The notes below the pieces were generated by a model. It ran no database searches. It worked only from the letters and a program-made list of their open reading frames with translations, and was not told where the DNA came from. Source: Acidobacteriaceae bacterium (GTDB lineage: Bacteria > Acidobacteriota > Terriglobia > Terriglobales > Acidobacteriaceae). From it: DNA of 64,000 bases. Of this stretch, positions 1 through 64,000 are shown one piece after another; position 1 is the stretch's first letter, and every line of letters starts with the position of its first letter. The DNA lies in the NCBI GenBank assembly GCA_003139095.1, contig PLHW01000037.1, forward strand, positions 1-64,000, written 5' to 3'. Position numbers and translations under genes: made by a program.

Positions 1-19
1 GAGGCGAAAGGAGTTTTTT

Positions 20-226
20 GTGAGAGAGAAGGGGACTGTGAAGTGGTTCAACGGGGCGAAGGGATACGGATTCATCCAGCGCTCCACGGGTGAGGACGTG
101 TTCGTGCACTTCTCCGCCATTCAAGAGAACGGCTATCGTACGTTGAATGAAGGCGAAACAGTCGAGTTCGACCTGCTCAAGGGGCCCAAGGGCTTTCAGG
201 CGGGCAATGTAGTGCGCGCAGCGTAA
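20..226 (+). CDS. Cold-shock domain protein (CspA family)
   Basis: This 68-residue protein has the full length of a bacterial cold-shock protein. It shows the RNP1 motif KGYGFIQ and the RNP2 motif VFVHFSAI of the five-stranded OB fold that binds single-stranded RNA and DNA. Such proteins act in the cytoplasm as RNA chaperones that melt mRNA structure. The start is a GTG placed six bases after AAAGGAG, and a strong intrinsic terminator follows, so it is probably a single-gene transcript. Most of the 5' leader, where cold regulation usually lies, falls outside the window. The family assignment is secure; whether this copy is cold-induced cannot be seen. Confidence 0.97.
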
Positions 227-250
227 CGGTTTTTCCGAAGCCAGTTCGCA

Positions 251-279
251 AACCCTCTCGACGGCGAGAGGGTTTTTAT
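251..279 (+). terminator. Rho-independent terminator of the cold-shock gene
   Basis: A perfect 8-bp stem (CCCTCTCG / CGAGAGGG, 253-260 and 265-272) with a four-base loop is followed directly by TTTTT. It lies 25 bases after the cold-shock stop codon. Confidence 0.9.
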
Positions 280-430
280 TGCCCGAATTCGACAGTCGCA
301 AGGTTCTTCTTCATATGCGCGAACCGAATTCCACTTTTTAACGTCGCGCTCCAGACAGAACTCCACCAGCCCTCGATTCACTCGCGAGAAGCGATGCGGC
401 TGATGCCACGCCTCATTTACACTCAGTCCC

Positions 431-1066
431 ATGATGGATGTCAAACTTGCGATTCCCGCCCTCGAAGGGCGCCATATTCGCCTCGAACCGCTGGCCCGCC
501 GCCACGTTGATGGCCTGGCGACAGCTGCCGCCGCCGATCGCTCACTTTACCAGTGGAGTCCCATTCCTCAGGGCAAAGCGGAAGCCGAGAAATATGTAGA
601 CACGGCACTGGCCTGGCAAGATGTCGGAACTGCCGTGCCTTTCGCCACCATCCGCCTGCGCGATGCCGCCGTGATCGGCTCGACCCGTTTCTTCAACCTT
701 GAGCATTGGGCTTGGCCGGAGGCGCATCCTTCTTACGCCCGCAACTCGCCCGACGCCTGCGAAATCGGCTACACCTGGCTGGCCCGCGATGCCATCCGCA
801 CGCCCGCCAACACCGAGGCAAAACTACTCATGCTGACTTACGCGTTCGAGTCCTGGCAGGTGCTGCGCGTTTGCTTTCACACCGACGCGCGCAACACTCG
901 CTCGCAGGCAGCGCTCGAGCGTATTGGCGCACGCTTCGAAGGCGTTCTTCGCGCTCATCGCATGGCGGCCGATTTCATCCCACGTGACTCCTGTCGCTAC
1001 TCAATCGTCGCAGCGGAATGGGAAGACGTGAAGAAACGCCTGCTTCAACTTCGCGATCGGCCATAA
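431..1066 (+). CDS. GNAT family N-acetyltransferase (RimJ/RimL type)
   Basis: This 211-residue protein begins with the pattern typical of COG1670 acetyltransferases (LEGRHIRLEPLARRHVDGL) and ends with the usual Asn-containing acetyl-CoA site (DARNTRSQAALERIGARFEG). The family transfers an acetyl group from acetyl-CoA to an amine, often a protein N-terminus, spermidine or an antibiotic. The substrate here cannot be predicted. The gene stands alone: the cold-shock terminator precedes it and the next gene converges on it. A start two codons later at the second Met is possible. Family confident, substrate unknown. Confidence 0.88.
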   Translation: MMDVKLAIPALEGRHIRLEPLARRHVDGLATAAAADRSLYQWSPIPQGKAEAEKYVDTALAWQDVGTAVPFATIRLRDAAVIGSTRFFNLEHWAWPEAHPSYARNSPDACEIGYTWLARDAIRTPANTEAKLLMLTYAFESWQVLRVCFHTDARNTRSQAALERIGARFEGVLRAHRMAADFIPRDSCRYSIVAAEWEDVKKRLLQLRDRP

Positions 1067-1096
1067 CTGTTCAGTTTTGCGCGTCCCTCGACGGCC

Positions 1097-2338
1097 TCAC
1101 CTTGACCACCGCTTCGCTGCGCCCTTTTGCGCCCACGTCAGGTTAATCCCCTGCCGGTACAGCACGCGCACATACGGGCCGTGATTCTCGTCGGACCGCA
1201 CATAGTAGAGGGAAGGCGTATCGCCGATGGTCGAAAAGTTCGCGTCCGTTGAAGCCGGATCAAGCAGCGAAAAATAAGCGTACGACCAATTTCCCGGCGG
1301 CTCTTTCGCCAGCAACTGCGCAATCGTCACCACCAGCGTGGGCTGGCTCCAGTTGATCAGGTCCGGCGAAGTGGCCAGATAAAATCCCTCAGGCCCGTAG
1401 AACGTGTTCCAGGGATCGAATAACGACGCCACAAACAGCCCCGATGCCGGGTGGAAGTTGATGGCATTCACATAGGCAATCGTCGGAATGGGATAGAAAA
1501 TGTGGTCAAACGGGTTGCCCACCGGCCCCAGGTAAGGGTCCTGAAAACTCACGCTGTACTCCGTCCCGTTCCAGCCCTGCCACGAAGTCGGGTCGGTAAT
1601 ATCCGACGCGCGAATCGGCGCCCCGCCTCCATAAACCAGGCAATCGCTCACCCCCTGAAAACAGTTCGCCGGCCAGCCCCAGCCCGTGACCATCGCGTAG
1701 TACCAATCCCCGGACTTCACCACGTTCGTATCGATGCTGTAGCCCTCCGGCCCCGCGTTGACGATATAGCGATAGGGAGGGCTGAGGATGTAGTTGGCGG
1801 GCGCCTCGAACGACCCGAAGTGATAGCCGCCGTCGGTCGAGAGGTGAATCGTGTCACCGTTATACCAGCATGACGCCGAGTAGTTGCCTTGTTCAGCGCA
1901 CTCTCCGGGGTGCTCCCAGCCGTGATATTCCATGTGGCCCAGCGCGACAACATTCTTGCCATCGATGCTATAAAACGAGTCGAGCCACGTGGAATCGTCA
2001 AAATCCGCCGGATTCGCATCGTGATCCGAGTTATACGCGACGTCGCAACTGTGCTTCACCCCGTCCAGTGTCGGCCCGATGTTCTCCCGCATGATGTAGT
2101 GCGAACTGACGAGATGCACCGTGCCCTGGTAGTCCACAAACGCGCGCGCGGGCGCGTCCGGAATGTCGATCAACTCGCACGAATCCTTGGCGGTATTGAA
2201 GACCTCAGTTCGCGAGCCGGTCAGCGTGGCCCCAAGCAGCCTCACGCCGGGGGATTGCTGGGCAAGACCAGTCTGCGAGGCCGCCGCAATCAGAGCGGCG
2301 GCGAATATCGGGTAGGCGAGGCGAACAGCCAGCTTCAT
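1097..2338 (-). CDS. Secreted protein, possibly beta-propeller, unknown function
   Basis: The 413-residue product starts with a clear signal peptide (a Lys, then a hydrophobic stretch ending ASQTGLAQQ). The body is rich in Trp, Tyr and Gly and contains phrases common in five-bladed glycosidase-like propellers, such as HLSTDGGYHF and GFYLATSPDLINWSQP. That suggests exported carbohydrate-binding or carbohydrate-cleaving activity, but I cannot assign a family or catalytic residues. The start is supported by GAGGGAG six bases upstream. It converges on the acetyltransferase gene and has the same orientation as the secreted beta-helix gene behind it. Function unknown. Confidence 0.75.
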   Translation of the reverse strand: MKLAVRLAYPIFAAALIAAASQTGLAQQSPGVRLLGATLTGSRTEVFNTAKDSCELIDIPDAPARAFVDYQGTVHLVSSHYIMRENIGPTLDGVKHSCDVAYNSDHDANPADFDDSTWLDSFYSIDGKNVVALGHMEYHGWEHPGECAEQGNYSASCWYNGDTIHLSTDGGYHFGSFEAPANYILSPPYRYIVNAGPEGYSIDTNVVKSGDWYYAMVTGWGWPANCFQGVSDCLVYGGGAPIRASDITDPTSWQGWNGTEYSVSFQDPYLGPVGNPFDHIFYPIPTIAYVNAINFHPASGLFVASLFDPWNTFYGPEGFYLATSPDLINWSQPTLVVTIAQLLAKEPPGNWSYAYFSLLDPASTDANFSTIGDTPSLYYVRSDENHGPYVRVLYRQGINLTWAQKGAAKRWSR

Positions 2339-2513
2339 CGTGTCTCCCTCTACCCTTCATTAGAACCCCGGGCGGCACGGTTCGATTCGCAGGCGTGCAA
2401 AAGTATTTTCCCCCGCTCTCGACACACAATTTTCACATGGCCGTCACAGATACTGAATGCAATCGGGCATAACATGTCAGCGACAGGCAACCCAAGTTGT
2501 CGACAGTCGCGGT

Positions 2514-2544
2514 AGAAAAAAGAGGTCCGCAGCTGTCGCGGACC
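2514..2544 (-). terminator. Intrinsic terminator after the beta-helix gene
   Basis: Read on the minus strand, a 7-bp GGTCCGC / GCGGACC stem (2524-2530 and 2538-2544) with a 7-base loop is followed within two bases by a run of six T. It lies about 37 bases beyond the stop of the secreted beta-helix gene. Confidence 0.8.
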
Positions 2545-2580
2545 CCTTTCCTGAAATCGGACTGGTAATCGGACCAGAAC

Positions 2581-4365
2581 CTACTCGACTCCCGCCAGAG
2601 CCTGATTCAGCCCCGCGATGTCGGCTCCCAGATCCTTGCCGTCCGTACCCATATTCTTGTACGGACTGCCGGGTTCGAGTGTGTAGTCTCCTCCGTTGCC
2701 GCCGTCATACGCCGCGAAGCCGACGCTGTCCGGGTCGGGCGCGAACAGGTTGCCCGTCGGCCAGGACGATTGCGGAAACTGAGAAGGAACAGAGATCAGC
2801 GCGTTCGTATCGAACGTGTACGACGCGAAGCAGTTGTCCAGGCTGGTGATCGGTACTCCCGTCCGGGCACAACTGTTCGAGCCGTAACCGATGTTCCACA
2901 CCGCGAATTCACCCACGCTGGCAAGATTGTTGGTGAACACGAATCCATACATCTGCGGATTCGACATAAGGTTTCCCAGCATCAAGAGGCCCCCGCTGGG
3001 GTCCGGGAATCCCGTGATGTGATTGATGGTGATGGTATTCACCGGATTCGTGGGCCACGCGTTTGCCACTAAGAACAACGAGCCCTCCCCAACATATTTC
3101 TGGCTGATGTCATCCATGACAACGTCGTGAATGCTAAAGCGCGTCCCTTCCAAAGCCGGTGCCCCGTCCCTGGCTCCGTGCCCGGAAAGGACCGTCGAAA
3201 TTACGATCCCTCCCGAGGCGTGAATGATATGTGTGTAGCGGACAGTGACGTCCGTGACCGCGCAGATCGGACAGACGTTTGTGTCTTGCCGCGTATGCTG
3301 GTTCTTGGGGTTCAGAAGCACGGCAAAACCCGACTCGCCGAAACCGCCCCAGACGTTTTCCATCAGGTTGTTTTCAATCAACACCCGTATCGCATTCTTC
3401 AACTCCAGAGCATGCCTCACAATAAAGGGATTGCCCCCAACTCCGCCCTGGAAAGGCGAGTTTCCCAGCATCCATTGCCAAGGCTTGAAGAAGTGATTGA
3501 AACGGATGGTGATGTCGGTTGGAGTGGTGGTCGCGGCCCCTCCTCCAAACATGACGGCTTGCCCCGAGGATTCCAAAAAGTTGTCCTCGACCTTGTAAAC
3601 ACCGTCCTGGTAGTTCCCGATCCCTCCACCCAGCGCATGCGCTTCGGTGCAAGAACCGGTGATAGCCGTACAGTGAAAGTCGCTGAAGTAGGAGTCCACG
3701 ATCGCTACGTTATTCGTACCAGAGAGGTTGAACCCGCTCTGGGTCTCGTCGGCCGTCGTTCCGTGGATCCAACTCCGGTCGAGCACGATGAAACTCGCCG
3801 TGCCTCCCTTTTCGACCGTTATCAGGTTCGGTGCGCCCTTCGTACCTGTCGGCCGCGTCAGTTCCAACCCCATCAGTCGGTAGTGGTTCGCTCCGTTCTG
3901 CAAGACCAACGGACCGGTGATTCCCTTCGCAACGAACTTGACCAGCACATTCTGCGGATTGTCGCAGGGGTATTGCGGGCGTCCCGGCAACGATCCCACG
4001 CCCGCGTAGCAAGGTGTGAGGCGCTGGCCCTCGGCGGGCAGGGCGCTGTCAGGTGAACTGGTGCGCACAATGATCCAGTGGTTGCTATCGCAATTTCGGG
4101 CAGGCAATTTAAAACTCCCCGTGAAGGTTGCGCCGGCTTGCAATTGGATCGTGGCGCCGCATTGGGCGCTGTTGAGCGCCGCCTGCAGGTTGTCACCGGC
4201 ATTGACGTTAATGAGGGGACCGCCCGCGGGTGTTTGCGCCATGGAACTGTCCATGGTCGCGATCGGCAGTTGCGCCGGACCATCATACCCGCCAACTCCC
4301 TGGGCGAACAGACAAACGGAAATCATCGGAACCAGCAAAAGGAAGCATACGAAACGGTGAGACAT
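2581..4365 (-). CDS. Secreted right-handed beta-helix protein
   Basis: The start is placed at the second Met (MSHRFVCF) because AGGAGGT lies just upstream; an in-frame Met eight codons earlier has no such site. The 594-residue product has a signal peptide ending near CLFAQG, then a stretch resembling the entry of pectate-lyase-like parallel beta-helices (NLQAALNSAQCGATIQLQAGATF in outline), and a long series of rungs with Asn and Gly turns (VLIENNLMENVWGG, VTVRYTHIIHASGG). Family members bind or cleave polysaccharides outside the cell; no catalytic Asp cluster could be pinned down. Probably surface carbohydrate processing, by inference. Confidence 0.82.
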   Translation of the reverse strand: MSHRFVCFLLLVPMISVCLFAQGVGGYDGPAQLPIATMDSSMAQTPAGGPLINVNAGDNLQAALNSAQCGATIQLQAGATFTGSFKLPARNCDSNHWIIVRTSSPDSALPAEGQRLTPCYAGVGSLPGRPQYPCDNPQNVLVKFVAKGITGPLVLQNGANHYRLMGLELTRPTGTKGAPNLITVEKGGTASFIVLDRSWIHGTTADETQSGFNLSGTNNVAIVDSYFSDFHCTAITGSCTEAHALGGGIGNYQDGVYKVEDNFLESSGQAVMFGGGAATTTPTDITIRFNHFFKPWQWMLGNSPFQGGVGGNPFIVRHALELKNAIRVLIENNLMENVWGGFGESGFAVLLNPKNQHTRQDTNVCPICAVTDVTVRYTHIIHASGGIVISTVLSGHGARDGAPALEGTRFSIHDVVMDDISQKYVGEGSLFLVANAWPTNPVNTITINHITGFPDPSGGLLMLGNLMSNPQMYGFVFTNNLASVGEFAVWNIGYGSNSCARTGVPITSLDNCFASYTFDTNALISVPSQFPQSSWPTGNLFAPDPDSVGFAAYDGGNGGDYTLEPGSPYKNMGTDGKDLGADIAGLNQALAGVE

Positions 4366-4611
4366 GACTGACCTCCTGAGGTAGAACACGGAAAGAAGAC
4401 CGCCACTATAGCACTATTCGGGTTCGGTTATAGTTTATTTTTGTAGGGGCTTTGTAGAAAGGCGTGGCCATCTTACGTTGAGCTACTTGGGCGGATACTT
4501 CCGGATTGAATCAGGCTGACCGCCTCGCAATGTTTGCTCTTACGGATTACTTACAACGGGGGCACGGATAGAAAGGCCAGATCCCCAGAAGCGGGATGGG
4601 GGCCGCGTTCG

Positions 4612-5271
4612 TCACATCGTCTTCACGTCCAGGCTCCTCCACAAATACCAGCACGCAATCGATCGATAGGGCGCCCACGGCTTCGCGATCTTGATCATTA
4701 CATCCGGCTTCGGCCATTTGCGCTTCTTGTAATGCTTTTTGATGGCGGCCTGAATACCATAGTCGCCGGTCGGCAAAATGTCCGGCCGCCGCAGCGTGAA
4801 CATCAGAAACATGTGCGCCGTCCACACCCCCACGCCTTTGACCTGCGTAAGGTGCGCGATCACGTCGTCGTCGGAGAGTTCCGGCATGCGCTCGAATTCC
4901 ATCAGCCCGGCCTGCGTCTTCTCTGCCAGGTCCCGCAAATAAGAAGTCTTCTGCCGCGACAATCCAACTTCGCGCATCTGCGCGTCCGTTAGTTTCAGAA
5001 TTCCCGCAGGCGTAAGAGGATCGCCCGCCAGCGCCGTAAAGCGGTTAAAAATCGTGAACGCAGCCTTGCCATTCAACTGCTGGTAGAGAATAGACTCGGC
5101 CAGACTGTGAAATGTAAGCTCGGAAAACCCCATCTTGTAAGGCCCCACCTGCTCAATAATCGCCGCCAGAACAGGGTCCACCTTCTTCAAGTGATCGATG
5201 GCCTTGCGGTGGGTGTTCGTTTTTCTTTGCGCTTTAACTCGGCCGTTCCCCGCATCTCTTTTTTCAGCCAC
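4612..5271 (-). CDS. DNA-3-methyladenine glycosylase II (AlkA type, HhH-GPD)
   Basis: A cytoplasmic base-excision enzyme that removes alkylated purines from DNA. The helix-hairpin-helix (LTQVKGVGVWTAHMFLMF) and the following catalytic Asp (LPTGDYGI) are both present, and the N-terminal part contains the usual SIxxQQLNGKAA helix. The start is set at a GTG (VAEKRD) eight bases after GGAGG; an upstream extension to 5334 lacks that support. At 219 residues it is a short AlkA-like form without the large N-terminal domain of the E. coli enzyme. It shares an intergenic region with the divergently transcribed toxin-antitoxin pair. Confidence 0.93.
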   Translation of the reverse strand: MAEKRDAGNGRVKAQRKTNTHRKAIDHLKKVDPVLAAIIEQVGPYKMGFSELTFHSLAESILYQQLNGKAAFTIFNRFTALAGDPLTPAGILKLTDAQMREVGLSRQKTSYLRDLAEKTQAGLMEFERMPELSDDDVIAHLTQVKGVGVWTAHMFLMFTLRRPDILPTGDYGIQAAIKKHYKKRKWPKPDVMIKIAKPWAPYRSIACWYLWRSLDVKTM

Positions 5272-5341
5272 GGTAATTTCCTCCTGCCCAGTTGAAAAGG
5301 GTATCACAGTTGGGCGAATGCAAGGCGAACACACTTCCGCA

Positions 5342-5368
5342 TTGATTTTTGGTTTGCGGTGTTATAAT
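5342..5368 (+). promoter_or_regulatory. Probable promoter of the toxin-antitoxin operon
   Basis: A perfect TATAAT (5363-5368) has TTGATT 15 bases upstream (5342-5347). The spacing is short for a sigma-70 promoter, but the position, about 50 bases before the antitoxin start, is suitable. Confidence 0.55.
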
Positions 5369-5370
5369 CT

Positions 5371-5389
5371 AGTATGACGAAGTAATACT
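5371..5389. promoter_or_regulatory. Inverted repeat, possible antitoxin operator
   Basis: AGTAT and ATACT form 5-bp arms separated by nine bases, starting three bases after the -10 box. RHH antitoxins usually repress their own operon from such sites. The link to this protein is inference. Confidence 0.4.
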
Positions 5390-5419
5390 CCGATCAATTT
5401 TGCCGAAAGGGCCGGATTT

Positions 5420-5734
5420 ATGAGAACTACACAGCTTATGACTATTTCACTGCCTCCTGCCCTGCTACGGCAATTCGAAAAAGTGCGGAAACGAGAGTCG
5501 CGGACGCGCTCGGAGTTGGTGCGCGAGGCGCTTCGCGCCTATTTCGAACAACGCTATCCGGCCGTGCTTCCCACTAAAGCTGAGTTGGCGGCTCTCCGCC
5601 GTGGGCGCGCAGCGTTTCTGCGCGGAGATTCGTTATCATTAGAACGGTTCCTCGATGGTTTGGAATCTCCAACTCACCGGACCCGCGCAAAAAGAGTTCC
5701 GAAAACTGCCCACAAAAGACCGGGAGCGCGTTAA
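5420..5734 (+). CDS. Ribbon-helix-helix antitoxin (CopG/MetJ type)
   Basis: The first 50 residues form a typical RHH DNA-binding domain: the strand TTQLMTISLPPALL, then two helices with RTRSELVREALRAYF. The C-terminal half (about 50-104) should wrap and neutralise the toxin encoded next. Family antitoxins repress their own promoter, and a TATAAT box with an inverted repeat lies just upstream. The frame runs 80 bases into the toxin gene, giving a basic tail (RTRAKRVPKTAHKRPGAR), which is an unusually long out-of-frame overlap. The start follows AAGGG at good spacing. Family confident, pairing strong from context. Confidence 0.88.
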   Translation: MRTTQLMTISLPPALLRQFEKVRKRESRTRSELVREALRAYFEQRYPAVLPTKAELAALRRGRAAFLRGDSLSLERFLDGLESPTHRTRAKRVPKTAHKRPGAR

Positions 5735-5912
5735 GGCAGCCTTCCTCTCCATGGAGCAGGACCCGTTTCAGGGCGACGTGAAACGTCTGAAGGGGCAACC
5801 CTGCGCGTGGCGTCGCCGGGTCGGCAACTACCGCATCATCTATGACCTGTACATCGATCAGCACCTCATCGTACTGTCTGGAATTCTTCGCCGCACCTCG
5901 ACAACTTATTGA
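5655..5912 (+). CDS. RelE/ParE family toxin
   Basis: The 85-residue protein matches the compact RelE fold: MVWNLQLTGPAQKEFRKLP at the start, KDRERVKAAFLSMEQDPF in the helix, and the core strand RRVGNYRIIYDL. RelE members cut mRNA at the ribosome; ParE members poison gyrase; the sequence alone does not decide. Basic residues are well placed for RNA cleavage (KRLKGQ, RRRVGNYR). The ATG lies inside the antitoxin gene and has no good ribosome-binding site, so translation is probably coupled to the antitoxin. No terminator is obvious after it. Confidence 0.9.
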   Translation: MVWNLQLTGPAQKEFRKLPTKDRERVKAAFLSMEQDPFQGDVKRLKGQPCAWRRRVGNYRIIYDLYIDQHLIVLSGILRRTSTTY

Positions 5913-5985
5913 GATGCATCGTCCAGGCCTCGGCCTCAGTGTGCGCTAGGCGTGCTCCATGGGACTGCGACTGGCCGACCGCCGC

Positions 5986-6645
5986 TCACGATGGAAAATG
6001 AAAATGCACGTCGTGCCGCGACGCCACCGGCACTCCGTCCAGCGTGGCCGGCTGGTAGTGCCATTGCCGCAGCGTTGCTTCGATTTTCTCGTCGATCCCG
6101 TGCCCAATTGCCTGCACGATTTTCGTCTCCACGACATTCCCTTGCGAGTCAATCGTCACTTCAATCACCACATCGCCCGCCAGGTCGCGCGGCAACTCCG
6201 CCCGGTTCACCGGCGGATCGGGATACACGACCGGATACGCGACGTGCACTTCATGCCCGCTGATCGGCCCGTCCAGTACGGTTCCTAGCGGCGAGCCAGC
6301 CCGCGAATTGCGCTCCCCAGCCTCGGCATTCGCTTCAACCTGCCGCTGTTCTTCCGCTTTCTTCACCTTTCGCTGGTGCGTCAAAGGCCGCGCCGGTGGC
6401 TCAGAAGGAGAAGTGGGCAATACCAGCTTCGCCTCTTCGGGATTGTTTCCATCGCCCGCAGGAAGGTAGGTGATTTTGTAGGAATGCTGTCCGTCACCCC
6501 ATGCCAGCGATGCAGGTTCGAGCTCGATTGCTCTCTGGTGCGAAAAAACGATCAGGACCAGCAGGGCGACGTGAGCGCCGACCGACGCACCGATCACTCG
6601 ATAGCGCCGCAACCACCGACTCTCGCCCTCGACCCCAGTGAACAC
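5986..6645 (-). CDS. TonB family protein with C-terminal TonB domain
   Basis: This 219-residue protein has an N-terminal membrane segment (VIGASVGAHVALLVLIVFS), a periplasmic linker with Pro, Lys and Glu, and a C-terminal TonB domain with the usual VVIEVTIDSQGNVVETKIVQ and the WHYQPATLDGVPV element. TonB proteins carry proton-motive energy from ExbBD in the inner membrane to outer-membrane receptors. No exbBD is nearby, so it may serve the Oar-like receptors in this window or be a biogenesis relative. The start is a GTG. A 6-bp inverted repeat (6650-6655 / 6667-6672) lies just upstream. Confidence 0.85.
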   Translation of the reverse strand: MFTGVEGESRWLRRYRVIGASVGAHVALLVLIVFSHQRAIELEPASLAWGDGQHSYKITYLPAGDGNNPEEAKLVLPTSPSEPPARPLTHQRKVKKAEEQRQVEANAEAGERNSRAGSPLGTVLDGPISGHEVHVAYPVVYPDPPVNRAELPRDLAGDVVIEVTIDSQGNVVETKIVQAIGHGIDEKIEATLRQWHYQPATLDGVPVASRHDVHFHFPS

Positions 6646-6705
6646 GTACCTACCAGCTTACTATCTTGGTAGACGCTTCAGAAGAGAAAAGGTTGCAGGC
6701 CCGCG

Positions 6706-6790
6706 AAGCGTAGCGCCGGCATCTTGCCGGCTGTTCCGAGGGCGTGCCGCCCACGGCTCCGCCCCGTAGAAAAAATTATGCCGTCATAAA
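6706..6790. repeat. REP-like two-hairpin intergenic element, copy A
   Basis: Two adjacent hairpins, GCCGGC / GCCGGC around a five-base loop and GGGCG / CGCCC, follow the sequence AGCGTAGCGCC. The same arrangement, and most of the same bases, recurs at 16438-16520. Both copies lie just beyond the stop codon of a minus-strand gene, and both end in similar sequence (GTCATAAAC here, GTCACAAAAC there). Confidence 0.65.
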
Positions 6791-6791
6791 C

Positions 6792-7220
6792 CTACGCGCC
6801 CGCCTGCCGCTCCGCCATGTCGCCAATCACCGGCAGTTTGAACATCTGCCCCTGGTAGGCCTTCAGCAATAGAATGAGCCAAACCACAAACCCGACCAGG
6901 CTCACCAACGGCCAAATAAGAAGTGTCATCCATCCGAGGAAGGGAATGTGCGCAACGATGGAAAGCCCAATCGACAAAATCATCCAGGCAATAGCGAAGA
7001 AAATGCATTGAAAGGAATGGAAGCGGACGAAGCGCCTCCGGTTGTACGGCTCCAGCACCAGAAACACAATGGCTGGAATGATGGTCACGTAGGCGAGCGC
7101 CCCAGCTACGTTGTCTTCGAGACCGCTCCCCGTCGTCACCGGCACACCGGCCGTTCCCGCGCATTTCGGGCAAGCGCCTCCATCTGCAATCTGTGCTCCG
7201 CAGCTCGGACAAAACGCCAT
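6792..7220 (-). CDS. Zinc-ribbon membrane protein (DUF4870-like)
   Basis: The 142-residue protein begins with a small zinc ribbon with two CxxC pairs (CPSCGAQIADGGACPKCAG), followed by a DUF4870-like region with three to four membrane helices (ALAYVTIIPAIVFLVLEPYNRRRFVRFHSFQ in outline). The RRRFVRFHSFQ segment is characteristic of the family. Its role is unknown. The gene stands alone, with a repeat element behind it and unassigned genes upstream. Family assignment fairly firm, function not known. Confidence 0.82.
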   Translation of the reverse strand: MAFCPSCGAQIADGGACPKCAGTAGVPVTTGSGLEDNVAGALAYVTIIPAIVFLVLEPYNRRRFVRFHSFQCIFFAIAWMILSIGLSIVAHIPFLGWMTLLIWPLVSLVGFVVWLILLLKAYQGQMFKLPVIGDMAERQAGA

Positions 7221-7416
7221 TCAACCCTCCTTGATTTTCCGATGGCAAAGTAACAGAACGCCGGTTTTCTCGCAATCAAGAAAAACCGCCTGCCGCTGTT
7301 TCTGCAGAAGTGTCCGATTGCCCGCGAACGGTCTCCCCTCTCTTGCGCGACCGGTCGCAAGCAATCGGACCCCCGCGCCCGGCATAAGGGCTTTCTAATG
7401 CCGAGCGAACTTAAAC

Positions 7417-7743
7417 TCACTGCGCGCGCTCAAAGCTCCAATCGGCGGCCAACTCCGGAACTTCGACGGCCCGCAGCACAGTGGCAACTACCGCACGCAC
7501 TTCCACAGGATCGGCAAATCCGCACGCCCGGATCGCGCAGGTTACGAGCCCGATGAGTTCGGCGCGGGGCAAATTCTCCAATCCCGCCAGACTTGCGTCG
7601 ATTTCGTGCAACAGCAGCAGCAGTCGCGCCGCCCGGCTGTCCACCAGGCCGGCGCCTGCCTCCGTGCCCACGTCGCTAAAGCTTCCCTCGCGCCGCCAGA
7701 CTGGACTGGCGGTGTCGAAGCCTGGAAGGTCAACTTCATTCAT
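7417..7743 (-). CDS. Hypothetical protein, Leu/Ala-rich, helical
   Basis: A 108-residue frame with GGAG eight bases before its ATG. The product looks soluble and helical (RAARLLLLLHEIDASLAGL, EVRAVVATVLRAVEV), with neither signal peptide nor membrane segment. I recognise no family. It runs in the same direction as the DUF4870-like gene, about 200 bases upstream of it. Codon use is compatible with the neighbours. Likely real, function unknown. Confidence 0.5.
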   Translation of the reverse strand: MNEVDLPGFDTASPVWRREGSFSDVGTEAGAGLVDSRAARLLLLLHEIDASLAGLENLPRAELIGLVTCAIRACGFADPVEVRAVVATVLRAVEVPELAADWSFERAQ

Positions 7744-7933
7744 GGCTCATTCTCCGCGGCAGCTCTGCCAAGCATCTTTAAAGCCGCAATGCCGGCGGTC
7801 CACTGCCCAATTGCGAAGCCTGCGATGCGGCGGCTAAGTTGACGAAAGGTGAATTCACTGAAGCCTCGAGCGGAGATCGTTGTACCGCTCGCAGGCGAGA
7901 TTCGGACCCATAGGGCGAATCAGTTTGCGGAGT

Positions 7934-8245
7934 TCAAATAAGTAGTGTGCAGAGGAGATCTTGAACGGAATGCGAATCGTGCTTTGCGGAAGCCGGAGCC
8001 GGCAACCACTGGTCGAACGGAGGCTGCACATCCCAGCGAGAGCGGACAATCGCCCTCGGCACAGTGCCCACCACATTAGCAGGCCGCACAAATCGAATGC
8101 CAAGCGCCACCGGCGGCGCCTGATTCACAGGCGTGTCCGCTTCGTTGTACGAGGTCTCAGGCAGATCGGTCGGCGGCACCGCTGCAGCGCAGAACACGCC
8201 GATCAGCAAGAGCAGAACAAAGCTCCAAAGATTCCGTCGCACCAT
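7934..8245 (-). CDS. Small secreted hypothetical protein
   Basis: The 103-residue product has a clear signal peptide (RRNLWSFVLLLLIGVFCAAAVPP). The mature part is short and Pro-rich, with no family that I recognise. AGGAGG lies one base before the ATG and four bases before an in-frame GTG, so the GTG at 8242 may be the real start. It is divergent from the sulfotransferase-like gene and shares its upstream region. Probably exported, function unknown. Confidence 0.55.
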   Translation of the reverse strand: MVRRNLWSFVLLLLIGVFCAAAVPPTDLPETSYNEADTPVNQAPPVALGIRFVRPANVVGTVPRAIVRSRWDVQPPFDQWLPAPASAKHDSHSVQDLLCTLLI

Positions 8246-8466
8246 TCCTCCTGTCGCGCTAAAAATAGCCGACTATCAATCCATTGTCAATCGAAACTTA
8301 CACGAGTTATGGCTCTCACGGCGGGATTTCGGGCGGAGCGGAACGGGCGGAGCGGGGAAAGTGCGTAACTCGGTTGCCTCTTTGCCCCGCGGTCCCTTTG
8401 CCACTATGATCTTTGCACGAGGCACCAATTCTTGCTCCAGTGCATTCATTCACGGAAAGGTTTCCG

Positions 8467-9033
8467 ATGATCACAATTGTCTCCGGGCTGCCGCGCTCCG
8501 GGACTTCGCTCATGATGCAGATGCTCGCCGCTGGCGGAATGGCCGTTCTCTCCGATGGCGAGCGCAAGGCAGACACCGACAATCCCAAGGGCTACCTCGA
8601 ATGGGAACGGGCTAAACAGCTCCCCAAAGATCCCAGCCTCATTGCCGAGGCCGAAGGCAAAGTCGTCAAGGTCATATCGCAACTCATTCTTTCCATTCCC
8701 GACGGCCACGACTACCGCATCATCTTCATGCAACGGCCCATGCCGGAAGTCCTCAAGTCGCAGGACGAAATGCTCAAACGCCGCGGCACCTACGAGCCCG
8801 GCGGCGATACGTCCGCCATCGAAGAACTGTTTCAGCGCCACCTCATCGAGGTCAATAAATGGCTGGCCGCAAAAGCGAACACCACTGTGATGCGTGTGCA
8901 CTATCACCGCGTGCTCCGCGATCCCCAGGCCGTCGCCGAAGAAGTCGTCGAATTTCTCGGCCTGCCTCTCAACCTGGAAGCCATGGTCGGCCAGGTCGAC
9001 GAGAGCCTCTATCGCAATCGCATGAAAAAATAG
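8467..9033 (+). CDS. Sulfotransferase-like P-loop protein
   Basis: The start is set at MITIV, about seven bases after GGAAAGG; an upstream extension lacks support. The N-terminal GLPRSGTSLMMQML is the phosphosulfate-binding loop of PAPS-dependent sulfotransferases. A later segment (RVHYHRVLRDPQAVAEEVVEFLGLP) resembles the 3'-phosphate-binding region found towards the end of these enzymes. At 188 residues it is shorter than the usual 250-300, so part of the acceptor pocket may be missing or reduced. The acceptor is unknown. The gene ends exactly where the convergent next gene ends, with no spacer. Confidence 0.8.
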   Translation: MITIVSGLPRSGTSLMMQMLAAGGMAVLSDGERKADTDNPKGYLEWERAKQLPKDPSLIAEAEGKVVKVISQLILSIPDGHDYRIIFMQRPMPEVLKSQDEMLKRRGTYEPGGDTSAIEELFQRHLIEVNKWLAAKANTTVMRVHYHRVLRDPQAVAEEVVEFLGLPLNLEAMVGQVDESLYRNRMKK

Positions 9034-9750
9034 TTAGCGCGAGTTTGGCGATCGCAGCAGCTTTTGCGCGCGGGCGCGCGCTACGTTGATCACCGTGTGG
9101 TCGGAAACAATTTGTTCCAGGATGGGCTGAATCGCCGCCACTTCCATCAGCCCTGAACTCCGGGCCATCTCCTCCATGCGCTTCAGTTCATCGTCCAGCG
9201 CTAATTTCTGATAGTGGTGATCGTAGTCCAGGCGATGCCCGAATTCGAGCGTGGCCGAGAGATCCTGAAAAATGCGGGTCAGTTCCGCGACCGCGCGATT
9301 TGTGGAGAAGTCGTACGTGGATTCGCCCGTCTGATGGCCGTCGCGGTACGACAGCGTTTTCTTGCCGGTGAAGGCGATGTCCTTCCGATGCGAATCGAGG
9401 TCGTGCTGAAAGTAGCCGGCGCTGGCCGCGAGGGCAAATATCTTCTGCCGTGTTTCGCTGGACAGTTGAAAGTCGAAAGCGAAACTATCGGTATCCTCGG
9501 AATCCGTTGAAATGCGCACGATCGATTCGTAGTGTGCCGGGCCATCGGATGGAATGCGAATCGAATAATGTTGCGGCTGGGAGTGCGGGAAGTCGAGCGC
9601 AAAGGTGACGAGTTGAGAATCCGCACTAGACGCATGATTCACCGTGCTGCCACTCGCCGGCGAGGGCTGCTGTCCAAAAGCGGCCAGCGACCAGATGAGC
9701 ACAAAACAAACGTGGAGTCGGCGCAGCATGCAATGAATGGAGGTAATCAT
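9034..9750 (-). CDS. Secreted hypothetical protein
   Basis: The start is chosen at MITSIHCMLRRLH because the signal peptide (RRLHVCFVLIWSLAAFGQQ) begins just after it; a Met at 9729 would also serve, and neither has a good ribosome-binding site. The mature part contains a strand-rich middle (HYSIRIPSDGPAHYESIVR) and a helical end (KLALDDELKRMEEMARSSG), and resembles unannotated acidobacterial exported proteins. I cannot name a domain. The stop codon abuts that of the convergent sulfotransferase-like gene. Confidence 0.65.
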   Translation of the reverse strand: MITSIHCMLRRLHVCFVLIWSLAAFGQQPSPASGSTVNHASSADSQLVTFALDFPHSQPQHYSIRIPSDGPAHYESIVRISTDSEDTDSFAFDFQLSSETRQKIFALAASAGYFQHDLDSHRKDIAFTGKKTLSYRDGHQTGESTYDFSTNRAVAELTRIFQDLSATLEFGHRLDYDHHYQKLALDDELKRMEEMARSSGLMEVAAIQPILEQIVSDHTVINVARARAQKLLRSPNSR

Positions 9751-9821
9751 TGAAGATTGAACGAGCAGTGTCAAGGCGAACTGCGCATCGTGCTCATCTT
9801 TCTGCCGAACCATCGGCGTCT

Positions 9822-9854
9822 AAATTCAAAAGGCGCCGAAATTTCCGGCGCCTT
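9822..9854 (-). terminator. Intrinsic terminator after the HAF-repeat gene
   Basis: On the minus strand a 9-bp perfect stem (AAGGCGCCG / CGGCGCCTT, 9830-9838 and 9846-9854) with a 7-base loop is followed by TTGAATTT. It lies 40 bases beyond the stop of the HAF-repeat gene. Confidence 0.75.
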
Positions 9855-9894
9855 AGCGGTTCGTCTGAAGTTGTGTCCTTTTTCTATTGCCCGC

Positions 9895-10758
9895 CTAGTT
9901 GCAGGTTGCCGTGTATCCAATGTTGTTTGTCTGGGTGTAGTAAATCTGCCCGGCGACAACGCCACTATTGTTGATCCCGCCCGCAATCTGGTACTTCGAG
10001 CCCGGATACACAATGTTCTCGAACTTGCCATTCTGGTAAATAAATCCGAAAGACCGGTCGGCCGAGATGTGATTGCCGACGATGATTCCATCGTTGTTGA
10101 TTCCGTTCAGCACGGTTCCGTACTTGGCCTTGGGATAGTTAATGGCCGTGAACTCTCCGTTTTGCCACAGGAAGCCATAGCTCACCCAACTGCTGCCCGC
10201 GTAGCCCACCACCGCGTTGTTGTCGTTGATGGCGACCGGATAAGTAGTATTCTCGCCGGGATCCACAATGGTTGTGTAGTTACCGTTGACGAGCAGAAAT
10301 CCTTTGACGTCTGCCCCGCCTCCGTAGCTGCCCGTCAAATTTCCGGCGTGATTCACCCCAAAGATCCACGTGCTCGCGGCGCCAGGGTACTTGATGGAAT
10401 TGAAGTTGTTGTTCTCCATTGTGAAGCCCAGGACGTTGAGCTTCTCGTCGAGATAGGTGCCGGAGTTCATTCCAGCGGTGTTCTGCGCATAAATCCACGT
10501 CGTGCTGGACTGGGGCGCGGAGTACGTGGTGAAGTCCCCGCTCGCCGAGCGCATGAAGCCGACAAGATTCCCACTGTCGTTGTCGATAAGCTGTCCCACC
10601 ACCGTTCCGTCATCGGCGATGCCAAGGACAGAGTTCAGAGTGTATCCGGCGGGCGCTGTAAACGTATCGAACGTGCATTTGGCGTTCACTGCGCAAAGCG
10701 AAGAACAAAGCGAAATCAGCACACAGCACACAACGAGCGCATAGCGGGGAAGGGCCAT
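9895..10758 (-). CDS. Extracellular HAF-repeat protein
   Basis: The 287-residue product has a signal peptide (LVVCCVLISLCSSLCAVNA) and then about five repeats of roughly 45 residues. The repeats alternate a GF-x-NG-x-(F/Y)-TTI-x-YP strand with a GIN-x-x-G-x-IVG strand; examples are GFLWQNGEFTAINYP and INDNNAVVGYAG. This is the HAF or probable extracellular repeat family, taken to form a beta-propeller-like exported protein of unknown role. GAGGAG sits at normal spacing before the ATG. It lies downstream of ruvC in the same direction, 174 bases away, and ends at a strong terminator. Confidence 0.85.
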   Translation of the reverse strand: MALPRYALVVCCVLISLCSSLCAVNAKCTFDTFTAPAGYTLNSVLGIADDGTVVGQLIDNDSGNLVGFMRSASGDFTTYSAPQSSTTWIYAQNTAGMNSGTYLDEKLNVLGFTMENNNFNSIKYPGAASTWIFGVNHAGNLTGSYGGGADVKGFLLVNGNYTTIVDPGENTTYPVAINDNNAVVGYAGSSWVSYGFLWQNGEFTAINYPKAKYGTVLNGINNDGIIVGNHISADRSFGFIYQNGKFENIVYPGSKYQIAGGINNSGVVAGQIYYTQTNNIGYTATCN

Positions 10759-10932
10759 GAAGTCTCCTCAGAAAAGTTTTCGAATTATGACGAAGTCCGG
10801 TTACAGCCGCGTCATTTCCAGCATAGCGCGGAAGATTTCGCAGGCAATCTCTAAATGCACTAATGAGTAGGCGGGCGGGTCACGAAAGTGAGTGGCCGAT
10901 TTCCTGCGCGGCGTCAAAAAATGCGAAAACGG

Positions 10933-11463
10933 TCAGCTCGTCTGCCGCTCCAGCGTCGCCGCCGTGTGCAGATGGCAGATCGCAATCGCGAGCGCGTCGG
11001 CCGCGTCCGCCGGTTGCGGAATTTCATCCAGCCGCAGTAGTCGCGCCACCATTTGCTGCACCTGGTGTTTTTCCGCCTTGCCATATCCGACCACCGCAGA
11101 CTTGATCGAAAGCGGCGAGTACTCGGCGACTTCCAGGCCCGCTGAGGCCGCGACCAGCATGGCAACCCCGCGCACCTGGCCGAGTTTGAGCGCGGACTTC
11201 ACGTTGACCGCATAAAACACTTCTTCGAGGGCGACACGTTCGGGCCGATGGAGAGCGATGAGTTCTTCGAGGGCTCGGGCAATTTGCGACAGCCGCTTCG
11301 GCATCGCATCGCGCGGCGAAACTTTAATCGCCCCGCACGTGACGCAGACCAGGCGGTCATTCTCAGCCCGGCGATTACCCGGTTCGCCCGCGCGCGCATC
11401 GCACAGATCGACAATCCCGTAGCCCGTGTATTCCGTGCCGCAGTCGATGCCGAGTACGCGCAT
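10933..11463 (-). CDS. ruvC: Crossover junction endodeoxyribonuclease RuvC
   Basis: RuvC cuts Holliday junctions together with the RuvAB motor during recombination and repair. The four catalytic acids are visible: D7 in VLGIDCGT, E80 in ALEEVF, and D153 and D156 in ADAADALAIAI. The conserved GQVRG and YGKAEKHQVQ elements are also present. At 176 residues it has the usual length, with a slightly longer loop after the first strand (about residues 21-38). ruvA and ruvB are not in the window. The gene lies between two secreted-protein genes of the same orientation. Confidence 0.96.
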   Translation of the reverse strand: MRVLGIDCGTEYTGYGIVDLCDARAGEPGNRRAENDRLVCVTCGAIKVSPRDAMPKRLSQIARALEELIALHRPERVALEEVFYAVNVKSALKLGQVRGVAMLVAASAGLEVAEYSPLSIKSAVVGYGKAEKHQVQQMVARLLRLDEIPQPADAADALAIAICHLHTAATLERQTS

Positions 11464-11523
11464 GATGCTCTGAGTGTAAACCGCCCGGCCCCGCGAACGA
11501 GCCGCGCGTCCCGCGAGCGAACC

Positions 11524-11916
11524 TTATTTGTCCCCCGCCTCTTTGCGCTTGTCTAAGTCATCTGTCTGCGTGCTTACCGCGTTGCGCATCTCGAAACGCG
11601 CGGAGGGAACGCAAGTCGTATATCCCGCGGGGGTGACCGCGTCCGAGCCCGGAGAAACCGTTTTGACGCGATAGGTCCGCATGTACGCGCAAAAATAGTC
11701 GGACGAGTCCGCGAAGACCGGAGCCGACTTTACTTCGAAAGGCGACTTGGAGACTTTTGCTTGTGCCCTCCACGTCGCGGCCAGGTCAATGTTCGGCTTC
11801 GAGTAATCCAGATGCGGCGTTGTCGCTTCGGGCGATGGCTGCTGAGCCTCAGCCGCCAGGCACAACCAAAAAACGACGCACAACAATAATACAAAGCTGA
11901 GCCCAGGGGTCTTCAT
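11524..11916 (-). CDS. Secreted hypothetical protein
   Basis: The start is placed at MKTPGLSF, seven bases after GGAGG; an upstream Met lacks this support. The signal peptide ends near LAAEAQQ. The 130-residue product has a mature region with one DYFCAYMRTYRVK segment and a TTCVPSARFEM segment that together carry two Cys, and its C-terminus is very charged (DLDKRKEAGDK). No family recognised. It is divergent from the SAM hydrolase gene, with 159 bases between the starts. Confidence 0.68.
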   Translation of the reverse strand: MKTPGLSFVLLLCVVFWLCLAAEAQQPSPEATTPHLDYSKPNIDLAATWRAQAKVSKSPFEVKSAPVFADSSDYFCAYMRTYRVKTVSPGSDAVTPAGYTTCVPSARFEMRNAVSTQTDDLDKRKEAGDK

Positions 11917-12075
11917 ACAGAATCCTCCTTGCACAAAGTGTTAGACGCAGCCCACCGCGCGAAGTCAACCACGCCGACGGCAATGTCGCCCGCCGCATCT
12001 CTGTGTGGCTCTCGCCCTTTTGCGCTTCCCGGAACTCTAGTAGACTGGTGCGTTTTCCAGGGAGAACCATTCGAT

Positions 12076-13023
12076 ATGCGGATCGCGATTTTGCGCGTGC
12101 GCCAGGCGGGTTCCGGTTACGCCGCCCATCATCTTGCTTGTCTCTGCCTCGTTTTATTGTTGGCGCTAGGCGCCACACGAGTGTCTGCCCAGCAGTCCTC
12201 GCCGCCCGCCCAGCCGCCCACCGTCGTCTTCATGACCGACTTCGGCATCGTCGACGACTCCGTCGCGCTCTGCAAAGGCGTGATGTATGGCATCGCTCCG
12301 AACCTCCGCATCGTGGACCTGACGCATCAGGTTGCGGCTTTCTCCATCGCCGATGGCGCGCGCTTCCTGTTTGGCGCAACCCCATATTTTGGCAGTGGCA
12401 CGGTCTTCGTAGTGGTCATCGATCCCGGCGTCGGCAGCACGCGCAAGGCAATCGTTGTCAAATCCAAGCGCGGTCAGTTTTTTGTTCTTCCCGACAACGG
12501 CCTCATCACCATGGTCGCGGACCGCGATGGCATCGAGAGCATTCGCAACATTACCAATCCCGATTGGATGATCGGCGCCAAGGTTTCTTCGACTTTCCAT
12601 GGGCGCGACATCTTCTCGCCCGTCGGCGCGCACGTTGCTCGCGGCGACGATTGGACCAAGGTCGGCCCCGAGCTAAAAGATTTTGTCCGCCTTGACCTAC
12701 ATCCCGCGACGGTCGACGGCCGCGGCCTGACCGGCGAAGTCATCGCCCTCGACGGTCCCTTCGGAAATCTAGTCACCAATATCGGCGCGGAGGATTTCCT
12801 CAAACTCGGCTACCAGCACGGCGATTCGGTGAAGGTCTCAATCGGCGGCCACGAAATCCAGATGCCCTTCGTCCGCACCTTCAGCGACGTTCCGCTGAAG
12901 CAGCCTTTGCTTTTCGTCGATTCGCGGGGCCGCGCCAGCTTTGCCCTCAATCAGAGCAGTTTTGCCGCCGCCTACAACATTCAGCCGCCGCAGCCAATTT
13001 TCATTCCACATAAACAGCCTTGA
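12076..13023 (+). CDS. Exported SAM hydrolase / chlorinase-like protein (DUF62)
   Basis: This is the family that includes SAM hydroxide adenosyltransferase, chlorinase and fluorinase, which split S-adenosylmethionine with water or a halide. The N-terminal domain motif FMTDFGIVDDSVALCKGVM and the later GPFGNLVTNI are typical. The start at 12076 follows GGGAG and yields a convincing signal peptide (LACLCLVLLLALGATRVSAQQ), which is unexpected because the known enzymes and SAM are cytoplasmic. The domain following the signal peptide has normal length. Water is more likely than halide as the nucleophile source, by family frequency. Substrate and localisation remain inference. Confidence 0.88.
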   Translation: MRIAILRVRQAGSGYAAHHLACLCLVLLLALGATRVSAQQSSPPAQPPTVVFMTDFGIVDDSVALCKGVMYGIAPNLRIVDLTHQVAAFSIADGARFLFGATPYFGSGTVFVVVIDPGVGSTRKAIVVKSKRGQFFVLPDNGLITMVADRDGIESIRNITNPDWMIGAKVSSTFHGRDIFSPVGAHVARGDDWTKVGPELKDFVRLDLHPATVDGRGLTGEVIALDGPFGNLVTNIGAEDFLKLGYQHGDSVKVSIGGHEIQMPFVRTFSDVPLKQPLLFVDSRGRASFALNQSSFAAAYNIQPPQPIFIPHKQP

Positions 13024-13081
13024 GAAAAAAGGAGAAAAGCGCGCGCGGTCTATCGATTTCTTGATCCGAAGGAAAATCATC

Positions 13082-16000
13082 ATGCGTCATACCAACCCAT
13101 CCCGCTTCACCATCGCCGTCATCGCCTCCATCCTCGTCCTATTCGCCGCCGCCTTCGCACAAAGTTTTCGCGGCTCTATTCGCGGCACCGTCATCGATCC
13201 CAGCGGAGGAGTGCTCCCCAACGCCAAAGTTTCGGCCAAAAACATCGCCACCGGCTTGCAGCGCGAATCCACCACCGGTCCCGATGGCACCTACATAATC
13301 GCCGAACTCCCCGCCGGCGAATACACCGTCACCGCCTCCGCTGCGCAACTGTATCCCACCGCGCAAAACGTGCAGGTCAATGTTGGCCTCGACACCACCG
13401 CCAATTTCGATCTCACCAGCGTGCAAAAAGTGACGGAGCAGGTCGTGGTCAGCGCTGAAGACGTCCCCCTCGTCGAAACCACTCGCGACGTCCTCGGCCA
13501 GGTCGTCGAGCGCCGCCTTGTCAACGAGCTCCCGCTCAACGGCCGCGATTTCGGCAAACTCGTTGCCCTCGTTCCCGGCACCACCGTCGATCCCTCCGGC
13601 GTCGCCGGCACGGAGAGCGGTTTCGGCCAGTTCAACATCAACGGCAACCGCGACCGCTCCAATAACTACACGCTCGATGGCACCGACAACAACGACCCCT
13701 TCTTCAACAACTCGGCCCTCAACCAGACCGGCATCGGCGGCGCACCCGCGTCTTTGCTGCCGATTGACGCCATTCAGGAGTTCAATCTTCAGTCCCAGTT
13801 CAGCGCCGAGTACGGCCGCAACAGCGGCTCCGTCGTCAACATCATCACCCGCTCCGGCACCAACAAACTCCATGGCTCGGCCTACGAATTTTTCCGCAAC
13901 AGCGGCCTCGACGCCCGCAACTTTTTTAACACCGAATCCCGCAAGTCCGTTTTCCAGAACAACAATTTCGGCGCCTCCCTCGGCGGCCCCATCGTCAAAG
14001 ACAAAACTTTCTTCTTCGGCGCCTACGAAGGCCAGCGCGAAAATGTCGGCTCCGATTTCCTGCTCTTAGTCCCCACCCAATCGGAAATCGCCCAGGCTCG
14101 CTCCATCGCCCAATCCGTCAACGGCGGCATCATCAATCCCGGCCTCGACGCCATTCTCTCTTTCTACCCGCAGAGCAACGTCAATCAAATCGCCGGCGTC
14201 GTCGACGACAAAAATAACGGCGACTACTTCATCGCCAAGCTCGACCACAGCCTCTCCAACACCGAACTCATCACCGGCCGCTACGCTTTTGCCCGCAACG
14301 ATCAGGTCTTTCCCTTCGGCTCGCCCGGCGGCTATGGCACCGGTTCGCGTCTGCCCGCGTTTGCGCAAACCTCACCCACACGCGTGCAGGTTCTCTCGCT
14401 CAGTCTGCTTTCCACGCTCTCTTCCTCGCACATCAACGAGGTGCGCTTCGGCTACAGCCGCTACACCACATCGTTCAGTTCGCTCAACGCCAACTGGAAT
14501 CCCGCCGACTACGGTCTCAACTTCGGCACCGGCAAACTCGGTCTCCCCGAATTCGATTTCACCGGCATCGAAAATCTCGGCGCCATCGGCTACAGCGTCC
14601 CGCGCGGCCGCACCAGTCAAAGCTTTCAGGTGCTCGACAATTTCACCTGGCTCCACGGCAAGCACACCTGGAAATTTGGCGGCGAGTTCCGCCGCGCCAC
14701 CATCAGCAACTACAACGACAATCTTGAGCGTGGCATCTACCAGTTCACCGCCGGCGTCTGCACTTTCCCTGGCGATCTCTGCTCGAATCCCGACGGCTCG
14801 CCCAATCCCAACTACGATCCCATCGTCGACGCCCTCGCCGACTTCTACACCGGCGGCTCGCAGGATGTGAACTACTGCTGCTCTTATGTCTCCGTCGACA
14901 CGGGCAACACCCAGCGCACCACCCGCAACAATGGCTTCAGCGTTTTCGCCCAGGACGACTATCGCCTCGCCCCAAAATTCACGCTCAACTTCGGCCTGCG
15001 CTGGGAATATTTCGGTCCGCTCAGCGAGGCCAACAACCTGCTCTCCAATTACAACCCCGCCGACAACACGCTCGACATGATCGGCATGGACGGCCTGTAC
15101 AGCCTCTACAATCGCGACCTCCACGACTTCGGCCCGCGCATCGGTTTCGCGTGGAATGCCCTGCCGAATACCGTCATTCGCGCCGCCTACGGCCTCTATT
15201 ACGATTACGTCCCGCAGGATATTTTCATCGCCAACTACACCAACTCCGCCGGCGTCGCCACCAATCCCGTCGGTCCCAAGGCCGTCCTGCCTATGAATTT
15301 CAACGGCAGCGCCTTCAACGGCACCGACACCGTCGATCCCATCCTTACTACCAACACCTCCGGCCCCTACGACATTTTTCTTGTCCCGCAAAACTTCCAC
15401 ACGCCCTACACGCAAAATTTCAACGTGAATGTTCAGCAGCAACTCGGGTCGAACGCCTCCTTTGAAATCGGCTACGTCGGCAGCAAAGGCACCAAGCTTG
15501 TGCGCCTCACCGACCTCAACGAGCCCGATGCCAACGACGATCGCCCCAACCCAAACTTCGGCGCCATGGATGAACTCGCGCCCATCAGCTCCTCAACCTA
15601 CAACGCGCTGCAAACCACGCTCCGCCTCCAGAACAATCATCACTTCTCCGGATTCGCCGCCTACAACTTTTCCAAGTCGCTCGACGATGCCTCCGACGGC
15701 ATCGACTTCGCGCCCGGCGCCGCGTTTCCGCAGGACCCCTCCAACCTCAAAGCCGAGCACGGTCCGTCCACCTTCGACACGCGCCACCGTTTCACCGCCG
15801 CCATCAACTATGACGTCCGCCCCTTCCACGCGCTCGGAAAATTCGGCTCCGGCTGGCAACTCAACTGGATCGCCAGCCTGCAAAGCGGCCGTCCCATTCC
15901 CATCGACACCTCCAGCGACACCAGCGGCCGCTACTATTTCAATCAGCGTCCCAACCTCATCCCGGGCGTCGATCCCATCATTCACAACTGGAACGCCACA

Positions 16001-16381
16001 ACCGGCTACTTGAACTTGAACGCATTTGTGCAGCCCGCCTACGGCACCTTCGGAGATCTAGGCCGCAACTCCATCTACGGCCCCGGCTACAAGAATTTAG
16101 ATTTTTCCATCACGAAAACGACCGAACTGAATGAGCGGATTCGCATCCAACTGCGCGCAGAATTTTTCAACATCCTCAATCACCCAAATTTCGCCCAGCC
16201 CGCGCACACAATCGTCCCGGGATTTACCGACATCGGCAGCCCCGGCAATCCGCAGATTGTTCCGAACCCCTCGCCCTCAGGAGGCGAGCTAACCCAAACC
16301 CCCGACGTAGCCCAAACAAACCCCGGCCTCGGCGGCGGTGGCCCCCGCGTAATCCAACTCGCATTAAAGGTAGTCTTCTAG
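13082..16381 (+). CDS. TonB-dependent receptor, Oar-like
   Basis: A 1099-residue outer-membrane transporter. A signal peptide (about 1-24, ending AAAFAQ) is followed by a carboxypeptidase-like regulatory domain (about 25-105, RGTVIDPSGGVLPNAKVSAKN), a plug (about 115-230, LVNELPLNGRDFGKLVALVPGT) and a long beta-barrel that ends in Phe (LALKVVF), as outer-membrane proteins usually do. Acidobacterial Oar-like receptors are thought to import oligosaccharides or peptides using TonB energy; the ligand is unknown. The start follows AAGGA. It lies 58 bases after the SAM hydrolase gene and may be cotranscribed. No sugar-utilisation partners are adjacent. Confidence 0.94.
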   Translation: MRHTNPSRFTIAVIASILVLFAAAFAQSFRGSIRGTVIDPSGGVLPNAKVSAKNIATGLQRESTTGPDGTYIIAELPAGEYTVTASAAQLYPTAQNVQVNVGLDTTANFDLTSVQKVTEQVVVSAEDVPLVETTRDVLGQVVERRLVNELPLNGRDFGKLVALVPGTTVDPSGVAGTESGFGQFNINGNRDRSNNYTLDGTDNNDPFFNNSALNQTGIGGAPASLLPIDAIQEFNLQSQFSAEYGRNSGSVVNIITRSGTNKLHGSAYEFFRNSGLDARNFFNTESRKSVFQNNNFGASLGGPIVKDKTFFFGAYEGQRENVGSDFLLLVPTQSEIAQARSIAQSVNGGIINPGLDAILSFYPQSNVNQIAGVVDDKNNGDYFIAKLDHSLSNTELITGRYAFARNDQVFPFGSPGGYGTGSRLPAFAQTSPTRVQVLSLSLLSTLSSSHINEVRFGYSRYTTSFSSLNANWNPADYGLNFGTGKLGLPEFDFTGIENLGAIGYSVPRGRTSQSFQVLDNFTWLHGKHTWKFGGEFRRATISNYNDNLERGIYQFTAGVCTFPGDLCSNPDGSPNPNYDPIVDALADFYTGGSQDVNYCCSYVSVDTGNTQRTTRNNGFSVFAQDDYRLAPKFTLNFGLRWEYFGPLSEANNLLSNYNPADNTLDMIGMDGLYSLYNRDLHDFGPRIGFAWNALPNTVIRAAYGLYYDYVPQDIFIANYTNSAGVATNPVGPKAVLPMNFNGSAFNGTDTVDPILTTNTSGPYDIFLVPQNFHTPYTQNFNVNVQQQLGSNASFEIGYVGSKGTKLVRLTDLNEPDANDDRPNPNFGAMDELAPISSSTYNALQTTLRLQNNHHFSGFAAYNFSKSLDDASDGIDFAPGAAFPQDPSNLKAEHGPSTFDTRHRFTAAINYDVRPFHALGKFGSGWQLNWIASLQSGRPIPIDTSSDTSGRYYFNQRPNLIPGVDPIIHNWNATTGYLNLNAFVQPAYGTFGDLGRNSIYGPGYKNLDFSITKTTELNERIRIQLRAEFFNILNHPNFAQPAHTIVPGFTDIGSPGNPQIVPNPSPSGGELTQTPDVAQTNPGLGGGGPRVIQLALKVVF

Positions 16382-16437
16382 CCGGAGTGTTCTAGTCGCG
16401 CAGAATGTGCTGGTGCAGATGGTCGCCGTAGCGTTTC

Positions 16438-16520
16438 GAGCGTAGCGCCAGCTTGTCGGCAGTCCCGAGGGCGTCCCGCCCTCGGCCCGTCCCTCTTACA
16501 AAATCACGCGGTCACAAAAC
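16438..16520. repeat. REP-like two-hairpin intergenic element, copy B
   Basis: It shares AGCGTAGCGCC with copy A and continues through an imperfect first hairpin, then a perfect 7-bp stem (GAGGGCG / CGCCCTC) around TCC. It lies between the convergent receptor and FmdB genes. Confidence 0.65.
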
Positions 16521-16744
16521 TAATTCTTCATCCCGCAAGCCCCCGGCCCCCGCGGATCTCCGCACGACCCGCACGGCCCCGCCATCGGCATCGCGCTCCC
16601 GCTCTTCGCTGACACCGCAAATACCGACAGCTTCGGCTCCAACTTCTTGCTCTCGCACTTCGGGCAAGCGGCCTTCTCTTTCCCATAAACCAGCGCCTCA
16701 AACGAGTGCTGGCACTCCTTGCACACGTACTCAAAAATCGGCAT
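16520..16744 (-). CDS. FmdB family zinc-ribbon protein
   Basis: The 74-residue protein opens with MPIFEYVCKECQHSFEAL and has two CxxC pairs (C8/C11 and C27/C30), the zinc ribbon of the FmdB regulatory family. The tail carries an extra Cys- and Gly-rich element (PCGSCGDPRGPGACG) seen in many such proteins. FmdB was named from an amide-utilisation regulator, but the wider family has no settled role. The start is divergent from, and 48 bases away from, the YheT gene. The stop adjoins repeat copy B. Confidence 0.9.
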   Translation of the reverse strand: MPIFEYVCKECQHSFEALVYGKEKAACPKCESKKLEPKLSVFAVSAKSGSAMPMAGPCGSCGDPRGPGACGMKN

Positions 16745-16792
16745 CGACCGTCTCCCCGAAGAAATTTTCCAACTTCTATTTAAAATCAATCT

Positions 16793-17863
16793 GTGGGAGT
16801 CGCGCAAACCGAGCCAACCACCCCCTTCGTGCCCCGCCGCTGGCTGCGCGGCGGTCACATGCAGACGCTCGCCAGTTTTCTCGTGCGCCGCCGCTTTCGC
16901 GTGCCCGCGCCCGAAGACCGCATGATCGAGGTCGCGCCCGGCGTCCAGGTGCTGTGCCAATGCCACTGGCAACACGACCGCGAAAACGCGCTCACCATCG
17001 TCGTTGTCCACGGCCTCGAAGGCTCCGGCGAATCCCAGTACATGCTCGGCATCACCGAGAAGGCGCTGCGCCTCGGCATGAACGTAATCCGCTACAACCA
17101 GCGCAACTGCGGTGGCACCGATGCGCTAGCCCCGGTCCTCTACCATTCCGGCTTGTCCGGAGACATCGCCGCCGTCGCCCGCGAACTCATTTCGCGCGAT
17201 CGCATCCAGCGCCTCGCCCTCGTCGGTTTTTCCATGGGCGGCAATCTAGTCCTGAAACTTGCCGGCGAGTGGGGAGCGCACGGGCCCCCGCAATTCCGCG
17301 CCGTCGTCGCCGTCTGTCCTGCGCTCGATCTCGCCACCTCCGCCGACGCCTTGCACGAGCCGCTGAATCGCATCTACGAAATTTATTTCCTTCTTGCGCT
17401 CCGCCGCAGAATGCTTCAGAAAGCCCGCCTCTTTCCGCAACATTTTGATACCGCCCGCCTCAAGGGCCTCCGCAGTCTGCGCGAATTCGACGACAAAGTG
17501 ACGGCGTACTATTGCGGCTTCGCCGGCGCCGATGATTACTACGACCGAGCCTCGGCCGCCCACGTAGTAGGCCAAATTGCCGTTCCCGCGCTCGTTCTCC
17601 ACGCCGCCAACGATCCCTTCATCCGCATCACCCAGGAAACGCGTAAGAAAATTCTCGCCAATCCAAACATCAACTTCGTAGAGACGAAAGACGGCGGCCA
17701 TTGCGCCTTCATGTCCGACCCAGACGGCGCAAGTCGACCACGTACAAACCCAAACGCCGAAAATGCAAACGCCGCAAACGGCCCGCAACAAAAATTCCCC
17801 GCAGGCGATGACGGCTACTGGGCCGAGACTGAGATCGTGAAATTCCTCAGCAGGTTTCAATGA
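16793..17863 (+). CDS. Alpha/beta hydrolase, YheT family
   Basis: The GTG-started 356-residue protein shows the YheT hallmarks: RRWLRGGHMQT at the N-terminus, YNQRNCGGTD before the nucleophile, and the elbow GFSMGGN with the catalytic Ser. The Asp (LHAANDPFI) and His (DGGHCAFM) of the triad are also visible. The family are esterases of uncertain substrate. After the catalytic His the protein carries an insert of roughly 35 residues rich in Asn and Ala; in its DNA a 15-base unit is duplicated (17752-17781). The insert keeps frame, so the enzyme should be intact. Confidence 0.9.
   Translation: MGVAQTEPTTPFVPRRWLRGGHMQTLASFLVRRRFRVPAPEDRMIEVAPGVQVLCQCHWQHDRENALTIVVVHGLEGSGESQYMLGITEKALRLGMNVIRYNQRNCGGTDALAPVLYHSGLSGDIAAVARELISRDRIQRLALVGFSMGGNLVLKLAGEWGAHGPPQFRAVVAVCPALDLATSADALHEPLNRIYEIYFLLALRRRMLQKARLFPQHFDTARLKGLRSLREFDDKVTAYYCGFAGADDYYDRASAAHVVGQIAVPALVLHAANDPFIRITQETRKKILANPNINFVETKDGGHCAFMSDPDGASRPRTNPNAENANAANGPQQKFPAGDDGYWAETEIVKFLSRFQ
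17752..17781 (+). repeat. 15-base tandem duplication inside the YheT gene
   Basis: Two adjacent 15-base units begin AAACGCCG and encode similar Asn/Ala-rich residues. Because 15 is a multiple of three, the frame is kept. Confidence 0.6.
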
Positions 17864-17933
17864 ACCCGTGTTAAAGCTTCATGTCGAGAGGAACCCGATA
17901 TGATTTGCGACTCGCACGAGAGAGCAGGTTCTG

Positions 17934-18701
17934 ATGGATGCTGATTTCTCGGTCGAATTGGGTCCCGACGATCCGGTGCTGGACTTTCCCTGGAAAGATC
18001 CGGCAGGCAAACTCGCCTACTTCGATCTGAAGCGCCAGCCAGAGTTGATTACTCAACTGGAAGAAACGCAAAAATTTCCGGAACTCGCAGAATTTTTGCG
18101 CGCAATCAACTCGCCGCGCAGCCCAATGCAAAGCGCAAAGTGCGACGCCTGGTCGACCACCAACCTGACCCCGGAAGAAGAAATATTCAACGCCACATTC
18201 AAATTCGCCAGCTACGTCGACCTGGTTTTCGCCGACGCGAATGAAGCAGAAGCGATCCGCCCAACCGTTGATCGCGCAGTTGATCGCGCAAATGATCGTG
18301 CAAAAATTGACGACGCAAAAACTCCCCGCCGCCAATCCTTCCCCGCCCACGAAGATATTGCCAAGCGCCTGACCGAGTTGCTGCGCCGCGCCCCCGAGAT
18401 GCCCGCCTCCGTCGAAGTCATCATCCGCCGCTGCTTCTTCGTGATCGCCGCCGCGCCGCGGGAAGCCTCCAATCCTCTTGAGGGTTTCTACTTCTCCCTG
18501 TACGTCAACGGCTATGGCAAGGACGAGTCGACCGCCTGCCGACAATGGACGGTGGCGTTAAAGCTCGCCGCCAACGCAATCACACAAGTATCGGCGAAGT
18601 CCGGGCCGGATCCCAAAAAAGCCTATAAGCCATTGAGTAAGAAATACTTTACGAAAAAACGGAAATGTCGCCCTCAATCCGAGTCGACTCCCCCGCTATA
18701 A
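17934..18701 (+). CDS. Hypothetical protein with internal micro-repeats
   Basis: A 255-residue soluble protein with AGCAGG five bases before its ATG. No family recognised. The N-terminal half is acidic and Pro-containing (SVELGPDDPVLDFPWKDP). The middle carries the repeat VDRAVDRANDRAKIDDAK encoded by 12-base tandem units. The second half (KRLTELLRRAPEMPASVEVII, then a hydrophobic FFVIAAAP strand) looks like a mixed alpha/beta fold. The tail is strongly basic (KKAYKPLSKKYFTKKRKCR), which suggests binding to nucleic acid or membrane. It lies 70 bases after the YheT gene and may be in the same transcript. Confidence 0.68.
   Translation: MDADFSVELGPDDPVLDFPWKDPAGKLAYFDLKRQPELITQLEETQKFPELAEFLRAINSPRSPMQSAKCDAWSTTNLTPEEEIFNATFKFASYVDLVFADANEAEAIRPTVDRAVDRANDRAKIDDAKTPRRQSFPAHEDIAKRLTELLRRAPEMPASVEVIIRRCFFVIAAAPREASNPLEGFYFSLYVNGYGKDESTACRQWTVALKLAANAITQVSAKSGPDPKKAYKPLSKKYFTKKRKCRPQSESTPPL
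18267..18317 (+). repeat. 12-base tandem repeat inside the hypothetical gene
   Basis: Two identical 12-base units (GTTGATCGCGCA) are followed by a third with three changes (AATGATCGTGCA) and a diverged 15-base fourth. Frame is preserved. Confidence 0.7.
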
Positions 18702-18844
18702 CTTATTGAAAAATAAATATCTTACAAAATCCACCCTTCAATCCTCCCGTAAGTTATTGAAAAATAAATACTTTACATCTAAGTCCTTATTCTTCAAAGA
18801 CCTGGCCAAAGTCTCCTCCTAAGTCTTTGACTTTTAAAGATCGC
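18699..18844. repeat. AT-rich repeats, four related units
   Basis: Two 27-base units (18699-18725 and 18750-18776) differ at only a few positions and share TTATTGAAAAATAAATA. Two shorter degenerate relatives start with TAAGTC at 18780 and 18820. A similar unit occurs at 38787-38812. They stand out from the GC-rich surroundings and fill most of the gap between the convergent genes. Apart from these repeats I see nothing in the 252-base gap. Confidence 0.6.
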
Positions 18845-18953
18845 ACCATGGGGGATATTGTTACTAACTGTTAAACAAGGCTGTCTTGACGCTCTTGTTC
18901 ACGCCTTTCGCCACGCTGATTTCGAGTTCGCCGAAGAGAGCGCGTTCCGTCGC

Positions 18954-20198
18954 CTATTCCGCCGTTTTCGGTTCCGCCATCACCCGCGTTCGCAGCGACT
19001 CACCAACTGCCTTCCAATTCACCCGCGTCCGCAGAATCGCCAGGATCAGCATGAACACGATAATCTCCAGCAGCCCGCGCGAAGCCGTCACAATTCCCAC
19101 GCTGCGTTTTGGCAGCAGCGAAAACCGTCCATACACAAACTCAATGTGTACCCAATAAACCAGCAGGGAAGCCTGCCCCAGTTGAATCAGCGGGCTGAAG
19201 CGCGTCGCCCACGCTCCAAGCTTCGCAAGCGCCCAATGGCACCACGCGTAACTCACAAAGCAAATCATCAGCAGCATGCCAACGCGCATCATGAAGAAGT
19301 TCGGGCTTGTGTGCCAGTAATCGTAGACGGAATAAAGCTGTACAGATGAATGATCGAGCCCCCACGCAACCGCAATCGCAGCCGCGCCCACAGCCGCAAA
19401 CGCCCCCAGAATCGCTGCCGTTCGCTCTCGTCCCCTATCGCTGAACAGGATGAATCCCGCAGCCAGCCCCGCAAAGGCAAACCCAGCCCAGGGAAAGATG
19501 CAGAACAGCCAAGGCTGAGGCGCTCCAAGGTTGTGGCATCCGTCGATGTAAGACTCGATCTCCCACGGAAGCCACGTTGGTCGCCACGTTGTATAAAGCG
19601 GCGCAGTAAGCAGCGCAATCGCCACAACCACGCCCATCGCTCCAATCACCAGCGCGCCAACCGGAGTTTGAGGGACAGTCGAGGAATCCCGATCTCGTCG
19701 CGCCAGCCGAAGAACCAAGCCGCACAACAGCGCCATCAGAATCATCGAGAGCCCGATGACGTTCAACACGTCAACGCGGAACAGATCCGTCCAAGGCGCC
19801 CATCCCCACGCAATCGCATACTCCTGCACCCGAAACGCCAGCCCAAACGCGACGATCTCAGCCCCGCGAGTCGCCATCTTCCGCGTGATCTCGCCCGCAC
19901 CAAGCCCCTTCCGAATCAGCTTCCCAGTAACCAGCGCAAACGAAACTCCCGCCAGGAAAAGGAACAGCGGCGCCGGCAAAGTCCCCAACCGCTGCGACCC
20001 CTTGAGGAATGAAGTATTGCGCGCCGCCCCGCCCAGCCATGAGTCATAGCAATGCGTCTGAAACATCAGCACGCAAGCCAGCCCGCGCATCCAGTCGATC
20101 CAATCTAGACGCGCGAACCGCGATGCCGGGAGAGATGCCACAGGAGACGCCGGACGAGAGCCCAACCGAGATGCCGTGCCAGACGAAGCAGAAGTCAC
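18954..20198 (-). CDS. DUF1624 membrane protein (heparan acetyltransferase-like)
   Basis: The 414-residue protein has about ten membrane helices and the N-terminal signature RLDWIDWMRGLACVLMFQTH, typical of DUF1624 and related acyltransferase-3-like proteins that move acyl groups across the membrane. The His in MFQTHCYDSW fits the family's acyl acceptor. The start is a GTG with a weak site, preceding a Ser/Ala-rich leader (ASRLGSRPASPVASLPAS) encoded by imperfect GC-rich repeats, so a later start is possible. Substrate unknown. It ends in the AT-rich repeat region. Confidence 0.82.
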   Translation of the reverse strand: MTSASSGTASRLGSRPASPVASLPASRFARLDWIDWMRGLACVLMFQTHCYDSWLGGAARNTSFLKGSQRLGTLPAPLFLFLAGVSFALVTGKLIRKGLGAGEITRKMATRGAEIVAFGLAFRVQEYAIAWGWAPWTDLFRVDVLNVIGLSMILMALLCGLVLRLARRDRDSSTVPQTPVGALVIGAMGVVVAIALLTAPLYTTWRPTWLPWEIESYIDGCHNLGAPQPWLFCIFPWAGFAFAGLAAGFILFSDRGRERTAAILGAFAAVGAAAIAVAWGLDHSSVQLYSVYDYWHTSPNFFMMRVGMLLMICFVSYAWCHWALAKLGAWATRFSPLIQLGQASLLVYWVHIEFVYGRFSLLPKRSVGIVTASRGLLEIIVFMLILAILRTRVNWKAVGESLRTRVMAEPKTAE

Positions 20199-20249
20199 CG
20201 CGAGAGTTTAACGTGTTCCCTCGCCTCACACCAAGGGAGTTCGACTCTC

Positions 20250-20280
20250 GCGGAGAAATGTCTCCGTCAAAGTTCTCCGC
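20250..20280. other. Hairpin next to the cytochrome c stop codon
   Basis: An 8-bp perfect stem (GCGGAGAA / TTCTCCGC) around a 15-base loop lies immediately beyond the stop codon of the minus-strand cytochrome gene. It has no T run, so terminator function is uncertain. Confidence 0.35.
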
Positions 20281-20610
20281 TCACTTCTGATTTGCCGCCT
20301 TGATCTGCTGCACCAGTTGATCGATGTCGGAGTCGGCGAGTTTGCCGGTGAACTTAGGCATGTGGCCTTTTCCGTTGGCGATCATGCCGCGAAGTTCATC
20401 GGCCGAAGCGCCAGCGACCTTTTCCGAAACGAGCGATGGCCCGCCAAAGTGTCGCCCCTCAGCGGTTTTGCCGTGGCACTTGGCGCAGTCCTTCTTGTAA
20501 ATCGGATTGCCCGTCAGGGCCGCAGAGTTGGCGTTGCTGTCATCCGCGAAGCAGGCTGCGGAAACGAGAACTGCGGAGACAAAGAGGAGTACCAAGATTT
20601 TCTGGCTCAT
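20281..20610 (-). CDS. Small periplasmic monoheme cytochrome c
   Basis: The 109-residue product has a signal peptide (ILVLLFVSAVLVSAACFA), one heme-binding site CAKCH (42-46) and a Met in GHMPKF suitable as sixth ligand, the pattern of class I cytochromes c. It would carry electrons in the periplasm, for example between a quinol complex and an oxidase. The start at MSQKI puts the signal peptide at the terminus; the upstream Met would add 15 unsupported residues. The gene stands alone, 83 bases from the divergent DUF1624 gene's start and divergent from the TPR protein gene. Confidence 0.9.
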   Translation of the reverse strand: MSQKILVLLFVSAVLVSAACFADDSNANSAALTGNPIYKKDCAKCHGKTAEGRHFGGPSLVSEKVAGASADELRGMIANGKGHMPKFTGKLADSDIDQLVQQIKAANQK

Positions 20611-20796
20611 AGTGTCATCGGAAAAGTTAAAGCGGTTCAGAATATTTGGATGCAAGCTCGAGATGATTATGCATCATAAGTTTTACAATCGGCCTGCAAG
20701 TTCCGCATTCGGAAAGCGCAGGTGTCCGGCGCTCCCAGCCGTGCTAGCATTTTCTGGAGCACCATCTTCCGAGTGTCCGGATTGCATGGAATTATC

Positions 20797-22794
20797 GTGA
20801 ATAGATTCTGTCAGGTCGGCATTTGTGCCCTTGCGCTGCTGCTCTCGGCCTTTTTGCCCGCCGGCGCGTGGGCAAAAGATGAGACGAAGTGGATCGAAAT
20901 CCACAGCGCGCATTTTTCCGTCCTCACCGATGCCGGCGAAAAGCGTGGCCGCGAAGTCTCACTCCGCATGGAGCAGATGCGCTCCGTCTTCGGCGAACTG
21001 CTGAAGAAGGACAAATTGAAAATGTCGGTCCCCGTCACCGTGATCGCGCTCAAAAGTGACAAGCAGTACGGAACTTTCGCGCCGGAAAAGCAAAACAAGG
21101 CGGGCGGTTTCTACGTTCCCGGTTATGACCGCGTTTATATCGTACTCAATATGTTTGAAGTCGAGCCCTGGCGCGCCATTGCGCATCCCCTCGGACATTA
21201 TTTCCTGAACTATAACTACCCTCCCGTGCAGGGCTGGTTCGACGAAGGCATGGCCGAATATTTCGGTGCCGTACAAATCGACAAGGAAGTGAACATAGGC
21301 GGCGATCCCGAACTTGCCCCCGAATGGCACGAAGATATCTTTGAGCAAATGGTGCGCGATCCAACAACTCCGCAGTCGCTCACGCAACTCGCCAGTTCCC
21401 CCGTATGGATTTCGATGACCGACCTGTTCACCATGAAGCACGACGGTTCGGGATTGCGCGAGGGCTCGCGCCACACCCTCTACTATGCCCAGTCCTGGGC
21501 GGCCGTGCACTACCTGATCAACAAGAAGAAGATGCCGGAAGTCGGGACCTACTTTGATCTTGTGCTCAATCAGAAGGTCCCGATCGATAAGGCAGTCGTG
21601 CAGGCGTTCGACATGACGCCGGCGCAAATGGAAGACGCCATCAAAGCTTATTTCGAGTCGTTAGCCAATCTGGGCATCGCGCTGGACCAGTCAAAGAAGC
21701 CGATTGCCGACCCCGGAGAAATTGCGCAGCCCTATCATTTTCCCGTGCCCATCGATGCCGACAACTTGGGAGTGGCAATCACAGCCATGCCGGAGTCGGA
21801 AGCCAAGGCGGTGATCGGCGACGTAATGGCGCGGATTCCCGAGCACCGCGATCAGGCCCTCCGCGACCTCCAGCAATTGGCCGCCGACCCGAAGGAAAAT
21901 GAAGCGGCGCATCGCGGCCTGGCGCGCGATTATTTGCAGCAGAAGCGCTTTGACGTGGCGGCGCAGGAGCTCGATAAAGCCGCCGAACTCAATCCGCGCG
22001 ATCCCTGGATCTGGTACTACCGCTCGGTTTTGAAATATCGCAAGGCCCAGGCCACACGCCAGGACATGCAGGGTATTGCGAATATGATGCAGGATCTGCG
22101 GGCAGTGGTCGATTGGTATCCGGACCTGGCGGATGCCTACAACATGCTCGCCATGGCGCGCGTCGAGGGCGGCGGGATCAATTCCGCGCTCGAGGCACAA
22201 AAGCAAGCCATCGCGCTCGCGCCGCGCAATCTCGAATATCAGTACAACCTCGGGCAGATGTTCATCGCGGGCAAAAAATGGGACCAGGCGCGCGACGTCT
22301 TCACGCGCTTGAAGGAAGGGACGGACAAGGTTGCGGCCGCCGCCGCCAAGCAGCAACTCGAAGATCTGGCTTCGCTGCAAAAGTATGGAGTTCGTCCGCA
22401 GCTTTCCGCCGCCGGCGCTACCGCGGGTGCCGCAAACACGCCCTCGGCAATGGCCAGCGGCACTCCGGCCCCCGCCGCCTCGAACACGGCGAATACCGCC
22501 CCCGACGATGACGACTCCGCGCCCAAGCCCGCGCCCGTGAAGCCCGCAATCACCGGGCCCGTACTCTTCCTGAAAGGCAAGATCGTCAGTAGCGATTGCT
22601 CAAAAGCCCCGGAGGCTGCGATCACGTTCCTGAGCGGCATGACGACTTATAAGATGCATGCTTCGGACTACAAATCGCTGGTCGTGATCGGCGCGGACCA
22701 ATTCTCTTGCGACTGGGCAAATCGTCCGGTATCGGTTAACTATCGCGCCACGGGGAAGCGCGAAGGGGAAGTGATTTCGATCGAAATGCGGTAG
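20797..22794 (+). CDS. Secreted peptidase-MA-like TPR protein, broken active site
   Basis: The GTG start gives a signal peptide (VGICALALLLSAFLPAGAWA). Residues about 30-330 resemble the DUF1570/peptidase MA-like domain, including the downstream Glu helix FDEGMAEYFG (E150-E154). Where HExxH is expected the protein reads HPLGH (130-134), so the catalytic Glu is missing and it is probably not a protease. Residues about 360-540 form TPR-like helices (AHRGLARDYLQQKRFDVAAQELDKA in outline). A Pro/Ala-rich linker follows, then a small C-terminal beta domain of about 70 residues. It may act as an exported scaffold, by inference. It lies 83 bases before hppD. Confidence 0.82.
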   Translation: MNRFCQVGICALALLLSAFLPAGAWAKDETKWIEIHSAHFSVLTDAGEKRGREVSLRMEQMRSVFGELLKKDKLKMSVPVTVIALKSDKQYGTFAPEKQNKAGGFYVPGYDRVYIVLNMFEVEPWRAIAHPLGHYFLNYNYPPVQGWFDEGMAEYFGAVQIDKEVNIGGDPELAPEWHEDIFEQMVRDPTTPQSLTQLASSPVWISMTDLFTMKHDGSGLREGSRHTLYYAQSWAAVHYLINKKKMPEVGTYFDLVLNQKVPIDKAVVQAFDMTPAQMEDAIKAYFESLANLGIALDQSKKPIADPGEIAQPYHFPVPIDADNLGVAITAMPESEAKAVIGDVMARIPEHRDQALRDLQQLAADPKENEAAHRGLARDYLQQKRFDVAAQELDKAAELNPRDPWIWYYRSVLKYRKAQATRQDMQGIANMMQDLRAVVDWYPDLADAYNMLAMARVEGGGINSALEAQKQAIALAPRNLEYQYNLGQMFIAGKKWDQARDVFTRLKEGTDKVAAAAAKQQLEDLASLQKYGVRPQLSAAGATAGAANTPSAMASGTPAPAASNTANTAPDDDDSAPKPAPVKPAITGPVLFLKGKIVSSDCSKAPEAAITFLSGMTTYKMHASDYKSLVVIGADQFSCDWANRPVSVNYRATGKREGEVISIEMR

Positions 22795-22877
22795 CACGTG
22801 TATGGTGCGCGTCCTGATGCACTCCGCCTGCGCTTCCCCGGCATCAAAATGTGCGAATATGGAACGGGGAACTGAGG

Positions 22878-23963
22878 ATGGAGAATCCACTCAAGCTGAA
22901 GCGCATTCATCACGTCGAATTCTGGGTTGGCAACGCGCGTCAGGCCGCATTTTATTACCGCAAGGGCTTCGGGTTTTCGCAAGTGGCGTACAGCGGACTG
23001 GAAACCGGCCATCGGCAACGCACCTCCTACGCGCTCAGTCAGGGCAAGGCAAATTTCCTTTTGACTACGCCGCTGACGCCCGACGATCCCGCCGCAGATC
23101 ACATCAAAAAACATGGTGACGGCGTGCGTGATATCGCGCTCGAGGTCGCCGATGCGGATGAGGCATTTGCCGAGGCGGTGCGCCGCGGAGCGAAGCCAGC
23201 CGAGGAGCCGCACGATCTATCCGATGAGCACGGCACCGTACGCCGCGCCGCCGTTCATACCTACGGCGACACAATCCACTCCTTGATTTCGTACAAAGAC
23301 TACAAAGGCCCGTTCCTGCCCGGTTTTATGGCCGCTCCCGTTGCCGGAGACGACTGCGGCATCCTTCGCATCGATCACATCGTCGGCAACGTCGAACTCG
23401 GCCAGATGCGGCACTGGGCGGACTTCTACACCCGCGTCTTCGGCTTCCATCGCTACATCACCTTCGACGACAAAGATATTTCCACCGAGTACAGCGCGCT
23501 CATGAGCATCGTGATGTCCGACGATTCACACTCGGTAAAATTCCCCATCAACGAGCCCGCGCCCGCGCGCAAGAAGAGTCAGATTCAGGAATACATCGAG
23601 GCATACGGCGGCGCTGGGGCGCAGCACATCGCCCTCCAGTGTAAAGACGTGCTTTACACGGTTAGCAAACTGGAAAAGAACGGAATGGAATTCTTGCGCG
23701 TGCCCGACGCATACTATGATGCCCTGCCGGCGCGGGTCGGGCCGCTCGAGGAACCGATCGGCACGCTAAAGTCTCTGGGAGTGCTTGTGGACCGCGACGA
23801 CGAAGGCTATCTTCTACAGATCTTTTCCAAGCCCGTGGAAGACCGGCCCACCGTATTTTTCGAGGTCATCCAGCGCAAGGGCAGCCGCGGCTTCGGTAAA
23901 GGAAATTTCAAGGCGCTGTTTGAGTCAATCGAACTGGAGCAGGCGCGGCGCGGCAATCTATAG
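22878..23963 (+). CDS. hppD: 4-hydroxyphenylpyruvate dioxygenase
   Basis: This iron enzyme converts 4-hydroxyphenylpyruvate to homogentisate in tyrosine breakdown. Two glyoxalase-type halves are seen. The iron-binding residues fit RIDHIVGN (His), GAQHIAL (His) and [10 protein letters not shown] (Glu), and the C-terminal [18 protein letters not shown] is diagnostic. At 361 residues it has normal length. The start MENPLK is chosen because GGGGAACTGAGG precedes it; a GTG nine codons upstream would add an atypical extension. hmgA follows after 16 bases, so these form an operon with the next genes. Confidence 0.97.
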
Positions 23964-23979
23964 GCGGGGAAACGTCGAA

Positions 23980-25344
23980 ATGGCAACAGCAGAGACTACC
24001 AATGTAAGTGCGGCTACCGATCGCCCCAACAACGGCGCGAAGTTGGACCTGCGTTATCAGTCCGGCTTCGGCAACGAATTCGCCAGCGAGGCGGTGGAAG
24101 GCACGTTGCCGCGCGGCCAGAATTCTCCTCAAAAGGTAGCGCACGGCCTCTACGCCGAACAACTCAGCGGCACTCCATTTACCGCGCCCCGCGTGGCCAA
24201 TCGCCGCACCTGGCTCTACCGCATCCGTCCCTCGGTGGCGCACAAGCCATTTGCCCCGATCGCTTCGGGAAAATTGCGCAGCGCTCCGTTCGATGAACTC
24301 CCAACGCCGCCCAATCAACTCCGCTGGATGCCGATTCCGATTCCAGTTGCCATGGAGCGCACCGATTTCATCGACGGCCTCATCACCATGGCTGGCAACG
24401 GCAACGTCCACACACACTCGGGGCTGGCGATTCACATCTACGTCGCAAACACCTCGATGACCAATCGGTTTTTTTATAACGCCGACGGCGAGATGCTGAT
24501 CGTGCCGCAGATGGGCCGTCTGCTCCTGCGCACGGAGATGGGCCTGCTCGAAGCCGCGCCCGGCGAAATCGCGGTCATTCAGCGCGGAATTCGTTTTCGC
24601 GTCGAACTGCTCGACAAAGAGGCGCGTGGATACATCTGCGAGAATTACGGCGCGCTTCTGCGCCTGCCCGATCTCGGCCCCATCGGCGCCAACGGTCTGG
24701 CCAATCCGCGCGACTTCCTTTCTCCAGTCGCGGCTTTCGAAGACACGCAGGGCGACTTTCGCATCGTGACGAAGTTTCAGGGCAGGCTTTGGGAAGCCGC
24801 CATCGATCACTCGCCGCTGAACGTCGTTGCGTGGCACGGAAACTACGTTCCCTATAAATATGATCTGGCAAATTTCAATTGCATCAACACGGTGAGCTTC
24901 GACCATCCCGATCCTTCGATTTATACGGTGCTCACTTCACCCTCGGAAATTGCCGGCACCGCGAATCTTGACTTCGTAATTTTTCCGCCGCGTTGGATGG
25001 TTGCCGAGCGCACCTTCCGTCCCCCCTGGTTCCATCGCAATTTTATGAACGAGTTCATGGGGCTGGTTTGTGGCGAGTACGATGCCAAGGCGGAAGGCTT
25101 TGTCCCCGGCGGCGCCAGCTTGCACAATTGCATGGCGGGCCACGGCCCAGACACCGAGACCTTCGAGAAAGCAAGCAATGCCGACCTGAAACCGGTTCGC
25201 ATTCAAGACACGCTGGCTTTTATGTTCGAGACCCGCTTTGTCTGTCAGCCAACGAAATATGCGCTTGAGACTTCCGAGCTCGATCGTCAATACTTCGAGG
25301 TCTGGCAGGGTCTGGGCAAAAAGTTTGACGTGCCGGGCAGCTAG
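23980..25344 (+). CDS. hmgA: Homogentisate 1,2-dioxygenase
   Basis: The enzyme opens the ring of homogentisate to maleylacetoacetate. The sequence shows the family start [13 protein letters not shown], the [17 protein letters not shown] segment and [11 protein letters not shown], which carry iron-binding His residues. At 454 residues it is of normal length with a short extra N-terminus. The ATG lies about nine bases after GGGGA. The following gene starts three bases after the stop, so translation is likely coupled. Confidence 0.97.
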
Positions 25345-25347
25345 CGA

Positions 25348-26331
25348 ATGAACTCCAACGCAATCGAGGCGAGGCGGGATACCGACGGCGCAGTCCGCGC
25401 GTCCTCGGTCTTGCTGCGCAACCTGATTGACTACGCGGGCCTGTTTCCGCCAGCCTCGCTCGGCCTGAACGAAGCCGTAACGAATTACGCGGACTACTCG
25501 CGCTCCGAACATAGCTGGATCCTCGGGCGCTTCATCGTTCCCGCAACGCGTCTCGCCGAGTGCGCAGACGCTACTGCTCGCCCGCGTAACGAACGCGACG
25601 GAGCGCCATCGCCCAAAGGACTTTCAGTCTTGCTCGGTGCAGATTTTCTTTCTGACATTGCGCGCATTCGCGAATTCAATGCTCACTACAACTCCCGCCG
25701 CGGACATGAGGCAGAATCCGCCCCGGTGCAATCCAAAGTGCAATCCGTTGAGGTGAAGATCGGAAGTCCTGAAGAAGTCGAGAGGATCAGCCGCGCTCTT
25801 CCCGCCGAACTGGAAACGTACCTCGAAATCCCATGGTCAAACGATGGCGCGTCGAATCTCATGCGCGATTGCATTGCGGCAGTCGCGGATTGCGGGCGGC
25901 GCGCCAAGCTTCGCACTGGCGGCGAAACCGCCGATAAGTTTCCCGTGCCCGCGACCGTTCTGGAATTCATTCAGCTCTGCGCCGAATTTAACATTCCTTT
26001 CAAAGCGACCGCCGGCCTTCATCATCCGCTGCGCTCGCGCCACCGTCTTACGTATCAACCCGACAGCCCATCTGGAACCATGCACGGCTTCCTGAACGTT
26101 TTTCTTGCGTCCGCTTTCCTGCACGCCGGAATGGAACCCGCGCTCGCTCTCGATTTGCTCAACGAACAATCCGCCGACGCTTTCGAGTTCGGCGCGGCTA
26201 GCGTCGCTTGGCGCAACCACCAACTGAGCCTGGATGACCTCGCCGCGACGCGCGAGAGCTTCGCAATTTCCTTTGGCTCATGCTCCTTCACCGAGCCGAT
26301 TGACGACCTGCGCGCCTTAAAGCTCCTGTAA
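25348..26331 (+). CDS. Unknown protein encoded within the tyrosine-degradation operon
   Basis: The 327-residue cytoplasmic protein lies tightly between hmgA and fahA (gaps of 3 and 7 bases), the position where maleylacetoacetate isomerase (maiA) is often found. It does not look like the glutathione-transferase fold of MaiA: there is no N-terminal thioredoxin-like motif. Instead it has alternating strands and helices (AKLRTGG, PFKATAGLHHPLR, VEVKIGSPEEVERI) suggestive of a TIM barrel, and it has conserved-looking His, Arg and Lys residues in those strand ends. It begins with SVLLRNLIDYAGLFPPASL. A role in the isomerisation or regulation of the pathway is inference only. Confidence 0.8.
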   Translation: MNSNAIEARRDTDGAVRASSVLLRNLIDYAGLFPPASLGLNEAVTNYADYSRSEHSWILGRFIVPATRLAECADATARPRNERDGAPSPKGLSVLLGADFLSDIARIREFNAHYNSRRGHEAESAPVQSKVQSVEVKIGSPEEVERISRALPAELETYLEIPWSNDGASNLMRDCIAAVADCGRRAKLRTGGETADKFPVPATVLEFIQLCAEFNIPFKATAGLHHPLRSRHRLTYQPDSPSGTMHGFLNVFLASAFLHAGMEPALALDLLNEQSADAFEFGAASVAWRNHQLSLDDLAATRESFAISFGSCSFTEPIDDLRALKLL

Positions 26332-26338
26332 AAAATTT

Positions 26339-27730
26339 ATGAAGCCCATCCTCGACGAGACTCACGATCCCAGAGTGCAAAGCTGGGTCGAATCGGCCAA
26401 CACTGCGGGCTCGGATTTTCCGATTCAGAATCTCCCGTTCGGCATATTCCGGCGCAAGGCCAAGGCGCAAGAGGGAGTGGGAGTCGCAATCGGCGACCAG
26501 ATTCTCGACATCGCTGGCATACGAAGTGAGAACTTGTTGCAGACCGACGCGAATGTAATTGCAGCGGCAAATGCATGCGTCGTGCATTCACCAAACGCCG
26601 GCGCGCGCGATCACGATTCCTCCGCCCGGCCTTCGCTAAATCCGCTGATGGCCCTCGGCACCGCGCCTCGCCGCGCCTTGCGTCACCGTCTTCACGCGCT
26701 GCTGCGAAGCGACGCCGCTTCGTCCGAGCAGCAAGCCATTTCACGGCACCTGGTGCGCCAGGCGGACGTCGAACTGCTTCTTCCCGCCACAGTCGGCGAC
26801 TACACCGATTTCTACGCCTCGATTTTTCATGCCACCAACGTGGGCAAATTATTTCGTCCCGACAGTCCCTTACTCCCGAATTACAAATACATTCCCATTG
26901 GCTATCACGGCCGCGCCTCTTCGCTCGTCGCAAGCGGCGCGGCTGTCCGCCGGCCCTCGGGCCAAACGCGCGAGGGAAATGCCGATCCGAAATTTGCCCC
27001 GACTCGCGCGCTCGACTATGAACTCGAGGTCGGCTTTTTCGTGAGCGCCGGAAATCGGCTCGGCGAGCCCGTCCCCATTCACCACTCCGCGGAACATATC
27101 TTCGGAATTTGCCTGCTGAATGATTGGTCGGCCCGCGATGTGCAGGCCTGGGAATATCAGCCGCTGGGTCCGTTTCTCTCCAAAAGTTTTTCCACGTCGC
27201 TATCACCTTGGGTTGTGACCATGGAGGCCTTGGCCCCCTTTCGCGCCCCCGCTTTCGCCCGCCCCGAGGGCGATCCCGCGCCTCTGCCTTACCTTCTCGA
27301 CGCCGCCGATCAAGAGCACGGCGGCCTCAATTTAACGCTTGAAGTTTCGCTGCTCACGGCGCGCATGCGCGAGGCCGGCCTGGCTGCCGCGCCTTTAAGC
27401 CGCAGCAACTTTCGCGATCTCTATTGGACGATAGCGCAGATGTTGACTCACCACGCCAGCAACGGATGCAATCTGCTCCCGGGCGACTTGCTCGCCAGCG
27501 GAACCGTGTCCGGCCCAGACCTCGCGGGCGCGGAAAAAAGCGCGCGCGGTTGCCTGCTCGAATTAACCACGCGCGGCGCCAACCCGATCGCACTCCCGAA
27601 CGGAGAGCAGAGGAAATTTCTGGAAGACGGAGACGAGGTCATCTTTCGCGGATTTTGCCAACGCGACGGATTCCGCCGCATCGGCCTGGGCGAATGCCGC
27701 GGAACGATTCTCCCCGCCGTTCTAAATTAA
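26339..27730 (+). CDS. fahA: Fumarylacetoacetase
   Basis: The last enzyme of tyrosine degradation, it splits fumarylacetoacetate to fumarate and acetoacetate. The catalytic site is visible: YTDFYASIFHATNVG contains a metal-binding Asp and the catalytic His, LDYELEVGFFV carries the metal-binding Glu residues, and LNDWSARDVQAWEYQPLGPF is the core Asp motif. At 463 residues it is slightly longer than usual, with an insert of about 25 residues before the LALRHRL-like helix (around residues 80-105). It closes the operon; no terminator is clear after it. Confidence 0.96.
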   Translation: MKPILDETHDPRVQSWVESANTAGSDFPIQNLPFGIFRRKAKAQEGVGVAIGDQILDIAGIRSENLLQTDANVIAAANACVVHSPNAGARDHDSSARPSLNPLMALGTAPRRALRHRLHALLRSDAASSEQQAISRHLVRQADVELLLPATVGDYTDFYASIFHATNVGKLFRPDSPLLPNYKYIPIGYHGRASSLVASGAAVRRPSGQTREGNADPKFAPTRALDYELEVGFFVSAGNRLGEPVPIHHSAEHIFGICLLNDWSARDVQAWEYQPLGPFLSKSFSTSLSPWVVTMEALAPFRAPAFARPEGDPAPLPYLLDAADQEHGGLNLTLEVSLLTARMREAGLAAAPLSRSNFRDLYWTIAQMLTHHASNGCNLLPGDLLASGTVSGPDLAGAEKSARGCLLELTTRGANPIALPNGEQRKFLEDGDEVIFRGFCQRDGFRRIGLGECRGTILPAVLN

Positions 27731-28025
27731 CTTGCACTCTCCTGCTGACTCTTGCGGCGAACCGCTGCGTCGCTGTCCTCCTGAAACCCGCTCCGCTCTA
27801 GACATTCGCAGGCATCCTCGCCGCCTCGCTCCGGCCGTAAATTCGATTCATCCCTGACGTCACATCCCTATGTGAGCTATCGCACGCACACATTGTGATG
27901 CCGGGCACAGCCGCGCGCAATTTCCCCCGGTATCTATATGCATCTGTCTTTTTCTCGAAGCGCAGGGAACGGCGGGTGTGGCACTCATTTCCTGACGGTG
28001 TTTTTATGAGCAATTTCAATCGGTC
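27731..28025. other. Gap between the tyrosine operon and the redox module
   Basis: 295 bases without a gene that I can support. Probably the promoter region of the cytochrome operon, but no box is clear enough to assign and there is no terminator-like hairpin. Confidence 0.4.
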
Positions 28026-28499
28026 ATGAACGCTTTCAAAGATGCAGGACATCTTTTTCGGCTAGCGGGAGTCTTCCTCGCCGGCATTCTCCTGTTCCTG
28101 GTGATCCGGGAATTCCTCGTCCCAAAAAGTTTTGGAGAGTACGGCCACTATCGTGGCGCCGCCCTGGCGGAAATCGCGGCGCGGCCCCTCCATTATGCGG
28201 GGCATGATACCTGCGAGACTTGCCACGCTGACGTGCTCGAAAAAAAGAAAGACGGCAAGCACGCGCATGTGAATTGCGAGACTTGTCACGGCGCATTGGC
28301 CAACCATGCGGACGATCCGGCTTCTGTCACGCCCCAAAAGTTGGATACCGCTGTCCTCTGTGTGCGTTGCCATGAGGCCAATGCGGCCAAGCCGCGGGGC
28401 TTTCCGCAAGTCGTCTCGGCCGATCATTCCAACGGACTCGCTTGCGACACCTGCCACCAGCCCCACAGTCCGGCCATCACTGCGGGAGGTGCGAAATGA
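28026..28499 (+). CDS. Membrane-anchored tetraheme cytochrome c
   Basis: The 157-residue protein has one N-terminal membrane segment (about 13-32, LAGVFLAGILLFLVI) and four CxxCH heme sites (63-67, 84-88, 112-116, 140-144), plus further His residues suitable as distal ligands. It resembles NrfB/NapC-like small multiheme carriers and should pass electrons in the periplasm. The stop overlaps the start of the next gene by four bases (ATGA), so the two are translationally coupled. With the ferredoxin and NrfD it forms a redox module. Confidence 0.9.
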   Translation: MNAFKDAGHLFRLAGVFLAGILLFLVIREFLVPKSFGEYGHYRGAALAEIAARPLHYAGHDTCETCHADVLEKKKDGKHAHVNCETCHGALANHADDPASVTPQKLDTAVLCVRCHEANAAKPRGFPQVVSADHSNGLACDTCHQPHSPAITAGGAK

Positions 28500-29227
28500 A
28501 TCTTACGCGGCGTCACATGTTGCTTCTCTTGCCCGCGGCCGGAGCAGCCTGGAAGTATGTCCTGGCTGGAACTCCCGAGGCGGCGCCAAATTATAAGTTG
28601 AGCGAGCACTGGTGGGGCATGTTGATCGATCTCACCAAGTGCATCGGCTGCGGCAGTTGCGTTCGCGCCTGCCAGACTGAGAACGACGTTCCGGAAGGAT
28701 ACTTCCGCACCTGGGTCGAGCGCTATCACGTCACCGACTACGACATTGAGAATCCGCAGGTCGATTCTCCCGATGGCGGCAAGAAAGGATTTCCTCCCGC
28801 CAAGGATCCTTCGGGCAAGAACTTCTTCGTGCCCAAATTGTGTAATCACTGCGCGGATTCGCCTTGCACGCAAGTCTGCCCCGTGGGCGCTACCTTCATC
28901 AGCCCCGACGGTGTCGTGCTCGTGGACAAGACTTACTGTCTCGGCTGCCGCTACTGCGTGCAGGCCTGCCCGTATGGTTGCCGTTTTATCAATCCCACAA
29001 CCAATACCGCGGAGAAGTGCACACTCTGTTATCACCGCATAAGAAAAGGTCTCACCACCGCTTGCTGCGAGAATTGTCCCACCGGCGCGCGGCAATTGGC
29101 CGACCTGAAAAATCCAAGCGATCCCATTCACGAATTTCTGAAGACCCATAGCGTGCAGGTGCTTAAACCTTACATGGCGACACATGCCAAGGTTTTCTAC
29201 AACGGATTGGATGGGTCGGTACGATGA
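28496..29227 (+). CDS. Tat-exported 4x[4Fe-4S] ferredoxin (NrfC/DmsB-like)
   Basis: The start overlaps the cytochrome stop and follows GGGAGG. A twin-arginine signal (TRRHMLLLLPAAGAAW) suggests folded export. Four cluster motifs are seen: CIGCGSCVRAC, CNHCADSPCTQVCP, CLGCRYCVQACP, and a last one built from CTLC and CCENCP. Such subunits relay electrons between a membrane quinone-binding partner and a periplasmic catalytic or heme protein. At 243 residues it has the normal length. The partner here is NrfD (88 bases downstream) with the tetraheme cytochrome. No molybdopterin or other catalytic subunit gene is present. Confidence 0.92.
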   Translation: MNLTRRHMLLLLPAAGAAWKYVLAGTPEAAPNYKLSEHWWGMLIDLTKCIGCGSCVRACQTENDVPEGYFRTWVERYHVTDYDIENPQVDSPDGGKKGFPPAKDPSGKNFFVPKLCNHCADSPCTQVCPVGATFISPDGVVLVDKTYCLGCRYCVQACPYGCRFINPTTNTAEKCTLCYHRIRKGLTTACCENCPTGARQLADLKNPSDPIHEFLKTHSVQVLKPYMATHAKVFYNGLDGSVR

Positions 29228-29282
29228 AGCCCCGTGAGATGAAGATCCGTCCGATGAAGCTCCGTGCGATGAAGGCCGCTGT
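29223..29282 (+). repeat. 15-base tandem repeat, four units, at the ferredoxin stop
   Basis: Four head-to-tail 15-base units each begin GATGAAG, and three continue with CCGT two bases later. The first unit contains the ferredoxin stop codon; the others fill the gap before nrfD. Confidence 0.75.
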
Positions 29283-29314
29283 GGCCATTGATCTCCTCCA
29301 GAAAAGGAACGCGT

Positions 29315-30499
29315 ATGCAGGGTGTTGAAGGCTTCATGTATCCGAACGAAGTCGAGTTGCAATGGAGCGTGCTGATTGTTTTGTACCCGTTCCTCACCGG
29401 CCTGGTCGCCGGCGCCTTCATCCTCGCTTCGCTGGAACGCGTGTTCAACGTCGAGGCCGTCAAGCCCACGTATCGTCTTGCCTTACTGACCGCGCTCGCC
29501 TTCCTGCTGGTCGCGCCCTTGCCCTTGCAGCTTCACCTTGGCCACCCCGAGCGCTCGTTTGAGATGTACCTCACTCCCCACAGCACTTCGGCCATGGCCA
29601 TGTTTGGCTTTGTCTATCTCTGGTACCTCATGGCGGTCCTCGTGCTGGAAATATGGCTCGACTACCGGCGCGACATCGTCGTGCTCTCCCAGACCACAAC
29701 CGGCCTCACGCGCCTGATTTATCGCGCCCTCACCCTCGGCTCCTCCAACATCAGCGAGCATGCTCTCCATATTGACGATCGCGTTGGATGGGTGATCACC
29801 CTGATCGGCATTCCTTCCGCTTTTCTGTTGCACGGCTACGTGGGATTCATTTTTGGCTCGATCAAAGCGAACCCCTGGTGGTCCACGCCGCTGATGCCGG
29901 TCGTCTTTATTTTCTCGGCCATGGTGTCCGGTATCGCGGCCGTCATGCTGCTCTACATGCTGCTCACCTGGCTCCGCAAGCAAACCATCGACATGCGCTG
30001 CGTGGACACGATTGCCCAATATCTTTTCTATACCTTCCTCATCGATTTCACTCTTGAGATGCTCGACCTCATCCACCGCATCTACGAATCGGACGAATCG
30101 TTTCGCAGCCTCGACTTCATGGTTCACACCAAGCTCTACGTGTCCCACATTCTCGTTCAGATCATTCTTGGAACCATTACTCCGATTCTCCTCCTCGCCT
30201 CGACCCAGGTCCTGAAAATCTCGGACATGGCGCGCAAGCGAATCTATGCGACGGCGGGATGCCTGACCATGATCGGTATCTTCGCCATGCGCTGGAACGT
30301 CGTCATCGGCGGCCAACTGTTTTCCAAGAGTTTTCTCGGATACACCACGTACAAAATGGGTCTGGTCACGCGCGAGGGATTATTGACAGCGATCGTGCTC
30401 ACGCTTCTCCCACTCGTGATTCTGTGGGGGCTCGTGAAGCTGCTGCCGCCCTGGCCGGAAAAATCGCCCGCGGTGCCCGGCGCCTCAGCCGCTCACTGA
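29315..30499 (+). CDS. NrfD-like polysulfide reductase membrane subunit
   Basis: The 394-residue integral membrane protein has about nine helices and belongs to the NrfD/PsrC family, which oxidises or reduces quinone and hands electrons to the ferredoxin subunit. The segment PLQLHLGHPERSFEMYL with its HPER core and the later MRWNVVIGGQ are typical. The start is put at MQGVEGF after AAGGAA; an upstream Met is less supported. It follows the ferredoxin gene in the same direction. Without a catalytic subunit the module may feed another complex, which is inference. Confidence 0.9.
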   Translation: MQGVEGFMYPNEVELQWSVLIVLYPFLTGLVAGAFILASLERVFNVEAVKPTYRLALLTALAFLLVAPLPLQLHLGHPERSFEMYLTPHSTSAMAMFGFVYLWYLMAVLVLEIWLDYRRDIVVLSQTTTGLTRLIYRALTLGSSNISEHALHIDDRVGWVITLIGIPSAFLLHGYVGFIFGSIKANPWWSTPLMPVVFIFSAMVSGIAAVMLLYMLLTWLRKQTIDMRCVDTIAQYLFYTFLIDFTLEMLDLIHRIYESDESFRSLDFMVHTKLYVSHILVQIILGTITPILLLASTQVLKISDMARKRIYATAGCLTMIGIFAMRWNVVIGGQLFSKSFLGYTTYKMGLVTREGLLTAIVLTLLPLVILWGLVKLLPPWPEKSPAVPGASAAH

Positions 30500-30534
30500 T
30501 TCAGCCAGCATTCGATTTAACTCGGGGATCGAAT

Positions 30535-32214
30535 ATGGACGAGCTTTCCCACGCTATAGCACGGCTCGATGCGCGTCTGGAAAGCCTTGAGCGCCGAATC
30601 CTCGCCCTCGAGGCGTGCGCCCCGCGATCGAATGTTGTCGTTCTCCCGGTTTCCTCCCAACCCGCGAACGCGCCGCACGAGTTCGCCTTGCCTCAGGCCG
30701 GTGGCTTCTTTCCCATTGCCGGCAAGGCCATGCTCGGCATTGCCGGAGCCTATTTGCTGCGTGCGGTCGCCGAGTCCGGCTCGTTTCCAATGCTCGCCAT
30801 CGCTGTCCTCGCCATGGCCTACGCAGCCGCTTGGCTCGTGTGGGCGGCCCGCACGCCCGGCTCGCTCGCTTCCACCGCGTACGCCGCGACCTCCGCGCTA
30901 ATTCTCGTCCCCATGCTCGGCGAGCTCACTCTGCGTTCCCAGGTGTTGCCGGCTCCCGCAACCGCCGCATTGCTGAGTGCATTCGTCAGCGCTGCATTGC
31001 TTCTGGCATGGAAGCGCAATCTCACTTCGCTCGTTTGGATCGCCGAGGTCGCAACCGTCTTCGCGGCGCTAAGCCTGCTCATCCTCTCCCACGATCTCGT
31101 CCCCTACACCGCCGCTCTCCTCGTTGCCGCCGCAGTCAGCGAGATCGCAGCCGCCACCGATCGCTGGCGCCGTCTCCGCTTCCTGGTTGCGCCGGCAGCC
31201 GACATCGCGGCTGCAATTCTCATTTACATCCACTCGCTCCCGGAAACCTCGCGCCCCGGCTACGCCACGGTTTCAAACTCTGTGCTGCTCGCGCTCCCTT
31301 CCGCGCTTTTCTTCATCTATGGAGCGAGCTTTGCCTGGCGAACCATCTGGCGCCGCCGTCAAACAACATTCTTTGAGATTGCCCAATCCATCATCACGTT
31401 CACACTGGCCCTATTCACCTGGCTCTGGTTCTATCCCGCCGCGGGCCGGTTCGGCGCTGGAGCTTTCTGCTGGTTGCTGTGCGCCGCTTGTTACGCCGCC
31501 GCCTTCGTTGTATTCGACCGCATCGCCGAGCAACGCAACTACCACGTCTACGCCACCTACAGCGCCGCACTTCTTCTCGCCGGCAGTTTCCTGCTGCTGC
31601 CGTCATTCTATGTAGCGCTGTTCCTGACGGCTTGCTCTGTCGTCGCCACGCTGGTCGGGCTCAAAGTCAGCCGCCTCACACCTGAATTCCATGGCCTGCT
31701 CTATCTCACCGTCGCCGCCTACGCTTGCGGTCTACTGCAATATGCGGGGCAAGCGCTTGCCGGAACCTTCCCCACTGCGCCCGGCTGGAGCGTCTGGATC
31801 GTCGCCATCGCCGCCGTCTTCTGCTACGCCATCGGCGGACGATTCGCCGGCGAGCGCTGGAACGAGCGCCTGCTTCGGCTCCTCGCCGCCATCCTCGCCG
31901 TCAGCGCAGTCGCCACCTTCCTCGTCTCCTGCATGGTATGGCTCGCGGCCATCGGCATGACTCCCGGTGCATCCCATGTGGCCGTCATCCGCACCCTCAT
32001 CACCTGCGGCCTCTCGCTTGCCCTGGCCGCCCTCGGTTCGCGCTGGAAGCGCAACGAACTTGTTTGGACCGCCTACGGCACGCTCGCTTTGGTCAGCGCC
32101 AAGCTGCTATTCGAGGATTTGCCCCACGGCCATTCCGGCTCGATCGCAATTTCGATTTCTTTATATGCGCTCGCGCTGATCATGGTCCCCCGCGTCGCGC
32201 GCATGGGGCGATAG
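30535..32214 (+). CDS. Large polytopic membrane protein (DUF2339-like)
   Basis: The 559-residue protein starts with a short coiled coil (HAIARLDARLESLERRILALE), a linker, and about 16 hydrophobic helices. This arrangement is typical of DUF2339 membrane proteins, whose role is unknown. The start follows CGGGGA, 35 bases after nrfD, so it is likely the last gene of that transcript. The stop lies in a 14-base tandem repeat. A link to the redox module is suggested only by position. Confidence 0.8.
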   Translation: MDELSHAIARLDARLESLERRILALEACAPRSNVVVLPVSSQPANAPHEFALPQAGGFFPIAGKAMLGIAGAYLLRAVAESGSFPMLAIAVLAMAYAAAWLVWAARTPGSLASTAYAATSALILVPMLGELTLRSQVLPAPATAALLSAFVSAALLLAWKRNLTSLVWIAEVATVFAALSLLILSHDLVPYTAALLVAAAVSEIAAATDRWRRLRFLVAPAADIAAAILIYIHSLPETSRPGYATVSNSVLLALPSALFFIYGASFAWRTIWRRRQTTFFEIAQSIITFTLALFTWLWFYPAAGRFGAGAFCWLLCAACYAAAFVVFDRIAEQRNYHVYATYSAALLLAGSFLLLPSFYVALFLTACSVVATLVGLKVSRLTPEFHGLLYLTVAAYACGLLQYAGQALAGTFPTAPGWSVWIVAIAAVFCYAIGGRFAGERWNERLLRLLAAILAVSAVATFLVSCMVWLAAIGMTPGASHVAVIRTLITCGLSLALAALGSRWKRNELVWTAYGTLALVSAKLLFEDLPHGHSGSIAISISLYALALIMVPRVARMGR

Positions 32215-32247
32215 TCAAAGGGCCGATAGTCACGGGCCGATAGCAGG
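32206..32247 (+). repeat. 14-base tandem repeat, three units, at the stop codon
   Basis: Three 14-base units begin GGGC, contain CGATAG, and differ at a few bases. The first unit holds the last codon and stop of the DUF2339-like gene. Confidence 0.7.
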
Positions 32248-32337
32248 GACCACTGGCGGCGATAGCGCCCACACGATGCAGTGTGTAAAAGCTGCTGTCG
32301 GCGCACCGCGCAGTTCACGCCACTCCATCTTTCTTAG

Positions 32338-33753
32338 TCACTTCATCGGCGGCACGTATGGTATGTAGTGCGCGAACAGCCAGCACAGGAAGAAGACGAC
32401 GGGGATGTGAACCATGAGTTGCAAAACTCCGTAGCCCACAATGTCGCGCGCTTTCAGCTTCAGTATGCCGAGCAGGGGTAGCATCCAGAAAGGGTTCACC
32501 AGGTTCGGCAGCGCCTCTGACGCATTGTAGATCTGCACCACCCAGCCTAAATGCACACGGTGCAGGTTTGCCGCCTGCAGCACGTACGGCGCTTCGATCA
32601 CCCACTTGCTGCCGCCCGATGGAATAAAAATGCCCAGCACCGCCGAGTAAGTCGCAACCAGCAGCGGGTAACTGTTATGCGTGCTGACCGCCGCAAACAG
32701 TTTTGCCAGCGCGTCGGAGATTCCCGTCCCGACGATCATCCCGAAGATCACCGCGTAAAACGGAAACTGGATCAGCACGCCTCCCGTCGCCGGGATACAT
32801 TCGGCAACCGCGCGCAGGAAGCGCTTGGGCCGCCAGTGCAGCAGCAGTCCCGCGGTGATGAACATCAGGTTGTACGTATTCAGGTCGAGCGCCGCCAGCG
32901 CCCCTTGCGGCGAGGTGCGGAAAACATCCACCAGGTACCACAGCAGCAGCGCCGCGACCAGAATTGTCAGCAGCGGACTGTATTCGAGCCACTCGCCCGG
33001 TTTGTGTTTCGGTTCCAGCGTGGATTGAATTGGCTCGTAATGGATGCCATAAGATTCCGCCGTTTTCGCGTTCTCCGCCGAGGGCGTGGAGAGATACGCA
33101 ATCAGCACCGAGAGAACGATGAGGATAAATGCGGTCGCAATGCTCTGCCACAGGAACAGCGTTTGCGTCAGTGGGATCAATCCGCTGATGTTGAACAGGG
33201 AAGGCGGCATGGTCGACTTTGTCGCCATCAGCATCGCCGCCGACGAAGACAGTCCCATGGCCCACACTGCTCCCAGTCCGAGGTAGGCGGCCGCGCCCGC
33301 CGCGCGGTAATCCATACCTTTGACGCGGTGCGCCAGTTCGCGCACGAACAAGCCGCTGAAGACCAGGCTCAGCCCCCACGAAATGAGCGAGGTCAGCATG
33401 GAGAAGAGCGCGACCATCGCAACCGCTGACCTTGGGCTTTTTGGAATTCCCGCTAACGCCCGGATCGCCCGATACACCAGTGGCGTCGACGCAACCACGT
33501 ATCCGCCAATAATGATCATCACCATCTGCATGGTGAAGGGCACGAGCGACCAAAAGCTCTTGCCGCCCTGGATCGCCAGTTGCGCGGGCTTTTGATGCAG
33601 CGCGAGGCCAACCAGAAATACGACCACGATTCCCAGCAACGCGAAGACGAGCGGGTCGGGGAACCACTTCTCGCTCCAGTTGGCCAGTCCCAGGCCAAAG
33701 CGCACCATGGCGCTTTCTGATTTTGCGGACTGCTCCTTCACCACCGGCATCGG
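32338..33753 (-). CDS. Short-chain fatty acid transporter (AtoE family)
   Basis: The 471-residue protein has about twelve membrane helices and matches the AtoE/TIGR00366 family, thought to import short-chain fatty acids such as acetoacetate or butyrate. Seen elements include NWSEKWFPDPLVFALLG near the start, FTMQMVMIIIGGYVVA, and the C-terminal FIPSGGSKWVIEAPY. The start MPVVKE follows AAGGG; an upstream Met would add 15 residues. Acetoacetate from the tyrosine operon is a possible relation, but the genes are 5 kb apart, so this is speculation. Confidence 0.88.
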   Translation of the reverse strand, partial: PMPVVKEQSAKSESAMVRFGLGLANWSEKWFPDPLVFALLGIVVVFLVGLALHQKPAQLAIQGGKSFWSLVPFTMQMVMIIIGGYVVASTPLVYRAIRALAGIPKSPRSAVAMVALFSMLTSLISWGLSLVFSGLFVRELAHRVKGMDYRAAGAAAYLGLGAVWAMGLSSSAAMLMATKSTMPPSLFNISGLIPLTQTLFLWQSIATAFILIVLSVLIAYLSTPSAENAKTAESYGIHYEPIQSTLEPKHKPGEWLEYSPLLTILVAALLLWYLVDVFRTSPQGALAALDLNTYNLMFITAGLLLHWRPKRFLRAVAECIPATGGVLIQFPFYAVIFGMIVGTGISDALAKLFAAVSTHNSYPLLVATYSAVLGIFIPSGGSKWVIEAPYVLQAANLHRVHLGWVVQIYNASEALPNLVNPFWMLPLLGILKLKARDIVGYGVLQLMVHIPVVFFLCWLFAHYIPYVPPMK

Positions 33754-33823
33754 CGAGTCACCCTTGCCAACAGCACGGAATTCTAACCTACATTCCAAAT
33801 TATTGGGGGACCCTCAATCGCCA

Positions 33824-34537
33824 TCAGCGGTCCAGGATTCGAGCGTTGACTTCTACTTCCCAGTCCGCCTTCCGCGCGTTCCGATCATAAGAAATATCCA
33901 CGACCTGCCGGATGCCGAAGAGCGACACCGAATGGTGGAAAATGCCGCCCGTTCCGCCCAAGGCCTCCTCCGCGAGCGCGACAAGTTCGGATGGCGCGTA
34001 TGCCCGGCGGATCGACGTCTGTCCATCGGCCGCCGTGATACGGGAAACGAAAGGCGCGATAAATGCGCGAAACAGCCCAAGCGCCACGCGGCTTCGCACT
34101 AAGTCGATCAGGATGAAGCGTGGGCACGATCGCCCCACGTTCTGGATCAACTGCACCAATTCTGAACTGGAAAGGTGATGGGCGACATGAAGAGAAAAGG
34201 CCACATCGGCGGGCGGCAGGGCCTCGCGCACCGCATCGGCTCTCACGATTGTGATGCGTGCGGAGGCGCGAACCACTGAAGGCGACATATCGATGCCGAT
34301 CCCCTCGACGCCGAGTGCTTCGGTCACTCTTTCCAGAATGGCACCGTTGGCGCACCCGATATCGAGCACGCGACGGATCGGAACCGGATGGCGGCACAAA
34401 GCCAGGATCAGGCAATTGGTGTCGCCGAGCACTCGATGGATAGCCGCTAGCTCGCGGTAAGAGCGCGCCGCGGACGCTGCTGGAATATTGTCGCTATCCA
34501 GAATCTCGGAATCGAGCGATCTTTTCATTGCCGCCAT
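33824..34537 (-). CDS. Class I SAM-dependent methyltransferase
   Basis: The 237-residue protein has the SAM-binding loop VLDIGCANGAIL, an acidic strand end (GIGIDMSP) and the post-III region VAFSLHVAHHLSSSEL found in small-molecule methyltransferases. The leading helix (SYRELAAIHRVLGDTNCLI) is typical of enzymes with lipid or polyketide substrates, but this is only suggestive. The start is after GAGG. It diverges from the ferredoxin-methyltransferase fusion with 202 bases between the starts. Two different methyltransferases back-to-back may act in one pathway. Confidence 0.85.
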   Translation of the reverse strand: MAAMKRSLDSEILDSDNIPAASAARSYRELAAIHRVLGDTNCLILALCRHPVPIRRVLDIGCANGAILERVTEALGVEGIGIDMSPSVVRASARITIVRADAVREALPPADVAFSLHVAHHLSSSELVQLIQNVGRSCPRFILIDLVRSRVALGLFRAFIAPFVSRITAADGQTSIRRAYAPSELVALAEEALGGTGGIFHHSVSLFGIRQVVDISYDRNARKADWEVEVNARILDR

Positions 34538-34739
34538 GGCGCGCCCTCGTTCCGGTGTCAGTGGGCACCGACTCCCTCACGAAGAATACCGTTGAACGGC
34601 GGCGAGCGCTTGCTTCATGTGACCGATGTCACGGCGTCTCGGGCCGCTCCCTAAGAGAATTGAAGTTCATCTTGCGAGGACCGTTCGCGGTCGCTCTGCG
34701 CAGAATTGTTTTTTACCACCGTTTCCCGGGAGGATTTTC

Positions 34740-36092
34740 ATGGAACCGTTTCGTCATCACATTTTTGTATGCACGCAGGAAAAGCCCGAGGGCGTCGCCT
34801 GTTGCCCCGCCAGCGGCGCCTGGGGTCTGTTAGGTGCCCTGGACCGCGAACTGCGTTCGCAGGGCCTCGACGACGAAGTTCAGGTGAGTACCTGCGGATG
34901 CCTGGGCTTGTGCGATGACGGGCCGATCATGATCGTCTATCCCGAAGGCGTCTGGTACCGGAAGCTCAAGGCGGAAGATGTTGCCGAGATTGTGACCTCG
35001 CATCTGCGTTCCGGAAATGTCGTGGCGCGGCTGGCATGGACCGATGCGCCCGCGATGAAGGCTGCCTCCAAAGAACATCGCGACCGTTATGGCGCGATGG
35101 TGAAAGCGAAAGACGAAGCCGGCACTCTTCCCGACGATCTTGACCAGACGATTCGCGCATACATGCCGAGCCGTACGCTGCTCACCGCACTCGAATTGGA
35201 CATCTTCACCGCGGTTGGCACGGGCGGCTCCGCCGGGCAGGTTGCGCAAAAAATTCGCGCCGACGCCCGCGCAACCGAGATGCTCCTCAATGCGCTCGTC
35301 AGCCTCAAGCTCCTCCAAAAGAAAGATGGAATCTTCCTCAACAGCGCCGCGACCATGCGTTTCTTTTCGGCGGGATCGCCCAACAATGCGCGCGACGGCC
35401 TGCTCCACACGGCGAATATCTGGCATCGCTGGTCCACGCTGACCGAGTGCGTGCGCGCCGGCACTTCTGTCGCAACCGAAGGCCGCGACCATGGCTGGGT
35501 CAAGAATTTCATCGTCTCTATGAATCGCAACGCCACCGAGCGCGCCGACGCCGTGATCAAGGCCGCCGCGCCCGGTCCCATCCGCCGCATGCTTGACCTC
35601 GGCGGCGGATCGGGAGCCTATTCGATTGCCTTTGCTCGCGCCATACCAACCCTCGAATCCGAGGTTCTCGATCTCGCCGAAGTGGTGCCGCTCACTCAGG
35701 AATATATTCGCAATGCCGGGCTGAGCGATCGCATTCAAGCCCGCGCCGGCGACATGCTGCGCGATCCTCTCGGATCGAATTACGATCTGGTCCTGATCTC
35801 CGCCATCTGCCACATGTTCTCGCCGGAAGAAAATCGCGACCTGTTTCGACGTGCGTATCAAGCGCTCGCCCCCAAAGGGCAGATCGTTGTGCAGGATTTT
35901 ATTCTTGAGCCGGCGAAGACCGCTCCGCGATTTGCCGCGCTGTTCGCCTTGAACATGCTGGTCGGTACGCGAGCCGGCAGCAGCTATAGCGAGCCCGAGT
36001 ACGAAACTTGGCTGCGCAAATCGGGATTCTCCGCGGTGCGCCGCGTGCGCCTGCCCGGCCCCAGCGGCTTGATGATCGCCGCGCGCGATTAA
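34740..36092 (+). CDS. [2Fe-2S] thioredoxin-like ferredoxin fused to O-methyltransferase
   Basis: A 450-residue two-domain protein. Residues about 1-95 form a thioredoxin-like [2Fe-2S] ferredoxin with Cys at 11, 21/22, 54 and 58, ending in the motif CGCLGLCDDGP. After a linker, residues about 130-210 form a winged-helix dimerisation domain (AYMPSRTLLTALELDIFTAV) and residues about 275-450 a class I methyltransferase (MLDLGGGSGAYSIAFA near 283) with a plant/antibiotic O-methyltransferase-like end. GGGAGG lies six bases before the ATG. The fusion implies that methyl transfer is coupled to redox state or electron delivery; the acceptor is unknown. Confidence 0.88.
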   Translation: MEPFRHHIFVCTQEKPEGVACCPASGAWGLLGALDRELRSQGLDDEVQVSTCGCLGLCDDGPIMIVYPEGVWYRKLKAEDVAEIVTSHLRSGNVVARLAWTDAPAMKAASKEHRDRYGAMVKAKDEAGTLPDDLDQTIRAYMPSRTLLTALELDIFTAVGTGGSAGQVAQKIRADARATEMLLNALVSLKLLQKKDGIFLNSAATMRFFSAGSPNNARDGLLHTANIWHRWSTLTECVRAGTSVATEGRDHGWVKNFIVSMNRNATERADAVIKAAAPGPIRRMLDLGGGSGAYSIAFARAIPTLESEVLDLAEVVPLTQEYIRNAGLSDRIQARAGDMLRDPLGSNYDLVLISAICHMFSPEENRDLFRRAYQALAPKGQIVVQDFILEPAKTAPRFAALFALNMLVGTRAGSSYSEPEYETWLRKSGFSAVRRVRLPGPSGLMIAARD

Positions 36093-36112
36093 ACCCCGCG
36101 CGATTAAGAGCC
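36082..36112 (+). repeat. 15-base duplication at the fusion-gene stop codon
   Basis: CGCGCGATTAA is repeated 15 bases later; the first copy includes the stop codon. Two units only. Confidence 0.55.
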
Positions 36113-36244
36113 CGCGGAAAAATTCGTTGTCGACGGAACCGGGAAGGGCAGGAGTTTTACTCGTGCCAATAACAGCACCTCAAACGACTGTGGCTTGAAG
36201 CCCCTGCCGTTTGCAACGCCGCTCAGAACCGCGTTTTGCCTCCG

Positions 36245-36985
36245 CTACTGGGCATCGTCCGCGTAGGGATAAACGTACCCGGGCCAGCCAAAATAGCCAT
36301 ACGGATCGCCCCACCACAGGCTGTCCCAGTATGGATACGGATAGACCGCCCAGTACGGATTCCAGCCAATCCCCCAGCCGAAACCGTAGCCCCATCCGCA
36401 ACCCCAGCAACCCCAGCCGAAGCCGTATCCGCGATATCCCCAGCCCCCGCGCCAGCCGCCCCAACCACCAGCACCCCAGCCTCCGTGGATGAAGGCCGCG
36501 TTGCCGCCGAATCGCGTACCCGTCGCGAGCGCCGCATGCGTATTGCCGAACGAGTGCCATTGTCCGTCTGCGATCGCGCTGTGCATGCCGTTCGCCCCAC
36601 CCATGCGATTGGAGGCGCCTAACGAATGCCATCCGGGCGAAGTGTCAGCGCGGCCGAGTGAAGACCCTCGCTGTCCGCCCACGCCACGTGCCGCCGATTC
36701 GCGCCCCATGCTGCCGTAGCGCTCCGAGCCGGACGCCGGTCCTCCACGCGGGCCGCCGTACGAAGAACCGCCGTACGGAGAACCGCCATGGAATCCGCCC
36801 TCACTGGGGCCACCGTGAAAGCTGCCGCCTCCTCCGGACGGCCCGCCGCTGTGCGAGCCGCCGCTGCTTCCGCCCCCACCATGACCGCCGCCATGTTGGG
36901 CAAAAGCAACTTCCGGCGCGCAAATAATCAGGAAGAAGGAAATAAAGCTGGCGAGAATGATTTGACGCAAGGTGGGTTGATACAT
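36245..36985 (-). CDS. Secreted Gly/Ser/His/Trp-rich protein
   Basis: The 246-residue product has a signal peptide (ILASFISFFLIICAPEVAFA) and then three low-complexity zones: His/Gly/Ser repeats (HGGGHGGGGSSGG, GGSPYGGSSYGG), a middle with two related copies (PGWHSLGASN, GQWHSFGNTH), and a Gly/Trp/Tyr-rich end (WGGWRGGWGYRGYGFGWG). Such proteins may be glue-like or envelope-associated structural proteins. The His and Trp content could allow metal or carbohydrate binding, but nothing proves it. It ends 150 bases after the fusion gene, convergent with it, and lies downstream of the LuxR-type regulator. Codon use is normal. Confidence 0.7.
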   Translation of the reverse strand: MYQPTLRQIILASFISFFLIICAPEVAFAQHGGGHGGGGSSGGSHSGGPSGGGGSFHGGPSEGGFHGGSPYGGSSYGGPRGGPASGSERYGSMGRESAARGVGGQRGSSLGRADTSPGWHSLGASNRMGGANGMHSAIADGQWHSFGNTHAALATGTRFGGNAAFIHGGWGAGGWGGWRGGWGYRGYGFGWGCWGCGWGYGFGWGIGWNPYWAVYPYPYWDSLWWGDPYGYFGWPGYVYPYADDAQ

Positions 36986-37128
36986 AGTGCCCTCCGTGCA
37001 AACGCAGACGGCGCAGGCCGCTCCGCGTGTGTTCTATTCTGTTGGAATCTTATTCTATCGAGGAAGGTTGTCCCTGGAGAAGCCCCCGGACAAAGCGGCG
37101 CAAAATTGCGCGTTCGAACCCCAAGCCG

Positions 37129-37168
37129 GGGAACAGTCTCGGTCTTCGAGTGGGCTGAGATTGTTCCC
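37129..37168. other. 12-bp imperfect hairpin downstream of the regulator gene
   Basis: GGGAACAGTCTC and GAGATTGTTCCC pair with one mismatch around a 16-base loop, 24 bases beyond the regulator stop. No T run follows, so terminator function is doubtful. Confidence 0.35.
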
Positions 37169-37191
37169 GAAACCAACCAATTGAGTGATGT

Positions 37192-37899
37192 CTAGGGACT
37201 ACCACGCACGATGTACGGCGTTCGTATCGCTACATTCGCCAGATCGCCGACTTCTGACTGGCACAGCTCGACGACCTCTAAACGATCCTTTGCACCAATC
37301 TTCCGCAGAATGCGATGGATATGGTTCTTGACGGTCTGCTCGGATAGATTTAAGCGGCTTCCGATTTCCTTGTTGGAGAGCCCAAGGCGAATCGTTTCTA
37401 CCAGTTGCTGCTCTCTCCGGGTCAATCCATGTTTCGTTTTGTGCGGCGGTCTGCAAGCAAGCGAAGCGTCCCGCGCGGCACATCGGAACAGCGCCAGCGA
37501 AAATCTCGGTGGGCAGACCGCTTCCCCGGCTGCGACTGCCCGGACTACGCGGACAATCTCGGCGGCCGATGCGTCCTTCAGAACGTAGCCCACGACTCCT
37601 TCAGCCACGGCATGGAGAAAAGTGCATTCATCCTCTTCCATGCCGACCATAACCACCTTGCGGTTTTCTCCCGCCTGCCGCATGCGTGAAACTAGCCGCG
37701 GCCCGGTAAGTGCAATACTCGGGGAGTCAAACAGAACTACATCTGGATTCGCTGCCGCAACCTTCTCCAAAGCAGTGCTCGAGAATGGAATTGCTCCTGC
37801 TACGGCTATGTCGTCCTTCTTTCGCAGGACTCGTACCAGGGCTTCGCGGAGCAGACAATTCTCCGCAATCAGGAAAGTTACAATACGCTCGAGAGACAA
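37192..37899 (-). CDS. NarL/FixJ-type response regulator
   Basis: The 235-residue protein has a receiver domain (about 5-125) with the phosphoacceptor D58 in VVLFDSP and the switch Lys in GYVLKDAS, and a LuxR-type helix-turn-helix (about 155-220, LTRREQQLVETIRLGLSNKEI and TVKNHIHRILRKIG). The acidic pocket reads AEN rather than the usual ADD. It is divergent from the pseudo-receiver and the exopolysaccharide operon, so it may control that locus; no histidine kinase is nearby. A 483-base upstream region separates it from the next gene. Confidence 0.92.
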   Translation of the reverse strand: MSLERIVTFLIAENCLLREALVRVLRKKDDIAVAGAIPFSSTALEKVAAANPDVVLFDSPSIALTGPRLVSRMRQAGENRKVVMVGMEEDECTFLHAVAEGVVGYVLKDASAAEIVRVVRAVAAGEAVCPPRFSLALFRCAARDASLACRPPHKTKHGLTRREQQLVETIRLGLSNKEIGSRLNLSEQTVKNHIHRILRKIGAKDRLEVVELCQSEVGDLANVAIRTPYIVRGSP

Positions 37900-38382
37900 A
37901 ACTACACATCCTCCGCTGGCAAATCCTCTGTGCCCCTCAGAGTCCCCCTCGCGCCAGCCGACAACTTTATCACATCTGCATTACTCTCCATTACTCTCCG
38001 CGTACCAACACAATGAGCTCGTTGTGGGTTGCCTCCGGGTAGCTCCTTCGAGTAGGATGCTGTATCGAACAATCCTGTGATGGCAAATCAGCTGCGCCAC
38101 TGCGACCACGGGAGGTCGCGGCGAAGCGTTCTCCATTGGCGCGTCTGGATGCGACAGCCGTGACACCATCGGCGGCGAAGCGGCGAGTGATCCAGCCAAA
38201 TTGCGGGCCAGTCTCTGAACGACACACTTTTTAATGCCTGGTTCGGTACCTGCCAGGTACCATGACTGACGTGCATAGTGGTACTGCCATAACGATGCGT
38301 TGACCAATGCTGTTTGAGTACGGAATTGAATCTTGCGCGACTTCTCACAACCACGTAGAAGTATCTGGAGAGGATTACGCCC
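37900..38382. promoter_or_regulatory. 483-base control region between divergent regulators
   Basis: No gene is supported here. It holds a tandem 10-base repeat (ATTACTCTCC twice, about 37979-37998), a 17-base palindrome at 38245-38261, and several GC-rich inverted patches. The size and position suggest a promoter-operator region for the exopolysaccharide locus. No -10/-35 pair is convincing. Confidence 0.45.
38245..38261. promoter_or_regulatory. 17-base palindrome, possible operator
   Basis: GGTACCTG and CAGGTACC form perfect 8-bp arms around a single C, a strong dyad 122 bases before the pseudo-receiver start. The binding protein is unknown; the LuxR-type regulator next door is a candidate. 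Confidence 0.5.
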
Positions 38383-38763
38383 GTGAAACGAGTGCGAGTT
38401 TTAGTTGCAAACCGCCCCCGCCTTATGCGGGAGCTCGTGCTCGCCGTCATCGCCGACCAACCTGACATCGAGGTGATTGGCGAAGTGCAGGATGAAAACG
38501 ACCTCGCCGAGGCAGTCGAAGAGGCCCAGCCCGACATCTTAATTCTTGCGCTCGACGACGCTGATAAGCGTGTTGCGCAGTGCGGCTTTCTGCTTGGGAG
38601 GTATCCGCGCATGAAGATTCTTGCGCTCGCGCCAGAGCAGAATCGCGGAATGTTCTATTGGGCGACGGTAGACGTTCGCACAAAGCCGCTGGAGAGTTCC
38701 GAAGCTGGCATCTTGAATGCTTTGCGCGAACGTCCATCGCTGGTCGGCACCGCGCACACGTAG
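38383..38763 (+). CDS. Stand-alone receiver-like protein lacking the phosphoacceptor
   Basis: The GTG-started 126-residue protein follows CTGGAGAGG. It has the receiver-domain pattern (VRVLVANRPRLMRELV, LAEAVEEAQPDILILALDD, MKILALAPEQ and a Lys before Pro in VRTKPLESS), but the acidic pocket reads ANR and position 56, where Asp is expected after PDILIL, is Ala. It is therefore probably a phosphorylation-independent pseudo-receiver. No output domain follows. It lies between the control region and the NusG-like gene, likely as the first gene of the exopolysaccharide operon. It might bind a partner regulator. Confidence 0.82.
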   Translation: MKRVRVLVANRPRLMRELVLAVIADQPDIEVIGEVQDENDLAEAVEEAQPDILILALDDADKRVAQCGFLLGRYPRMKILALAPEQNRGMFYWATVDVRTKPLESSEAGILNALRERPSLVGTAHT

Positions 38764-38786
38764 CGAGGGAGGCCGCGATTTGAATG

Positions 38787-38812
38787 TAATTTATTGAAAT
38801 TAAGCAGCTTAC
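38787..38812. repeat. AT-rich repeat related to the 18.7-kb repeats
   Basis: This copy shares TTATTGAAA, TAA and CTTAC at the same spacing as the units at 18699-18776. It lies in the short gap before the NusG-like gene. Confidence 0.45.
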
Positions 38813-38870
38813 GTTCGCTTTGTGAATGTAACTGAGAGGGCGGAGCTGTAGTTAGGGAGCGGAAGCGGTT

Positions 38871-39440
38871 CTGAACACACACGCAAATTACGAGACGTCA
38901 CAAAGCAGCTTCGCGGGCGAAGCCTTAATCCCGGCCGAAAAGCCTCTGCCGCCTGAGCGGTGGTATGCCATTTCGGTTCGCCCAAGGCACGAAAAGCTGG
39001 TGAGCCGGCATCTGGCACACCAGGGACTAAACTATTTTCTTCCGACCTACCGCAGCGTTCGCCGGTGGAAAGATCGGCGCAAAGAATTGGACATGGCCTT
39101 GTTCCCGGGTTATGTCTTCGTAAACCTGAGCCTTCGCAATCGCATGGGCGTCCTTCGCGCTCCCGGTTTTCTGCGATTCGTGACCTTTCAGGGCCAGCCG
39201 GCCGCGGTTCCAGACTCCGAGATCCGCGCACTTGAGTCAGCCATGTCCGCGGGTCTGCGGCCTCAACCTCATCCCTACCTGCGCCAAGGAAAACGAGTTC
39301 GCGTGAAGAACGGGCCTCTCGCGAACGCCGAAGGAGTGATGATTCGCCGCAAAGACGGCTTCCGCCTGGTAATTTCGCTCGATCTGATCATGCGATCGGT
39401 GATGCTCGAAGTGGACGAAGTCGACGTTGAACCTGTGTAA
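38871..39440 (+). CDS. NusG-like antiterminator (RfaH/LoaP/UpxY type)
   Basis: The NGN-domain opening (RWYAISVRPRHEKLVSRHL, then FLPTYRSVRRWKDRRKELDMALFPGYVFVNL in outline) and a C-terminal KOW part (QGKRVRVKNGPLANAEGVM) identify a NusG paralogue that lets RNA polymerase read through long polysaccharide operons. The first ATG/GTG/TTG in frame is GTG 39000, which would cut off the first NGN strand, while the frame stays open back to a stop at 38853-38855. I therefore place the start at CTG 38871, just after GGAGCGGAAGCGG. This start is inference. It precedes the exporter gene by 55 bases. Confidence 0.85.
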   Translation: MNTHANYETSQSSFAGEALIPAEKPLPPERWYAISVRPRHEKLVSRHLAHQGLNYFLPTYRSVRRWKDRRKELDMALFPGYVFVNLSLRNRMGVLRAPGFLRFVTFQGQPAAVPDSEIRALESAMSAGLRPQPHPYLRQGKRVRVKNGPLANAEGVMIRRKDGFRLVISLDLIMRSVMLEVDEVDVEPV

Positions 39441-39495
39441 AGATCCATTGCTCAGGCGAAATCAGATTTCAAAGATTTGCAGGAAGAGATTTCTT

Positions 39496-42400
39496 ATGTT
39501 CAGTATGCTCCGTGCGATTCGTAAATCGGGCTTCTCGTGCCCAGTCAGGGTAGGGGAATCAGGTTTGATTAATCATGAGATGAGATTCGACAGCACGGTT
39601 GCGGCCCGTAGTTGGGGCCGACAGATGCTCTTTTGTGTCGGGCTTGCTCTTGCCACTGGTGGCCTGAGCCTATTGGGTCAGACACGACCGCAGACGCCTG
39701 TCCCGCAGTCTGAACTAGCGCGGCAAAATATGGAGCGCGTTGCCGCTCCCGTCGGCCAGTTGGTCGGCATCCTCCACCGGGATCCGGGTTTGATGGTGGA
39801 ACTGAAGCGTTGGATCGCCAAGGACGCAACCGACCACGGTCAGCTGATTTCAGACCCTGACCTGGCGGACGAAGCGATCTTCGAACGTCTGGAAACCGAC
39901 ATCGTCTTTCGTTCAGTCGCAACCGCCATGGTGCAGAAGTACGGCTACCTGCAACCGACAATCAATCCCGATTCTCCACTCGCCAAGCAACAGGACTTGC
40001 TGATCCAGGAGCGCGTGAAGTGGATAGCACAGGAAGAGGGCGAAGAGCGGGCAAAGGCGCGCCAGGAACAAGAAAGGGCGTTGGAGCGGACTCAAACCTG
40101 CGATCCCCGCAGCAGCAACTGCGCGGCCCAGAATTTCACGAATCCCGCCATTCAGCAACTGCAGCAACAGCCGAGGGTCTATCAGCCTGGAATCAATCAG
40201 GGTCCGGCGCAAGTACCGGGGCTGGAAACGCCGCAAGGTCCTCTGAATGGTCCCTATGCCCCTTCTACTCCTTTTTCTCCTTACCTTCCACCGCAGCAGA
40301 CCCTGCCCAACAATGACGTTACCGAACTCCTCAGGACCAGCGGGCAGGACCCGTTCTCGATGGCACAAATGCAGTCAGGGAGTGGAACCTTCGGCGGTAC
40401 GTCTGGGCTCGGGGATGAGGGTGGGGAAGGCAGCAGTTCACTGCAACGCAATGCGCAGAGGGCGTTTCAGTCTGGAGGTTCTGAGTCTGGGGGAAGCCAG
40501 TTCGGGGATTTTTCGCTGTCTGGAGGCTTCTTGGGCGATGAGATGAGTCAAGGTCTCTACTCCAGCGCGCTTTCGAACCAGGGGACTTACCCGTTGAGTC
40601 CTTATTCGGCGGGAGGGCCATACGGCAATGGCCTCGGCACATCACGATATGACACCACAACTAACCCTGCCCTGGCCATGTCGAACTTGCTGCGAGCGAA
40701 GGAGTCGACGAGTCAGAGCCAGCGCTTGGTCCGCAGCCCAAACCCGTATGACGATATTCCCTCTCTTTATGACATGTACCTGCAGACCGTGGCGCGCCCC
40801 CAGGCGGTGGAGCGTTTCGGAATGCAGGTTTTCGAGAACGGCACCCGTGATCTTCAGATGATCCCCACCGATCTTCCCGCAGGTCCCGATTACGTATTGG
40901 GATCTGGCGATGGAGTTTCGGTCGACCTATGGGGAGGAGTTTCGCGGCGGTTCTACCGCGTCGTTGACCGCACGGGCCGGATCAGTCTGCCCGAAGTGGG
41001 GCCCGTCCTGGTTGCTGGCAAGTCTCTGGCGGAAGTCCAGGAGTCGGTCCAGAAGGTTCTGCGGACGGAGTTCCGCGACGTTTCCGCCGATGTTTCTCTG
41101 GCCCGCTTGCGCACGATTCGCGTGTATGTGGTCGGAGACGTGCTTCGCCCGGGTGCTTATGACGTGGGTTCGCTTTCGACGCCCCTGAACGCGCTCTTCG
41201 CGGCGGGAGGACCGACCGGCCGAGGCTCCTTGCGAATTGTCAAACACAATCGCGGAAATCAGACGGTGCAGGACGTTGACATTTACGACCTGCTTCTCAA
41301 TGGAGTCAAGGGGGACATCCAGCGACTGGAAGACGGCGATACCGTCATGGTACCGCCTCTGGGGCCGGAGATCACCATGGAAGGAATGGTCCGGCGACCG
41401 GCCATTTACGAACTGAATCAGGAGAAATCACTGGCGGAGGCGATTGGCCTGGCTGGCGGTTTGCTGCCCACGGCGATGTTGCGCCATATTGAAGTTCAGC
41501 GCCTGGTCGCGCACCAGAAGCAGACCATGCTCAGCCTGGACATCCCGCAGGACGACACCTCGGACCAAATCACGAAGCAACTGGAGTCGTTCCAGATCCA
41601 GGATGGGGACAAGATCAGGATTTTTCCGATCGCTCCCTATGCGCAGGATGCGGTGTACGTTGAGGGCCATGTGGTTCGGCCAGGAAAATACTCGTTCCGC
41701 GAGGGCATGCGCGTGACCGACCTGATCAGTTCGTACAAGGATCTTTTGCCCGAGCCGGCGTTGCAGTATGGTGAAATTATCCGGCTGAGTCTGCCGGACT
41801 TCCGTCCCACCGTAGAGAGCTTCAATGTGGCTGCGGCACTGGCCGACCCGGCCAAGGCTCCATTGTTGAAGGCGCTGGACACGGTGCAGATTTTCGGCCG
41901 CTATGACTTCGAGAATCCGCCCGTCGTCTCCGTGTTGGGCGACGTGCGAGTTCCGGGAACATACCGCACTTCAGGCGATATTCATCTTGGCGATGCGGTT
42001 CATTTGGCCGGCGGACTGGCTCCCGATGCGGAGACGGTCGATGCCCAGGTGTTCCGCTATATGCCGGATAGCACCCTGAAGATTCTCAACGTGAAGTTGG
42101 ACAGCGCATTGGACGGCAACCCTGCGGATAACATCGAACTGAGATCGCGCGATCGCGTGCTGATACACAAGAATGCGGCGGCGGCCGACCCGGTCACAGT
42201 GTATGTCAAGGGAGAAGTGGTCAGACCCGGACGCTATCCCCTCACGGGCGACATGCGCGTCTCCGATCTAATCCGTACGGCCGGCGGTCTGAAGGAGAGT
42301 GCCGACACCAAGACTGCCGATCTCACTCAATACACCTGGAATAACGACAGGCAAGTAACCGGCACACAAGACAAAATCGCGCTTGCCGACGCGCTCGCAG

Positions 42401-43239
42401 GTGCACCGGACAAAGATCCGGTTTTGAAAAATGGAGATGTGCTCTCCATCCGGCAGGTGGCGGGTTGGGAGGACTTAGGCGCCTCCATCACCATTCGAGG
42501 AGAAGTTGCCCATCCGGGCAGCTACGGAATTCGTCCCGGTGAGAAGCTGAGTTCCGTGCTCCTGCGCGCCGGAGGCTTTGCTCCGGCAGCTTATCCCTAC
42601 GGTACCGTGCTGTTACGGACGGACGTTCAGAAAATAGAACAGAGATCGTATGGCGAACTGATCCAGAGAGTGCGCGAACAGCAGGCAACCCTGAAACTAA
42701 CTGCGGTCAGCACCGGCGACCCAGACCAAAAACTCTCGGCTGAGTCGGCTCTGGTGCAGTGGCAAACCACGCTTGACAGCCTGGTGAGCAGTCCACCCAC
42801 CGGCCGCGTTACGATCCAGATTTCTTCGGACATGAAGAAGTGGGAGAACACTTCCCGCGATGTGACGGTGAAAGCGGGCGACATTCTCACGGTTCCGAAA
42901 CGGCCGAGCTTTGTACTTGTGCAGGGGCAAGTGTACGGCCCCACCGCGGTGGCTTACCGCCCCGGCAAGAGCGCACGGTGGTATCTGATGCAGGCGGGTG
43001 GCCCGACAAACTTGGCAAACAAGAAGGCTATTTTTGCGATTCGTGCCGACGGCACCGTGATCGGAAATCACGGGTGGACTTCGGGCGAAGCATTGAACGT
43101 TGCCTTGCAGCCTGGAGACATGATTGTGGTTCCGGAAAAAGCGCTCGGCGGTCCGCCGGTCTGGAAGGCAATATTCCAGAATGCGCAAGTCTTGAGCTCG
43201 ATCGCCACCAGTGCCATTCTCGCTTCGGCCTATTTTTAA
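39496..43239 (+). CDS. Wza-like polysaccharide exporter with seven SLBB domains
   Basis: The 1247-residue outer-membrane exporter starts after AGGAAGAG; its N-terminus carries a hydrophobic leader (MLFCVGLALATGGLSLLG). A Gln/Gly/Ser-rich region (about 170-430) precedes the Poly_export domain (around DYVLGSGDGVSVDLWGGVS) and then seven SLBB beta-grasp units, recognised by the repeated VxGDVxxPGxY and AGG patterns (for example VYVVGDVLRPGAYDV, VYVEGHVVRPGKYSF, ITIRGEVAHPGSYGI, VLVQGQVYGPTAVAY). Typical Wza has two or three. It should form the periplasmic and outer-membrane channel for the exopolysaccharide. An upstream in-frame ATG at 39427 overlaps the NusG-like gene. Confidence 0.92.
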   Translation: MFSMLRAIRKSGFSCPVRVGESGLINHEMRFDSTVAARSWGRQMLFCVGLALATGGLSLLGQTRPQTPVPQSELARQNMERVAAPVGQLVGILHRDPGLMVELKRWIAKDATDHGQLISDPDLADEAIFERLETDIVFRSVATAMVQKYGYLQPTINPDSPLAKQQDLLIQERVKWIAQEEGEERAKARQEQERALERTQTCDPRSSNCAAQNFTNPAIQQLQQQPRVYQPGINQGPAQVPGLETPQGPLNGPYAPSTPFSPYLPPQQTLPNNDVTELLRTSGQDPFSMAQMQSGSGTFGGTSGLGDEGGEGSSSLQRNAQRAFQSGGSESGGSQFGDFSLSGGFLGDEMSQGLYSSALSNQGTYPLSPYSAGGPYGNGLGTSRYDTTTNPALAMSNLLRAKESTSQSQRLVRSPNPYDDIPSLYDMYLQTVARPQAVERFGMQVFENGTRDLQMIPTDLPAGPDYVLGSGDGVSVDLWGGVSRRFYRVVDRTGRISLPEVGPVLVAGKSLAEVQESVQKVLRTEFRDVSADVSLARLRTIRVYVVGDVLRPGAYDVGSLSTPLNALFAAGGPTGRGSLRIVKHNRGNQTVQDVDIYDLLLNGVKGDIQRLEDGDTVMVPPLGPEITMEGMVRRPAIYELNQEKSLAEAIGLAGGLLPTAMLRHIEVQRLVAHQKQTMLSLDIPQDDTSDQITKQLESFQIQDGDKIRIFPIAPYAQDAVYVEGHVVRPGKYSFREGMRVTDLISSYKDLLPEPALQYGEIIRLSLPDFRPTVESFNVAAALADPAKAPLLKALDTVQIFGRYDFENPPVVSVLGDVRVPGTYRTSGDIHLGDAVHLAGGLAPDAETVDAQVFRYMPDSTLKILNVKLDSALDGNPADNIELRSRDRVLIHKNAAAADPVTVYVKGEVVRPGRYPLTGDMRVSDLIRTAGGLKESADTKTADLTQYTWNNDRQVTGTQDKIALADALAGAPDKDPVLKNGDVLSIRQVAGWEDLGASITIRGEVAHPGSYGIRPGEKLSSVLLRAGGFAPAAYPYGTVLLRTDVQKIEQRSYGELIQRVREQQATLKLTAVSTGDPDQKLSAESALVQWQTTLDSLVSSPPTGRVTIQISSDMKKWENTSRDVTVKAGDILTVPKRPSFVLVQGQVYGPTAVAYRPGKSARWYLMQAGGPTNLANKKAIFAIRADGTVIGNHGWTSGEALNVALQPGDMIVVPEKALGGPPVWKAIFQNAQVLSSIATSAILASAYF

Positions 43240-43261
43240 GAGACGGAGCGTAAACCGATTC

Positions 43262-45811
43262 ATGGGATTTCGATGGATTTGCTGGGCCAGCATGGTGTGC
43301 TTGTTTTTCACTGCGGCGATCGCGCTCGGGCAGTCCCCCGGCCCCGCGGATCCGCCGGATATGGATCAGAACTCCGCGCATTCGGCCACACCGCAAAGCG
43401 GCTCCAGGAAAGTTTCTGATCCGGATATCCCCGATGCTCCCCAGCCCGGCGATGCGCAGACGCAGAACAAAGCTCTGAATTTGCCCTCGGCCCTGCTGCA
43501 CGACCAGATCGGCATGTGGACCAGCCCGGCGAAGGCCCGGCTCGTCGACGCAACCTGGCTGGTTCCGCTCGGAGGATTCGCGGCAGCCTTATTTGCGACC
43601 GATAGCGACGTCAGCCGGCATCTGTCGAATTCTTCCAGCACCCTTCTTCAGTACAAACACATTTCCGATTACGGAGCCTATTCCATGGCCGGCGGCGCGG
43701 CCGGGCTTTATCTGTTGGGTCTCAGCACCGGCAACGAGCACGAGCGTGAGACCGGATTCCTCAGCGGCGAGGCGGCGATCGACAGTCTCGCGGCGGTGGA
43801 AGCAATCAAATACGCATCCGGGCGCGAACGCCCCTATCTCGACAACGCCAACGGAAAATTCTTCAAGAGCGGGTCCTCGTTTCCGTCCGAACATTCTGCC
43901 GCCGCCTGGGCCATCGCGGGTGTTGTCTCCCACGAGTATCCCAGCCCATTCATGAGGTTTCTCTCCTACGGTTTGGCCGGACTGGTCAGCGCCTCTCGCG
44001 TCAACGCCAAGCAGCATTTTCCCTCGGACGTTCTGGTGGGCGCGGCCATCGGTTATTTGACCAGCGCCTACGTTTATCGCCAGCATCACAATCCCGACCA
44101 GAGCGGATCGGCGTGGGAGTTGCCCGCCATCCGGCCCGACCGGCCGGCACACTGGCAGACCAAATTCATGGGGTCGCCCTATGTGCCTCTGGATAGTTGG
44201 ATCTATCCCGCGCTCGAACGCCTCGCCGCGCTCGGATACGTCGATAGCGCTATAGCGGGAATGCGTCCGTGGACGCGCTTGGAATGCGCGCGGCAGGTGA
44301 GCGAGGCTTCCGATCGCATCGTCGAAGACGAGCCGGGCGAGTCCGAAGGGGCGCGGCTTTACCAGGAACTGGTGGGGGAGTTCGGCCGCGAAGTGGAGTT
44401 GCTGGGAGGCGGAGACAATGCCGAAATCCGCCTCGAATCAGCCTATACGCGAAGTACAGAAATCGCAGGCAAACCGCTCGTTGACGGCTATCACTTTGGA
44501 CAGACAATCACCAATGATTTTGGCCGCCCTGAGGAGCAGGGTTTTAACAATGTTTCGGGGTTGTCGGGATGGACTGCGGACGGCCCATTTGCAGTTTATA
44601 TCCGCAGCGAATACCAGCATTCTCCTTCCGCGCCTGCTCTCCCGCTGGCGGCTCGCGAAGCCATATCGCAAGCCGATTTTGCCCTCTCTACTGCTCCGCC
44701 GCCAGTGGGTGGCTATCCAGTGCCGCCCGATACGTTAACACCCTCCACCGACCGTGGACGCTTGCTGGATGCCTACGTCGCGATGAACATCTCCGACTGG
44801 CAACTTTCGTACGGGAAACAAAGCTTGTGGTGGGGACCGAGCGAAGGCGGCGGAATGATGTTGAGCGACGCTGCTGATCCCCTGACCATGTTCCGCATCA
44901 ACCGGGTCACCCCGATTAAGCTCGGATGGCTTGGTGAGATCCGGACTGAGTACTTCGTCGGGCAGTATTCAGGCTACCAGTTCATGTACACCCCGTCGGG
45001 GCTCATTGGTCAATATGGCCAATTCCTGCACCCGCAGCCTATCGTCCACGGCGAAAGATTCAGCTGGAAGCCCACGCGAAATTTTGAGTTCGGGTTGTCA
45101 CGTACTACCGACTATGGTGGACCTGGCTACCCCTTGACCTCGCACACCTTTCTCCGAAGCCTGTTTTCGACCAACATCACCGCCCCGGGCGCTGCGAACA
45201 AGCCCGGGGCGCGCCGCTCCGGTTTGGACTTTAGCTACAGGTTCCCGCGGCTTAAAGGACTGACTTTTTATGCCGATGGTTTTACCCAGCATGACAACTT
45301 CAGCCCAATTGGTGGTCCTGACGTGGCCGCCTGGCTTGGAGGAATCTATTTTCCTCGAATTCCCAAGCTCCCGAAAATGGATTTCCGCGTCGAAGGCGTC
45401 GAAACCGATCCGCCGATTGGGGGCAATGTCGGCCACGGCTTCTTTTACTACGACCAGACCTGGATCACGGGCTTCCAGAATGCGGGCCATTTAATGGGCA
45501 ACTGGGTCGGACGGGAAGGCCAGGGCGTACAGGCTTGGACCACCTATTGGTTCACACCGCGCAACAAACTACAATTTGAATTCAGGCATCTTAAGGTCAG
45601 CCATGAGTTCATCCCCAATGGCGGCACTGAGTCCGATGCAAGTGTCCGCGGGGATTTCTGGGTGCGATCGAGCTTTAGCCTGTCTGCTGTGGCCCAATAT
45701 GAAGCTTGGACTTTTCCGGTGATCGCGATGGGCAGGCAGTCGAATGTCACCTCGTCGGTGCAGTTGACATTCTGGCCGAAGCGCCTTTCGCGAAAGAGTA
45801 GTTCAGACTAA
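43262..45811 (+). CDS. PAP2 phosphatase fused to Wzi-like capsule assembly barrel
   Basis: The 849-residue protein has a signal peptide (WASMVCLFFTAAIALGQ). Residues about 70-290 are a PAP2 domain with all three signatures: KYASGRERP, PSEHSAAAWA and SRVNAKQHFPSD. Residues about 310-849 resemble the Wzi outer-membrane barrel (SYGKQSLWWGPSEGGGMMLS, FEFGLSRTTDYGG). PAP2 enzymes remove phosphate from lipid diphosphates such as undecaprenyl diphosphate; Wzi anchors capsule. The fusion places both on one exported chain, so the phosphatase may act in the periplasm or at the outer membrane. It lies 22 bases after the exporter gene. Confidence 0.88.
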   Translation: MGFRWICWASMVCLFFTAAIALGQSPGPADPPDMDQNSAHSATPQSGSRKVSDPDIPDAPQPGDAQTQNKALNLPSALLHDQIGMWTSPAKARLVDATWLVPLGGFAAALFATDSDVSRHLSNSSSTLLQYKHISDYGAYSMAGGAAGLYLLGLSTGNEHERETGFLSGEAAIDSLAAVEAIKYASGRERPYLDNANGKFFKSGSSFPSEHSAAAWAIAGVVSHEYPSPFMRFLSYGLAGLVSASRVNAKQHFPSDVLVGAAIGYLTSAYVYRQHHNPDQSGSAWELPAIRPDRPAHWQTKFMGSPYVPLDSWIYPALERLAALGYVDSAIAGMRPWTRLECARQVSEASDRIVEDEPGESEGARLYQELVGEFGREVELLGGGDNAEIRLESAYTRSTEIAGKPLVDGYHFGQTITNDFGRPEEQGFNNVSGLSGWTADGPFAVYIRSEYQHSPSAPALPLAAREAISQADFALSTAPPPVGGYPVPPDTLTPSTDRGRLLDAYVAMNISDWQLSYGKQSLWWGPSEGGGMMLSDAADPLTMFRINRVTPIKLGWLGEIRTEYFVGQYSGYQFMYTPSGLIGQYGQFLHPQPIVHGERFSWKPTRNFEFGLSRTTDYGGPGYPLTSHTFLRSLFSTNITAPGAANKPGARRSGLDFSYRFPRLKGLTFYADGFTQHDNFSPIGGPDVAAWLGGIYFPRIPKLPKMDFRVEGVETDPPIGGNVGHGFFYYDQTWITGFQNAGHLMGNWVGREGQGVQAWTTYWFTPRNKLQFEFRHLKVSHEFIPNGGTESDASVRGDFWVRSSFSLSAVAQYEAWTFPVIAMGRQSNVTSSVQLTFWPKRLSRKSSSD

Positions 45812-45836
45812 GCGACTGGCAGTAAGAGGTTTACAC

Positions 45837-47366
45837 TTGACAATCGCCCAGAATGGCGACAGATTTAAAATGAACCTTAACATGCACTCCTCCATCAACT
45901 TAACAACCCCCCCGAACGCTCAGCCTATTTTCGCCCCCGATCTGACTTTGGTCGGGCCGGCCGTGCGGCACACTCCCGCCGGACGCTTCCAAAGTCACCT
46001 GACAAAACTCGAAGCGCTCGCCGATTTTGTAACAGTAATTGGCGCAGTCATGTCGAGCTACGCGGCATACTACCTCCTCGGATTGGGCAGACACATTTAC
46101 TATCCGCGTTCGGTCGTTTTTGGCGTGTCCGCTACGTTCGCAGCGGTCATCGTCCTGATGCTCGACCGCGTAGGCGCATACTCCCGCGGAACCAGCCTGT
46201 TGCGCGTCCGTGAAACCGAGCGCATCCTCCGCGTCTCCATGGAGGCTCTCGGCTTCATACTGGGAGCGAGTTTCTTCACCAACTTTCTATTTTCGCGCTG
46301 GTTGCTGGTCATCGCTTTCGGCTTGGTGCCGCTCTTTCTATTTCTTCAAAAACATCTCGTTTATGTACTGGTGCAGCATCTGCATGCCAAAGGCTATGGA
46401 ATTGAACGGGTTCTCATCTACGGATCCGGATCCACCGGGCGCCGCGTCTACTCGGTTCTACGCCGTTCCCCGAAACTCGGCCTGGAACCTGTGGCGTTGG
46501 TGGATGACAACCCCGCCAAAGTCGGCTGCGCGATTTTCGAATTAGGCTACGAGAATCGGCGATCCGCCTCCGTGATGTGTGGCCCACTGACCCGCGACTT
46601 GGTAGCCGAGTCCGCCGCCGACCTGGTCGTGATCGCCATCCCTTCCATGCAACACGAGAAGTTCCACCACGCAGTCGGCGAAGCCATGGCGGCTGGCGCG
46701 CGTGTCTCCTTTGTTCCCAGCCACTTTGTGCACTCCGATCCGCTGGTTGACTTTCAGGACATTGACGGCGTTCTGCTGGCTTCGTTTGGCCGCGACCCCA
46801 GGCGCTTCACTTACGAGTGGGCCAAGCGCATCTTCGACTTCTGCGGTGCGGCGGCGCTACTGGTCCTCGGCTTCCCCTTATTCCTGCTGCTTGCCATCCT
46901 GATCAAACTCGATTCCAAAGGACCGGCACTGTTTCGGCAGGAACGGGTTGGCTTGCACGGCCGAAAGTTTCGCATGTTCAAGTTTCGTACCATGTACAGC
47001 GAAGCTCCCGTTTACGCCTATTCCCCAAAAGAGTCCGACGATCTTAGGATTACTAGACTTGGTCGCTTTCTCCGGCGCACCAGTCTGGATGAGCTTCCCC
47101 AATTGCTGAATGTATTCATGGGCAATATGTCGCTGGTCGGACCTCGTCCCGAGATGCCATTCATCGTCGAGACCTACACGGAACGTCATTGCCAGCGTCT
47201 GCTGGTAAAACCGGGCATCACTGGGCTCTGGCAGCTCAGCGGGGACCGCAACTACCTCATTCACGAAAACATCGAGTATGATCTTTACTACATGAAGAAT
47301 CGAAATTTCTTCATGGACATCGCAATTCTCTTGCATACGTGCATTTTCGCAATGCGGGGAATTTGA
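45837..47366 (+). CDS. Polyprenyl glycosylphosphotransferase (initiating enzyme)
   Basis: The 509-residue membrane protein starts polymer synthesis by linking a sugar phosphate to undecaprenyl phosphate. The N-terminal half has four membrane helices and a Rossmann-like domain ([19 protein letters not shown]). The C-terminal bacterial sugar-transferase domain shows [26 protein letters not shown] and the end motif [11 protein letters not shown] with [10 protein letters not shown]. The TTG start is seven bases after AAGAGG; an ATG at 45870 is the alternative. It is 25 bases after the PAP2-Wzi gene. Confidence 0.93.
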
Positions 47367-47485
47367 TCACGAATCGGAAGTCGGAGTCAGTCTGCGGGCA
47401 ATGGAATACGGAGTCTGTCCTGTCCCGGGGCTTCTCAGGGGATGGAAGTGCCCGATAAAATCGACACAGTATCCGGGACGAGTTT

Positions 47486-48895
47486 GTGCAAACCAAGGAA
47501 TCCACAGCCCGCTTAGTTGAAAATCCGCCGGAAATCGAGCGGGACCCCACGACGTCCTTGGACGAACGCGCGCCGAGCCATGCCACCGAAGGCATCGAAT
47601 GGCTCTGGATGCTCTGGGGGCACCGTAGGTTGCTGGGTCGCGCGATCGCGGTTGCATTCCTCGGTAGTTTGTTGGTGGCCTTCCTCATTCCTGCACGTTA
47701 TGAATCCACGTCGCAGCTCATGCCCCCGGATGAATCCACGTCCGGCCTTGTAAGCTTGTTAGCCTCCGCATCAGGCGGTACGGGCGGTATGGGGGGGATG
47801 GCTGGCGGTCTGGGGGGGATGGCGAGTGACCTCCTCGGGCTAAAGAGCAGCAGCGAGATATTCGTTGGAATCCTCTCGAGCCGTACGGTGAAGGACAACC
47901 TGATTCAGCGGTTCGACTTGAAAAAACTCTACTCGGACCGGCGAATGGAAGATGCACGGGAGAGCTTGACAGCGCATACCGCGATCTCGGTGGATAGAAA
48001 AAGCCAGATCATTAGCATCACTGTGACGGATAAGAGCCCGCAAAGAGCGGCTGCAATGACAGCAGCGTATGTCGAAGAATTGAATCGCCTCGCAGCGGAA
48101 GTGAGCACTTCATCGGCTCGCCGTGAACGTATCTTTCTCGAAGGACGGCTGCAATCCGTGAGCCGTGATCTCGAAGACGCGGAAAAGAACTTTAGTCGGT
48201 ACGAGAGCAAGAACATAACCATAGATGTCAAAGAGCAAGGGAAAGCGATGGTCGATTCCGCCGCCATCCTGCAGGGCCAGTTGATTGCCGCACAGTCGGA
48301 ATATGAAGGATTGAGGCAGATCTATAGCGACGGCAATGTACGCGTACGTTCGGTTAAGGCACGAATTGATGAACTCCAGCGTCAACTCGAGAAGATCGGC
48401 GGCAAAGGGGAGAGCGCTGTCAGCATCTCTGATCAGCCCGGCGACTCCATGTATCCTTCCATCAGGAAGTTGCCGCTCCTGGGCGTCGAATACGCAGATC
48501 TTTATCGACGGGCGAGGATTCAGGAAACTGTCCTTGAGACACTCACGAAGGAGTATGAACTGGCCAAGGTTCAGGAGGCCAAGGAGATTCCAGTCGTGAA
48601 GGTGCTCGATTCTCCAAACGTTCCAGATAAGAAGTCATTCCCGCCGCGTCTGCTCATCATATTTTTAGGGGTGGTGTTCGGGTTTGCCATTACCACGGCA
48701 TGGATATTCGGTAAGACAGCGTGGGAGCAGACCGAGTCGGACGACCCTCGGAAAGTATTTGCGCAGGAGGTCTTTTCCACTTTGAGGGCGCAAGTTCTTC
48801 GGTTCGCCCCAAACGGAATCCGGGAACACTCCGGCGCCGGCAAGCTGTGGAAACTCATTCGGCGAAAGGGAGAAGAAAACGAAACGTCTCGATAA
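47486..48895 (+). CDS. Wzz-type chain-length determinant
   Basis: The 469-residue inner-membrane protein has two membrane helices (about 50-70 and 385-410) flanking a periplasmic coiled-coil region. The Wzz domain (RYESTSQLMPPDES) and a Gly/Met-rich patch (GGTGGMGGMAGGLGGM) lead in; a GNVR-like segment (GNVRVRSVKARIDELQRQLEKIGGKG) and the PNVPDKKSFPPRLLIIFLG exit follow. It controls polymer length. There is no Walker motif, so no fused tyrosine kinase. The GTG start lacks a strong site. Its stop is followed at once by the flippase ATG. Confidence 0.9.
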   Translation: MQTKESTARLVENPPEIERDPTTSLDERAPSHATEGIEWLWMLWGHRRLLGRAIAVAFLGSLLVAFLIPARYESTSQLMPPDESTSGLVSLLASASGGTGGMGGMAGGLGGMASDLLGLKSSSEIFVGILSSRTVKDNLIQRFDLKKLYSDRRMEDARESLTAHTAISVDRKSQIISITVTDKSPQRAAAMTAAYVEELNRLAAEVSTSSARRERIFLEGRLQSVSRDLEDAEKNFSRYESKNITIDVKEQGKAMVDSAAILQGQLIAAQSEYEGLRQIYSDGNVRVRSVKARIDELQRQLEKIGGKGESAVSISDQPGDSMYPSIRKLPLLGVEYADLYRRARIQETVLETLTKEYELAKVQEAKEIPVVKVLDSPNVPDKKSFPPRLLIIFLGVVFGFAITTAWIFGKTAWEQTESDDPRKVFAQEVFSTLRAQVLRFAPNGIREHSGAGKLWKLIRRKGEENETSR

Positions 48896-50335
48896 ATGCT
48901 CGTTTCGGATGCGGGTAATGAATTTAAACAGGACTTTTCCAATGGTTTCATTCGAAGCGCGGAAAGCAAGCGAGTGAATATACGTTCCGACCTCAAGGAA
49001 ACCATTTTTGGCAATTCCAAATCATCGCTGGCCTCGCGGCTCATTCATGGATCGTTCTGGTCGCTGGTTGGCGCCGTCGTCTTTCGGGGAAGCACACTCG
49101 CGTCATCGGTTGTGATCGCACGTGTTCTTGGGAAGGAAGAATTCGGAAAGTTCGGAATTATTCAAAGCACTGTCAACATGTTTATGGTTTTTGCGTGCGC
49201 CGGGGTCGGTCTCACGAGTACGAAATTCGTGTCCCAGTTCCGCAGAAAGGACCCTCGTACGGCCGGCGCTGTCATCGGCGTTTCCCTCATTTTTTCGGTC
49301 ATTGGCGGATCGATCTGCACCTTGGCTTTGTTCGTATTTTCTGCTCCGATTGCTGCCAGATTTCTTGCCGCACCAGACTTGGCTAATATCCTTCGGATTG
49401 CCTCGCCGGGTCTTTTGTTCGGCGCCTTGAACGCCGTACAGATTGGCTCCCTAATGGGATTCGAAGCCTTTAGGTCGATCGCCAGGATTAGCCTGATAGC
49501 GGGGTGCGCATCGTTCCCGCTCGTTGTCGGAGGGGTGTACACCTATGGTCTGCGAGGCGCTGTCGCAGGCACCATTTTGTCGCTGGCCATCATGTGCGGT
49601 TGCAGCCAACTAGTCTTGCGGCGTCTTTGCCGGCAAGAGGGCGTCGCAATTCTCCTGTCAGAATGCCGAAAGCAGGCAGCGGTCGTCTGGCGGTTTACCA
49701 TTCCGGCCGCTCTCGCAGCGTCTCTTGTCGGACCTGTCAACTGGATATGTTCCGCTGCCTTGGTCAATCAGCGGAATGGATACTCGGAAATGGGTCTCTT
49801 TAACGCCGCCAATCAGTGGTTCGCGGTCCTGTTATTCTTGCCCACCATTCTTGGCCAGGCGGCTCTGCCCTCATTGTCCGAGAGTTTCGCGGATCGTAAT
49901 GATGCCCGTCTTTCGAAGCTTCTGATGTTCTGCGTTAAAGCCAACTTGGCTTTTATAGCTCCCGTGGTGGTTTTAGGGTCGCTGTTCAGTCCGCTTATTA
50001 TGCGTCTGTACGGTCCGGCCTTTGCTTCGGGTTGGCCGGTGCTGGTTCTATCTTTTGTTACTGCCGGAATCCTGGCGCTACAGTCTCCGATCGGTGATCT
50101 TATCGTTGCCTCCGGCATGATGTGGAAAGGATTCGGGCTCAACGCGATTTGGGCAGTTCTGTTTATTTTCGCAACGTTATCGGCTATTCGCTGGGGTGCG
50201 GCTGGCCTTGCTGGCGCGCGTCTGTTTGCCTATACGCTTCACTCCGTGGGAGTTATATGGATTGCAAAGTACATACTTACGTCGAGAAGCGGCCCGGTGC
50301 CTGAGTTTGCGACAGCAGGGCCGCAGGCTAACTGA
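48896..50335 (+). CDS. Polysaccharide flippase (Wzx type)
   Basis: The 479-residue protein has about twelve membrane helices, with the family opening SFWSLVGAVVFRGSTLASSVVIARVLGKEEFGKFGI and later PTILGQAALPSLSE. Wzx flips the lipid-linked repeat unit across the inner membrane. The ATG abuts the Wzz stop. The base composition is visibly more AT-rich than that of genes 1-47 kb. Assignment to the MVF/polysaccharide transport superfamily is firm; the exact substrate is not known. Confidence 0.92.
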   Translation: MLVSDAGNEFKQDFSNGFIRSAESKRVNIRSDLKETIFGNSKSSLASRLIHGSFWSLVGAVVFRGSTLASSVVIARVLGKEEFGKFGIIQSTVNMFMVFACAGVGLTSTKFVSQFRRKDPRTAGAVIGVSLIFSVIGGSICTLALFVFSAPIAARFLAAPDLANILRIASPGLLFGALNAVQIGSLMGFEAFRSIARISLIAGCASFPLVVGGVYTYGLRGAVAGTILSLAIMCGCSQLVLRRLCRQEGVAILLSECRKQAAVVWRFTIPAALAASLVGPVNWICSAALVNQRNGYSEMGLFNAANQWFAVLLFLPTILGQAALPSLSESFADRNDARLSKLLMFCVKANLAFIAPVVVLGSLFSPLIMRLYGPAFASGWPVLVLSFVTAGILALQSPIGDLIVASGMMWKGFGLNAIWAVLFIFATLSAIRWGAAGLAGARLFAYTLHSVGVIWIAKYILTSRSGPVPEFATAGPQAN

Positions 50336-50336
50336 A

Positions 50337-51110
50337 GTGCGCGAGCTTCAGAGAGTGGGCAAGGTGCTTCCCAGCTTCTTGAAGCGCGACCTTCGGTCTG
50401 CCGCTTTTCAGGCGTTGAAGTTGGATTGGCCGTTGCGCTCTGGCCTAAGCATCCGTGTATCTAGCCATTCTGATTGGATCATTTTTAACGAGATATTCGT
50501 CAACGGAGACTATGACGACGCAATCCTCATGGCGATGGAACGAGCCCAAACAGGCGCCGAGTTGAAAATCCTTGACTTGGGAGCGAACGTGGGATTCTTT
50601 TCGCTTCGGTGTCTCGATCTATTGCACCGTCGCCATCTTGAGGAATTGCCGACGAGTATTGTCGCCGTTGAAGGTAATCCGAAAACTTTCCGCAGTATGA
50701 TGACAAGGTTATCGGCGCAAAAAGTACGATGCCCGGTCAATGTGGTTAATGGCTTAGTTGGCTATAAAAAAGGAACTGGTACGATCACTGATTTCGAAAT
50801 ATCCGGAAATAATAGGGTACTATCGGGTGAACCCGGAAAGGCACACACAGTCGACTATGTCGACCTCGACTGCTTTCCCGCCTTGCAATCCCGGATCGAT
50901 CTGTTGAAATGTGACATCGAAGGAGGAGAATTACTCTTTCTTCAGAACTATCGAGAATTGTTGCAACGAACTCAGGTTGGAGTTTTCGAGCTTCATGATG
51001 ACCAGTGCGATACAAACGAATGCCGCAGGCTCCTTCGGGAGGCTGGTTTCAAGCACTTTAGAGATCTGGTGAGCGAGGGGGCGCTTAGCCTCGTTCTCGT
51101 ATGGCGGTAG
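50337..51110 (+). CDS. FkbM family methyltransferase
   Basis: The GTG start is one base after the flippase stop, which suggests coupling; the open frame extends 140 bases further upstream but would overlap Wzx heavily. The 257-residue protein shows LKILDLGANVGFFSLRC, the acidic VAVEGNP strand and the diagnostic DLLKCDIEGGELLFL of FkbM methyltransferases, which methylate sugar or lipid hydroxyls using SAM. It may modify the exopolysaccharide. Assignment firm, substrate unknown. Confidence 0.85.
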   Translation: MRELQRVGKVLPSFLKRDLRSAAFQALKLDWPLRSGLSIRVSSHSDWIIFNEIFVNGDYDDAILMAMERAQTGAELKILDLGANVGFFSLRCLDLLHRRHLEELPTSIVAVEGNPKTFRSMMTRLSAQKVRCPVNVVNGLVGYKKGTGTITDFEISGNNRVLSGEPGKAHTVDYVDLDCFPALQSRIDLLKCDIEGGELLFLQNYRELLQRTQVGVFELHDDQCDTNECRRLLREAGFKHFRDLVSEGALSLVLVWR

Positions 51111-51150
51111 TGTCTTTGCCTTTTCAAACTTTCCACGAGAGTGCCAAACC

Positions 51151-52323
51151 GTGAAGCTGCTCATTAGCTTCGGGACTAGACCCGAGGCGATTAAGATGGC
51201 CCCCATCATCGCCGCGGCACGCTCCAGTAGCCGCGCGAACGTCAAGGTCTGTGTGACAGCACAGCACCGCGAAATGTTGGATCAAGTACTGGATCTATTC
51301 GACATCACAGCGGATTACGATTTGGATTTGATGCGTCATGACCAGGACTTGACGTCCTTGAGTTCCGGCGTTTTGCTCGGCATGAAAGACGTTCTCAAGA
51401 AAGAGAATCCGGATGCTGTTTTGGTGCAGGGGGACACTGTTTCAACCTTTATTACGGCTCTCGCGTCTTTTTATCAGCGCATTCCTGTCTGTCATATTGA
51501 AGCGGGACTGCGGACATACAACCTCGATGCTCCTTTTCCAGAAGAGGGAATGCGGCAGCTCGTCACCAGGCTATCGAGCCTGCACTTTGCTCCGACTGAA
51601 CGGAACAGAAAGGCATTATTGGCTGAGGGCATTGAGGATAAGTCCATTTTTGTCGTGGGTAACACTGTGATTGATGCTTTGTACTGGACCCGCGACAAAC
51701 TTGCAGGCATACCCCCCAATCGGCTTGCGACCGCTTGGGGACGTGCCAGTGCCGCACTGGAAAGCCAGGACCGATTAATACTTGTGACCGGCCACCGCCG
51801 CGAGAGCTTTGGGGAAGGTCTCCGAAACGTGTGCTTGGCACTGCGGGATATTGCCGAACGGCACGCCGATGTAAATATTCTGTATTCGGTCCATCCCAAT
51901 CCGAATGTGTCAGTGCCGGTCGAAGAACTCCTCGGGAACATTAGCAATGTTTACCTCTTGCCCCCATTCGATTATCGTTCTTTTGTTTATTTGATGCATC
52001 GATCTTATTTGATTATCACTGATTCGGGCGGAGTCCAGGAAGAAGCGCCAGCATTAGGGAAGCCTGTCCTGGTTACGAGAGCTGTGACAGAACGGCACGA
52101 GGCTGTCGAATGCGGCGCGGTGAAACTCGTCGGTACCGACCGCTTGACAATCGTGAAAGAGACGGAACGGATTCTCAACTCGGAGTCCTGCCGTGCAAGC
52201 TTCGATCAGCACAAAAGCCTTTATGGGAGCGGCGACGCGGCAATCCGCATCATGAATGTGCTCGGCTCCTGGTTGGCTGATTCCCCTCGGTTGGCGGGAA
52301 GCGAAGTGGGGGCAGAAATCTAG
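51151..52323 (+). CDS. wecB: UDP-N-acetylglucosamine 2-epimerase
   Basis: The enzyme interconverts UDP-GlcNAc and UDP-ManNAc in the cytoplasm, supplying a sugar precursor. Family features are the start SFGTRPEAIKMAPII, VLVQGDTVSTF, CHIEAGLRTYNLDAPFPEE, GHRRESFGEG and the end TDSGGVQEEAPALGKPVLV. At 390 residues it is of normal length. The start is a GTG. The next gene begins directly after its stop. The presence suggests ManNAc or a derivative in the polymer. Confidence 0.95.
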   Translation: MKLLISFGTRPEAIKMAPIIAAARSSSRANVKVCVTAQHREMLDQVLDLFDITADYDLDLMRHDQDLTSLSSGVLLGMKDVLKKENPDAVLVQGDTVSTFITALASFYQRIPVCHIEAGLRTYNLDAPFPEEGMRQLVTRLSSLHFAPTERNRKALLAEGIEDKSIFVVGNTVIDALYWTRDKLAGIPPNRLATAWGRASAALESQDRLILVTGHRRESFGEGLRNVCLALRDIAERHADVNILYSVHPNPNVSVPVEELLGNISNVYLLPPFDYRSFVYLMHRSYLIITDSGGVQEEAPALGKPVLVTRAVTERHEAVECGAVKLVGTDRLTIVKETERILNSESCRASFDQHKSLYGSGDAAIRIMNVLGSWLADSPRLAGSEVGAEI

Positions 52324-53472
52324 ATGTCGAGTCTATGTCCGAAGGCTATCCACACCGCCGTCCGCAGAAATCGACGTCGACGAATTTTATACCTCATGCA
52401 TGTGGATTGGGGCTGGATAAAACAACGGCCGCACTTCCTTGCTGAAGGACTGGCGGCGAACCACGATGTCCGAGTCTTGTATCCACTTGTCTTTCGAAAC
52501 CACGTTTACATGACAAGAAACGAGACGCACCTCCATCATTCCACGCTGCTGCCGATACCGTGGAGGTGGAGATCGTTGCCGTGGGCTCGCGCCTTGCACC
52601 GTCGATGGATCGCGAAAATTGCACGGGAATTTTGTCCGGACATCATTTGGGTGACGCATCCCAGTTTGCTGGAGTTACTACCCGAACATTTGATGGAGCT
52701 TCCTGTTATTTACGACTGCATGGATGACGCGCTTAACTTTTTGTCGACCTCGCATGAAGGGGCTCTCTTAGCGCAGTTGGAGGAACAGCTAGTCAGACGC
52801 TCCGCGCGGATCCTATGCTCCAGCGCACATCTTAGCGACGTCTTAGCGAGCCGTTACAGTTCCAGCGTTTGCGGGAAAATCTCGGTAGTCCGCAATGCCG
52901 TCTCACAGAAGATCCTGGGGAACCCCACTGACAAGCCAAAAGCTATCAGGAAGAGGCTAGTCGGGGAAAGAACTCTGAAAATCGGATATATCGGGACTGT
53001 TGCCGAATGGCTGGACTTCGACCTCTTACTCGACTGCCTTGCGGATACCGCTGACGTTGAGTTTCATCTCGTCGGTCCGATTACAATACCCAATGCAGCC
53101 CGCCATGAGCGACTGCACTATCACGGTCCGATTCCCCACGGCGAGTTAGTGCAATACGTGGATCGGTTCGACGCCCATATGATGCCATTCAAAATGGGGC
53201 CATTAATTGAGGCCGTGGACCCGATAAAACTCTACGAATATCTTGCTTTTGGGAAAGAAATTATTTCAATTCGATATCGTGAAGTTGATCGATTCGCGAA
53301 TTTCGTCCATTTTTACGACACTAAATCTGAATTCATTCAATTAGTTCGCGACTTGGCGGCCGGAAAGCTTGCTCTGAAGAACTGCCCGGAACGGACACGC
53401 CATTTCCTCGAAGAGAATACTTGGCACCAGAGAGTCGAACACATTTACGAACTACTAGACTCGTTGAACTAG
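52324..53472 (+). CDS. Glycosyltransferase (GT4-like)
   Basis: The 382-residue cytoplasmic or membrane-associated protein has two Rossmann-like halves. Seen are RILYLMHVDWGWIKQRPHFLAEGLA at the start, the link ICSSAHLSDVLA-type segment (read as ILCSSAHLSDVLASRY), LKIGYIGTVAEWLDFDLLL and the C-terminal AVDPIKLYEYLAFGKEIIS, the donor-binding Glu region of GT-B enzymes. It probably adds one sugar of the repeat unit. Donor and linkage are unknown. The ATG adjoins the WecB stop, and the polymerase follows after nine bases. Confidence 0.88.
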   Translation: MSSLCPKAIHTAVRRNRRRRILYLMHVDWGWIKQRPHFLAEGLAANHDVRVLYPLVFRNHVYMTRNETHLHHSTLLPIPWRWRSLPWARALHRRWIAKIAREFCPDIIWVTHPSLLELLPEHLMELPVIYDCMDDALNFLSTSHEGALLAQLEEQLVRRSARILCSSAHLSDVLASRYSSSVCGKISVVRNAVSQKILGNPTDKPKAIRKRLVGERTLKIGYIGTVAEWLDFDLLLDCLADTADVEFHLVGPITIPNAARHERLHYHGPIPHGELVQYVDRFDAHMMPFKMGPLIEAVDPIKLYEYLAFGKEIISIRYREVDRFANFVHFYDTKSEFIQLVRDLAAGKLALKNCPERTRHFLEENTWHQRVEHIYELLDSLN

Positions 53473-53481
53473 ATATTCACA

Positions 53482-54858
53482 ATGATTACATCCAGAGTGT
53501 CGACTGACGCGTCTTATGTTCAGCCTCCGGCTCGCGTTCTGTTCAGCGGATTCATTACCGCTTCTATCGCGGCATATCTCCTCCTGTCTGCGATTCTCGC
53601 TATCTTCTTTCCCGCTTTTCCGATACTGATTCATCTACTCGTCATCGCCGCACTTTACGCTGCGTGGCGATGGCCGGGGCGGCTCATTGCCATCATTCTT
53701 CTGCTTGCGCCGTTTTTGCCCCTTCCCATCCTCGCCCTGAAGGCCGCAAAAATTGAGTGGGCTGTCGTTTTTTCGTCTCTCAAAGAACTGGGGATGTTAA
53801 TTGCAGTGGCGGTCATGGCATGGCGAGTGCGCCTCAGACTGGGTTTTCTTGACTTTGTGATTCTTACCTTAATCGGTTGGGCACTCCTGGTTAGCGTGAT
53901 GTTTCCCAATCCGTCCACATTGATAGGGCTTAAGGATGACTTCGCTTTCGTAATTTCGTTCTATGCCGGCAGGCTGATCTTACTGAACAAAAAATGGATC
54001 AAATCCGGCTTGTGGGTTGCCGCGGTTGTCGCGACCTTGGGACTGATCGAGTTCTTCTGGGTTGGCCCCGTACCGCGAATGCTGCTAACGGGCTTAAGCG
54101 ACCCCGCAGAGTTGGCAAATTCATACACCGCCACCGGATTTGCCGGTTTCCGTGCAGCGTCTACCCTGGGCGGCCCGTTAGAGTTTGGCGCTTTTTGTAC
54201 CATAACATTGCTTTGCTTTGTGACTTTCTACCGTGAACTGCCTCGGAAATACTTTATCCCGGCCACCCTTTTGATGGGTGGTTTGGTCGCCTCCATCACC
54301 CGCATGGCCTGGTTGGCATTCACAGTCTGCCTACTTGTAATCGCCATACGCACCGGACAGAAGCGGAGGTTGCTGATCATGGCTGGTATCGGCGCTACCG
54401 CCGCGTTGCTCCTGATCGTTCCCTATCTCGGCCTCGAGGATTTTATTGCGGCGACTCAGCAAAGGGCTGACCCTTCTGCGGAGGGACACACCGCTGACCT
54501 TGTCGAACGGTATTCGTTTGTGCTAAGTCATCCGCTCGGGATGGGCGCTGGTATGGTCGGGCCACGAGCCCTTGAGCGTGAACCAAAGGCCCAACATGTG
54601 GAGAGCGCCTATCTTCAAATCGGCATGGGCTATGGGTGGGCCGGTATTCTGCTTTTCTCCACGTTCATGGTAAACGTGCTAGTGAAGTTGTGGAAGGACA
54701 GATCAAATTTCGGCGTCGCCGCATTTCTGGTCGCCTTGGCCATGAGCATCATGTATTTTTTCTCTCCCATCCATGAGTCCTTCGAGGTCAATAGTTGGGC
54801 ATGGGTCTTGATAGGGTTCGGAGTACAGAATTCGTTGTCCAAAGCGGAGATGAGGTGA
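53482..54858 (+). CDS. O-antigen ligase/polymerase family protein (Wzy-like)
   Basis: The 458-residue protein has about twelve membrane helices with a larger periplasmic loop around residues 300-390 containing QQRADPSAEGHTADLVERYSFVLSHPLGMGAG and RALEREPKAQHVESAYLQIGMGYGWAG, typical of the Wzy_C/O-antigen ligase family. It would join lipid-linked repeats on the periplasmic side. With Wzx and Wzz this completes a Wzx/Wzy route. Start ATG nine bases after the glycosyltransferase stop. A ligase role is the alternative. Confidence 0.85.
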   Translation: MITSRVSTDASYVQPPARVLFSGFITASIAAYLLLSAILAIFFPAFPILIHLLVIAALYAAWRWPGRLIAIILLLAPFLPLPILALKAAKIEWAVVFSSLKELGMLIAVAVMAWRVRLRLGFLDFVILTLIGWALLVSVMFPNPSTLIGLKDDFAFVISFYAGRLILLNKKWIKSGLWVAAVVATLGLIEFFWVGPVPRMLLTGLSDPAELANSYTATGFAGFRAASTLGGPLEFGAFCTITLLCFVTFYRELPRKYFIPATLLMGGLVASITRMAWLAFTVCLLVIAIRTGQKRRLLIMAGIGATAALLLIVPYLGLEDFIAATQQRADPSAEGHTADLVERYSFVLSHPLGMGAGMVGPRALEREPKAQHVESAYLQIGMGYGWAGILLFSTFMVNVLVKLWKDRSNFGVAAFLVALAMSIMYFFSPIHESFEVNSWAWVLIGFGVQNSLSKAEMR

Positions 54859-54907
54859 TCGAGCGCTGCTGAAACATTGGCCGTATTACTACAGCTCGCT
54901 AAAACAC

Positions 54908-55150
54908 ATGCCGCACCCGGCAGTAAGGCCTATCACCCGTAAGACTTGCTGTGCCTATCCACTCATAATTCCTTTTCTGAAAGATAGAGATGGACTGGAG
55001 ATTGGCGGTCCTAGCCCGCTCTTCGCCGCTGGCGGCCTGAGCGTGACCTTCCCGGTCGTTGGTTCTGCGGCTATTCTGGCGAAGGGTCCCGCTTGATCGG
55101 CGAGGTTCTGCGGCGACACAATTGTGGCATACACGACGGAGTCGTTTCTT
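54908..55150 (+). pseudogene. Chimeric methyltransferase remnant
   Basis: The first part (54908-55035) encodes FLKDRDGLEIGGPSPLF, the SAM-binding start of one methyltransferase type. From about 55036 the DNA instead matches the 3' end of the intact methyltransferase gene near 56927-57052 and its downstream leader, out of frame and with a deletion of about 20 bases. The translation FCGDTIVAYTT (about 55105-55140) matches FCGEAIVCYTK of the intact gene. It is too short to work. It records recombination between related modules. Confidence 0.7.
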
Positions 55151-55176
55151 GGTAGGTCGTGGAGAATGATCTCAAC

Positions 55177-56190
55177 GTGGAAAAGAAGAAATTGCAAGCG
55201 CTGAACGGGTCCGTCGCCAGTGTGACAGTCGCCTACAACGCGGCGCGCATCTTGTCACGGCAGATGGACGCGCTTTTGCGACAAACGCGTCCCTTGCAGG
55301 AGATCATTGTGGTAGACAATACATCCACTGACGGGACTGGCGCGATGCTGGCAGAACGGTATCCGCAAGTAACAGTCTTGCGGATGCCTGAGAATTTGGG
55401 CGTGGCTGGTGGATGGGCGGCCGGACTTTCCTATGCGGCGCTGGAGAGAGGTCATGGCTGGGTTTGGACGTTTGACCAGGACAGCGTCCCCGAGGCAACC
55501 ACTCTCGAGTCGCTGTCCGAGGGGTTACAGGAATTGGAAGGGCGAGAGGAGAAGGTGGGAATGGTCGTTCCGGTGGCATTCCATCGGGAAACGACCGCGC
55601 AATATCGCGCCTTTTTGTGGCGCAACGGATTCGTCAAGCCCAGCGCCGAGCAAACGCGAGAGCCAATCTGGTTCGCGGATATGGCGATTGCGTCGGGTTC
55701 GCTTGTACCGCGCGAAGTGATCCAAGAGGTCGGTGTACCACGCGCTGACTTTTTTATGGACATCTCCGATTTCGAGTACTGCCTCCGCATCCGATCGCGG
55801 GGCTACAAGATCGCCGTGATAAGTCGTGCGAAAATGTCCCATGAAATCGGCAACACCCGAAAGATCAATCTTCCCGGTTACAAGCGGCTGTGGATAAAGC
55901 AGCCTCCCTTTCGCGAGTATTATATAAGTCGGAATTTGGCTTATTTGGCCTGGCGGCTTTATCCGAACTTGGCCACGAAGATTTCTATAGCTCGGTATCT
56001 GGCGCGGCACCTGGCGGGGGTGTTGTTGTTCAGTTCCGATGGGCTCGCTTGTGCCATCAGGATGGTTCAGGGATTCGGAGATGGCTTGCGGGGAAGATTG
56101 GGAATTCGTATGAGACCAAAGGCGCAAGATTTTCGAAAACCAGGAGCAGCTCTAACTGTGGCTAAGAAAATTGAGGCCGGAAAAGGATGA
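55177..56190 (+). CDS. Glycosyltransferase family 2, copy 1
   Basis: The 337-residue enzyme shows the GT2 elements VASVTVAYNAARILSRQMD, IIVVDNTSTDGTGAML, ENLGVAGGWAAGL and the metal-binding region WVWTFDQDSVPE, all as in rhamnosyltransferase-like GT2 enzymes; it also has a C-terminal amphipathic region. The start is a GTG chosen because GGAGAATRATCTC precedes it at the same spacing as in the paralogue at 57089; another GTG lies at 55159. It is clearly a paralogue of the 57089 gene, with a longer C-terminal tail. It probably adds a deoxysugar to the repeat unit. Confidence 0.9.
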   Translation: MEKKKLQALNGSVASVTVAYNAARILSRQMDALLRQTRPLQEIIVVDNTSTDGTGAMLAERYPQVTVLRMPENLGVAGGWAAGLSYAALERGHGWVWTFDQDSVPEATTLESLSEGLQELEGREEKVGMVVPVAFHRETTAQYRAFLWRNGFVKPSAEQTREPIWFADMAIASGSLVPREVIQEVGVPRADFFMDISDFEYCLRIRSRGYKIAVISRAKMSHEIGNTRKINLPGYKRLWIKQPPFREYYISRNLAYLAWRLYPNLATKISIARYLARHLAGVLLFSSDGLACAIRMVQGFGDGLRGRLGIRMRPKAQDFRKPGAALTVAKKIEAGKG

Positions 56191-56224
56191 GCGGCGCAGT
56201 AGTGAGTGGGGGCGAGGTTTACTT

Positions 56225-57052
56225 ATGAGCACATCGGAGGGTAGTAGCGCGGCTAAGCTGTCAGAGCAAGCTTGGCACGACAAGTGGTACGACGAGAATG
56301 CCCGAAGGGAATTTCCTGACAGCGCCGCCGAGTTTCGCGAGTTCTTTTCCCGCGTCCAGTTAGAGCCTTTCTGCGACGGGGGGTGGGCATACTGGGGAGA
56401 CGCACGTACGGAGATGATGCGGATTATTGGGGATGTCCGTGGTCTTACCGTTCTCGACTACGGCTGCGGTTCCGGGCAACTCGGCATTTATCTGGCCATG
56501 CAGGGAGCTCACGTAAGCGGCTTCGATTTGTCCCCGAAGGGGATTGAGGTCGCGAATTGGGCGGCGCGCAAGTATGATCTTAACTGTTCCTTCCGAGCGA
56601 TGGATGCGGAAGAAATTGATTATCCGGACGGACTGTTTGACCTGGCGGTAGGATTCGGGGTATTGCATCACGTCATAAAGTATCCAAAGTCGGCTTTTCA
56701 CCTGGCGCGCGTTATTAAGTCTGGAGGACGTGCGATTTTCCATGAAACCCTTTGGGACAACCCATTGATCAACTTCGCGCGACGGTTCACCATGCCAGAC
56801 GGCGACGCCGGCGATGAGCATTTGACGGAGCAGGCTATCCGAAGATTTGGGACGCACTTTGCAAAAACCGAAGTTCACAAGCGACACATTCTATACATGC
56901 TAAAAAGATTCGGTGCGCTCCCTGATCGTGACCTTTCCCGGCCGTTGGTTCACCGTCCGTTCTGGCGAGGAGTTCGCAGGATTGATCGGGGGTTGACCCA
57001 CATCGGTCTATCCAGGTTCTGTGGAGAGGCCATTGTGTGTTACACGAAGTAA
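56225..57052 (+). CDS. Class I SAM methyltransferase between the GT2 copies
   Basis: The 275-residue protein has the SAM-binding loop VLDYGCGSGQLGIYLAMQG, the acidic strand end GFDLSPKGIE and the FDLAVGFGVLHHV motif IV. The C-terminal part (HILYMLKRFGALPDRDL, then a basic helix) is typical of methyltransferases found in polysaccharide clusters. GAGG lies seven bases before the ATG; an earlier ATG at 56171 overlaps GT2 copy 1. Its 3' end is repeated in the remnant before GT2 copy 1. Possibly methylates a sugar in the polymer, by inference. Confidence 0.88.
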   Translation: MSTSEGSSAAKLSEQAWHDKWYDENARREFPDSAAEFREFFSRVQLEPFCDGGWAYWGDARTEMMRIIGDVRGLTVLDYGCGSGQLGIYLAMQGAHVSGFDLSPKGIEVANWAARKYDLNCSFRAMDAEEIDYPDGLFDLAVGFGVLHHVIKYPKSAFHLARVIKSGGRAIFHETLWDNPLINFARRFTMPDGDAGDEHLTEQAIRRFGTHFAKTEVHKRHILYMLKRFGALPDRDLSRPLVHRPFWRGVRRIDRGLTHIGLSRFCGEAIVCYTK

Positions 57053-57088
57053 TTTTGCATCTTGGTTATTGCGGAGAATAATCTCTAA

Positions 57089-58027
57089 GTGGAAATGCAG
57101 CAAACCCTGTCCATTGCCAGCGTGACGGTTGCCTACAACGCGGCACATATCTTGCCACGGCAGATCGACGCGCTTTTCCGCCAGACACACCCTTTGCAGG
57201 AAATCATTGTGGTTGACAATGCGTCCACTGACGGCACGGCCGCGATGTTGGCGAAAAATTACCCGCAAGTGACAGTTCTAAGAATGCGGGAAAACCTCGG
57301 GGCCGCGGGTGCATGGGCTGCCGGCCTTTCCTATGCGGCACTCAAAAAACACCACGACTGGGTCTGGACCTTTGACTATGACAGCGTTCCGGGCGCGGAT
57401 TCACTAGCGAAGTTGTTGGGGGGCGTTGGGTCGCTGAATGGCACACAGACCGAGGTTGGAATGGTTGCGCCGATGCCCGTGCACCACAAGACGGGAACGT
57501 ACTATCCGCCTTTGTTTTGGCGCGATGGTTTTGTGCGACCGACTGCAGAGCAGATGCACGAACCGTTGTGGTTTGCGGATCTGGTGATGACATCGGGCTC
57601 CCTGGTTCGGCGAGAGGTGGTGGAGACGATCGGCCTGCCCCGGGCGGATTTCTTCATGGATTTTGTCGATTATGAATATTCTTTGCGCGCCCGAGCGCAT
57701 GGCTACAAGATCGCCATAGTTCCAGGAGCCCGACTCGGTCATGAAGTGGGAAATGCGCGCAAGGTGTGGTTGCCCGGTCGATCCCGGCTGTGGACGAGCT
57801 ACGCCCCCTGGCGTGAGTATTACAATACTAGAAATCTGGCTTACGCCGGCTGGCATCTATACCCTAGCCGGAAAACGAAGCACTTTATGTTGAAACATCT
57901 CGCCCGCCACGCTGGCGCAGTCTTGCTTTTCAGTTCGAGGAAAATGGCATGCATTCGGAAAATGATGCAGGGATTTCTGGATGGCTACCGCGCAAGAATG
58001 GGTATCCGTTTCCGGCCTGACCGATAG
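57089..58027 (+). CDS. Glycosyltransferase family 2, copy 2
   Basis: The 312-residue paralogue of copy 1, more than half identical by eye over its length: IASVTVAYNAAHILPRQID, IIVVDNASTDGTAAML, WVWTFDYDSVPG and PRADFFMDFVDYEYSLR. It shares the upstream sequence GGAGAATRATCTC and GTG start with copy 1. It lacks the C-terminal tail. It likely transfers a similar sugar to a different position. It lies 36 bases after the methyltransferase. Confidence 0.9.
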   Translation: MEMQQTLSIASVTVAYNAAHILPRQIDALFRQTHPLQEIIVVDNASTDGTAAMLAKNYPQVTVLRMRENLGAAGAWAAGLSYAALKKHHDWVWTFDYDSVPGADSLAKLLGGVGSLNGTQTEVGMVAPMPVHHKTGTYYPPLFWRDGFVRPTAEQMHEPLWFADLVMTSGSLVRREVVETIGLPRADFFMDFVDYEYSLRARAHGYKIAIVPGARLGHEVGNARKVWLPGRSRLWTSYAPWREYYNTRNLAYAGWHLYPSRKTKHFMLKHLARHAGAVLLFSSRKMACIRKMMQGFLDGYRARMGIRFRPDR

Positions 58028-58057
58028 CCAAGGGAAGGAGCTACGACGTATGGAGCA

Positions 58058-58072
58058 GGGAGTTCAGCTCCC
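58058..58072. other. Small hairpin after GT2 copy 2
   Basis: GGGAG and CTCCC flank TTCAG, about 30 bases after the stop. No T run. Confidence 0.3.
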
Positions 58073-58143
58073 AAACACAGTACACCAGACAATCGCTGTA
58101 TATAACTCAAACGAACGGACGTTCTAACAACTCGAGAATTGCA

Positions 58144-58166
58144 AGGAGCGGTCCCTTGGCGCTCCT
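58144..58166. other. Hairpin in the 179-base gap before the next glycosyltransferase
   Basis: AGGAGCG and CGCTCCT form a 7-bp stem around nine bases, 41 bases before the next start. It could sequester or mark the leader; nothing proves a function. Confidence 0.3.
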
Positions 58167-58206
58167 GAAACAGAAGCAGCTTTGTAAGGACTAGAGAATC
58201 TTAAAT

Positions 58207-59358
58207 ATGCGCATCGCAATGATCGGGATAAAAGCCCTGCCGCCACGTTACGGAGGTTTTGAGACAGCGGCCGATGAGATATCGCGTCGCCTGGTCAAGT
58301 TGGGACACGAAGTAACTGTTTACAACCGTAGCGGCGAGTGTGATAGTAAGTGCAACGATTATGAGGGCGTGAAACTTGTCACATTGCCTACGATTCGGAG
58401 CAAGAACCTCAGTGCGATCACGCACGCCTTCCTATGCACAATCCACGTACTCTTTCATCGTGTAGATGTTGTTCACTATTTCATTACAGGTACAACGCTG
58501 TTTGCTCCGCTTGTGCGACTGATGGGCATGAAGACTGTCTGCTCCGTTGACGGTACGGACTGGCAGCGCAAAAAATGGGGACGCTTCGCCCGTGCGTATC
58601 TCCGGTTTTCTGAGCGGTTGGCTGTGTGGTTCTGCGACGGCCTAATCGGCGATTCCCCCGACGTAGTGAGATACTACCGAAACAAGTTCGGAGTCGAACT
58701 TGCCTTCTCGACATACGGGATTCGAGAAAAGAAAACCACCAGCAGGAGATGTCTCGAGCAATTCGGGTTAGTAGATCGAGAGTACGTTCTTTTTGTTGGA
58801 AGACTGGTGCCCGAGAATAATGTCCATTTATTAATCGCCGCCTACGAGGGCGTTAGGACAGACAAGAAGTTGGTGATTGTCGGGGATGACCCGTGGGGAA
58901 AGAGATACGTAGGTTCTCTAAAGGCGACCAGTGATTCTAGAATCGTTTTTACTGGAGGAGTGTACGGAGAAGGCTACGAGGAGCTGCAGCAGCATGCTTA
59001 TCTTTTTGTGCTGCCTGACGAGGTGGGAGGTACTCACCCTTCTCTCGTAGAGGCAATGGGTTTCGGAAATTGTGTACTTGTGAACGACACAGAATCGAAT
59101 CTCGATGTTATCGCGGATTGTGGATTCAGCTATTGCGGGGCTGCCGGTCATCAAGATCTCCGAAAACAATTGCAGACACTAATAGACAATCCGGCGCTAG
59201 TTGGGGAATACCGCGCAAAAGCGTGGCGCCGTGCATCCGCGACCTACCGTTGGGAGACCGTCGTAAACCAGCATCAGGAGCTGTACGCTACCGTGCTCGG
59301 GCTTGGGACTGAGAATGCGACAGCGCCTATCGCTTCAGTCTCCAGGTCGGCGGATTGA
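58207..59358 (+). CDS. Glycosyltransferase (DUF1972/GT4-like)
   Basis: The 383-residue protein starts MRIAMIGIKALPPRYGGFET, the opening of DUF1972/rhamnosyltransferase-like enzymes. Further features are TVCSVDGTDWQRKKWGRFA, LFVGRLVPENNVHLLIAAY and the donor-binding end DEVGGTHPSLVEAMGFG. It adds a sugar to the repeat unit; rhamnose is likely in view of the neighbouring rfbC but not proven. The start lies in a 179-base gap with a hairpin, so a separate promoter is possible. Confidence 0.9.
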   Translation: MRIAMIGIKALPPRYGGFETAADEISRRLVKLGHEVTVYNRSGECDSKCNDYEGVKLVTLPTIRSKNLSAITHAFLCTIHVLFHRVDVVHYFITGTTLFAPLVRLMGMKTVCSVDGTDWQRKKWGRFARAYLRFSERLAVWFCDGLIGDSPDVVRYYRNKFGVELAFSTYGIREKKTTSRRCLEQFGLVDREYVLFVGRLVPENNVHLLIAAYEGVRTDKKLVIVGDDPWGKRYVGSLKATSDSRIVFTGGVYGEGYEELQQHAYLFVLPDEVGGTHPSLVEAMGFGNCVLVNDTESNLDVIADCGFSYCGAAGHQDLRKQLQTLIDNPALVGEYRAKAWRRASATYRWETVVNQHQELYATVLGLGTENATAPIASVSRSAD

Positions 59359-59414
59359 AGTGGAAAATTACCGGCCGGATCAACTTTCTGATCAGTGTAG
59401 AGGAGAACACCATC

Positions 59415-60002
59415 ATGGCGTTTGAAGTAGAGTCACGTCATTTGGGGGAAGTCGTGGTGTTGGCCGTGGACGCTTTTGCGGACGCTAGGGGATTCTTCAT
59501 GGAGACGTACAGGAATGATCGGTTCTTGGAACTGGGGCTCCCCGGAAATTTCGTGCAGGACAACCATTCCTATTCAAAGAAGGGAGTGGTGCGGGGGCTG
59601 CATTTTCAGTGGGATCCTCCGATGGGCAAATTGATGCGAGTGACACGCGGGGTGGCATTTGTGGTTGCGGTGGATTTGCGTATCGGATCGCCCACACTGG
59701 GAAAATGGGTGGGAATCGAAGCGACTGCCGAGAACCGGAAGCAGGTCTGGGCGCCGGCAAGTTTCGCGCGCGGATTTTGCGCCCTGAGTGATGACGTGGA
59801 GGTGCAATACAAGTGCACTGGCACCTACAATCCCAAGACAGAATCGGCAATTCGATGGAATGATCCGGCCGTCGGGATCGAATGGCCGGTGCGCGACGTT
59901 ATTATTTCGGAGAAGGATCGTAATGCGCCAACTCTGGCGGAGTGGCTCGCGTCACCCAATGCGCGGCGCTTCACATATCCCTTGCAGCCCGTCGGCGCCT
60001 GA
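59415..60002 (+). CDS. rfbC: dTDP-4-dehydrorhamnose 3,5-epimerase
   Basis: The enzyme makes dTDP-4-dehydro-L-rhamnose in the dTDP-rhamnose pathway. Family signatures are ADARGFFMETYRNDRF, FVQDNHSYSKKGVVRGLHFQ (catalytic His), RVTRGVAFVVAVDLR and WAPASFARGFCALSD. At 195 residues it is slightly longer than usual. GAGGAG lies about nine bases before the chosen ATG; an earlier GTG/ATG extension is not supported. rfbA, rfbB and rfbD are not in the window and must lie elsewhere. It is the last gene of the exopolysaccharide run. Confidence 0.96.
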   Translation: MAFEVESRHLGEVVVLAVDAFADARGFFMETYRNDRFLELGLPGNFVQDNHSYSKKGVVRGLHFQWDPPMGKLMRVTRGVAFVVAVDLRIGSPTLGKWVGIEATAENRKQVWAPASFARGFCALSDDVEVQYKCTGTYNPKTESAIRWNDPAVGIEWPVRDVIISEKDRNAPTLAEWLASPNARRFTYPLQPVGA

Positions 60003-60022
60003 CAGGGCACCGCCGTCGTCGA

Positions 60023-60417
60023 TTACGACATTTCGCACCATCCAGCTTCATCACCCGCGGGCTCGCCCCTTTTTTCCGCCGCCTTCAGCGCCCGGATGTC
60101 CACCGCTCGCTCGGCCACCATGTGTTTCAGCCGGCGATTCTCATCCTCCAATTGCCGCAATCGTTTCGCGTCGCTCAGTTCCAACCCGCCGAATTTGTTC
60201 TTCCACCGGTAAAAACCCGCCCGTGTGATCCCGTGTCGCCGGCGCCGTTCTCCCGTCTCCACCCCGGCCTCGACTCCTTCAGGATGGCTATGATCTGCTC
60301 TTCGCGCAATCGACTCGTCCACGACTCCTGCTTTGACCCCGCGCGGATCATCCCAAATGGAGAAGTCGCACTTTCAATGGCCTGGCTTCTGGGGCGCGTC
60401 AGCTTGTCTTGCATCAC
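60023..60417 (-). pseudogene. IS3-family OrfA transposase remnant, frameshifted
   Basis: Read on the minus strand, one frame encodes SRLREEQIIAILKES (the usual OrfA start) and a second frame continues with RRRHGITRAGFYRWKNKFGG, LELSDAKRLRQLEDENRRLK and KHMVAERAVDIRALKAA, the rest of OrfA. The change of frame near 60265 and the absence of OrfB and inverted repeats show a dead fragment. It ends about 20 bases from the rfbC stop and marks the edge of the exopolysaccharide locus. Confidence 0.82.
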
Positions 60418-60519
60418 TGCCAGGCCATCTGGTGGCTAGCCGGTTCGGAACTTGGCAAGCGGTGCACCCTTGGGCAACACGGATGGTATAATTCGTTCGA
60501 TTTTAAGATCAACACTGGG

Positions 60520-62391
60520 ATGAAAAGGCAAGAATCTCGAATGCAAATGCAATCGGTGACGAACCTATGGGTTGTTTTCGCTATCATTCTAATCATGGCT
60601 GGCTGCGGCGGGGTTGCTCCCAGAATTACTGTCCAACCTTCGAACCAGACCGTTACCGCTGGTCAGACGGTAACCTTCTCGGTCGAGGCGGAGGGATCGG
60701 TCCCCCTGGGCTTCCAATGGCAGAAGGGCCAGACGCCAATACCGGGAGCGACCGCTTCAAGCTACACGACGCCCCCGGCATCTACCTTCGACAACGGCTC
60801 GAAATATAGCGTGGTGGTTGCTAACCAGATGGGAAAGGCAAACAGCACCGCGGCCACGCTCACTGTGTCCCCGCCGGGCCCCACTGATGTCCTTACTTAT
60901 CATAACGACATTGCGCGCACGGGCCAAAATTCGACAGAACTCACGTTGACTCCCGGCAACGTTAATGCCGCCAAGTTTGGCCAGGTGAGCTACTACGGAA
61001 TGGACGGTCGAGTGGACGCAGAGCCGCTCTATGCATCGGCCGTTGCCGTTCCGAACAACGGCACGCACAATGCGCTGATCGTTGCCACCGAGCACGATTC
61101 GGTCTTCGCGCTCGATCCAGATTCTGGCACGAAGATCTGGCAGGTCACACTGTTAAAAAGTGGTGAAACGCCATCGGACAACCGGCTTTGCGCAGCAGTG
61201 GACCCTGAAATCGGTGTGACCTCCACCCCGGTCATTGATCGCACCCAAGGTCCGAATGGCGCGGTTTATGTGGTCGCTATGTCAAAGGACGCATCCGGTA
61301 ACTACTATCAGCGCTTGCACGCCCTTGATCTCGCGCTCGGCACCGAGCTATTCGGTGGTCCTGTCGATATTCGCGCGACCTACCCAGGGACGGGTGACAA
61401 CTCGGACGGCACGAATGTCGTGTTCGATCCCGCGCAGTACATGGAACGGGCGGGACTACTCTCGTTGAATGGTGTCATCTATACCGGCTGGGCCTCGCAC
61501 TGCGACAATCGACCTTACACAGGCTGGATCATAGCCTACAGCGAGAACACGCTGGCTCAAACAGGTGTTTTCAATCTGACGCCCAACGGCAGCGACGGCG
61601 CAATCTGGATGTCCGGTGCGGGAATGGCCGCCGATAATTCGGGCTACATCTATTTTGGCGACGCCAATGGCGACTTCGATTCTGCGCTGGACTCCAACGG
61701 TTTTCCCGCCAACGGCGATTATGGCAATGCATTCATCAAGCTCTCAACCTCCGGCACTCTTGCCGTCGCGGATTATTTCGTGATGGACAACGAGGCGGCT
61801 GAGAATAGCACCGATTGGGATTTTGGTTCAGGTGGGACGATGCTGTTGCCCGACCTGAGCGACATCTCAGGCCGTATCTTCCATCTGGCCGTTGGGGCCG
61901 GCAAAGATAGCAATCTTTATGTAGTGAATCGAGACCAGATGGGCAAGTTCAGCGGCAGTAACAGCAACATTTATCAGGAACTCAAGCGTGCCTTGCCGGG
62001 GGGCGTATATGCGGCGCCCGCGTATTTCAATAGCACGATCTATTATGGATCGGTGGGAAGTCCCATCCAGGCCTTCGCGATTGCCAATGCGAAGATTTCG
62101 AGCCCCGCCATAGCCCAAACCGGCAACAGTTTTGCATATCCCGGGGCGACACCAAGTATCTCGGCAAATGGCACAGTGAATGGGATCGTGTGGGCCGTGG
62201 AAAACGCGACACTCGCCGTGTTGCACGCTTATAACGCGGCCAGTCTGAACGAAATCTACAATAGCAACCAAGCCAGTAACGGCCGCGATCAATTCGGACC
62301 GGGCAACAAGTTCATGGTGCCGACGATTGCGAACGGGAAGGTGTTTGTGGGAACGCCGAGTGGAGTGGCCGTGTTCGGGCTGCTACCATAG
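60520..62391 (+). CDS. Lipoprotein with Ig-like domain and PQQ-like propeller
   Basis: The 623-residue product has a lipoprotein signal ending LIMAGCGG (Cys about 25). An Ig-like domain (about 33-118, ITVQPSNQTVTAGQTVTFSVEAEG in outline) is followed by a beta-propeller-like region of repeated strands (ALIVATEHDSVFALDPDSGTKIWQV, VYVVAMSKDASGNYYQRLHALD) resembling PQQ-dependent quinoprotein-type folds without a clear catalytic site. It is probably an outer-membrane or surface lipoprotein. The start has a weak site; a Met at 60541 is an alternative. Confidence 0.8.
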   Translation: MKRQESRMQMQSVTNLWVVFAIILIMAGCGGVAPRITVQPSNQTVTAGQTVTFSVEAEGSVPLGFQWQKGQTPIPGATASSYTTPPASTFDNGSKYSVVVANQMGKANSTAATLTVSPPGPTDVLTYHNDIARTGQNSTELTLTPGNVNAAKFGQVSYYGMDGRVDAEPLYASAVAVPNNGTHNALIVATEHDSVFALDPDSGTKIWQVTLLKSGETPSDNRLCAAVDPEIGVTSTPVIDRTQGPNGAVYVVAMSKDASGNYYQRLHALDLALGTELFGGPVDIRATYPGTGDNSDGTNVVFDPAQYMERAGLLSLNGVIYTGWASHCDNRPYTGWIIAYSENTLAQTGVFNLTPNGSDGAIWMSGAGMAADNSGYIYFGDANGDFDSALDSNGFPANGDYGNAFIKLSTSGTLAVADYFVMDNEAAENSTDWDFGSGGTMLLPDLSDISGRIFHLAVGAGKDSNLYVVNRDQMGKFSGSNSNIYQELKRALPGGVYAAPAYFNSTIYYGSVGSPIQAFAIANAKISSPAIAQTGNSFAYPGATPSISANGTVNGIVWAVENATLAVLHAYNAASLNEIYNSNQASNGRDQFGPGNKFMVPTIANGKVFVGTPSGVAVFGLLP

Positions 62392-62474
62392 CCACCCCCT
62401 CTTAGCCAGGTCGACGCGGTCAGGGTCTGTATCTTTAACTGCGTTCCTGAATGTGATTCCGACGGGAACCTCGG

Positions 62475-62575
62475 CTAACTTCGATGATGTGAGCGGTGGC
62501 AGTTGCTGCACAGCGCGATCAGGTTTTCCTCGGAGTCGACTCCGGGATGGCATTCTACCCATGAAATGCCTCACA
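62475..62575 (-). pseudogene. HNH endonuclease C-terminal remnant, antisense
   Basis: On the minus strand one frame reads CHPGVDSEENLIALCSNCHR and then SHHRS and a stop. The run NLIALCSNCHR is the typical end of HNH endonuclease domains. Nothing upstream extends it, and the 5' end overlaps the S51 peptidase start, so it is a fragment. Confidence 0.5.
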
Positions 62576-63565
62576 GTAGCTCCTCTTCTCGCGTTGGTTC
62601 TTGTCCTAATCTCGGCCGTGGCGCACGCCGCTTCCTGGCAATATTTCCGTCTCGGTAATAAACAGGACGTTCAAACCAATCCCACGGCTGGTATCGCGAT
62701 GATGGGCGGCGGCTCTGATCTCGACGATGCCTTCCGCTGGCTTTGCGAAAAAGGCAATGGCGGCGACCTCGTGGTCCTGCGCGCCAGCGGCGACGACGAC
62801 TACAACTCCTACATCAATAAGCTCTGCAAGCTGAATTCGGTCTCCACGCTCATTCTTCCCGATCGCGCCGCGGCCGAAGATCCGGCAGTCGCCGAAATCA
62901 TCCGCCAAGCCGAAGTGCTCTTCATCTCCGGTGGCGACCAGGCTTATTACATTCGCGGCTGGCAAGGCACCCCGGTCCAGGATGCCATCAATGCGCATCT
63001 GGCCGCGGGCAAGCCCATTGGCGGCACCAGCGCTGGCCTTGCCGTCCAGGGCGAATTTGTCTACGGCGCGCTCGGCGACAAGCCCGACGACAATGACCTT
63101 GCCTCCACCGACGTGCTCCCCAATCCCTACTTCGAGCGCGTTACGCTGGTTCGCGGTTTTCTCAAAATTCCTCACCTTGAAAATCTGCTCACCGATTCGC
63201 ACTTCGCCAAGCGCAATCGCATGGGCCGTACCCTCGGCTTCCTCGCTCGCATCATGCAGGATGGCTGGTCGATCTCGCCCCGCGAAGTTGCCGTCGATGA
63301 GAAATCGGCTTTCCTCGTTGAACCGGATGGCCGAGGAGTCGTAGTTGGCGACGGCAAAGGCGTCTATTTCTTGAAACCAACGCGCAAACCTGACGTCTGC
63401 AAAAAAGCCGAGGCGCTTACGTTCCGCAAAGTCAGCCTCTACCACGCTCCCACAGCCGCACATTTCGATCTCACCCGCTGGAAGGGAAGCGGTGGCGCCG
63501 CCTATTCTCTCTCGGTTGAAAAAGGCAAGATCGAAAGCACGCAGGCCGGCGGTTCGATTTATTGA
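62561..63565 (+). CDS. Secreted peptidase S51 (cyanophycinase-like)
   Basis: The 334-residue product has a signal peptide (LLALVLVLISAVAHAA) and the peptidase S51 core: MMGGGSDLDDAFRWLCEKG, FISGGDQAYYI and the nucleophile S157 in PIGGTSAGLAVQG. Exported relatives are called cyanophycinase and cut Asp-based polymers or dipeptides; the substrate in an organism without known cyanophycin is open. The ATG at 62561 is chosen to put the signal peptide first; no strong ribosome site. Its first bases overlap the antisense HNH remnant. Confidence 0.85.
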   Translation: MKCLTVAPLLALVLVLISAVAHAASWQYFRLGNKQDVQTNPTAGIAMMGGGSDLDDAFRWLCEKGNGGDLVVLRASGDDDYNSYINKLCKLNSVSTLILPDRAAAEDPAVAEIIRQAEVLFISGGDQAYYIRGWQGTPVQDAINAHLAAGKPIGGTSAGLAVQGEFVYGALGDKPDDNDLASTDVLPNPYFERVTLVRGFLKIPHLENLLTDSHFAKRNRMGRTLGFLARIMQDGWSISPREVAVDEKSAFLVEPDGRGVVVGDGKGVYFLKPTRKPDVCKKAEALTFRKVSLYHAPTAAHFDLTRWKGSGGAAYSLSVEKGKIESTQAGGSIY

Positions 63566-63857
63566 GATCCCTCAGGTCCCCAATGCCCGCGCCGTGATCT
63601 TCGCACTTGCGAAACGGTCAATTAAGCCTTAGACTTCGGGCGCAGTCCGGAGCAAGCTTTGCGCCGTATCGAGTTTCCGTTCATGAAAAAGAGATTCGAT
63701 CCCGGTTGCTGGTTCTATTCCACTCAAGGAGTTCTCTTCCTCGTCGATGCCGGCAAACTCGAAGCCGGCCTCTAATCCGCCCCTCAGCATTCCCCCGCAA
63801 AACAAAATCCTGACCCTGGCTTGAAATCCGATTCTGCAAGAAAGCAAGGAGCCCACC
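63566..63857. other. Gap before the second receptor
   Basis: 292 bases with no gene I can support and no clear hairpin; presumably the promoter and leader of the receptor that follows. Confidence 0.35.
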
Positions 63858-64000
63858 ATGAAAGTCATTCGCTTGCTGGCATTCGTCTTCATCCTGATCC
63901 TGGCCGTCGTAACCCAGCTCTCTGCGCAGACTTCGCAAGGAAGGATTCTCGGCACCGTGACCGATATATCCGGCGCCCTCGTCTCCGGCGCTACCGTTAC
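63858..64000 (+). CDS. TonB-dependent receptor, Oar-like (5' part only)
   Basis: The window ends 47 codons into this gene. GCAAGGAG lies six bases before the ATG. The visible protein is a signal peptide (LLAFVFILILAVVTQLSAQ) and the opening of a carboxypeptidase-like regulatory domain (QGRILGTVTDISGALVSGAT), which matches residues 20-50 of the complete receptor at 13082. The rest is beyond the window, so the plug and barrel are inferred. Confidence 0.8.
   Translation, partial: MKVIRLLAFVFILILAVVTQLSAQTSQGRILGTVTDISGALVSGATV

Follow-up and report, generated by a model that had tools for sequence, protein, structure and literature searches.

One open reading frame of 450 residues plus stop (as read by translation), at positions 34740 to 36092 of the window (the whole stretch of 64,000 nucleotides of Acidobacteriaceae DNA that was analysed), encodes a thioredoxin-like [2Fe-2S] ferredoxin (TLF) joined to an O-methyltransferase. 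The features of the locus are as follows.

34740–36092, plus strand: fused TLF–O-methyltransferase gene, 450 amino acids, recognised by its frame, profile matches and alignment to relatives.
34740–35039, plus strand: TLF domain, residues 1–100, with proposed ligands Cys11, Cys22, Cys54 (or Cys52) and Cys58.
35046–35117, plus strand: predicted linking helix, residues 103–126 (AlphaFold2).
35130–35327, plus strand: O-methyltransferase dimerisation domain, residues 131–196 (PF08100 match).
35475–36032, plus strand: PF00891 match, residues 246–431, with the SAM-binding LDLGGGSG (285–292) and the proposed catalytic His358.
33824–34537, minus strand: divergent small class I methyltransferase gene, not treated as a partner, since of the loci searched this genome alone has it beside the fusion.

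The ATG of the fusion gene is preceded, by eye, by a ribosome-binding-like GGGAGG, and its start residue is common to 15/15 aligned relatives, which begin with MEPFR or a near variant. As the original prediction stated, the TLF lies in frame with a full dimerising O-methyltransferase (family 2, complete, residues 131–450), both domains being recognised in the one 450-residue frame. The AlphaFold2 model of the whole protein (mean pLDDT 91.7, pTM 0.80) places one helix, residues 103–126, between the two parts; seven free-standing TLFs end, or align poorly, at the level of this helix.

The N-terminal part possesses cysteines at positions 11, 21, 22, 52, 54 and 58. The spacing in the window protein, C11-X10-C22-X31-C54-X3-C58, agrees with the TLF motif C-X10-12-C-X29-34-C-X3-C given in an excerpt of PMC11138216, and supports the proposed assignment of residues 11, 22, 54 and 58 as the ligand cysteines. 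With PF01257 the window protein scores 24.6 bits, 0.2 bits short of the cut-off of 24.8; at E <= 0.001 this family matches 43 of 59 fusions (the window included) and fails to match 16, in an alignment picked by hand from which contig-end fragments, duplicates, L099, L135–L141 and L154 were left out. NF041612 gives 84.4 bits on residues 1–100, its equivalog cut-off being 150. A sequence search with the same residues retrieved HydB (7t2r; E 1.1e-20) and the Aquifex aeolicus ferredoxin (1f37; E 1.7e-17). Residues 1–128 folded alone gave a pLDDT of 95.3. The TLF model matches Azotobacter FeSI (5abr; Z 17.2, rmsd 1.2, 102 residues aligned), and the A. aeolicus TLF structures 1m2b, 1m2d, 1m2a and 1f37 are matched with Z 16.2–16.4. 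By sequence and fold together, the homologs include HydB, Nfn and the 24 kDa subunits of complex I.

In the C-terminal part of the window protein both PF08100 (41.5 bits, cut-off 25.6) and PF00891 (99.2 bits, cut-off 22.3) score above their cut-offs, and both match in 59/59 fusions at E <= 0.001. The SAM-motif residues D286, G288–G290 and D311 are invariant in all 59. His358, which we take to be the general base, is likewise present in 59/59 and in every one of the 53 rows of an alignment that combines fused and free proteins. His-type O-methyltransferases of this kind take phenols, and PF08100 enzymes are homodimers. The methyltransferase model resembles 2r3s (Z 34.9, rmsd 3.3 over 322 residues), DsyB (7wdq; Z 34.3, rmsd 3.5 over 321) and RedM (8tjj; Z 33.9, rmsd 3.4 over 316); with PigF and ASMT added, the five comparisons span Z 33–35 and rmsd 2.5–3.5 over 316–323 residues. 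On the evidence of the predicted models, both domains fold with confidence and resemble solved structures of their own families, and we regard the architecture with an intact, predicted cluster as highly probable.

Related genomes, in which the original prediction proposed to look for the fusion, do carry it. In a named collection both domains lie in one frame in 47 of 75 loci (the best 80 of 129 stretches), two of the 47, L068 and L090, being cut by contig ends. Full-length fusions were found in 16 of 61 near genomes, among them 13 of the 24 of the window's genus (its own genome counted); a draw of 399 genomes from the class yielded 22 with such a fusion, and one of 396 from the phylum yielded 8. 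The window's own genome is part of the near, class and phylum figures, the draws have genomes in common, and in the class and phylum draws no more than four candidates were scored for each genome. Left out of the counts were fragments in G159 and G417, as well as G016 (gene cut by contig ends) and G233 (split, two overlapping frames). The fused loci belong to Terriglobia, Bryobacterales and other Acidobacteriota, with one from the Myxococcota (L100) and one from a 'delta proteobacterium' (L098). The fusion records of the named collection are metagenome-assembled genomes by title, and independent assemblies agree. Since so many of the named loci carry both domains in one frame, the fusion is no assembly accident, and its recurrence across many related bacteria makes a function very likely. 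The gene is patchy in its distribution, which suits an accessory rather than a housekeeping function.

Cys11, Cys22 and Cys58 are present in 59/59 fusions. Cys54 is found in 45, with Ser in the remaining 14, and Cys52 in 50; no row is without both. The invariance of the first three, taken with the absence of any row that has neither Cys52 nor Cys54, argues that a real cluster, as predicted, is retained in the TLF domain. A set of 66 rows was assembled from TLF matches of >120 bits with no stop (65 distinct, the window having been entered twice, as itself and as L139). In these rows positions 52–54 read CGC in 38, CGS in 18, SGC in 9 and TGC in 1; Cys54 with X3 to Cys58 occurs in 48/66 and Cys52 alone (X5) in 18/66. 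On a tree of the 66 rows built with the cysteine-ligand columns left out, position 54 changes once, at the CGS clade; this clade has 18 rows with support 98 and includes the four rows from phylum-draw genomes outside the class. Position 52 changes eight times on the tree and not at all inside the CGS clade, where 3.5 changes would be expected at the rest-of-tree rate (rough P 0.03, a modest signal). Because the outgroup rows, L098 and L100, carry Cys52 as well as Cys54, and position 52 is constant in the CGS clade, the alignment may be read as a move of the cluster ligand from position 54 to 52, via a two-cysteine (CGC) state. Cysteine ligand swapping was reportedly described by Golinelli in 1996 and 1998 for the Clostridium pasteurianum ferredoxin, in work cited by PMC11138216 and PMC8038993. 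Since the A. aeolicus structure 1m2b is that of a Cys55Ser variant, the serine at position 54 may itself act as a cluster ligand in the CGS clade.

The dN/dS values of 11 close pairs range over 0.06–0.43 for the TLF domain, 0.06–0.62 for the linker and 0.10–0.30 for the methyltransferase, and the mean column entropy among the 59 fusions is 1.13, 1.56 and 1.14 bits, respectively. As judged from these sequence comparisons, the TLF and methyltransferase domains are both under purifying selection.

Relatives without the TLF domain were placed on a quick tree built from 118 methyltransferase domains, of which 63 are fused; on this tree the label 'fused' needs six changes, a count that cannot separate loss from gain; the quick trees have many open forks and flagged long branches, L098 among them, and L098, L100 and the free forms cannot be put in order with certainty. 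The TLF-free L157 falls in a starred (100) set of three with two fusions, and loss of the TLF is here the simpler reading. L156, also TLF-free, is placed outermost in a starred (98) set of 49 rows with 47 fusions; this set sits inside a weaker (89) set of 64 rows, 61 of them fused. Both frames begin shortly 5' of the dimerisation domain. No TLF relic was detected upstream of either gene, as checked on their longer loci, L164 and L165, nor upstream of the free methyltransferases in the 14 loci tested (best E 0.41). In the loci examined no TLF gene lay beside the free-standing methyltransferases at E <= 1e-5, a find that would have shown the pair in unfused form; the distant free forms of Bryobacterales and anammox planctomycetes are also without a TLF gene in the loci examined. 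The TLF-free relatives retain the methyltransferase motifs of the fusion.

Because L156 and L157 nest among the fusions, the TLF domain is probably not required for methyl transfer itself, though the role of the free forms may have shifted; a dispensable TLF makes the cluster more likely accessory. The original prediction had taken the single chain to suggest redox-gated or electron-coupled methylation. Obligatory electron coupling is weakened by the same nesting; a redox role is plausible.

L099 (same locus as L049), a third one nested among the fusions that might have passed for a further loss of the TLF, is a truncated copy that starts near residue 155 and contains one TAA. In L049 this truncated second methyltransferase copy lies at about 8488–9369, and the genome has an intact fusion on another contig. 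Three free relatives, at 1–1071 (+) of L170, about 7582–8619 (-) of L172 and about 7785–8960 (+) of L174, have Sec-like N-termini by eye, from putative starts; a Sec signal peptide is odd for a SAM-dependent enzyme. In L168 (717–3480) there is a 4-base overlap between a free relative and hemD, behind hemC; the possible link to tetrapyrroles was observed in this one genome only. A haem link was set aside, as the hem proteins of L168 matched no other locus searched except L160, a shorter locus of the same genome. In 10 loci of anammox-type planctomycetes (L111, L113–L116, L118–L121 and L130) the free relative follows a conserved protein of ~520–570 residues at a distance of one or two genes.

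The second methyltransferase gene of the original prediction is indeed present at 33824–34537, 202 bases from the fusion; it encodes a small class I enzyme scoring 74.6 bits with the PRK06202-type profile NF004851, below the cut-off of 243. The listing of gene neighbours, which had been expected to point to the substrate, revealed no recurring neighbourhood: within four genes on either side, the top cluster, among the clusters listed, occurs in 4 of 62 distinct fused loci. These are what remain of 83 loci entered, two having been left unplaced by the gene caller and the rest of the difference being duplicates; the caller is crude (ORF length plus GC3) and small neighbours may be missed. Among 111 neighbouring proteins (from 130 qualifying, in 48 hand-chosen loci) 160 Pfam families were recognised at E <= 1e-6, none with more than three occurrences. 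The fusion gene appears to stand alone, and, there being no conserved neighbour, its genomic context gives no substrate. No Rfam match was found in 30000–40000, where an RNA switch was sought, and no sigma-70-like promoter in 33700–36400, including the gap between the divergent genes, which is not evidence against expression.

Elsewhere in the window, at 23785–27730, homogentisate 1,2-dioxygenase and fumarylacetoacetase genes flank that of a 327-residue protein to which no Pfam family matches; together they make up a cluster for tyrosine-type breakdown, ~7 kb away from the fusion. At 37192–39440 a NusG-like gene and one for a LuxR-type response regulator precede a long run of genes, polysaccharide-type as judged by eye, that starts at 39427.

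Taken as a whole, we tentatively propose a soluble, probably homodimeric class I SAM O-methyltransferase with N-terminal redox control by a TLF. By analogy with its families, the C-terminal part would methylate a hydroxyl group, probably phenolic or quinol-like, with His358 as the presumed general base, and two subunits would pair through PF08100. The TLF domain would hold a [2Fe-2S] cluster near its surface, and helix 103–126 would tie this domain to the methyltransferase. The cluster would thereby act as an accessory control on the enzyme, responsive to redox state (or oxygen), and would take no part in methyl transfer. According to an excerpt of PMC11138216, TLF clusters lie near the surface and the function of TLFs is elusive, a regulatory one having been proposed. 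Accessory redox control is favoured over obligatory electron delivery. As a role for the TLF domain it is a candidate held with some reserve, ranked ahead of a structural or docking function and of electron delivery.

A structural or docking role, next in rank, we consider rather unlikely. Here the TLF would add a second dimer contact or a partner-binding face, and the cluster would merely stabilise the fold. Such a contact would suit the PF08100 enzymes, homodimers as a family. TLF proteins, too, function as dimers, according to the same excerpt of PMC11138216. The low dN/dS of the TLF domain and its column entropy, equal to that of the methyltransferase, are consistent with this role, as are Lys15 and Glu17, invariant in 59/59 fusions where the seven free TLFs have Arg15 and no Glu17. 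Taken alone, however, it leaves unexplained that Cys52 is fixed exactly where position 54 is Ser.

Electron delivery, in which the TLF cluster would reduce a substrate in the pocket, for example a quinone to a quinol that is then O-methylated in one process, is unlikely. The subunits of electron-transfer complexes among the TLF homologs (HydB, Nfn, complex I 24 kDa) and the retention of a His-type O-methyltransferase, phenols being the substrates known for the family, point towards it. So does locus L216, where an aldehyde ferredoxin oxidoreductase gene (4365–6158) is found two genes upstream of the fused gene on the same strand. Against these are to be set the TLF-free relatives with the same methyltransferase motifs and the lack of a conserved reductase nearby. 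The fuller version, in which the TLF would reduce, for example, a quinone, O-methylation would trap the reduced form and the ligand would have moved naturally from Cys54 to Cys52 via CGC, is more doubtful still.

A TLF domain that has become a cluster-free relic is very improbable: Cys54 is Ser in 14/59 fusions and some relatives have no TLF domain, but Cys52 is present in every Ser54 row and the TLF dN/dS is low. Least credible of all is the small pathway of the original prediction, with the fusion and the methyltransferase of 33824–34537 modifying one substrate in turn, since a tblastn search with the divergent gene (E <= 1e-3; 223 sequences of differing flank lengths, 130 of them, 68 distinct, with a fused frame) found only the window and two copies of its locus, although with such flanks a more distant partner may escape the search; the divergent arrangement, 202 bases apart, speaks for it, and the lack of a sigma-70-like promoter between the genes proves little against it.

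A TLF fused to an enzyme whose activity is easy to measure provides a direct handle on the job of the cluster, whether gate, donor or scaffold. Natural controls exist in the TLF-free relatives of the methyltransferase and in fusions that carry Cys52, Cys54 or the two together. Redox gating, if true, would tie the state of the Fe-S cluster to methylation among a group of soil bacteria. The fusion itself is not astonishing; it makes the open question of TLF function directly testable. No description of a TLF–methyltransferase fusion was found in the open-licence PMC papers searched, one hit, PMC11126956, being set aside as unrelated, nor anything relevant on Fe-S or redox-regulated methyltransferases or on a TLF with nitrogenase.

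The free TLFs (A. aeolicus 1f37, Azotobacter FeSI 5abr and the C. pasteurianum 2Fe-2S ferredoxin; PF01257, NF041612) share their fold with the TLF of the fusion, and the window protein has all four ligand positions with the same spacings. Unlike these free-standing proteins, the fusion TLF is joined to a methyltransferase and has the extra Cys52, which is absent from the seven free TLFs compared. One clade of fusions would read C-X10-C-X29-C-X5-C if Cys52 is the ligand, whereas the last C-X3-C of the free TLFs is canonical. With the family 2 O-methyltransferases (2r3s, DsyB, RedM, PigF, ASMT and DnrK/RdmB) the fusion has in common the dimerisation and SAM domains and the catalytic His. The matched chains of this family are about 300–380 residues long and align from about fusion residue 122, with no space for a ferredoxin domain. 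The nearest of them show 25–27% identity to the fusion, so that no substrate can be borrowed from these enzymes. The PDB methyltransferase 22ow_A (461 residues) has, like the fusion, a long N-terminal part, its match starting near residue 143; the TLF query gave no hit in this part at E <= 1, and the entry was rejected as one of the same architecture.

A TLF domain within a multidomain chain or complex is also found in the HydB, NfnB and NuoE-type subunits, which belong to electron-transfer complexes with flavin and several clusters; their chains, unlike the fusion, are not methyltransferases. RumA/RlmD are methyltransferases with an added Fe-S cluster. METTL17/Rsm22 is described in an excerpt of PMC11138216 as a methyltransferase with a [4Fe-4S] cluster. 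Both pairs resemble the fusion in combining a class I methyltransferase with an accessory cluster, but theirs is a [4Fe-4S] cluster of other position and fold in RNA-related proteins, and the likeness is one of analogy only. The fusion is a new combination of two known families, each domain being well known.
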